A model generated the notes under the pieces. It saw only the letters and a program-made list of their open reading frames with translations. It did not search any database and had not been told where the DNA came from. Shown here one piece after another: positions 1 to 24,126 of a stretch of 24,126 bases of DNA. The stretch comes from a virus. Made by a program: the position numbers and the translations under genes. The DNA lies in IMG/VR virus record IMGVR_UViG_3300044237_001912, positions 1 to 24,126 of that record; one strand, written 5' to 3'. Each line of letters begins with the position of its first letter. Within the stretch, counting starts at the first letter, position 1.

Positions 1-765
1 AGAACTACTCGGTGGCTTAGAAAACATATTAGAGAACCGTTACGAGACGACCCTAGAGTTTTTATGGCAGTAATAATTTTTAGGTGGTTTAATTTAATAG
101 AAACAGGAAGGACATTAATAGAAAATGATTTATTGTTTAATTGGAATAGAAAGAAAGCTATTGAACTTATTAGACAACAACCTAAATGGATTACTGGTTC
201 TTATATTATTAAAACCCCTAATCGTATGGATAAAGTTACAGGAGTATCTGAATGTATAAGTCATATGTGGAACGACAGAGATTATTTGGTGACTAAATTA
301 GAAAATGAAAAAGCATTAAACAATTCTTCTTTAGAGTTTTGTTGGGAAACTCTACGAGATTATCCTTACATGGGTCCATTTATGGCGTACGAGGTTGTTA
401 CTGATTTAAGACATACTTATTTATTAGATGAAGCTAATGATATTATGACTTGGGCTAACGCAGGTCCAGGAGCTATGCGAGGTCTTAACCGTTTGACAGG
501 TAGACCATTAGAGTATTGTTTACGTAGTCATGATTGGAACGGTGAGATGCAAGAGTTATTAAAAATAGCTTTTGAAAGAAACTCTTGGGTTACTAAAAGA
601 AACTCTGTTAACTATGAATTAAGGGAGATAGAGGGAGGTTTGTGTGAGTTTGATAAATACTCACGTATTCTTAAAAAAGAAGGTAGAACACGCTCTATCT
701 ATAAACAAAACGACTTGCCTATAGTTGAAGATGTAGTAGCAGGTAAAAGCAAATACGAACTATGA
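1..765 (+). CDS. 5-hmdU hypermodification helical-domain protein (HMUDK_hel / aGPT-Pplase1-like), 5' partial
   Basis: The reading frame is open to base 1, so the ATG at 64 is internal and the true start lies left of the window; 254 residues are visible. The part before that ATG reads TTRWLRKHIREPLRDDPRVF and runs smoothly into FRWFN. Other conserved-looking blocks are ITGSYII, GPFMAYEVVTDL, TWANAGPGAMRGLNRL and, near the C-terminus, GGLCEFDKYSR. I recognise this as the helical domain described in phage systems that hypermodify thymine (alpha-glutamyl/putrescinyl-thymine pyrophosphorylase clade 1, later the helical domain linked to 5-hydroxymethyl-dU DNA kinase). Such proteins act on phage DNA after replication. 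The stop overlaps the next start (ATGA), so the two are probably translationally coupled. A kinase domain, if present, would lie upstream. The family call is from memory; the exact reaction is inference. Confidence 0.72.
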   Translation, partial: RTTRWLRKHIREPLRDDPRVFMAVIIFRWFNLIETGRTLIENDLLFNWNRKKAIELIRQQPKWITGSYIIKTPNRMDKVTGVSECISHMWNDRDYLVTKLENEKALNNSSLEFCWETLRDYPYMGPFMAYEVVTDLRHTYLLDEANDIMTWANAGPGAMRGLNRLTGRPLEYCLRSHDWNGEMQELLKIAFERNSWVTKRNSVNYELREIEGGLCEFDKYSRILKKEGRTRSIYKQNDLPIVEDVVAGKSKYEL

Positions 766-1832
766 AAGTAATAACCGCACGAAATATAAACGACGCTTTT
801 AGATTAGGTGTCGATTTCTTTTTAGAAAAAACTAATTATCGAGAACAAGAAAGTAGAAACGGGTTGACGTTAGAAGCAGTAGAACCAGTAGCTACGGTCT
901 ATCAAAAACCTACGGAACGTGTATTGTTTTGTGAAAAACGCGACGCTAATCCTTTTTTCCATTTTATAGAAGGGCTATGGATGTTACATGGACGTAAAGA
1001 TTTAAGACCATTGACTTTTTTTGTAGAGTCTATGCGAGATTTTTCTGATGATAATGAGACTCTATGGGGGGCTTACGGTTGGCGTTGGCGAGATTATTTT
1101 GATAAAGATCAATTAGAAATTATTATCGCTATGTTACATCGTAACCCAGACGATAGACGGGCAGTATTACAGATGTGGGACGTTAAAGAAGATTTAGATA
1201 GAGACGGTAAAGACGTACCTTGTAATACGAATATTTATTTTAAAGTTAGAGATAAAAAACTAAATATGACTGTTTGTAATCGTTCCAACGATATGCTTTG
1301 GGGAGCTTATGGTGCTAACGCAGTACATATGTCGATGTTACAAGAGTACCTTGCTTCGAGATTAGAAATAGCTGTTGGTGAATATACTCAAATTAGCGAT
1401 AGTTTTCATGTTTATCAAAACGATGTTTGGGAGCGTTGTAAAGAGTTAGGGGTTATTGATATTTATAGTTGGCGTTCTACTAAAAACGATTATGAATATA
1501 TTAAACAAAAAGACCTTGTGCCTTTAATAACTCATTCTAAAACTTTTCAGTGGGAATTAGATTTATTTTTTGCGGCGTTTGATGATGTTATAACTACAGG
1601 TAAAACGTTCTCAACTAAAGAATATACAGGACCGATAAAAACTTTTCAAAATCCGTCTATACGAGATATAGCAATACCTATGGTTAATGCTTATCTTTTT
1701 CATAAGCGTAGACGTTACGAGGATTCTTATGCTTGGATTAATAAAATTAAAGCATACGATTGGATGAAAGCGTGTTTCGAATGGGTCCGCAAACGAGACA
1801 CTACTTTTACATTAAAACTTGCGGACAACTAA
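762..1832 (+). CDS. Thymidylate synthase-fold enzyme, possibly dUMP hydroxymethyltransferase
   Basis: The 356-residue protein has the thymidylate synthase layout: an N-terminal block FFHFIEGLWMLHG (66-78), LWGAYGWRWRDYF (101-113) matching the YG..WR motif, the nucleophile in VPCNTNIYF (Cys154), NRSNDMLWGAYGAN (173-186) matching the RS.D...G...N nucleotide loop, and SDSFHVY (212-218) matching the D.H.Y motif. Asn186 sits where Asn (uracil substrate) rather than Asp (cytosine substrate) is expected, so dUMP is the likely substrate. Either thymidylate synthase (dTMP) or dUMP hydroxymethylase (5-hydroxymethyl-dUMP) fits. The preceding gene, a thymine-hypermodification family member overlapping by 4 bp, favours the hydroxymethylase, but this is inference. 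PCN replaces the usual PCH, and one residue is inserted in the nucleotide loop relative to ThyA. It acts in the cytoplasm on nucleotide pools. Confidence 0.8.
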   Translation: MKVITARNINDAFRLGVDFFLEKTNYREQESRNGLTLEAVEPVATVYQKPTERVLFCEKRDANPFFHFIEGLWMLHGRKDLRPLTFFVESMRDFSDDNETLWGAYGWRWRDYFDKDQLEIIIAMLHRNPDDRRAVLQMWDVKEDLDRDGKDVPCNTNIYFKVRDKKLNMTVCNRSNDMLWGAYGANAVHMSMLQEYLASRLEIAVGEYTQISDSFHVYQNDVWERCKELGVIDIYSWRSTKNDYEYIKQKDLVPLITHSKTFQWELDLFFAAFDDVITTGKTFSTKEYTGPIKTFQNPSIRDIAIPMVNAYLFHKRRRYEDSYAWINKIKAYDWMKACFEWVRKRDTTFTLKLADN

Positions 1833-1842
1833 GGAGCAAATT

Positions 1843-2199
1843 ATGGCGATTAGTAATTGGGAAGCTATGAAAGATATAGCCCAAAACGACCTAGAAGCGT
1901 TAAAAAGAGCTGAAGTTTCTTACGGTGACTCTTGGAAACGTAGAGGTGGCGTAGGGGCTTTTATGATGTTAGCACGTAAGTTCGATAGGATAGAACACCA
2001 GTCTGAAAAACACGGGTGGGATATCTTTGAAGCAGGTGAAGCATTTAAAGGCGAAGCAGGACTACTAGATGATATCCGCGATTTACGTAGATATTTATTA
2101 TTAGTAGAAAACGATATTTTAATAAATGATTCTGAGCAAGAGAGTAAAGCAGTTTATTCTGAAACAGTAACCTCAGAAGGCATACCAACAGGAGATTAA
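1843..2199 (+). CDS. Small conserved phage protein, possibly nucleotide-modification-associated (DUF1599/Nmad1-like)
   Basis: I chose the ATG at 1843 because AAGGAG (1831-1836) sits 6 nt before it; an upstream in-frame TTG at 1819 has no such site and would overlap the previous gene. The 118-residue protein has YGDSW (27-31), ARKFDRIE (44-51) and DDIRDLRRYLLLVE (76-89). This pattern recalls a small all-helical phage family annotated as nucleotide modification associated domain 1 (DUF1599). The position directly after the thymidylate synthase-fold gene fits a role with modified nucleotides, but no catalytic residue is evident to me. The C-terminal 30 residues are acidic and probably disordered. 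The family link is uncertain. Confidence 0.6.
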   Translation: MAISNWEAMKDIAQNDLEALKRAEVSYGDSWKRRGGVGAFMMLARKFDRIEHQSEKHGWDIFEAGEAFKGEAGLLDDIRDLRRYLLLVENDILINDSEQESKAVYSETVTSEGIPTGD

Positions 2200-2201
2200 T
2201 T

Positions 2202-2489
2202 ATGAGTTTATGGCAAAGCATTAAAAATTTATTTTTTACAGACAATACTAAAAAACCTGTAGAAACTAAAGATGAAAAAGTTTTAGCAGAAGCTATAGAA
2301 GAAGCTACGGTGACTTTAGATAAATTTGAAGAGGAAGTAGCGGAAGTAAAACGAGCACGTGGTAAAAAAGGTAAGTTCATTGCAGACGACCCTAATACCC
2401 CTGATGTAAACGAAGCATGGGTAGGTGGTAAAGCTCCAAAGAAAAAGAAACCTAAAGCTAAAGTTACTAAGATCGTTAAGAAAAAGTAA
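2202..2489 (+). CDS. Small hypothetical protein with Lys-rich tail
   Basis: The 95-residue product starts 2 bp after the previous stop and ends 2 bp before the polymerase start, so it belongs to the same transcript. The N-terminal half is acidic and helical; the second half carries a conserved-looking stretch (RGKKGKFIADDPNTPDVNEA) followed by a Lys/Pro tail ending in KKK. A basic tail of this kind could contact nucleic acid, but no known fold is visible. Lying immediately ahead of DNA polymerase suggests a replication-related role; this is inference only. I do not recognise a named family. Confidence 0.65.
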   Translation: MSLWQSIKNLFFTDNTKKPVETKDEKVLAEAIEEATVTLDKFEEEVAEVKRARGKKGKFIADDPNTPDVNEAWVGGKAPKKKKPKAKVTKIVKKK

Positions 2490-2491
2490 TT

Positions 2492-4351
2492 ATGCAACAA
2501 CCACTTTTTGCTCCTGAGAGTTCTTGGTCTGTGCCTGAAGTGTTTCCGCAGTTTTCGGAAACAGAAACAGTAGCAGTAGACTTAGAAACTTACGATCCAC
2601 ATCTAATGACTTGTGGTCCAGGCTGGGCTACAAGTCGTGGGTATATCGTAGGTATTGGGGTAGCTACTGAAAAGTGGTCTGGTTATTTTCCTATTCGTCA
2701 TCAAGGCGGTGGTAATTTAGATGAAGATATTGTTTTACGTTGGCTACGTAATCTACTTAGCTCTACTAAACGAGACGTTATATTTCATAACGCCCTCTAT
2801 GATGTAGGTTGGTTAAGGCGAGAAGGCGTAGAAATAAAAGGCAATATTCTAGATACTATAGTTGCCGCACCGCTAGTTGATGAACATCGCTATTCTTATT
2901 CGTTAGATAATCTAGGTGAGTTTTATTGTAACGAAAAGAAAGATGAATCGTTATTACGTGATGCTGCTCTAGCTTTCGGTATCAATCCTAAATCAGAGAT
3001 GTATAAACTACCTGCAAAATATGTTGGTCCTTACGGGCAACAAGATGCAGCGTTGACTTTAAAACTTTGGCATAAATTAAAAGCTGAAGTCGTTGCTCAA
3101 GATTTAGAAAAGATATTAGCTATGGAGTGTCGTCTAATACCGTTGTTATTAGAAATGCGATGGCGTGGCGTTAGAATAGATGAAGAACGAGCCGAGCAAG
3201 TTAGTAAACAGCTCTCTACCGAAGAACAAAAGTTACAAGTAGAAATAAAACGTAAGTATGGTGCTGAAGTTAATCTTTGGGCTAACGCTTCGTTACAAGA
3301 GATATTTGATAAGAATAAACTTTGGTACCCGCATACTGCAAAAGGTATGGCTAGTTTTCAAAAAGACTGGTTAGAAGGACATGAGCATGAACTACCGCAG
3401 TTGATCGTTAGGGCTAGAAAACTAAATAAAGCTAGAACAACGTTTATTGAAAAGATGATTCAAGAACATTGTTTTAACGGCAGGATACACGCGGAAGCCC
3501 ATGCTATGCGTAATGATCGTGGCGGCACGGTTAGCGGTCGGTTTAGTTATAGTAATCCTAATCTACAACAAGTACCTGCTCGTGATCCTGAGATAGGCAA
3601 TCTTATTCGTTCTTTATTTATTCCTGAAGACGGTTGTCAGTGGGGGGTATTTGATTATTCTCAACAAGAACCTAGACTTACCGTACATTATGCTGATCAG
3701 ATGAACTTAACAGGAGCAAAAGACGCAGTAGCTCAGTATACTAACGATAATGCTGACTTTCATCAGATCGTAGCAGATATGGCAAAAATACCACGTAAAC
3801 AAGCTAAGACGATAAATCTAGGACTTAGCTATGGTATGGGTAAAGAAAAACTAATTAAAGAACTAGGTGTTGATGATTTAGAAGCGGAAGCTCTATTTCT
3901 ACAATACCATGAGAAAGTACCTTTTATTAGAGCTTTACAAGATTATTGCACTCGCGTAGCTATGGATAGAGGATATATAAAAACTTTTGCAGGTAGACGA
4001 TGTCGTTTTGATTTATGGGAAAATAAATACGAACGCTCTACTCCGTTGCCTTTAAAAGACGCACAAGAAAAATACGGAGATAATTTAAAAAGATCATTTA
4101 CATATAAAGCCCTTAATAGATTAATTCAAGGCTCAGCAGCTGATATGACTAAATTAGCGATGTTAGGTCTATGGGAACAAGGTATTGTTCCGCACCTACA
4201 AGTACACGATGAAGTTGATGTTTCGGTAGTTGATCAAGAACAAGCTCTACTTATTTCTAAAACAATGCAAGATTGCGTAAAATTAGCAGTGCCGTTGTTA
4301 GTAGATGTAGAACTTGGTAAATCTTGGGGTGAAACAAAGGAGATACTATGA
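2492..4351 (+). CDS. polA: DNA polymerase I family (family A) with 3'-5' exonuclease
   Basis: The 619-residue replicative polymerase has an N-terminal DEDD exonuclease: Exo I DLE (D30, E32), Exo II HNALYD (N100, D104) and Exo III YGQQD (Y181, D185). The polymerase domain follows: motif A FDYSQQEPRL (catalytic D388), motif B RKQAKTINLGLSYG (R435, K439, L443, Y447) and motif C LQVHDEVDV (D573, E574). There is no 5'-3' exonuclease domain, as is usual for phage PolA. The residue equivalent to E. coli Phe762 is Leu443, a variant known from environmental virus polymerases. Motif A has Gln and Pro where DYSQIELR is canonical. The gene starts 2 bp after the preceding stop with no strong Shine-Dalgarno site, and overlaps the next gene by ATGA. 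It should copy phage DNA with proofreading. Confidence 0.97.
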   Translation: MQQPLFAPESSWSVPEVFPQFSETETVAVDLETYDPHLMTCGPGWATSRGYIVGIGVATEKWSGYFPIRHQGGGNLDEDIVLRWLRNLLSSTKRDVIFHNALYDVGWLRREGVEIKGNILDTIVAAPLVDEHRYSYSLDNLGEFYCNEKKDESLLRDAALAFGINPKSEMYKLPAKYVGPYGQQDAALTLKLWHKLKAEVVAQDLEKILAMECRLIPLLLEMRWRGVRIDEERAEQVSKQLSTEEQKLQVEIKRKYGAEVNLWANASLQEIFDKNKLWYPHTAKGMASFQKDWLEGHEHELPQLIVRARKLNKARTTFIEKMIQEHCFNGRIHAEAHAMRNDRGGTVSGRFSYSNPNLQQVPARDPEIGNLIRSLFIPEDGCQWGVFDYSQQEPRLTVHYADQMNLTGAKDAVAQYTNDNADFHQIVADMAKIPRKQAKTINLGLSYGMGKEKLIKELGVDDLEAEALFLQYHEKVPFIRALQDYCTRVAMDRGYIKTFAGRRCRFDLWENKYERSTPLPLKDAQEKYGDNLKRSFTYKALNRLIQGSAADMTKLAMLGLWEQGIVPHLQVHDEVDVSVVDQEQALLISKTMQDCVKLAVPLLVDVELGKSWGETKEIL

Positions 4352-4683
4352 GAGGTATAGATACATATAAAGCAGAACAAAACGCTAAACGTTATCGAGC
4401 AATCTATGACGATTGGAAAGCTGCAGAAGAAACGTTAGCAGAATTAGGCGAGAAATACGAGTTAACTAAACAAAGAGTTTGGCAAATAGTAACCCGTTGT
4501 AAGTTAGGTGACGGTGATTATTATAGGGGCGTACAAATTGCCCGTAATAAATGGACAGAATTTATGCAACTCTATCAAGATAATGAACAAAGCAAAAGGG
4601 CTTACGATGAGTGGCTAAAAGAAGTTGATGTCAAATTAGCTTCCGATAATCAAAAAGTAGCACCGCATACGGGATGGTTATAA
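4348..4683 (+). CDS. Small helix-turn-helix protein
   Basis: The 111-residue product overlaps the end of the polymerase gene (ATGA), with GGAG just upstream. Residues about 27-52 (ETLAELGEKYELTKQRVWQI) resemble the helix-turn-helix of sigma factor region 4 and of many small phage regulators: a first helix with LAELGEKY, a turn, and a recognition helix TKQRVWQIVTR. The rest is helical with charged residues. It is the last gene of the DNA-metabolism operon; a gap of 180 bp follows, so a role in controlling the switch to the downstream operons is possible. It could instead be a non-regulatory DNA-binding accessory protein. The HTH is seen in the sequence; its target is unknown. Confidence 0.68.
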   Translation: MRGIDTYKAEQNAKRYRAIYDDWKAAEETLAELGEKYELTKQRVWQIVTRCKLGDGDYYRGVQIARNKWTEFMQLYQDNEQSKRAYDEWLKEVDVKLASDNQKVAPHTGWL

Positions 4684-4827
4684 AATTACTAAATTTTTTA
4701 AAATCGGTTCCCAGAAACCGCACGTACGGCGTTTTTCAAAAGACCCCGAAGGTTTTAGTTAAGAACTATCTAAATACGCCCAGATCGGCTTATTTTAGCT
4801 TATATGCGTTTTGCTCGTCTGTACTCC

Positions 4828-4856
4828 TTTACTTAACTTATATTGACCTTTATTAT
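4828..4856 (+). promoter_or_regulatory. Sigma-70-type promoter, repeated TTTACT family, immediately upstream of ATG 4864
   Basis: TTTACT (4828-4833), a 17-bp spacer and TATTAT (4851-4856, five of six consensus bases). The hexamer is preceded by CTCC instead of the TGC seen in the other copies, but the CTTTACTT core and the spacer match. The expected transcription start falls at about the A of the ATG at 4864, implying a leaderless or almost leaderless message. Confidence 0.7.
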
Positions 4857-4863
4857 AGTTATT

Positions 4864-5619
4864 ATGACTAATTTTGTACTGCAGTACCCATTACTAGAAG
4901 ATAAAAGCGATAGACCGTATGAGTGTGAATGGTGCGGAGATAATTTTGGCGGTCATAAACGTAAATATTGTACGCCTAAATGTCGTGAAGAAGAAAGACG
5001 GTACGATGCTTATAAAGAAAAACAAGAAAGGTACAAGAAAAGAGAGATAAAAAAGGTAGAACGAGAAAAAGAAAAACAAGAAAAGCGTATTGCTAAATTA
5101 GATAAAGAATTAGCTAAACTACGTCAAGAAAATAAAAAATTTAAGTGTGTGGTTTGCGATAAAGAACTTACAGGTAGTCAAACATTGTATTGTAGTGATG
5201 AGTGTAGCAAATTAACTAGATTAGATGAACGTAAAAGACTTACTCCCGCAGAAAGTATTTTTTCTGAGGCTGGTAAATGGCATGAAGGGTATTACGGTAA
5301 GTGCAATGTAAATATTGTTGAGTCAAAAAACTGTTTAGAAGTTATAGATTTAACACCGTATACTTATGAAAGTGATTATTATATTGAAAAGTGTATTATA
5401 GAAGATTTACCAGAAGCTCGTTATACAGACGGTTCATGTCATATTAATCAAATACATAAAGGACTAGAATTCTACTATGGTCCACACTACCATGAAAAAG
5501 CATTTAATAAAGACCGAAAAAAGAGTGCAATAATAAAACTTGTAACTCTATTAAAACAAAGAATAACACAATTAGAAGATGGCGAAAGAAAAGAACCTAT
5601 GGTTGTTAATGCGGACTAA
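4864..5619 (+). CDS. Protein with two zinc-knuckle motifs joined by a charged helix
   Basis: I chose ATG 4864 because the promoter at 4828-4856 would start RNA at this codon; an in-frame TTG at 4843 lies inside that promoter. The 251-residue protein has two four-cysteine motifs of identical spacing, CxxC-x11-CxxxC: C21/C24/C36/C40 and C95/C98/C110/C114. Between them (about 41-94) is a long Glu/Lys/Arg-rich segment that should form a coiled coil or single alpha-helix. Residues 115-251 have no motif I recognise. The zinc motifs resemble small nucleic-acid or protein-binding treble-clef or MYM/FCS-type knuckles. The 3' end overlaps the next gene by 41 bp. Function is unknown; DNA or RNA binding is a guess. 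Confidence 0.8.
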   Translation: MTNFVLQYPLLEDKSDRPYECEWCGDNFGGHKRKYCTPKCREEERRYDAYKEKQERYKKREIKKVEREKEKQEKRIAKLDKELAKLRQENKKFKCVVCDKELTGSQTLYCSDECSKLTRLDERKRLTPAESIFSEAGKWHEGYYGKCNVNIVESKNCLEVIDLTPYTYESDYYIEKCIIEDLPEARYTDGSCHINQIHKGLEFYYGPHYHEKAFNKDRKKSAIIKLVTLLKQRITQLEDGERKEPMVVNAD

Positions 5620-5968
5620 TCTACCGTTTATACATCTACAACGAATCGAAACAGGTATGACAGGAGCAGGAGTGCCTGATGTAAACGGTTGTGCGAAAGG
5701 TAAAGAGTTTTGGGTAGAACTAAAAGAAATACATTCAGGTAATGCTCTTACTCTACGTCCTATGCAAGTAGCGTGGTTGGGTAAACGAGCAGCTCATGGT
5801 GGTCAAGTGTTTGTTTTAGCTAGAAAAAATGCTGAACTGAAACTCTACCATATAGACAGTTTAACAGGAATAAAAGAATTGATGAAGGGTGGTTATAACT
5901 CTCCCGCGTTGCTTACGTTAAACGTTCCTTACGATTGGGAGGCTCTTGGTAGTGCTTTACTTTCTTAA
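5579..5968 (+). CDS. VRR-NUC-type nuclease (PD-(D/E)XK fold)
   Basis: The 129-residue protein has the signature of small phage VRR-NUC or Holliday-junction-resolvase-like nucleases: GVPDVNG (P33, D34), FWVELKE (E47, K49) about 13 residues later, LTLRPMQVAWL with the conserved Gln63, and GGQVFVLAR (74-82). D34, E47 and K49 would form the metal-binding catalytic site. Families of this type cut branched or otherwise structured DNA, which fits processing of replication or recombination intermediates before packaging. It overlaps the preceding gene by 41 bp in another frame. Its last codons (Ala-Leu-Leu-Ser) also encode the extended -35 box of the downstream promoter. Confidence 0.85.
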   Translation: MAKEKNLWLLMRTNLPFIHLQRIETGMTGAGVPDVNGCAKGKEFWVELKEIHSGNALTLRPMQVAWLGKRAAHGGQVFVLARKNAELKLYHIDSLTGIKELMKGGYNSPALLTLNVPYDWEALGSALLS

Positions 5969-5984
5969 AGCTGTGCTTTTAAAT
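5953..5984 (+). promoter_or_regulatory. Promoter of the repeated TGCTTTACTTT family, upstream of the DUF932 operon
   Basis: The 11-mer TGCTTTACTTT (5953-5963) contains the -35 TTTACT (5956-5961). After 17 bp comes TTAAAT (5979-5984), a weak -10 with four of six consensus bases. The -35 box lies inside the last codons of the nuclease gene. The expected start is near 5991, giving a leader of about 50 nt before ATG 6041. Confidence 0.62.
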
Positions 5985-6040
5985 ATACGGGTAGCTAACA
6001 ACTACGATCATTATAACAGTGCAAACAAAACGGAGGTTTT

Positions 6041-7075
6041 ATGGCACATCAAGTAGAAACGATGGCGTGGGCTAATCAAGTACCTTGGCACGGATTAGGT
6101 GTCGAAGTAAGTGATGATCTTACACCATTACAAATGCAGGAGGCAGCAGGTCTAGACTGGACAGTTAGTAAACGTCCTAGTTATACGCTTGACGCACCTG
6201 AGTGGGGCGACGATGTTGGTTTAATCCAAGCGGAAAATACTTTCCACATCGTTCGCGATTCTGATAACCGTGTTCTTAGTCATTGCGGTAGGGATTATAT
6301 CCCTGTCCAAAATAAGGACATATTTGAGTTTTTTAAACGCTTTACTGAAGCGGGTCACATGAAAATGGAAACCGCAGGTAGTTTAAAAGACGGTGGAGAA
6401 ATTTGGGGCTTAGCCAAAATTTCTGAGGATTTCGAACTTGCGGGCGAAGACCATATTAAAGGGTATCTTTTAATACACCAACCGCACGTAGTAGGTAAGT
6501 CGATGACTATTAAACTTACACCAATAAGAGTTGTTTGTAACAACACTCTTACTTTTGCGTTAGGCGAGAAAGGTACAGCATCTTTCCGTATGCCACACGT
6601 TAAAGAGTTTGGGGCAGACGTCATGGAAGCTGCTGAGGAGGCGTTAGGTCTATCAGCAGAGAAGATGTCTAAGTTTAAAGAAGCGGCGGAGTTTCTTTCT
6701 AATAAGAAAGCTAAACACCCGCAGTTTTTAGACTTTGTAGGTGAGTTATATCAACCTAATACTATGTTGACGTATCGTCATGAAGCTAAACTAAAAGCTG
6801 ATGGTAAGTTAATTGGTGAACAAGCACCACTTATCGAGCAGTTCAATAAGTACCCTAAGTTAGTAGTAGATGCTCTTGAGCAACAGCCAGGAGCCAATCT
6901 AGCTTCTTCTAAAGGTACTTGGTGGGGTGCATTAAATGCAGTTACCTACGTAGAAGATCACTTACGTGAGTCTCACGAAAAAGGTAACAGCTTACACAGC
7001 TCTTGGTTCGGCGTGGCGGCTAACCGCAAAGCTAAAGCATTAGATTTAGCTATTAAATATGCGGAGACTGCCTAA
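6041..7075 (+). CDS. DUF932 phage/plasmid-like protein (TIGR03299 type)
   Basis: The 344-residue protein begins MAHQVETMAWANQVPWHGLG, the standard opening of the DUF932 family found on phages and plasmids. Further conserved blocks are LIHQPHVVGKS, LTPIRVVCNNTL (about 158-170) and FRMPHV (182-187), and the length fits the family. Its biochemical role is not established as far as I know; members occur near replication and recombination genes. The start has GGAGG six nt upstream (AACGGAGGTTTTATG). It is the first gene of an operon with three small overlapping genes and is expressed from the promoter at 5953-5984. Confidence 0.9.
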   Translation: MAHQVETMAWANQVPWHGLGVEVSDDLTPLQMQEAAGLDWTVSKRPSYTLDAPEWGDDVGLIQAENTFHIVRDSDNRVLSHCGRDYIPVQNKDIFEFFKRFTEAGHMKMETAGSLKDGGEIWGLAKISEDFELAGEDHIKGYLLIHQPHVVGKSMTIKLTPIRVVCNNTLTFALGEKGTASFRMPHVKEFGADVMEAAEEALGLSAEKMSKFKEAAEFLSNKKAKHPQFLDFVGELYQPNTMLTYRHEAKLKADGKLIGEQAPLIEQFNKYPKLVVDALEQQPGANLASSKGTWWGALNAVTYVEDHLRESHEKGNSLHSSWFGVAANRKAKALDLAIKYAETA

Positions 7076-7323
7076 TGTCTGATAACCCTACACACTACAA
7101 ATTTGACCACGAGGTCATGAGTATGATATGGGTTGCTCTACATGAGTCAGGTCTAGAAGACTTGGCTCAGGTAGTGTCTGACACTATGATTACGCAAGGT
7201 TGTCAAGAACTATCAGGTGTCGCCGATGGTGATGCTGTTACGGTCTTGGCTTTTTGGAAAAACTTTTTAGAAGATAAGGGCTTAGTCCATTTTTCTAACC
7301 CAGAGGAGGATTTAAATGGCTGA
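7075..7323 (+). CDS. Small acidic hypothetical protein
   Basis: The 82-residue product shares one base with the stop of the DUF932 gene (TAATG), so it is probably translated by reinitiation. It is acidic, with a predicted helical core (HEVMSMIWVALHESGLEDLA). I recognise no family. Its end overlaps the next gene by 8 bp, whose Shine-Dalgarno site (GAGGAGG) lies inside this coding sequence. Confidence 0.72.
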   Translation: MSDNPTHYKFDHEVMSMIWVALHESGLEDLAQVVSDTMITQGCQELSGVADGDAVTVLAFWKNFLEDKGLVHFSNPEEDLNG

Positions 7324-7600
7324 TTTAGAAATTAAAATAGATAAAGGCGTACCCCTTCCTGAAGATACTAGGAGTAGATCAAACTACCCTTTTGCTGATA
7401 TGGAAGTAGGTGACTCTATCTTTATACCGTTGGAAGAAGGTGATAACGCCCAACGTATGAAAAACCGTTTATCACAAGCTACTCGGACGTTTGGTAAAAA
7501 ACAAGACCCCGAGCAGCATTTTATAATTAGATACCGTCTAGAAAAGATAGGTGTTGGCGATAGAGAACTATCAGGAGTAAGGATATGGAGAAAAGACTAG
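7316..7600 (+). CDS. Conserved small phage protein (KGVPLP...YPF..MEVGDS type)
   Basis: The 94-residue protein has the pattern KIDKGVPLPEDTRSRSNYPF, then MEVGDSIFIP (30-39), a helical centre (AQRMKNRLSQATRTFG) and a C-terminal GVRIWRKD. Small proteins with this order (KGVP.P, YPF..M.VGDSF..P, then .R.W) are common in phages and prophages and have no known function to my knowledge. The beta-strand pattern at both ends suggests a compact domain. It starts inside the preceding gene behind a strong GAGGAGG site and overlaps the next gene by 16 bp. Confidence 0.8.
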   Translation: MADLEIKIDKGVPLPEDTRSRSNYPFADMEVGDSIFIPLEEGDNAQRMKNRLSQATRTFGKKQDPEQHFIIRYRLEKIGVGDRELSGVRIWRKD

Positions 7601-7788
7601 ACCCTGAGCAATACGTAAAAGACTTAGAAAAACACGTAAATAAATTAGCTGACGATTTAGTGAAGGCTCGAACTCTACTAGAATTAAGTCTTACGGTTAT
7701 CAGTCCTGTAGACGATACGAAAGGCGTAAAAGATAGTATTGAAGATTATCTTTATGGGGCTACTCGTAATTACGTTGATCAAGACTAA
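7585..7788 (+). CDS. Small coiled-coil hypothetical protein
   Basis: The 67-residue product starts inside the preceding gene at an ATG behind AGGA, with 16 bp of overlap. Residues about 8-40 (YVKDLEKHVNKLADDLVKAR) show a leucine heptad pattern typical of a short coiled coil. The rest is acidic. It is the last gene of the DUF932 operon. No family recognised. Confidence 0.62.
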   Translation: MEKRLDPEQYVKDLEKHVNKLADDLVKARTLLELSLTVISPVDDTKGVKDSIEDYLYGATRNYVDQD

Positions 7789-7796
7789 TCTTATAC

Positions 7797-7828
7797 TGCT
7801 TTACTTTCGTTTTACTCTAAGGCAGAAT
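7797..7828 (+). promoter_or_regulatory. Promoter of the repeated TGCTTTACTTT family, upstream of gene 7885
   Basis: TGCTTTACTTT (7797-7807) with -35 TTTACT (7800-7805), a 17-bp spacer and CAGAAT (7823-7828, four of six consensus bases). It lies in the 96-bp gap after the DUF932 operon, with a leader of about 50 nt before ATG 7885. Confidence 0.62.
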
Positions 7829-7839
7829 AGGTACTATGT

Positions 7840-7855
7840 TCTACCGCAAGGTAGA
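7840..7855 (+). promoter_or_regulatory. Hairpin in the 5' leader of gene 7885
   Basis: TCTACC (7840-7845), loop GCAA (a GNRA tetraloop), GGTAGA (7850-7855): six perfect pairs. It sits between the promoter at 7797-7828 and the ribosome-binding site AAAGGAG of gene 7885, so it could protect the messenger 5' end or affect translation. The role is inference. Confidence 0.45.
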
Positions 7856-7884
7856 TAATTTTAACAACTAGAAAGGAGAAAGAT

Positions 7885-8241
7885 ATGCAAACGCAAACTT
7901 CAACTTCATCTTCTGTAAAAAGAAGACCTGCTGTCAAAAAGACAGCAAAAAGCAAGGGGATAACTATCCCTGAACCAAAACAAGCCAGTAAAGGCTCAGC
8001 ACGTACTTTATATAAGTACAGTGGTAAAAAAATCGAGTGCAAAACTGCACAGATGATAGCTTTAATCAAAACTGTACAAGAAGCTAAAAAAGGTGAGCTT
8101 GACTCGTCTAGCTTTACAGCACAGGATTTGGTTAAACTTGCTGTTAAACAAGGTAATTTGATTACTGGTCAAGAACCTATGCGAATCTTTAGGTTTTATA
8201 CTAAAAGATTGAAAGACGAAGGTTACTTTTCGAAGGTATAA
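7885..8241 (+). CDS. Small basic protein, candidate winged-helix DNA-binding protein, single-gene unit
   Basis: The 118-residue protein has a Ser/Thr/Lys-rich basic N-terminal tail (1-40) and a helical C-terminal domain ending FRFYTKRLKDEGYFSKV. The order helix, TAQDLVKLA helix, then YTKRLKDEGYF resembles a winged-helix domain, in which the last helix precedes the wing. The same ending pattern (P..I...Y..R...EG) recurs in the protein at 13646-13939, so the two may be distant paralogues. The gene has its own promoter (7797), leader hairpin, strong site (GAAAGGAG) and a long terminator (8248-8310): a self-contained transcription unit. A DNA-binding role fits the charge but is inferred. Confidence 0.75.
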   Translation: MQTQTSTSSSVKRRPAVKKTAKSKGITIPEPKQASKGSARTLYKYSGKKIECKTAQMIALIKTVQEAKKGELDSSSFTAQDLVKLAVKQGNLITGQEPMRIFRFYTKRLKDEGYFSKV

Positions 8242-8247
8242 TTACCC

Positions 8248-8310
8248 GTGAGTGTGCGAACACTGTAAATAGTCCCGATGTTACACTATTGTTCGTACAC
8301 TCACCTTTTT
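8248..8310 (+). terminator. Rho-independent terminator with a 15-bp stem and structured loop
   Basis: GTGAGTGTGCGAACA (8248-8262) pairs with TGTTCGTACACTCAC (8290-8304) over 15 bp with one G-U pair, followed by C and five T (8306-8310). The 27-nt loop contains TGTAA/TTACA and AATAG/CTATT complementary pairs in interleaved order. It begins 6 bp after the stop of gene 7885. Confidence 0.8.
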
Positions 8311-8321
8311 AGGGGAAGAAA

Positions 8322-8528
8322 ATGAAAATACAATTTATTAAAGATAACGGCGAAGTTATTGAAACTACGGTCACGGAACTAAGTAGAGCAATCTATAGTT
8401 TCGGTTCAGCATTTACTAGCGAGGAGTTTAGTAATGCACTCTACGATTTTATAGAAGAAAAACAACAAGAAGATGAAAATTCTTTACACGCTAGATTGCG
8501 TAATGTACAACACGATGATACCAGATAG
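8322..8528 (+). CDS. Small acidic hypothetical protein
   Basis: The 68-residue product starts 11 bp after the terminator with GGGGAAG as ribosome-binding site. It begins with a strand-like segment (MKIQFIKDNGEVIETT) followed by helices with many acidic residues. No promoter is evident between the terminator and this gene, so it may depend on read-through. No family recognised. Confidence 0.65.
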   Translation: MKIQFIKDNGEVIETTVTELSRAIYSFGSAFTSEEFSNALYDFIEEKQQEDENSLHARLRNVQHDDTR

Positions 8529-8563
8529 TTTTTATGTCTTGGTTTTTACGTGGTGTCTAATAG

Positions 8564-8595
8564 TGCTTTACTTTGCTAATATTGGCGTTTAATAT
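8564..8595 (+). promoter_or_regulatory. Promoter of the repeated TGCTTTACTTT family, upstream of gene 8629
   Basis: TGCTTTACTTT (8564-8574) with -35 TTTACT (8567-8572), a 17-bp spacer and TAATAT (8590-8595, four of six). The next bases after the 11-mer, GCTAATA, are identical to those of the copy at 9701. The leader ends in the repeated AAGAAAGGAGAAAGTTATG segment. Confidence 0.66.
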
Positions 8596-8628
8596 AAATA
8601 CTATAACTAAACAAGAAAGGAGAAAGTT

Positions 8629-8766
8629 ATGAATAAAAAAGACGATAAACCATTATCACCAGAGGAGCGTAGACGCATTAGTAGTCAATACACTATTGCC
8701 CCTGCGTATAATAAAGGAGCCTATCAGGTTATCCCTAAAGACGATATTAAACATATAGGGAGGTAA
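8629..8766 (+). CDS. Very small hypothetical protein (45 aa)
   Basis: The ATG at 8629 stands at the end of the repeated leader segment AAGAAAGGAGAAAGTTATG, the same segment that starts genes 9767, 11808 and 12129, which is the main reason to accept so short a gene. The product begins MNKKDDKPLSPEERRRISSQ and ends DDIKHIGR. It is basic and hydrophilic. Its last codons (GGG AGG TAA) supply the Shine-Dalgarno sequence for the next gene, 2 bp downstream, so the two are coupled. Function unknown. Confidence 0.68.
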   Translation: MNKKDDKPLSPEERRRISSQYTIAPAYNKGAYQVIPKDDIKHIGR

Positions 8767-8768
8767 TT

Positions 8769-9200
8769 ATGGGTTTAGATTGTTATGTAGTTCACAGCAA
8801 TGATCGTGAAAAAGCATTTACTCATGAAGATGACGACCGTATCAAAGATATTAATTTATGTGGAGGCATGATGAGTGGTCATGGTGCCGATGGTTCGTTT
8901 AGAGGTAAAGTTTATGAACCATTAGTAGGTGAACTTATGGACGAACCAGGACTCTGGCATATTGAAGGCGAAGACGCTCATATTACTAGCCAAGAATTAA
9001 AACAACAAGCCGACGCGTTAGGTCAGCTGATTACGGCTAAGTTAGAAGATGCAGACGAACTTGATGAAGTGGTTGAAGACGATACTATTATTTATCAAAG
9101 TAGCATCGGTTACGAATATACTTTTAAAGAAGTTTGTGATTTAGAGACTTTGTTTCGAGTAGCTTCAGAGCGTGGTGCAGTAATGACGGTATGGTGGTAA
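8769..9200 (+). CDS. Hypothetical acidic phage protein
   Basis: The 143-residue product starts MGLDCYVVHSNDREKAFT with GGGAGG 7 nt upstream. It contains a Gly/Met-rich block (LCGGMMSGHGADGSFRG, 30-46), an acidic centre and ends GAVMTVWW. Small proteins opening MGLD.Y are common in phages, but I recall no function for them. It is the second gene of the operon driven by the 8564 promoter. Confidence 0.7.
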   Translation: MGLDCYVVHSNDREKAFTHEDDDRIKDINLCGGMMSGHGADGSFRGKVYEPLVGELMDEPGLWHIEGEDAHITSQELKQQADALGQLITAKLEDADELDEVVEDDTIIYQSSIGYEYTFKEVCDLETLFRVASERGAVMTVWW

Positions 9201-9201
9201 T

Positions 9202-9504
9202 ATGAAAAAGATTAAATACGCAACAATTCCAATATTAGAAAAGCTAGTAGAACAAGCAGAACGTGCCGATAAAAACCAATATCCTGATATGTATAAAATT
9301 AACGAAACGATTAGCGAGTTAGAACTAGATCATGAAACGGTTAAGTTTCCGATTGTAATGACTCTTGATCATAACGATATCGAAGTACGAGCCGTATTTA
9401 ATATCCCAAATATAGATGACCCTACCGTTATGGATAGGTTTTTATTAGATATGGAATATCAAGATTATAACGAACTACCTGCCGTGGTGATGAGCGATGA
9501 ATAG
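9202..9504 (+). CDS. Acidic hypothetical protein
   Basis: The 100-residue protein begins 2 bp after the previous stop and overlaps the next gene by 8 bp. It has a short basic start (MKKIKYATIP) then a strongly acidic body with alternating hydrophobic residues (VKFPIVMTLDHNDIEVRAVF), suggesting beta strands. No family recognised. Confidence 0.66.
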   Translation: MKKIKYATIPILEKLVEQAERADKNQYPDMYKINETISELELDHETVKFPIVMTLDHNDIEVRAVFNIPNIDDPTVMDRFLLDMEYQDYNELPAVVMSDE

Positions 9505-9700
9505 TAAGAAAGCTAAATTGTTACGCAAAGTTTTGAAAAAAGGTGGGGTCGATTGGCGGCAAGCTAAACACGTACAACGGATAACTAAAGATCACCAAGG
9601 TAACGAGCAACGTGAGCCGACGATATTTTTAGACCCTAAATGTGGTCGTGCAATTTACCGTATGTCAAAACGTATGGCTAAAGTCAGGGGCTTGGTATAG
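9497..9700 (+). CDS. Small basic phage protein
   Basis: The 67-residue protein is strongly basic: MNSKKAKLLRKVLKKGGVDW at the start, then FLDPKCGRAIYRMSKRMAKV. The pattern DPKCGRAIYR is one I associate with small conserved phage proteins of unknown role, often preceded by a KK.LRK helix. The single Cys and the many Arg/Lys make nucleic-acid binding possible. The start lies within the preceding gene (ATGAATAG overlap). Its TAG stop is directly followed by the TGCTTTACTTT box at 9701. Confidence 0.7.
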   Translation: MNSKKAKLLRKVLKKGGVDWRQAKHVQRITKDHQGNEQREPTIFLDPKCGRAIYRMSKRMAKVRGLV

Positions 9701-9732
9701 TGCTTTACTTTGCTAATACTCGTAACTATAAT
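9701..9732 (+). promoter_or_regulatory. Promoter of the repeated TGCTTTACTTT family with perfect TATAAT
   Basis: TGCTTTACTTT (9701-9711), -35 TTTACT (9704-9709), a 17-bp spacer and a perfect TATAAT (9727-9732). This is the copy that shows most clearly that the repeated box is the -35 region of a sigma-70-type promoter. It starts on the base after the preceding stop codon and drives genes from 9767 onward. Confidence 0.85.
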
Positions 9733-9766
9733 TTAATAATAACTAATAACAAGAAAGGAGAAAGTT

Positions 9767-9988
9767 ATGAATGAAAAAATGATGATCGAGTTACTTGACA
9801 AACTTACGGAGACTTTACGTAAAGTTGTCGAAACTCAAAAGTCACAAGAGGAAGTCAATAAACAACTTGTTGACGAAATACTAACCTTGAAAAACCGCAT
9901 ACTTATGCTAGAAATGGAAAAGCAGACAGTTGAGCGTGTAAAGACGCTGCTAAGTAAAGAGGAGGTTGATGATGTTGACCACAAGTGA
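9767..9988 (+). CDS. Small coiled-coil protein
   Basis: The 73-residue protein follows the leader segment AAGAAAGGAGAAAGTTATG. Almost the whole length is helical with a leucine/isoleucine heptad pattern (MIELLDKLTETLRKVVETQ through RILMLEMEKQTVERVKTLL), so it should form a coiled-coil dimer or higher oligomer. The end is acidic. It overlaps the next gene, whose GGAGG site lies inside it. No family recognised. Confidence 0.7.
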   Translation: MNEKMMIELLDKLTETLRKVVETQKSQEEVNKQLVDEILTLKNRILMLEMEKQTVERVKTLLSKEEVDDVDHK

Positions 9989-10253
9989 TATTAAAAACCA
10001 AGCGTTGAAATATGTTACTGAGCATTTACAATACGATAACTTTACTGAGCAACAGATAGCAGATGCTCACAACTGGGTGGTCGAGGTCTTACTCGACTTT
10101 GAAAAAGTTTATGGACCTTCGGATAAACTCTATAAGAGTGACGTTTTGAGGTTTCTAGAACAGTATTTAGAAAGTAATTACTCGCACGTGGCAGAGGGTC
10201 CAGCAGAAGATTACAGTCCTGAATACGTAAAACAACATACACTAAGGAGGTAG
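9972..10253 (+). CDS. Small hypothetical protein
   Basis: There are two adjacent ATG codons (9969 and 9972) in the same frame; I prefer 9972, which lies 6 nt after AGGAGG (9960-9965), giving 93 residues. It overlaps the previous gene by 17 bp in another frame. The sequence is mainly helical and acidic (IADAHNWVVEVLLDFEKVYG). It ends with AAGGAGG of the next gene. No family recognised. Confidence 0.66.
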   Translation: MLTTSDIKNQALKYVTEHLQYDNFTEQQIADAHNWVVEVLLDFEKVYGPSDKLYKSDVLRFLEQYLESNYSHVAEGPAEDYSPEYVKQHTLRR

Positions 10254-10255
10254 TG

Positions 10256-10534
10256 ATGCAAGATAAAATAAATATGGGAGGTGAAGTGGCAACTTTTGTC
10301 TGTGATAATGCTGAAGAAATAATATTGAATTTAATTACAGATCACGAAGTTGTATCAGACGAAGTTCTAAATAAAATACATACTAAGATTGTTAAAGAAA
10401 AAACACTTAGAAGAGGACGAGCTGCGGACGCTACTCCTGAGGAGAGAGAAAAAGCGGTTTGTCTGCAAATTGAAGATGTGTTTTCTGACGAAAATTTAGA
10501 GAGGTTGGAGAGAGAACATCAGGAGGAAGTATGA
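10256..10534 (+). CDS. Acidic helical hypothetical protein
   Basis: I chose ATG 10256, five nt after AAGGAGG (10244-10250); a GTG at 10253 overlaps the preceding stop and is less well placed. The 92-residue product is acidic and helical apart from a basic patch (KEKTLRRGRAADATPEEREK). It overlaps the next gene by 4 bp (ATGA). No family recognised. Confidence 0.66.
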   Translation: MQDKINMGGEVATFVCDNAEEIILNLITDHEVVSDEVLNKIHTKIVKEKTLRRGRAADATPEEREKAVCLQIEDVFSDENLERLEREHQEEV

Positions 10535-10758
10535 CGGATAGAACAAAAAACTTACCGAAAGGTTTAGCTATCGGAACAACTGAACAAACGGTTACTAATC
10601 CATTTTCAGGAGAAAGTGTGTTATTGAAACCTGACGCTATTGCAGTCTATGATTTTATCAAAGGTAGCGAAGCCTTAAAACAATACGACGATATGCGAGA
10701 AGGTTTAGATTGGTTTATGCAACACGAACCTGAAGCGTATATGACGTTATTAGATTAA
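10531..10758 (+). CDS. Small hypothetical protein
   Basis: The 75-residue product overlaps the preceding stop (ATGA) with AGGAGG upstream. It reads LPKGLAIGTTEQTVTNPFSG and then AIAVYDFIKGSEALKQYDDM. The centre, TNPFSGESVLLKPDAIAVYD, resembles small phage proteins found in similar clusters, but I know no function. It closes the 9701-promoter operon; a 97-bp gap without an evident promoter follows. Confidence 0.66.
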   Translation: MTDRTKNLPKGLAIGTTEQTVTNPFSGESVLLKPDAIAVYDFIKGSEALKQYDDMREGLDWFMQHEPEAYMTLLD

Positions 10759-10855
10759 TTATGAAGGTTAGCGGAAAAGAGGATAGCTATTAAAGACCAA
10801 ATCCTGTTTGGCTGAGATGTCATATGAACAACGCCTTTATAACTAGGAGCAAATT

Positions 10856-11056
10856 ATGGATATAAAAAAATTAAATCAAGAATACAGTTACTCATGGTCG
10901 GATAAACGTAGCCCGTACGAAATCTTTTTTGATAATATGTACAAAGCATATCTACTCGAAAAAGAAGCGTATGGTGAAAAAGATGTTTTGAGTAAAACAG
11001 ATTATTTCGAAGCTAATCAAGATTTTTTATTACAAAAGTTTAAGGAGGAAGCATGA
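10856..11056 (+). CDS. Small hypothetical protein
   Basis: The 66-residue protein starts after TAGGAGC, 7 nt upstream. It is charged and rich in Tyr and Phe (SYSWSDKRSPYEIFFDNMYK). Its last codons contain AGGAGGAAGC, which is the ribosome-binding site of the next gene (ATGA overlap). No promoter box of the repeated family is present in the gap before it, so it may be read through from 9701. No family recognised. Confidence 0.64.
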   Translation: MDIKKLNQEYSYSWSDKRSPYEIFFDNMYKAYLLEKEAYGEKDVLSKTDYFEANQDFLLQKFKEEA

Positions 11057-11322
11057 ATGAAGAACATATTTATGCAGATGCAAGTGAAGTTGATTATGAT
11101 ACAGTCAGCTATAAAAAGTTTTATTGGTATGACACACAAGCATACAGTTGGTGGGGAGACGATAACGAGGGTCTTATATATGGCTATGTTGAATGGTATG
11201 GAGACCAAAGACTAGATGATGCTTGTGAAATTGATGATGGAACAGTTGTGCAGTGGTCATGGTTTAAAACCGAAAAAGAAAGAAATAAAGAATTTAATAA
11301 ATGGAATAAGGAGGAAGCATGA
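11053..11322 (+). CDS. Acidic, Trp/Tyr-rich hypothetical protein
   Basis: The 89-residue product starts inside the previous stop (ATGA) behind AGGAGG. It is strongly acidic and rich in Trp and Tyr (YKKFYWYDTQAYSWWGDDNE). Acidic small phage proteins of this kind are sometimes DNA mimics or inhibitors, but nothing here identifies a target. It ends with the same AGGAGGAAGCATGA junction that starts it, so the junction is duplicated between these neighbours. Confidence 0.66.
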   Translation: MNEEHIYADASEVDYDTVSYKKFYWYDTQAYSWWGDDNEGLIYGYVEWYGDQRLDDACEIDDGTVVQWSWFKTEKERNKEFNKWNKEEA

Positions 11323-11651
11323 ACATAGCAGTATTAGAGCCGTATTCGGATAGAGATGAATTTGAAGAATTTAAATGGGATATAAAAAAATGTTTTGAAA
11401 ATTATTTAGGTAGAAAAGTTTTAATATACTCTGATAATCATGGTTGGAATAATGACGAAGTATCTTATGAATTTATTTTAGATTGTCCTTACGATATCTT
11501 TTGGAAGATAATACCTAACTCTGATTGGAGTTTTAGTATAGGAACTTTAAATGGCAAAAAAGACGAGCTTTTATTTGAAGCAAAAGTTGGTTGTCATGAC
11601 GGAACTAGCACATATAAATTACAGATAATTAATCAAGAGGAGGAAGGTTGA
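11319..11651 (+). CDS. Acidic hypothetical protein
   Basis: The 110-residue protein begins MNIAVLEPYSDRDEFEEFKW and overlaps the preceding stop by 4 bp with AGGAGG upstream. Alternating hydrophobic and charged residues (EVSYEFILDCPYDIFWKIIP) suggest a mixed alpha/beta fold; net charge is negative. It ends QEEEG and is the last gene before the 11741 promoter. No family recognised. Confidence 0.67.
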   Translation: MNIAVLEPYSDRDEFEEFKWDIKKCFENYLGRKVLIYSDNHGWNNDEVSYEFILDCPYDIFWKIIPNSDWSFSIGTLNGKKDELLFEAKVGCHDGTSTYKLQIINQEEEG

Positions 11652-11740
11652 AGTCAGCAGGTTTTATGTATTTTTATTTTTCCTGTCATAACAACTTAGA
11701 GTGCAGTTGTCTGACGAAAGCACTCGCCCCTTGGTATTAC

Positions 11741-11772
11741 TGCTTTACTTTGGCGGTATTCGTAAGTAAAAT
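11741..11772 (+). promoter_or_regulatory. Promoter of the repeated TGCTTTACTTT family, upstream of gene 11808
   Basis: TGCTTTACTTT (11741-11751), -35 TTTACT (11744-11749), a 17-bp spacer and TAAAAT (11767-11772, five of six). The leader ends with the repeated AAGAAAGGAGAAAGTTATG segment. Confidence 0.78.
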
Positions 11773-11807
11773 GTATTTAATAACTATTAATAAGAAAGGA
11801 GAAAGTT

Positions 11808-12011
11808 ATGACTAAGAAAAAAATATACGTTGGAAAATGTATTGAGGTGGGCGTACCTAGAGTATGGGGTATGACCGAAGAAAAATGTAGAGAAGCTATG
11901 GATAGTTACACGGCTAACCATGTTCGAAATAAAGCATTACAGATGTTCGAATATGACGGCGACGATCCATACGTTGCTCTAGCTGACCCTATGGGAGGTA
12001 AACGAGTATGA
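11808..12011 (+). CDS. Small hypothetical protein
   Basis: The 67-residue product follows the repeated leader segment. It begins MTKKKIYVGKCIEVGVPRVW and contains YDGDDPYVALADPMGGKRV at the end. No family recognised. Its stop overlaps the start of the 43-codon gene at 12008 (ATGA). Confidence 0.68.
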   Translation: MTKKKIYVGKCIEVGVPRVWGMTEEKCREAMDSYTANHVRNKALQMFEYDGDDPYVALADPMGGKRV

Positions 12012-12139
12012 CCGATAAACTTAAATATTCAAAAAATGATTATGGTCATTATCGTGTTCGAGTAGATAATAAAGAATTTTATTCTTTACGAGAAGCAAGA
12101 GCATATATTAATAAGAAAGGAGAAAGTTATGACAGATAA
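12008..12139 (+). CDS. Very small hypothetical protein (43 aa) carrying the repeated leader segment in frame
   Basis: The ORF starts at the ATGA overlap with gene 11808 and ends 11 bp into gene 12129. It reads MTDKLKYSKNDYGHYRVRVD then KEFYSLREARAYINKKGESY. The last codons (Asn-Lys-Lys-Gly-Glu-Ser-Tyr) are the translation of the repeated ribosome-binding segment AATAAGAAAGGAGAAAGTTA that serves gene 12129. The Tyr-rich start followed by FYSLREARAYI has the look of a small AP2-like or integrase-arm-type strand-strand-helix, but this is only an impression. Confidence 0.6.
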   Translation: MTDKLKYSKNDYGHYRVRVDNKEFYSLREARAYINKKGESYDR

Positions 12140-12530
12140 AATCTATGAGTTTTATATATTAGACCCTAGAGCAGACGTAATTAGGAGAACTAATTACAGT
12201 GTTAGTAGCCCGAAAGGTAGTCATAAAATCTTTAGAGGTACAGTAGAAGACTTCCAAAAAGTAGAAGAACTCTATGGTGAGCTCTGGGCTAAAGTGATAG
12301 ATAACCAACTAGGACTACTCGGCGACGAACATGCAGGAGTATTAACGGACGACCCGATATTACAAAACTGGGAAGGTGCCGAGATTATTGCCGTATATTT
12401 CGATACTAAAGTCGAGTTTTATGAGTTTTATTATTTAGGTGACGGTAAGTTAGAAGCAGTACCTACTGATCAAGGCGAAACGTTTGGAGTGACCGAGTCT
12501 GCTATTTACTACGACGAAGACGGAATGTAA
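12129..12530 (+). CDS. Acidic hypothetical protein
   Basis: The 133-residue product starts behind the repeated AAGAAAGGAGAAAGTTATG segment, here without its promoter. It is acidic and looks mixed alpha/beta (YEFYILDPRADVIRRTNYSV, KVEFYEFYYLGDGKLEAVP). Its first four residues, MTDK, equal those of the upstream 43-residue protein. It is the last gene of region 3; 424 bp without a gene follow. No family recognised. Confidence 0.7.
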   Translation: MTDKIYEFYILDPRADVIRRTNYSVSSPKGSHKIFRGTVEDFQKVEELYGELWAKVIDNQLGLLGDEHAGVLTDDPILQNWEGAEIIAVYFDTKVEFYEFYYLGDGKLEAVPTDQGETFGVTESAIYYDEDGM

Positions 12531-12543
12531 CGCACTAAAAGGG

Positions 12544-12641
12544 TTGACTCTATTATATGCACCACGTGGAGTTAGTACCATACTATATGATGCAAAGGTA
12601 CCCTTAGAGTTGACTATCAAAGTCCTACCAAGTAGAGTCAA
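12544..12641. repeat. Inverted repeat TTGACTCTA / TAGAGTCAA
   Basis: Nine-base arms at 12544-12552 and 12633-12641 are perfect inverted copies about 80 bp apart. The right arm lies in the loop of the terminator at 12624-12662. Either paired operators or a long-range RNA stem would explain them; chance is possible for arms of this size. Confidence 0.4.
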
Positions 12642-12662
12642 TGACACTTGGTAGGCATTTTT
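12624..12662 (+). terminator. Rho-independent terminator
   Basis: CCTACCAAGT (12624-12633) pairs perfectly with ACTTGGTAGG (12646-12655), 10 bp, followed by CA and five T (12658-12662). It lies about 95 bp after the stop of gene 12129 and closes the accessory transcripts. Confidence 0.72.
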
Positions 12663-12675
12663 AGAGACTTCTCTT

Positions 12676-12710
12676 AACCCCCGATTGTTTACGACAGTCG
12701 AGGGTTTTTT
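12676..12710 (+). terminator. Second rho-independent terminator
   Basis: AACCCCCGATTGT pairs with ACAGTCGAGGGTT around loop TTACG, with one C/A mismatch and one G-T pair, followed by a run of T (to 12710). It directly follows the first terminator, giving a double stop before the small terminase gene. Confidence 0.7.
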
Positions 12711-12915
12711 ATTTATCGTATTAGTGTTTTTAAAAATAAAATTTTTTGTTCAAAGAAATGTTAAAAACTACTAATATCTCTAATATAGTAATAGAATCGT
12801 TCTGTAATGGTCTATATCATTGGATTCTTGTCTCTATCAAAAGTAATAGATTTTCTATTAGTTATTAGAAACATATGGTATGATTCACTAGAGGGCATGA
12901 GAAAACTATTTTATT

Positions 12916-12943
12916 TTGATATTTTCTATTATTATTGTAATAA
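12916..12943 (+). promoter_or_regulatory. Candidate promoter upstream of small terminase
   Basis: TTGATA (12916-12921), a 16-bp spacer and TAATAA (12938-12943). ATG 12955 would be about 5 nt after the expected transcription start, so the leader would be almost absent. The surrounding DNA is so AT-rich that a chance match is possible. Confidence 0.35.
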
Positions 12944-12954
12944 CTCTATTGGAT

Positions 12955-13488
12955 ATGAAACAACTGACTTACACGCAATTAATCCCTACCGAAGACGGTA
13001 AAGCATATGTTGACGACAAGGGTAAGACTTGGCAACCACTCAACTCGAAACAAAAGAAGTTTTGTAAAGAGTATTTGAAAGGTCAAACAGCTACCGAAGC
13101 TGCTATCAAAGCAGGCTATACAAAGGACAGAAAGGGTGCAAAGACACAAGGCAGTGTATTACTGAATCATAACCCAGTTGTACGAAACTACCTGATTGAT
13201 CTAGAAATCGCCGCTTCAGAGAGGGACGCAGTTTCTCTAGAGAGTCATTTGTCCACGCTCCACGACCTGCGAGAAGAAGCCAAGGACCAAGGACAGATAT
13301 CCGCAGCCATAACAGCCGAAGTGCATCGAGGCAAAGCTGGTGGACTCTACATCGATAGACGCGAGATACTGACTGCAAAGATTGATTTGATGTCCAAGGA
13401 CGACATTCTCACTCGACTCGAAGAATTAATAAAGAAACGCTCTACTGAATCCAATGTCATTGAAGGTGACTTCAGGCAAACTGACTGA
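12955..13488 (+). CDS. terS: Terminase small subunit
   Basis: I chose ATG 12955 (177 residues); the open frame upstream encodes a hydrophobic run unlike the family. Residues about 28-65 carry the small-terminase DNA-recognition pattern: LNSKQKKFCKEYLKGQTATE, then AAIKAGYTKD, GSVLLNHNPVVRNYL. This is a helix-turn-helix that recognises the packaging site on concatemeric DNA and hands it to the large subunit. The C-terminal part is helical and charged, suited to oligomerisation. Codon use differs from the neighbours: only 3 of 18 leucines use TTA, while CTG and CTC make up 10, against strong TTA preference in the large subunit. The large subunit lies 3.3 kb away instead of directly downstream. 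Confidence 0.85.
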   Translation: MKQLTYTQLIPTEDGKAYVDDKGKTWQPLNSKQKKFCKEYLKGQTATEAAIKAGYTKDRKGAKTQGSVLLNHNPVVRNYLIDLEIAASERDAVSLESHLSTLHDLREEAKDQGQISAAITAEVHRGKAGGLYIDRREILTAKIDLMSKDDILTRLEELIKKRSTESNVIEGDFRQTD

Positions 13489-13556
13489 GTTCAAAAGAAG
13501 GACCGACCGACGGACCGAGGGATTTTGTTCCGTAAATCTTGTGTTTAATCCTAGAC

Positions 13557-13588
13557 TGCTTTACTTTGGTATCAGTCCAGCGTATAGT
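13557..13588 (+). promoter_or_regulatory. Promoter of the repeated TGCTTTACTTT family, upstream of gene 13646
   Basis: TGCTTTACTTT (13557-13567), -35 TTTACT (13560-13565), a 17-bp spacer and TATAGT (13583-13588, five of six). The bases before the box (ACTGC) match the copies at 7797 and 11741. Confidence 0.78.
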
Positions 13589-13596
13589 AGTACTTA

Positions 13597-13619
13597 GATA
13601 GTAAAGCGGTTTTACTATC
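13597..13619 (+). promoter_or_regulatory. 9-bp hairpin in the 5' leader of gene 13646
   Basis: GATAGTAAA (13597-13605), loop GCGGT, TTTACTATC (13611-13619): nine perfect pairs at the expected 5' end of the transcript, about 10 nt before AAAGGAG. It may stabilise the messenger or influence translation. Confidence 0.55.
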
Positions 13620-13645
13620 ATTAACTAAAGAAAGGAGAATTTATT

Positions 13646-13939
13646 ATGATAAATAAAAACTTTAAAGCAGGTGCCCAAAAGGGTTCGATTAACTATAACG
13701 AAAGAGTAACTTTAGTAGCTACTCCCGAGGGAAAATTTCCTCCCCAAGCTGGGAAAATTGTAGAGGCGTTACTAGCCGCTAAAGACTACAGTTTGACTGT
13801 AGGTGAGTTAGTTGGATTTGACGGTAGTAAAGAGTCGGCTTTAGAAAAAGTTGGACTGCAAACAGTTCAAACTCCGATAGCTATTTGGACTCACTACAAA
13901 GCTAGAATGACTAAGGAGGGTCTTATAAAAATCGGTTAA
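13646..13939 (+). CDS. Small protein in a self-contained expression cassette, possible paralogue of gene 7885
   Basis: The 97-residue protein starts behind GAAAGGAG and has its own promoter (13557), leader hairpin and terminator (13956). It begins MINKNFKAGAQKGSINYNER and has helices AGKIVEALLAAKDY and LTVGELVGF, ending PIAIWTHYKARMTKEGLIKI. The ending matches the 7885 protein at Pro, Ile, Tyr, Arg, Glu and Gly in the same order and spacing, suggesting a shared winged-helix-like end. The unit is flanked by GGAC/GACC-type repeats (about 13498-13520 and 14086-14112). Strong signals suggest high expression. Function unknown. Confidence 0.75.
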   Translation: MINKNFKAGAQKGSINYNERVTLVATPEGKFPPQAGKIVEALLAAKDYSLTVGELVGFDGSKESALEKVGLQTVQTPIAIWTHYKARMTKEGLIKIG

Positions 13940-13955
13940 GTACTTTTCGTCTTAA

Positions 13956-13984
13956 AAAGGGTGGCTTCGGCTGCCCTTTTTTTT
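13956..13984 (+). terminator. Strong rho-independent terminator after gene 13646
   Basis: AAAGGGTGGC (13956-13965), TTCG tetraloop, GCTGCCCTTT (13970-13979), with two G-T pairs, then five more T (to 13984). It begins 17 bp after the stop. Confidence 0.9.
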
Positions 13985-13986
13985 GT

Positions 13987-14025
13987 GCTCTACTCTATCG
14001 CTCTACTCTATCGCTCTACTCTATC
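13987..14025. repeat. Three perfect tandem copies of a 13-mer
   Basis: GCTCTACTCTATC occurs at 13987-13999, 14000-14012 and 14013-14025, followed by a partial CGTCGGTCTATC. It starts 3 bp after the terminator. No coding or structural role is evident; slippage-prone spacer or a recombination relic are both possible. Confidence 0.85.
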
Positions 14026-14085
14026 CGTCGGTCTATCTTTTTATTACAGACAAACCCAGACACTGACCCGCACCCAACGAACGAG

Positions 14086-14112
14086 GGACGGACGGACGGA
14101 CGGACGGACGGA
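14086..14112. repeat. Tandem GGAC tetranucleotide array
   Basis: GGAC is repeated 6.75 times (14086-14112). A related degenerate run, GACCGACCGACGGACCGAGG, is at 13501-13520 on the other side of the 13646 cassette; both have GAGGGA and GGATTT-like ends nearby. The array is GC-rich in an otherwise AT-rich spacer of 261 bp (13940-14200). Confidence 0.85.
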
Positions 14113-14166
14113 TTTAATTTAGGATTTAGGTTAGTTAGGTTAGTTAAATTATATTTATAGTTAGTA

Positions 14167-14194
14167 TTGTAATATTAGCTAGTTAGTGTAATAT
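14167..14194 (+). promoter_or_regulatory. Candidate promoter abutting ATG 14201
   Basis: TTGTAA (14167-14172), a 16-bp spacer and TAATAT (14189-14194), with only six bases (GTATGT) before ATG 14201. The transcript would start at the ATG. There is no Shine-Dalgarno sequence upstream of this start. AT-richness makes chance matches likely, so confidence is moderate. Confidence 0.4.
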
Positions 14195-14200
14195 GTATGT

Positions 14201-14662
14201 ATGAAAAATATAAATGACAAGGTTAGCACCCCTTCTAAAGGTGCAGGGGCTACTTCATCAAGTAGCGTATTTGATAAAATCTTAGCTATGCCTACAGGTG
14301 GTTCAAGTAATGGTGGTTCTTACTCACTAGATACTAAATTAGCTTTAGGTGTTGACGCAGAAGAAAAAGCTGTTTTTCTAAAAGGTCAACCTAAAAAACT
14401 AATTAAGATGATAGCTTACTTATGTAAGAAAAATAATGTTACTTCAGTTAGTATTAATGACTTGCAAGAGTTTGGTACTACTAAAGAAGCTGTTGAGTTA
14501 CAGTTATCATGGCGTATTGGTGAAGTTAAACAATCAAGTAATGTTGATTACACACAAGATATACCTACTATTTGTCAGGCGTATTCTGAGTTATTTGGCA
14601 ATAACGTGAACAAACCTCGCACTAAAGCAGGAGTATGTCACGCCCTTAAAATAGCTAATTAA
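14201..14662 (+). CDS. Hypothetical protein with Ser/Gly-rich N-terminus
   Basis: The 153-residue product begins MKNINDKVSTPSKGAGATSS, a low-complexity Ser/Gly/Thr stretch to about residue 45, then a helical domain (KKLIKMIAYLCKKNNVTSVS, INDLQEFGTTKEAVELQLSW) and a C-terminal part with KPRTKAGVCHALKIAN. No family recognised. The start lacks a ribosome-binding site and lies 6 bp after a possible -10 box. A strong terminator (14677) follows 15 bp after the stop, so the gene is probably transcribed alone. Confidence 0.72.
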   Translation: MKNINDKVSTPSKGAGATSSSSVFDKILAMPTGGSSNGGSYSLDTKLALGVDAEEKAVFLKGQPKKLIKMIAYLCKKNNVTSVSINDLQEFGTTKEAVELQLSWRIGEVKQSSNVDYTQDIPTICQAYSELFGNNVNKPRTKAGVCHALKIAN

Positions 14663-14676
14663 TTAACCTTTAACTT

Positions 14677-14710
14677 AAAAGGGCTAGTGTGAGGTACTAG
14701 CCCTTTTTTT
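14677..14710 (+). terminator. Strong rho-independent terminator after gene 14201
   Basis: AAAAGGGCTAGT (14677-14688), loop GTGAGGT, ACTAGCCCTTTT (14696-14707): 12 perfect pairs, then more T to 14710. Confidence 0.93.
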
Positions 14711-14728
14711 ATCTACTCTATTTCTATT

Positions 14729-14761
14729 GGTTAAATATTAACCATTGGTTAAATATTAACC
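14729..14761. promoter_or_regulatory. Two tandem GGTTAA-N3-TTAACC dyads, operator-like
   Basis: GGTTAAATATTAACC occurs at 14729-14743 and again, identical, at 14747-14761. Each copy has perfect 6-bp dyad arms around ATA, and the centre-to-centre distance is 18 bp. Identical tandem palindromes between a terminator and a lysis-gene promoter look like repressor or activator sites. No candidate regulator is identified. Confidence 0.6.
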
Positions 14762-14946
14762 ACTTACCCTAACACATACACATATACTAGAAGTTATAAG
14801 TAAGTTAGCTTATATAACTATTTAGTCTAATACCCCCCTTGACAAATGTGCTCCCTCACCCGCTGTCCGCACCTTGGGTCCGCGTCCTTTATTGCAACTA
14901 CTTTACAAATAAGTCCCTATCAAAAAAATTTTGCGAAAAAAATTTT

Positions 14947-14974
14947 TTGCAAAAAATATTTTCTGAACTATACT
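14947..14974 (+). promoter_or_regulatory. Candidate promoter abutting the spanin start
   Basis: TTGCAA (14947-14952), a 16-bp spacer and TATACT (14969-14974, five of six), then GTTGGT and ATG 14981. RNA would start at or next to the ATG. No Shine-Dalgarno sequence is present. Confidence 0.45.
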
Positions 14975-14980
14975 GTTGGT

Positions 14981-15373
14981 ATGGGTTTCAAATTAAGTTT
15001 AATTCTTGGCGGTCTCTTAGTGGCTAGTTTGGCAGGTTCTACTTTTTTGTTTAATCAATTAGCACAAGCCAAAGCCAATCAAGTAATCTTACAAGATAAA
15101 ATATCTGAACAAAACGAATCAATTAAAAATTATTTAGCGGACCAAAAGAAACACAACGCTCAACTAGATAACTTAGAAGCAGAAAAACAAAACGCCCTGC
15201 GGGAAGTTACTAAATTAAGAAAAACATTTGCTAAGCACGATCTTGGCAACTTAGCATTAAACAAACCGAAACTTATTGAAAAAATAATAAATAAAGGTAC
15301 TCAAAAAGTTATGGATGAACTAACTCAGATTACATCTCCCCCGAAAGATGAAAATATCTCTCCTAATAGTTAG
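14981..15373 (+). CDS. Inner-membrane spanin (Rz-like)
   Basis: I chose ATG 14981 (130 residues) because it directly precedes a transmembrane segment at residues 4-24 (MGFKLSLILGGLLVASLAGS); the open frame upstream reads homopolymer runs. After the membrane segment comes a long periplasmic coiled coil (about 26-90) and a conserved-looking end, RKTFAKHDLGNLALNKPKLI. This architecture and the overlap with a lipoprotein gene (26 bp, other frame) identify the i-spanin of a two-component system. It would span from the inner membrane to the o-spanin and fuse the two membranes in the last step of lysis. No endolysin or holin is seen nearby. Confidence 0.8.
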   Translation: MGFKLSLILGGLLVASLAGSTFLFNQLAQAKANQVILQDKISEQNESIKNYLADQKKHNAQLDNLEAEKQNALREVTKLRKTFAKHDLGNLALNKPKLIEKIINKGTQKVMDELTQITSPPKDENISPNS

Positions 15374-15728
15374 TTTATTCACGGTTCTAGGCGGTTGTGC
15401 ACTACTTCCTAGAACCACCCCCGTAGATGTTAATACGATTGCGTTACCTGCACCAATGTACCACCCACCGTTGCCTATGGAAATACAAGGCGTAGAAGTT
15501 AAATTTGAAGTATTAACTCCTAAGATTATGGCAGAATATTTAAAATTAGTAGAAGAAGGCAAAGCTCCTGCTGTTGCGTATTATGCGTTAACTACTAAAA
15601 ATTATGAAAACTTATCGATGAATATGGCAGAAGTTACTAGGTACGTAAAACAAATATTATCGGTAGTAGAATATTATCGTAATTATGATAAAGACCCCGC
15701 GACCAACGAAACCCCTTCTAAAGATTAA
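15348..15728 (+). CDS. Outer-membrane lipoprotein spanin (Rz1-like)
   Basis: The 126-residue protein has a lipoprotein signal peptide: MKISLLIVSLFTVLGGCALL, with lipobox LGGC and Cys17 as the lipidated residue. A Pro-rich stretch follows (LPAPMYHPPLPMEI, 33-46), as in Rz1 proteins, then a helical domain (EYLKLVEEGKAPAVAYYALT, NYENLSMNMAEVTRYVKQIL). The last part resembles lipoproteins I associate with marine phages. It is longer than lambda Rz1. The start lies inside the i-spanin gene in another frame, the usual Rz/Rz1 arrangement. Confidence 0.8.
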   Translation: MKISLLIVSLFTVLGGCALLPRTTPVDVNTIALPAPMYHPPLPMEIQGVEVKFEVLTPKIMAEYLKLVEEGKAPAVAYYALTTKNYENLSMNMAEVTRYVKQILSVVEYYRNYDKDPATNETPSKD

Positions 15729-15729
15729 C

Positions 15730-15740
15730 TGCTTTACTTT
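15730..15740 (+). promoter_or_regulatory. Orphan TGCTTTACTTT box directly before ATG 15743
   Basis: An exact copy of the repeated 11-mer, preceded by AAC as in the 7797 and 11741 type, fills almost the whole 14-bp gap between two genes. At the required 17-bp spacing lies AATTAA (15756-15761), inside the next gene and a poor -10. It therefore looks like a -35 region without its promoter partner. Confidence 0.5.
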
Positions 15741-15742
15741 TT

Positions 15743-16783
15743 ATGGCTGAACAACAATTAAAACCCGCGTTAGGTCCACTAGAACAAGCATTAGCTAATA
15801 TACGCGGTGGTGGACTTAGCGGTCTTTTAGAAACTATAAACCCTGAACTACGTACCCGTCCTGATTATCAAAATATTAAAAAAGGTGCAAAGTTTGCTTA
15901 TGACTTTGTTACCGATCCTTTAAATTTAATTTCAACCACACCACAAGGTTTTGCTGCGGCTAGTATTTTTAAAGGTATTCCTGCTTTTTTAATAAAGCCC
16001 TATATGAAAGAAATAGATAAAGCAGAAAAACTTAAACAAACAATATTAAGAGAACGTAACAATATTCGCGTAGACGGTAGACCTGCAGAAGTAGCTGAAG
16101 CTAAAGCTAAAGAACAATTAATAAAAGTTAATGCAAAAATTAAAAGTTTAGAAAAAGATATAAAAACAGAAACAGGAATAGATTTATCAGCACCACGAGC
16201 ACCTATGGTAAATACTAATCAAGGTATTTTAAATTTAATAAACGACCCTAAAAATATTTTTCACGGCAGTCAAAAGAAAGGTATTGGTTCTTTTGAATTA
16301 CCTCAAGGTTATGGTTCAGAAGGCGGACTTTATTTAGTAGATAAATTCATTGACCCTAGACTTAAACAATTTGCTAGAGGTAGACCTTCGCAAGGCGATC
16401 CTGGGTCAGCGTATATTACGGAACCTAATTTTAAAAATATGTTAACGGTAGGCGATACTTCTAAACAAATGGATAAATTATTAAAAAACCTTGAAATAAA
16501 TCTTTCTAATCAAATAAAAAATCCGTTTAAAATTAGCGAACCTGCTTATCAAGTAAAACAATTACGCGATAATATTGTAGGTGTACCTACCAGTTTTACT
16601 AAAGCCGCGAGTGAAGGTTTACGTGATATTGGTATTGACGCCATTAGAATACCTAATAAACGTAGAGGTGTCGATAATAGTGATACTTTTATTTCGTTAA
16701 ACCCTAGTAAAAATTTAAATATTTTAGACGAAGTACCTTACGAAGATATTGAAGGATTAATTAAAGAATTAATGAAGCGATGA
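15743..16783 (+). CDS. Candidate ADP-ribosyltransferase-fold phage protein
   Basis: The 346-residue protein has a helical N-terminal half (1-150) with a charged coiled segment (90-140). The C-terminal half carries the pattern of phage and polyvalent-protein ADP-ribosyltransferases: NIFHGSQKKGIGSFELP (171-187), GSEGGLYLVD (191-200), an AYI strand (223-225), then a late RDIGIDAIRIPN (294-305) followed by DTFISLNPSKNLNIL (314-328). The FHGS and G.YL motifs and the final GID.I...FISLNP block are the ones I rely on. The reaction would be transfer of ADP-ribose from NAD+ to a protein or nucleic acid; the target is unknown. No Shine-Dalgarno site is present. The gene overlaps the large terminase start (ATGA) and sits between spanins and terminase, so it could be a virion-delivered or late-acting protein. 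The fold call is tentative. Confidence 0.5.
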   Translation: MAEQQLKPALGPLEQALANIRGGGLSGLLETINPELRTRPDYQNIKKGAKFAYDFVTDPLNLISTTPQGFAAASIFKGIPAFLIKPYMKEIDKAEKLKQTILRERNNIRVDGRPAEVAEAKAKEQLIKVNAKIKSLEKDIKTETGIDLSAPRAPMVNTNQGILNLINDPKNIFHGSQKKGIGSFELPQGYGSEGGLYLVDKFIDPRLKQFARGRPSQGDPGSAYITEPNFKNMLTVGDTSKQMDKLLKNLEINLSNQIKNPFKISEPAYQVKQLRDNIVGVPTSFTKAASEGLRDIGIDAIRIPNKRRGVDNSDTFISLNPSKNLNILDEVPYEDIEGLIKELMKR

Positions 16784-18306
16784 CCAGTAATCGTGATAAA
16801 TTAAAAGCCCTACGTAATATTGACTTTTCGCATTTAACTAAAGAAGAAGCCAAAGAATTTACGGTTTTATTAGAAGAATTAGAAAAACGCGAATACCAAG
16901 AAAAATCTACAGGTACATTTTTAGATTTTGTAAAATCTATGTGGGCGGAATTTATTTCAGGCGATCATCATATAAAAATGGCACAAGCGTTTGATGATAT
17001 CGCTAACGGCAAATTAAAAAGATTAATAATTAATATGCCGCCTAGACATACTAAATCAGAATTTGCTTCGCATTTATTCCCTGCTTATTTATTAGGTAAA
17101 AATCCTAAATTAAAAATTATTGAAGCTACCCACACCGCTGACCTTGCAGTTAACTTTGGTAGAAAAGTTAGGGATTTAATTGACGGTGAAGAATACCGCG
17201 AACTATTTCCTGAGACTGAATTAAAAGCGGATAGTCGTTCGGCGGGTAAATGGCTAACTAATAAAGGTGGTGAATACTATGCCGCAGGTATTGGTGGTGC
17301 GTTAGCGGGAAGGGGAGCAGATTTATTTATTATTGACGACCCGCATTCGGAACAAGACGCAATGTCAGATAAAGCTCTAGAAGAAGCCTACGAATGGTAC
17401 ATGGCAGGACCGCGACAAAGGTTACAACCAGGAGGTGCAATCGTTATTGTAATGACGCGTTGGAATAAAAAAGATTTAACAGGACGGTTAACTAAAAAGA
17501 TGGCACAAGACGAAGGTGCCGATCAATGGAAAATTATAGAATTTCCTGCAATTTTACCTAGTGGTAAACCGCTTTGGGATAGTTTTTGGAAATTAGAAGA
17601 ACTAGAAGGTATAAAAGCGTCGGTAAGCCCATCTAAATGGGCGGCACAATATATGCAACGTCCTACGGGTGAAGGTATTTCGATAATTCCTAAAGAATGG
17701 TTTAATATTTGGGAAGAAGAAAAACCACCTAAATGTCAATATTTAATACAAAGTTACGATACGGCATTTTTAAAATCCGAACGAGCAGACTTTACCGCGA
17801 TAACTACGTGGGGGGTGTTTTATCCTGAAGGTAAAATAGGTGAAGAAATATATTCAGGGGATGAAGCTCATTTAATTTTAATAGATTGTATAAAAGAACG
17901 TTACGATTTTCCAGAATTAAAAAACGAAGCGTTACGTTTATACGATTATTGGGAACCTGATACGGTAATTATTGAAGCTAAAGCTAGTGGTATACCATTA
18001 GTACAAGAACTTAGACGTATTGGTATACCTGTAAATACTTTTTCTCCAGGAAAAGGTCAAGATAAAATTGCTAGATTAAATTCTGTTTCACCTATTTTTC
18101 AAGACGGTAGAGTTTGGGTACCTGATAATAGATTTGGGGAAGAACTTATGGAAGAAGTTAGTGATTTTCCCGCAGGAGAAAATGATGATTTAGTAGACGC
18201 GACAACGTTAGCGTTAGCAAGGTTTAGAGAAGGCGGATTTTTAACGTTAAGTAGTGATTTTGCTGATGATGAAGATTATTATCCTAGTGATAGGGTTTAT
18301 TATTAA
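16780..18306 (+). CDS. terL: Terminase large subunit
   Basis: The 508-residue protein is the DNA packaging motor. The ATPase domain has an adapted Walker A, PPRHTKSE (87-94), Walker B LFIIDDPHS (182-190, D186/D187) and the coupling motif IVMTRWNKKDL (223-233). The C-terminal RNase-H-like nuclease shows SYDTAF (D327), VIIEAKASG (E399) and NDDLVDA (D469/D470/D473), which would bind two metal ions and cut the concatemer. The length is typical. The start overlaps the preceding gene by ATGA with no strong ribosome-binding site. It works with the portal encoded next and with the small subunit at 12955-13488. Confidence 0.95.
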   Translation: MTSNRDKLKALRNIDFSHLTKEEAKEFTVLLEELEKREYQEKSTGTFLDFVKSMWAEFISGDHHIKMAQAFDDIANGKLKRLIINMPPRHTKSEFASHLFPAYLLGKNPKLKIIEATHTADLAVNFGRKVRDLIDGEEYRELFPETELKADSRSAGKWLTNKGGEYYAAGIGGALAGRGADLFIIDDPHSEQDAMSDKALEEAYEWYMAGPRQRLQPGGAIVIVMTRWNKKDLTGRLTKKMAQDEGADQWKIIEFPAILPSGKPLWDSFWKLEELEGIKASVSPSKWAAQYMQRPTGEGISIIPKEWFNIWEEEKPPKCQYLIQSYDTAFLKSERADFTAITTWGVFYPEGKIGEEIYSGDEAHLILIDCIKERYDFPELKNEALRLYDYWEPDTVIIEAKASGIPLVQELRRIGIPVNTFSPGKGQDKIARLNSVSPIFQDGRVWVPDNRFGEELMEEVSDFPAGENDDLVDATTLALARFREGGFLTLSSDFADDEDYYPSDRVYY

Positions 18307-18332
18307 TACGAATAGTACTATGATTCAACCTA

Positions 18333-20771
18333 ATGGCTATTGAAAAACAACCTGTTTCAATAATTTCTACTCCTGACGAAGAAATAGAGTTAGAAATTAC
18401 TGCAGAAACGCCCGAAGAAACAGAAGTTTTTTTACAACCTGACGGTTCGGTTATTTTAGGCAGTGATATGCCCGAACAATCTGAAAATAAATTTGGTGAA
18501 AATTTAGCCGAAGGACTAGACGAAAACGAATTACGTAGTATCGCTAGTGAATTAACTCAATTATACGAAGAAGATTTAGAATCTAGAGACGATTGGTTTA
18601 ATACTTACGCCGATGGCTTAGAATGTTTAGGTATAAACTCCGAATCTAGGTCAGAACCGTTCAAAGGTGCTTCAGGAGTACACCATCCGATACTAGCAGA
18701 AGCCGTTACTCAGTTCCAAGCACAAGCATATAAAGAATTATTACCTGCAGGTGGACCTGTAGATACCGAAATACTAGGTCAAATAGATAATGCGAAAGCA
18801 GAAAAAGCAAATCGTGTTAAAAATTTCATGAATTACCAAATAACTTACAAAATGGAAGAATATGATCCTGAAATGGATCAATTATTATTTTATTTACCGT
18901 TATCTGGCTCCGCTTTTAAAAAAATTTACTACGATCCTGCGTTAGGACGTGCTGTTGCCCGTTTTGTTAAAGCAGAACATTTAGTAGTACCTTATTATGC
19001 GGTAGATTTACTTACCGCACCAAGAATTACGCACGTAATTCATATGAATGAAAACGAATTACGTAAATTACAGCTTTCTGGCTTCTATCGAGACGTAGAA
19101 TTAAGCGATCCGATGAGTGCTACCGATAATACTGAGGTAGATGACAAAGTTGACGAGTTACAAGGCATTAGTAGAACGATAAATGACGAAGAATATACGT
19201 TATTAGAAGTTCATGTTGATTTAGACTTAGAAGGTTATCAAGATACTAACGCAAACGGTGAAGAAACAGGGGTAGCGTTGCCTTATATCGTAACTATTTG
19301 TAAAGATAACAATGAAGTACTAGCAATTAGACCAAATTACAACGAAAAAGACCCAATGCGTAGAAAAATAGAACATTTTACGCATTATAAGTTTTTGCCA
19401 GGATTAGGGTTTTATGGTTTTGGATTAATTCATATGATGGGCGGTTTAACTAAATCAGTTACCGCGTTATTACGTCAATTAATTGATGCAGGGACACTTT
19501 CTAACTTACCTGCAGGATTTAAAGCTCGTGGATTAAATATTCAACGTCACGATGATCCATTACAACCAGGAGAGTGGCGAGACGTTGATGCTCCAGGAGG
19601 AAGATTACAAGATGCATTTTTACCGTTGCCTTATAAAGAACCTAGCGGGACTTTAACACAATTATTAGGTGCTTTAGTAGATTCGGGTAAACGTTTTGCG
19701 GCAACAATAGAAGACCCGACAGGCGACGGTAATTCCCAAGCCCCAGTAGGTACTACGGTAGCCCTTTTAGAAAAAGGTCAACGTATTATGTCGGCGATAC
19801 ATAAAAGATTACATTACGCACAAAAAACTGAATTTAAAATTTTAAAAAGAGTATTTGGTCAATTTTTACCGCCACAATATCCGTACCAAGTACAAGGAGC
19901 TTCGGAAAATGTATTTAACGAAGACTTCGATGATAGTATTGATGTAATACCTGTAAGTGACCCTAATATTTTTAGTATGACGCAACGTATTACATTAGCT
20001 CAAACGCAATTACAAATGGCACAAGCTGCTCCGCAATTACATGATTTACGCGAAGCGTATCGTAAAATGTATATTGCCTTAAATATAAAAGATATTGACG
20101 CAGTATTGCCTGAAGAAGAACAAATACCTGCTCGTGACCCCGTTACCGAAGAACAAGCAGCAATTACGGGTAATCCTATAAAAGCGTACGAATTCCAAAA
20201 TCACGAAGCATATATTGCTAGTCATAGTGCTTTTATGCAAAACCCTATGGTACAACAAAACCCTGCGGCGACAAAAATTATTGGAGCTAATATTCAAGAA
20301 CACCAAGCGATGTTATATAGACAACAAATAGAACAAGCATTAGGGCAACAACTACCACCAATAGGTGAAGAAATGCCGCCAGAAATTATGAACCAAATAG
20401 CAGGTATGGCAGCACAAGCTACGCAACAAGTTACAGGTCAAGCTCAAGCGATGGCACAAGCTCAAGCCGCAGCACAACAAACGCCACAAATGCAAATGTT
20501 CCAACAACAATTAGCATTAGAAAAAGAACAATTAATGCAAAAAGAAATGGATGACGTAAGAGCTGCTGAAATAGAATTACAAAAAGCTCAATTAAATGCA
20601 CAAATTAGACGAGAACAAATAGAAGCAGATTTAAGAAAACAAGACAGTAAAGATGCGATACAATTACAAGAATTAGAGCTAAAAGCAAAAGCTGACGCTG
20701 ATAAGAACTATAACGAATTAGTAAAAACTGTTCGTGAAAGTAGAAACCAAAACGGAGATAATAATGCATAG
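18333..20771 (+). CDS. Portal protein, P22-like
   Basis: The 812-residue protein is the dodecameric head-tail connector through which DNA enters the capsid. Its opening region (VFLQPDGSVILGSDMPEQSE) is acidic; the core contains SEPFKGASGVHHPILAEAVT (about 109-128), FQAQAYKELLP, YLPLSGSAFKKIYYDP and LPGLGFYGFGLIHMMGGLTK, a block order I associate with portals of podo- and siphoviruses of marine bacteria. From about residue 660 the sequence turns into a Gln/Ala/Met-rich helical barrel (AQAMAQAQAAAQQTP...) and a Lys/Glu coiled coil, as in long P22-type portals. It starts 26 bp after the large terminase stop without a clear ribosome-binding site. Confidence 0.9.
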   Translation: MAIEKQPVSIISTPDEEIELEITAETPEETEVFLQPDGSVILGSDMPEQSENKFGENLAEGLDENELRSIASELTQLYEEDLESRDDWFNTYADGLECLGINSESRSEPFKGASGVHHPILAEAVTQFQAQAYKELLPAGGPVDTEILGQIDNAKAEKANRVKNFMNYQITYKMEEYDPEMDQLLFYLPLSGSAFKKIYYDPALGRAVARFVKAEHLVVPYYAVDLLTAPRITHVIHMNENELRKLQLSGFYRDVELSDPMSATDNTEVDDKVDELQGISRTINDEEYTLLEVHVDLDLEGYQDTNANGEETGVALPYIVTICKDNNEVLAIRPNYNEKDPMRRKIEHFTHYKFLPGLGFYGFGLIHMMGGLTKSVTALLRQLIDAGTLSNLPAGFKARGLNIQRHDDPLQPGEWRDVDAPGGRLQDAFLPLPYKEPSGTLTQLLGALVDSGKRFAATIEDPTGDGNSQAPVGTTVALLEKGQRIMSAIHKRLHYAQKTEFKILKRVFGQFLPPQYPYQVQGASENVFNEDFDDSIDVIPVSDPNIFSMTQRITLAQTQLQMAQAAPQLHDLREAYRKMYIALNIKDIDAVLPEEEQIPARDPVTEEQAAITGNPIKAYEFQNHEAYIASHSAFMQNPMVQQNPAATKIIGANIQEHQAMLYRQQIEQALGQQLPPIGEEMPPEIMNQIAGMAAQATQQVTGQAQAMAQAQAAAQQTPQMQMFQQQLALEKEQLMQKEMDDVRAAEIELQKAQLNAQIRREQIEADLRKQDSKDAIQLQELELKAKADADKNYNELVKTVRESRNQNGDNNA

Positions 20772-20976
20772 AAATAGAGACTATCCCGCTCCTTCTAAAA
20801 AAGCGAGCAAACCTGCCCCTAGCGTACCTGCTATGGAAGATACTACTAAAACTGAAGTAGTAAAAGCAGGGGAAGTAAATACTGACGCTAAAGGTAATGT
20901 TGTTGGTAAAGAATCAAAAGTAAAAGCTGCCTACGGGCAAACAAAAGGACTTCTTTGGTATAATTACATTAAGTAA
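20764..20976 (+). CDS. Small basic head-locus protein
   Basis: I chose ATG 20764, with GGAG (20754-20757) upstream, which overlaps the portal stop by 8 bp; an in-frame GTG at 20734 is less likely. The 70-residue product is hydrophilic, basic at the start (MHRNRDYPAPSKKASKPAPS) and ends YGQTKGLLWYNYIK. It shares one base with the next start (TAATGG). Its place between portal and scaffold genes suggests a minor head or packaging factor. No family recognised. Confidence 0.68.
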   Translation: MHRNRDYPAPSKKASKPAPSVPAMEDTTKTEVVKAGEVNTDAKGNVVGKESKVKAAYGQTKGLLWYNYIK

Positions 20977-21173
20977 TGGATTATATCGTAGCTACGGAGC
21001 ATTTGCTCCGTAAATATCGTGAGCGTAAAGAAGCACTCACGCAAACGCTTGCTGCTGGTGGTGTTGAAGATATACAACAATACCAACGGATAGTAGGTGA
21101 AATAGCAGGTTTGAGTTTAGCTGAACAGGAAATTCAAACCTTACATTCTAATATGGAGGATGCAAATGACTGA
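20976..21173 (+). CDS. Small helical head-locus protein
   Basis: The 65-residue product begins MDYIVATEHLLRKYRERKEA and continues with a second amphipathic helix, IAGLSLAEQEIQTLHSNMED. A two-helix hairpin of this type (a helix, a loop with AAGGVEDIQQYQ, a second helix) is a frequent small protein next to phage portals, with no known function to me. Start and stop are shared with both neighbours (TAATG; overlap with gene 21166). Confidence 0.7.
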   Translation: MDYIVATEHLLRKYRERKEALTQTLAAGGVEDIQQYQRIVGEIAGLSLAEQEIQTLHSNMEDAND

Positions 21174-21609
21174 TACTGTTCCAGATCGAGTAGATAATTT
21201 TGGTAGTAATGGTGCTTCGTTAAAAGCTGAAGAACCAGTTATAGAAAACACTATTACGCACGAAAATTTAGAAGCTCATGCAAATAAGTTACCACGTCCA
21301 ACGGGGTATCGTATTTTAATATTACCTTTTAGTATGTCGAGTGTTACTAAAGGCGGTATACATTTAGCTAAACAAACAGTAGACAAAGAACGTCTTTCTA
21401 CTGTCGTTGGTTATGTTGTCGCTACGGGACCCGACGCATATAAAGATATGAATAAGTTTCCAGACGGAGCTTGGTGTAAAGAAGGTGATTGGGTAATTTT
21501 TGGTAGATATGCGGGAGCTCGTTTTCAAATAGAAGGTGGCGATATGCGACTTTTAAACGATGACGAAATTTTAGCGTCTATTGATGATCCCGAAGCAATT
21601 TTATCATAA
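21166..21609 (+). CDS. GroES-like co-chaperonin (Cpn10 fold)
   Basis: I chose ATG 21166, six nt after GGAGG; the in-frame ATG at 21160 touches that site. The 147-residue protein has a GroES-like domain at about 43-138: PRPTGYRILILPF (43-55), a mobile loop with TKGGIHLA (61-68, compare the GGIVL-type loop that binds GroEL), VVGYVVATGPDAYKD, WCKEGDWVIFGRYAG (103-117) and IEGGDMRLLNDDEILASI (122-139). An N-terminal extension of about 40 residues is extra. Phage co-chaperonins cap the host GroEL chamber to fold large capsid proteins; the place between portal and scaffold/capsid genes fits. No phage GroEL is visible in the window. Confidence 0.82.
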   Translation: MTDTVPDRVDNFGSNGASLKAEEPVIENTITHENLEAHANKLPRPTGYRILILPFSMSSVTKGGIHLAKQTVDKERLSTVVGYVVATGPDAYKDMNKFPDGAWCKEGDWVIFGRYAGARFQIEGGDMRLLNDDEILASIDDPEAILS

Positions 21610-21626
21610 CAACTTGAGGAGGACTC

Positions 21627-22514
21627 ATGCAAGAAGAAGCAGAAAAAATAGAACTAGAACTTCCCGAAGGGGAAGTTGACCCAAGGGCGGCTGATGTCGA
21701 TGATTCAGTACCTTCCGTAATGGAAGAAGGAGTCGTTACAGCCGAAGAAGAACCAAAAGATGAATTAGATCAGATAAGCGATTCAGTACAAAAACGTATT
21801 GATAAACTAACTTATAAAATGCGAGAAGCCGAAAGGCAACGCGATGAAGCAGTTAGTTACGCTCAAAATATTAATAGTTCTAATAACGAACTAAAAGAAA
21901 AGTTAAAGAATTCCGATTCTTCCCTTTTCAAAGAGTATGACAATCGTATACAATCTGATATTGAAAGAGCAAAGACTTATTTAAAAACTGCTCAAGAAAC
22001 AGGAGACGCGGAAGCGATTACCGATGCAACAGAAAAATTATCTAGAGCTAGTGCTGAGGCAGAAAACCTTAGAAGATTATCTGCACAACAGCAGCTTAGA
22101 GAAAAAGACCAAGCTGAAGAAGTTCCTGTTGAAGAATATAAACCCTCTATTAATGCGACGCAAACAACACCAGACCCTAAAGCAGAGGAATGGGCGTCAA
22201 AAAATACATGGTTTGGGACTGATTCTGCTATGACTTTTGCAGCTTTCGGCGTACATAAAGAAATCGTAGAAGAAGGGATTGACCCAACTTCCGATGCTTA
22301 TTACCAAGAAGTTGATAAACGTATGCGAGATAATTTCCCCCACAAGTTTTCTGAAGAGCAAGCTGCCCCCGTGCAACAGGTTGCTGCCAGTAGCAGAGGT
22401 GCTACAGGTAAAAAAACATCACGCAAAATCAAGTTGACACCTAGTCAAGTAGCAATAGCTAAAAGACTAAACGTGCCACTAGAAGAATATGCTAAGCATA
22501 TCGAAGGAGTATAA
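21627..22514 (+). CDS. Scaffold-like protein
   Basis: The 295-residue acidic protein has a disordered acidic N-terminus (LELPEGEVDPRAADVDDSVP), a long helical coiled-coil middle (about 50-165), a conserved-looking block WASKNTWFGTDSAMTFAAFG, then a basic C-terminal helix (KKTSRKIKLTPSQVAIAKRL). This is the usual plan of phage scaffolding proteins: an acidic disordered part, a coiled coil, and a basic C-terminal helix-turn-helix that binds coat protein. It stands just before the capsid genes and has a strong GAGGAGG site 6 nt before the start. No protease domain is present. The functional call rests on architecture and position. Confidence 0.72.
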   Translation: MQEEAEKIELELPEGEVDPRAADVDDSVPSVMEEGVVTAEEEPKDELDQISDSVQKRIDKLTYKMREAERQRDEAVSYAQNINSSNNELKEKLKNSDSSLFKEYDNRIQSDIERAKTYLKTAQETGDAEAITDATEKLSRASAEAENLRRLSAQQQLREKDQAEEVPVEEYKPSINATQTTPDPKAEEWASKNTWFGTDSAMTFAAFGVHKEIVEEGIDPTSDAYYQEVDKRMRDNFPHKFSEEQAAPVQQVAASSRGATGKKTSRKIKLTPSQVAIAKRLNVPLEEYAKHIEGV

Positions 22515-22515
22515 A

Positions 22516-23007
22516 ATGACAGAAGATTATAAAACAGACGTCACTGACCGTAACTCACGGTCTGCAGAGACACGAGACTCTCAAACTCGCAGAACGCCTT
22601 GGAAACCCCCGTCAATGTTAGACGCACCCGAACCACCTCCTGGATATCAGTTTAGGTGGATTAGAGAAGCTACTAGAGGACAGGACGATAAGTCTAATAT
22701 GTCTAAACGTATTAGAGAAGGATATGAACCTGTAAGAGCAGAAGATTATCCTGACTTTGAAGCCCCAACTGTAGATAGTGGAAAAAATAAAGGAGTCATA
22801 GGGGTAGGTGGACTAATACTCGCAAAAGTTCCAGTTGAAACCGCGGACGAAAGAACAGCTTATTTTAAAGATCAGTCTGATTCTGCGTTACAAGGTGTCG
22901 ATCAAAACTTAATGCGAGAAAGTGACCCTAGAATGCCGATTAAAGATAGCGATATCCAAAGGTCTTCTAAGGTTGAATTTGGTAGTAGGAATAATTCCGA
23001 CGATTAA
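22516..23007 (+). CDS. Conserved head-locus protein of unknown role
   Basis: I chose ATG 22516, six nt after AAGGAG (22504-22509); an in-frame upstream start at 22489 would lie inside the scaffold gene. The 163-residue product opens with a polar disordered segment, then has a recognisable block: PPPGYQFRWIREATRGQDD, SKRIREGYEPVRAEDYPDF and KGVIGVGGLILAKVPVETAD. The block order recurs, in my memory, in genes next to capsid genes of marine phages. It may be a minor capsid or assembly factor. No catalytic motif is seen. Confidence 0.72.
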   Translation: MTEDYKTDVTDRNSRSAETRDSQTRRTPWKPPSMLDAPEPPPGYQFRWIREATRGQDDKSNMSKRIREGYEPVRAEDYPDFEAPTVDSGKNKGVIGVGGLILAKVPVETADERTAYFKDQSDSALQGVDQNLMRESDPRMPIKDSDIQRSSKVEFGSRNNSDD

Positions 23008-23039
23008 AGTAAATTTTATTTTAGACATAGGAGGCAAAA

Positions 23040-23579
23040 ATGGCTAATGTAAATGCACCCGATGGGTTTACTCCCGCATATCACATGTACGGTGGTACTA
23101 TCAGACCTGCAAGAATGAGAATAGCTAGTGGAACTTCAGCATCAATATTTAGTGGTGATGTAGTTAATTTATCTAGTGGATATGTCATTCAAGGCACGGC
23201 GACTGGTACTCCTGTAGGTGTTTTTTATGGAGTATTTTTTACGGCAACGGATGGAACGCCTACGTTTTCAAAAGTGTGGACTGGCGGCACAGCAACTTTA
23301 GGTACAGCAGACGCCGAAGCTCTTGTATACAGTGATCCTGGGATCGTATATGAAGCTCAATTTACAGCAGGAACTCCTGCGGTAAGTTTTATCGGCGATA
23401 AGTACACTCTCTCAACAACTGCAGGTAGTACAACTACTGGCAGATCGAAAGAAGGTGTAACTGCAACTACTTCAAGTGGTGTTGCTTTGTGTGTAGGTTT
23501 TGACTTAACTCCTAGTAATTCAATAGGAGCTAATGCTAGAGCTTACTTCACCTTCCCAACTAATACATTCGCAGTTTAA
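23040..23579 (+). CDS. Head decoration-like protein
   Basis: The 179-residue protein begins MANVNAPDGFTPAYHMYGGT and is rich in Gly, Thr and Ser with alternating beta-strand pattern. The opening AN.NAP.GF.P and SIFSGDVVNLSSGYVIQGTA are typical of small capsid-surface or decoration proteins next to the major capsid gene. AGGAGG (23029-23034) lies 5 nt before the start. It is followed, 12 bp later, by the major capsid gene. It would bind the mature capsid surface to stabilise it. Confidence 0.72.
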   Translation: MANVNAPDGFTPAYHMYGGTIRPARMRIASGTSASIFSGDVVNLSSGYVIQGTATGTPVGVFYGVFFTATDGTPTFSKVWTGGTATLGTADAEALVYSDPGIVYEAQFTAGTPAVSFIGDKYTLSTTAGSTTTGRSKEGVTATTSSGVALCVGFDLTPSNSIGANARAYFTFPTNTFAV

Positions 23580-23591
23580 GGAGAATAGATC

Positions 23592-24126
23592 ATGGCAATT
23601 AACAGAGCACAACTCGTAAAAGAACTTGTTCCTGGACTTCATGCTCTTTTCGGATTAGAGTACGAACGATACAACGATGAACACGAAGACATCTTCGACA
23701 CAGAAACCTCTGAAAGAGCTTTCGAAGAAGAAGTTATGTTAAGTGGATTCGGGGAAGCACCTGTAAAAGGTGAAGGAGCCGCGGTGGTATATGAGACTGC
23801 ACAAGAATCATTTACCTCTCGTTACACTCATGAAACCGTAGCTTTAGCGTTTGCGTTAACAGAAGAAGCTATCGAAGATAATCTCTACGATACACTTTCT
23901 TCTAGATACACAAGAGCTTTAGCACGTTCTATGCAACAAACAAAACAAGTGAAAGCAGCTAACGTATTAAACAATGCGTTTAGTTCTTCATTCGTTGGTG
24001 GTGATGGAAAAGAGCTTTGTGCTACAGACCATCCAACTGTTGCAAACGTTGATTTGAGAAACGAGCTGTCTACTTCAGCTGATCTTAATGAAACTTCACT
24101 CGAACAAGCGTTAATAGATATCGTCT
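23592..24126 (+). CDS. Major capsid protein, 3' partial
   Basis: An open frame runs from ATG 23592 (preceded by AAGGAG) to the right edge, 178 complete codons. The visible part reads MAINRAQLVKELVPGLHALF, then DIFDTETSERAFEEEVML, APVKGEGAAVVYETAQESFT, ALAFALTEEAIEDNLY and ARSMQQTKQVKAANVLNNAF. I recognise this as the major capsid protein type of many tailed phages with Mu/HK97-like shells. The N-terminal extended arm and the E-rich helix match the HK97 fold plan. It is the last gene of the head cluster, next to decoration and scaffold-like genes. The C-terminal part is outside the window. Confidence 0.9.
   Translation, partial: MAINRAQLVKELVPGLHALFGLEYERYNDEHEDIFDTETSERAFEEEVMLSGFGEAPVKGEGAAVVYETAQESFTSRYTHETVALAFALTEEAIEDNLYDTLSSRYTRALARSMQQTKQVKAANVLNNAFSSSFVGGDGKELCATDHPTVANVDLRNELSTSADLNETSLEQALIDIV

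Follow-up and report, generated by a model that had tools for sequence, protein, structure and literature searches.

The accessory region of an uncultivated marine phage carries seven sites that each combine a conserved box with a -10-like hexamer, and we consider that they probably form a sigma70-type promoter regulon whose box is most likely read by the host holoenzyme. The window analyzed here is a stretch of 24,126 nt, positions 1-24,126 of the IMG/VR record IMGVR_UViG_3300044237_001912, and the nearest named relatives of this phage include the pelagiphages HTVC027P and HTVC023P (53% and 51%, respectively, for the terminase). Judged by sequence, these sites seem to be genuine promoters of one family that closely resembles the T4 early promoters, and the phage and its relatives would use them to start many of their small accessory genes. 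In the proposed mechanism, the -10 would be read by the host RNA polymerase and the -35 slot would be filled by an extended box, TA(G/C)TGCTTTACTTT in the clade of the window, followed by a 17-bp spacer. The host holoenzyme itself would be the most likely reader of this box, as at T4 early promoters, and would switch on the small accessory genes with no obligatory phage factor, each group of genes being served by a separate promoter and, in most cases, a strong ribosome site. Transcription from these sites, its timing, and the host polymerase as reader are what we infer from the arrangement described below. The same arrangement serves as a predicted map of transcription in a group of marine phages that have not been cultivated.

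The 11-mer TGCTTTACTTT occurs seven times in the whole window, at 5953, 7797, 8564, 9701, 11741, 13557, and 15730, always on the + strand and exactly as in the preliminary description. No other 11-mer is as frequent in the window; 0.05 copies are expected, and 100 shuffles gave at most two. When up to two mismatches were allowed, 27 sites were found versus 20 expected, a number reached by 8 of 100 shuffles; this small excess indicates that the signal of the box resides in exact or near-exact copies. The spacing reported earlier was also recovered in seven of eight sites, namely six of the seven exact copies and a TCC-flanked member at 4825, where a -10-like hexamer lies exactly 17 bp past TTTACT. 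Promoter 1 (4825-4856, + strand) comprises the TCC-flanked box TCCTTTACTTA (4825-4835, TTTACT at 4828) and, after its 17-bp spacer, the -10 TATTAT (4851-4856). Earlier taken for a variant copy at 4823, it is indeed a site but not a mere variant, being a TCC-flanked member of the family. The near relative L089 retains an equivalent, and another clade usually has TCC as its flank. The in-frame ATG of the next gene is at 4864, 7 nt past this -10, and the mRNA is predicted to be leaderless. The other six promoters, all on the + strand with TGCTTTACTTT as the box and the same 17-bp spacer, are promoter 2 (5953-5984, TTTACT at 5956, -10 TTAAAT at 5979-5984) upstream of a DUF932 gene at 6041; promoter 3 (7797-7828, TTTACT at 7800, -10 CAGAAT at 7823-7828) upstream of gene 7885; promoter 4 (8564-8595, TTTACT at 8567, -10 TAATAT at 8590-8595) upstream of gene 8629; promoter 5 (9701-9732, TTTACT at 9704, -10 TATAAT at 9727-9732) upstream of gene 9767; promoter 6 (11741-11772, TTTACT at 11744, -10 TAAAAT at 11767-11772) upstream of gene 11808; and promoter 7 (13557-13588, TTTACT at 13560, -10 TATAGT at 13583-13588) upstream of gene 13646. 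From promoter 1 to promoter 7, the hexamers match TATAAT at 5, 4, 4, 4, 6, 5, and 5 of six positions; as background, four or more matches are seen in 10.3% of the hexamers from nine intergenic stretches of the window. The exception is the box at 15730-15740 (+ strand, TTTACT at 15733), which has AATTAA (three of six matches to TATAAT) in the -10 place and the ATG of gene 15743 two bases past the box. This copy is probably not a promoter, and its start at 15743 was not included in the leaderless count given below since it precedes the end of the would-be -10.

The sites had been placed at gene ends or in gaps. This holds for those in gaps and for the box at 5953, which overlaps the final codons of an ORF ending at 5968, but the box at 11741 is within a short ORF (11648-11815) that we take for spurious. 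The excess of the box, its fixed spacer, and its placement before genes support the earlier proposal that the boxes define the transcription units of the accessory region. Could the boxes be recently duplicated repeats, or chance matches, instead of promoters? Leaders after several boxes resemble each other (AAGAAAGGAGAAAGTTATG), and one copy of this leader, at 12110, has no box. Such an origin is nevertheless very improbable given the 0.05 copies expected, the equivalent placement in related genomes, and the pattern of conservation in the 51 sites described below, where the stretch between the box and the -10 is variable except for a T at -19 and the adjoining C/G. Functionless duplicated repeats were rejected because this stretch varies while the box and the -10 stay conserved.

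The motif and its spacer preference both extend to related phages. We found 59 copies of the box in 13 of 18 related records (52-68 kb), 58 of them on the majority strand of the record, and a reversed control pattern gave one match. Dereplication at 80% identity reduced 188 sites, many of them from overlapping loci of one contig, to 51. Among these, A2 and T6 of the -10 are both present in 90% at the 17-bp spacer and in at most 27% at other spacings, and at least four matches to TATAAT are seen in 69% at 17 bp, the next best being 43% at 22 bp. The 51 sites were picked by the exact 11-mer, so that their box columns are invariant by construction; a de novo 8-mer search and an analysis of the TTTAC pattern are free of this selection. 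The conservation of bases flanking the -35 noted earlier was confirmed and goes further in the 51 sites, with TA(G/C) upstream and the T at -19 (94%) in the spacer. Equivalents of promoter 7 lie ahead of a similar gene start in G001-G004, with AATAAT as the -10 in G001 and G002. For the gene shortly after the HTH gene discussed below, the -10 is located 6-8 nt ahead of the ATG in 18 of the 26 loci checked, where a leaderless mRNA is predicted; these representatives, the 33 used for the inverted repeat, and those for the 8-mer, 9-mer, and TTTAC-pattern analyses were our choice among the collected loci.

The flanks are mostly specific to clades (TGC, TGG/TAG/TGT, or TCC) around a common core, TTTACTTT; in the TGC clades, 41 of 48 TTTACTTT sites carry the TGC flank. 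De novo, TTTACTTT came out as the top 8-mer of the -35 slot in 7 of 18 groups, which are the array carriers, and in the L298 group. The loose pattern TTTAC-18-TAnnnT gave 65 forward and 29 reverse-strand sites in the TGC clades, indicating that some of these matches are not promoters.

T4 offers the closest parallel. According to an excerpt of PMC2988021, its early promoters are read by the host polymerase at once after infection and contain extra consensus. In 139 kb of T4, we counted 42 TTTAC-18-TAnnnT sites on the early strand versus 8 on the other; G precedes TTTAC in 90% of these sites, giving the GTTTAC consensus computed here, and position 6 is A in 64% and T in 33%. Both families thus present a TTTAC(A/T) core in the -35 slot, a 17-bp spacer, conserved flanks, and many copies, and the TGG and TAG flanks of two of our clades are also found among T4 early sites. 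In contrast to T4, position 6 here is T in 54 of 65 forward sites and A in 4, with TT following in most; TTTAC is preceded by C in the clade of the window and the TGC clades, G being found in the TGG/TAG clades; the T at -19 is conserved, TGn is absent before the -10, and the box is stricter. Since the sites lack the G before TTTAC and the TGn, we do not classify them with the T4 early promoters and liken them to these in mode of action only. The preliminary description had noted that the host RNA polymerase does not need the conserved flanks and that an extra factor may read them; a failure of the host polymerase to account for the extended box is not established, as T4 early promoters show an extended TTTAC(A/T) -35.

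The identical 11-mer is also present in marine T4-like contigs (G019/L172 and, judged by the similarity of their sites, L208 and L261), with the 17-bp spacer and mostly TATAAT, but there the box is mostly followed by AATTCA. In the 159-kb record of G019, which encodes a Gp23 capsid, TGCTTTACTTT occurs in six forward copies and one reverse copy, the five forward copies read all having the 17-bp spacer, and no match to the HTH family was detected. Together with the T4 early promoters, this contig indicates that a phage factor would not be required. Against a reading by the host alone stand the stricter, non-T4 box, the clade-specific flanks, the TTTAC/GTAAA repeat described below, and the reverse-strand loose sites. 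The -35 helix of the host sigma varies little, and clade-specific flanks would be odd if only this sigma read them.

Other phage promoter systems fit less well. The core of the MotA box of T4 middle promoters, TGCTTTA, is contained in the box studied here; however, MotA boxes are separated from the -10 by 12 +/- 1 bp (both per the PMC2988021 excerpt) versus 19 here, and no MotA domain was detected in 14 records, among which that of the window is a fragment, while the T4 control gave E 3.2e-63. MotA-type middle promoters were rejected on the spacing and this absence. Promoters of a single-subunit phage RNA polymerase were rejected as well, such a polymerase gene being found in 0 of 19 records, some of them possibly fragments (T7 control, E 9.9e-110). 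No sigma region 2 scored above the cut-off in 15 records, in a search where T4 gp55 itself reached only E 0.004 and a match in G007 E 0.008. In phage Mu, an excerpt of PMC4390567 describes Mor as replacing -35 contacts at a sigma70 promoter; the protein at 4348 likewise passes the Pfam Mor cut-off, over the HTH only. Mor differs in binding inverted repeats centered at -43.5, whereas our box is in the -35 slot itself; no dyad operator was found near -43.5, and conservation is weak upstream of the box in the 51 sites. By their titles, none of the published papers retrieved with TGCTTTACTTT deals with phage promoters, and no title among the matches listed concerns this promoter family; the excerpts of PMC5349666 and PMC9004378 contain nothing bearing on it, nor does that of PMC9599517, where the word promoter occurs 0 times.

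As a candidate for a second reader of the box, we consider the HTH protein encoded at 4348-4683 (+ strand, 111 aa), directly after the DNA polymerase. It is small and all helical, and scores 26.4 bits against Pfam Mor (cut-off 24.9; match over the HTH, 58-95 of 107 positions) and 15.9 bits against Sigma70_r4, below the cut-off of that family, with the helix TKQRVWQI. Across 19 records, the Mor profile matched in 15, in 6 of them above the cut-off. The best solved relatives of the HTH-family profile are sigma70 (RpoD) regions 4.2 (E ~4e-4), aligned to TLEEVGKQFDVTRERIRQI. With the model of the protein, Foldseek returned nothing under E 0.001, and a second structural comparison gave HetR (Z 5.9), Mor (4.5), and sigma-A region 4 (4.3), all low. 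A tblastn search of 50,697 phage records yielded nothing at E 0.01. In bacterial genomes, 14 stretches fit the pattern and one was a confirmed relative; it belongs to a Marinimicrobia MAG, and no TTTAC(T/C)-17-TAnnnT was found in the 8.3 kb of its contig.

One alternative, which we hold to be rather unlikely, is that this protein is a dedicated activator: a free-standing module resembling sigma region 4.2 would read TTTACTTT and its flank instead of sigma region 4 and bring the host polymerase to the -10, the regulon then being middle, not early. The likeness to region 4.2 is consistent with this, and T40, K41, Q42, R43, W45, Q46, and I47 are invariant in 39 aligned homologs while TTTACTTT remains the core across flank variants, but distant homologs were found with the pattern TKQRVWQI and this invariance is partly ascertainment. 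Moreover, TTTACTTT-15-TAnnnT is absent from either strand of nine comparison loci, of which eight have no HTH homolog in the examined DNA and the ninth (L122) is not covered after the polymerase. Polymerase identity to the window is 57-63% in distant HTH-bearing loci and 47-53% in HTH-less ones; the former being closer kin, the presence or absence of the HTH amounts to few independent events. Several groups conflict with an activator role, as the HTH-bearing L292, L307, L308, L325, and L327 have no promoter array and L296 and L299 about one site each, and in the L293/L298 groups a second, TAGGGATC-like box fills the -35 slot with the recognition helix unchanged. The T4-like G019, with its box and no HTH match, is a further conflict. 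A pattern scan gave at least 120 viral-contig loci with the 11-mer; among the matches listed (raw counts), 104 have one copy and 16 two or more, and an HTH homolog is present in 6 of these 16 and was not found in the examined DNA of the other 10. Some of these ten loci resemble fragments of related phages. A 9-mer search aimed at finding promoters in the HTH groups devoid of the array gave only hints. The earlier suggestion of this protein as the reader thus keeps its association with the box and the inverted repeat and its region 4.2 likeness, and is at odds with HTH clades having no or few promoters and with HTH-less loci having the box.

It is possible, if improbable, that these phages encode a free-standing, retuned version of the sigma70 -35-reading helix (TKQRxWQI for TRERIRQI) recognizing a retuned -35 (TTTACTTT for TTGACA), which would be a minimal means of redirecting the host polymerase that calls for neither a sigma factor nor an RNA polymerase from the phage, the flanks of the clades being a natural record of its changing specificity. 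Should the HTH read the box, promoter switching would be achieved by very small means; otherwise, early promoters of the T4 style either arose in an unrelated phage lineage or were retained there. With one core box, several flanks, an HTH family, and an inverted repeat, these phages are a test case for the takeover of host polymerase, and their HTH-less relatives are natural controls.

A TTTAC/GTAAA inverted repeat was found 5-8 kb upstream of the HTH gene in 24 of 33 HTH-bearing representatives, with 25 matches in the 98.6 kb of this region versus 4 in 527 kb elsewhere. It was found in 0 of 7 comparison loci, a looser pattern giving one, in L349; this distribution also speaks for the activator. 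Its symmetry suggests a phage DNA-binding protein that acts as a dimer. We think it unlikely that the protein at 4348 acts as a repressor or timer. In this role it would bind TTTAC half-sites, both at the repeat ahead of the replication genes, where it would be a dimer, and at individual boxes overlying the -35, and would shut early promoters off later in infection; this is compatible with promoters read by the host polymerase. The protein is of a suitable kind, small and all helical, and the repeat occupies a promoter-like place kilobases ahead of the polymerase and HTH genes, which suggests autoregulation. On the other hand, binding by the protein is putative, the single boxes are not clearly dyad-symmetric, and the conflicts listed for the activator apply here too. 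In favor of this role, the center of the repeat measures 2-3 bp in certain clades but 13 bp in others, a difference of about one helical turn. The gene before the repeat presumably encodes a helicase, judged by motifs in its ORF.

The exact 11-mer TGCTTTACTTT, a predicted extended -35 element hereafter called the box, is the most frequent 11-mer of the 24,126-base window, in which it is present seven times, always on the + strand, for an expectation of 0.05. A -10-like hexamer that agrees with TATAAT at 4 to 6 of its 6 positions follows TTTACT after exactly 17 bp at six of these copies and at a TCC-flanked variant at 4825, so that the preliminary description had correctly counted seven sites out of eight; the eighth, at 15730, abuts a start codon and has no -10-like hexamer 17 bp after TTTACT. 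Counting from the -10 of the six exact promoters, the next start is reached after 33-57 nt, each time with a GGAG ribosome site ahead of it. The site at 13557 has a counterpart in four related records (G001-G004) ahead of a gene with a similar start, MI(D/N)KN, and a like site precedes a different gene start in G010; the -10 of this site is AATAAT in G001, G002 and G010.

The window covers its available record in full. Relatives were retrieved from IMG/VR by terminase, polymerase, HTH protein and box pattern, the HTH protein being the 111-aa product of window gene 4348-4683 (+). Among 18 records of 52-68 kb, 13 contain TGCTTTACTTT, with 58 of 59 copies on the majority strand of the record (the remaining one is in G013), and a reversed control pattern matched once. 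The five records devoid of it, including G014 from the TCC clade, are HTH-bearing and come from more distant groups. Where the DNA polymerase is 81-100% identical to that of the window (29 loci), 26 loci carry 2 to 6 coding-strand copies of TGCTTTACTTT and none carries an opposite-strand copy; L110 and L111 lack it because their flank, the bases before TTTAC, is TGG, and L115, also without it, stops at the polymerase gene.

The 188 sites collected were reduced to 51 by dereplication at 80% identity, giving the consensus T-A-(G/C)-TGCTTTACTTT-(C/G), with T at -19 (94%), followed by TAnnnT with a 17-bp spacer. The spacer preference claimed from the window was borne out by this motif model, since A2 and T6 of the -10 are found in 90% of the 51 sites at 17 bp versus at most 27% at any other offset from 7 to 41 bp; at least four matches to TATAAT occur in 69% at 17 bp versus 43% at the next best offset. 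With the box end left free, the numbers of TTTAC-18-TAnnnT sites (forward/reverse) were 65/29 for the TGC clades, 25/3 for the TCC clade, 17/1 for the L311 clade and 22/10 for the TGG/TAG/TGT clades; seven HTH-less loci gave 4/13. TTT directly follows TTTAC in 48/65 (TGC), 20/25 (TCC), 7/17 (L311) and 15/22 (TGG/TAG/TGT) of the forward sites. When 8-mers were sought de novo in the -35 slot, TTTACTTT ranked first in 7 of 18 groups and in the group of L298, second in the TAG group and third in L151, and was outside the top 8-mers in the remaining eight groups. Each clade mostly has one flank, while L272-L274 and L286 are mixtures of two or three. Judged from these sequence patterns, the box sites almost certainly constitute a promoter regulon.

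In 18 of the 26 loci examined, a promoter lies shortly downstream of the HTH gene, and 6-8 nt separate the end of its -10 from the ATG of a gene that encodes 138 aa or more (these loci include L089, L104, L109, L092, L273, L275, L285-L288, L291, L294 and L313); no such gene was found in L110, L111, L113, L143, L298, L311, L323 and L341. In the window promoter (4825-4866), ATG 4864 is 7 nt after the -10, and similar sites are at L089:7197, L104:12331, L285:10492, L291:10906 and L313:10902. Such a distance fits a leaderless mRNA, which is predicted here to encode a protein with CxxC motifs, and it locates the -10 in a way that does not depend on the box.

No phage RNA polymerase was detected in 19 records (the T7 control was positive) and no MotA domain in 14. 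Sigma region 2 gave nothing over the cut-off in 15 records (G007, E 0.008), a weak test as the T4 gp55 control itself reached only E 0.004. Given the ordinary -10 and the lack of phage RNA polymerase or MotA in these searches, we infer that host polymerase is the enzyme at these promoters. It may need no assistance with the -35; the best evidence for this comes from T4, in which the host enzyme reads early promoters that carry an extra consensus (PMC2988021). In the 139 kb of T4 submitted to the same TTTAC-18-TAnnnT test, the early strand has 42 sites and the other 8, and G precedes TTTAC in 90%. However, T4 early promoters differ from the present family at box position 6 and in the flank; this family lacks their TGn and is set apart by T at -19.

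Could the HTH protein be a second reader, as had been proposed? In the window, and in the loci where it was placed next to a polymerase match, its gene sits immediately 3' of the DNA polymerase gene or no more than about 100 bp away. The family profile has RpoD, over region 4.2, as best solved relatives, and the protein is also over the Mor cut-off; T40, K41, Q42, R43, W45, Q46 and I47 are invariant in 39 aligned members, the distant ones having been found through the pattern TKQRVWQI, which bears on this invariance. Sigma region 4 matched 16 of 19 records at one place each, with a second, weak match in G013 and none in G002, G011 and G012. TTTACTTT-15-TAnnnT is absent from nine comparison loci; in one of them (L122) the available sequence does not extend past polymerase, and the HTH gene may still be present there. 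Furthermore, a TTTAC/GTAAA inverted repeat is present in 24 of the 33 HTH-bearing representatives, in the region 5-8 kb upstream of this gene (L096:5689, L273:3814, L298:3554, L307:3723 and L291:2918, for example), with 25 hits in 98.6 kb of this region versus 4 in the other 527 kb; its centre measures 2-3 or 13 bp, a difference of about one helical turn. It was not found in seven comparison loci, a looser pattern giving one in L349. In most HTH-bearing phages examined, the repeat follows a gene that we take, from its motifs, to be helicase-like. Distant HTH-bearing loci are nonetheless nearer kin (polymerase 57-63% identical to the window's) than HTH-less ones (47-53%), so kinship and HTH presence are confounded.

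An obligatory activator role for this protein seems rather unlikely. Several observations speak against it as reader of the box: some groups possess it but no promoter array, a second box, TAGGGATC, also occurs in this slot in the L293 and L298 groups, and the 159-kb marine contig G019 (also L172) has the box but no HTH-family match. At least ten multi-copy box loci also have no HTH homologue in their available sequence: L213, L237 and L149 resemble fragments of related phages, L172, L208, L261 and L184 resemble T4-type phages (L172, L208 and L184 tested by one family), and L234, L220 and L170 are unplaced. G019 encodes a T4-type major capsid protein (Gp23, 468.8 bits) and an exonuclease of the family to which T4 RNase H belongs, and contains six copies of the 11-mer in forward and one in reverse orientation, with the 17-bp spacer at all five forward sites read. 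Repression by the HTH protein at the same sites, which overlaps with reading by host polymerase, is improbable. We consider that host polymerase probably suffices as reader of the box.

The box of L172 is identical to the window's, though the phage is unrelated, and AGTGCTTTACTTTAATTCA with a 17-bp spacer forms promoter-like sites in marine contigs L172, L208 and L261. A second promoter-like class, TAG(G/T)(G/C)AT(C/G), about 15 nt, then TATACT, occupies the same slot in accessory regions of L298, L302 and L293 (L302:18037, 18765, 19333, 19846 and 20155, for example). A 5-hmdU DNA kinase domain (HMUDK) adjoins a thymidylate synthase homologue (window 64-765 and 762-1832), a pair that suggests hypermodified thymidine in the DNA of this phage; such a modification, if present, could be relevant to a promoter box rich in T. 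The leader AATAAGAAAGGAGAAAGTTATGAC at 11789-11812 recurs at 12110-12133 before gene 12129, there without a promoter box, as if it were a copied cassette end. Finally, the gap after 13939 contains tandem CTCTACTCTATCG and GGAC repeats (13961-14122), and CTCTACTCTA arrays are also present in L110, L273 and L275.
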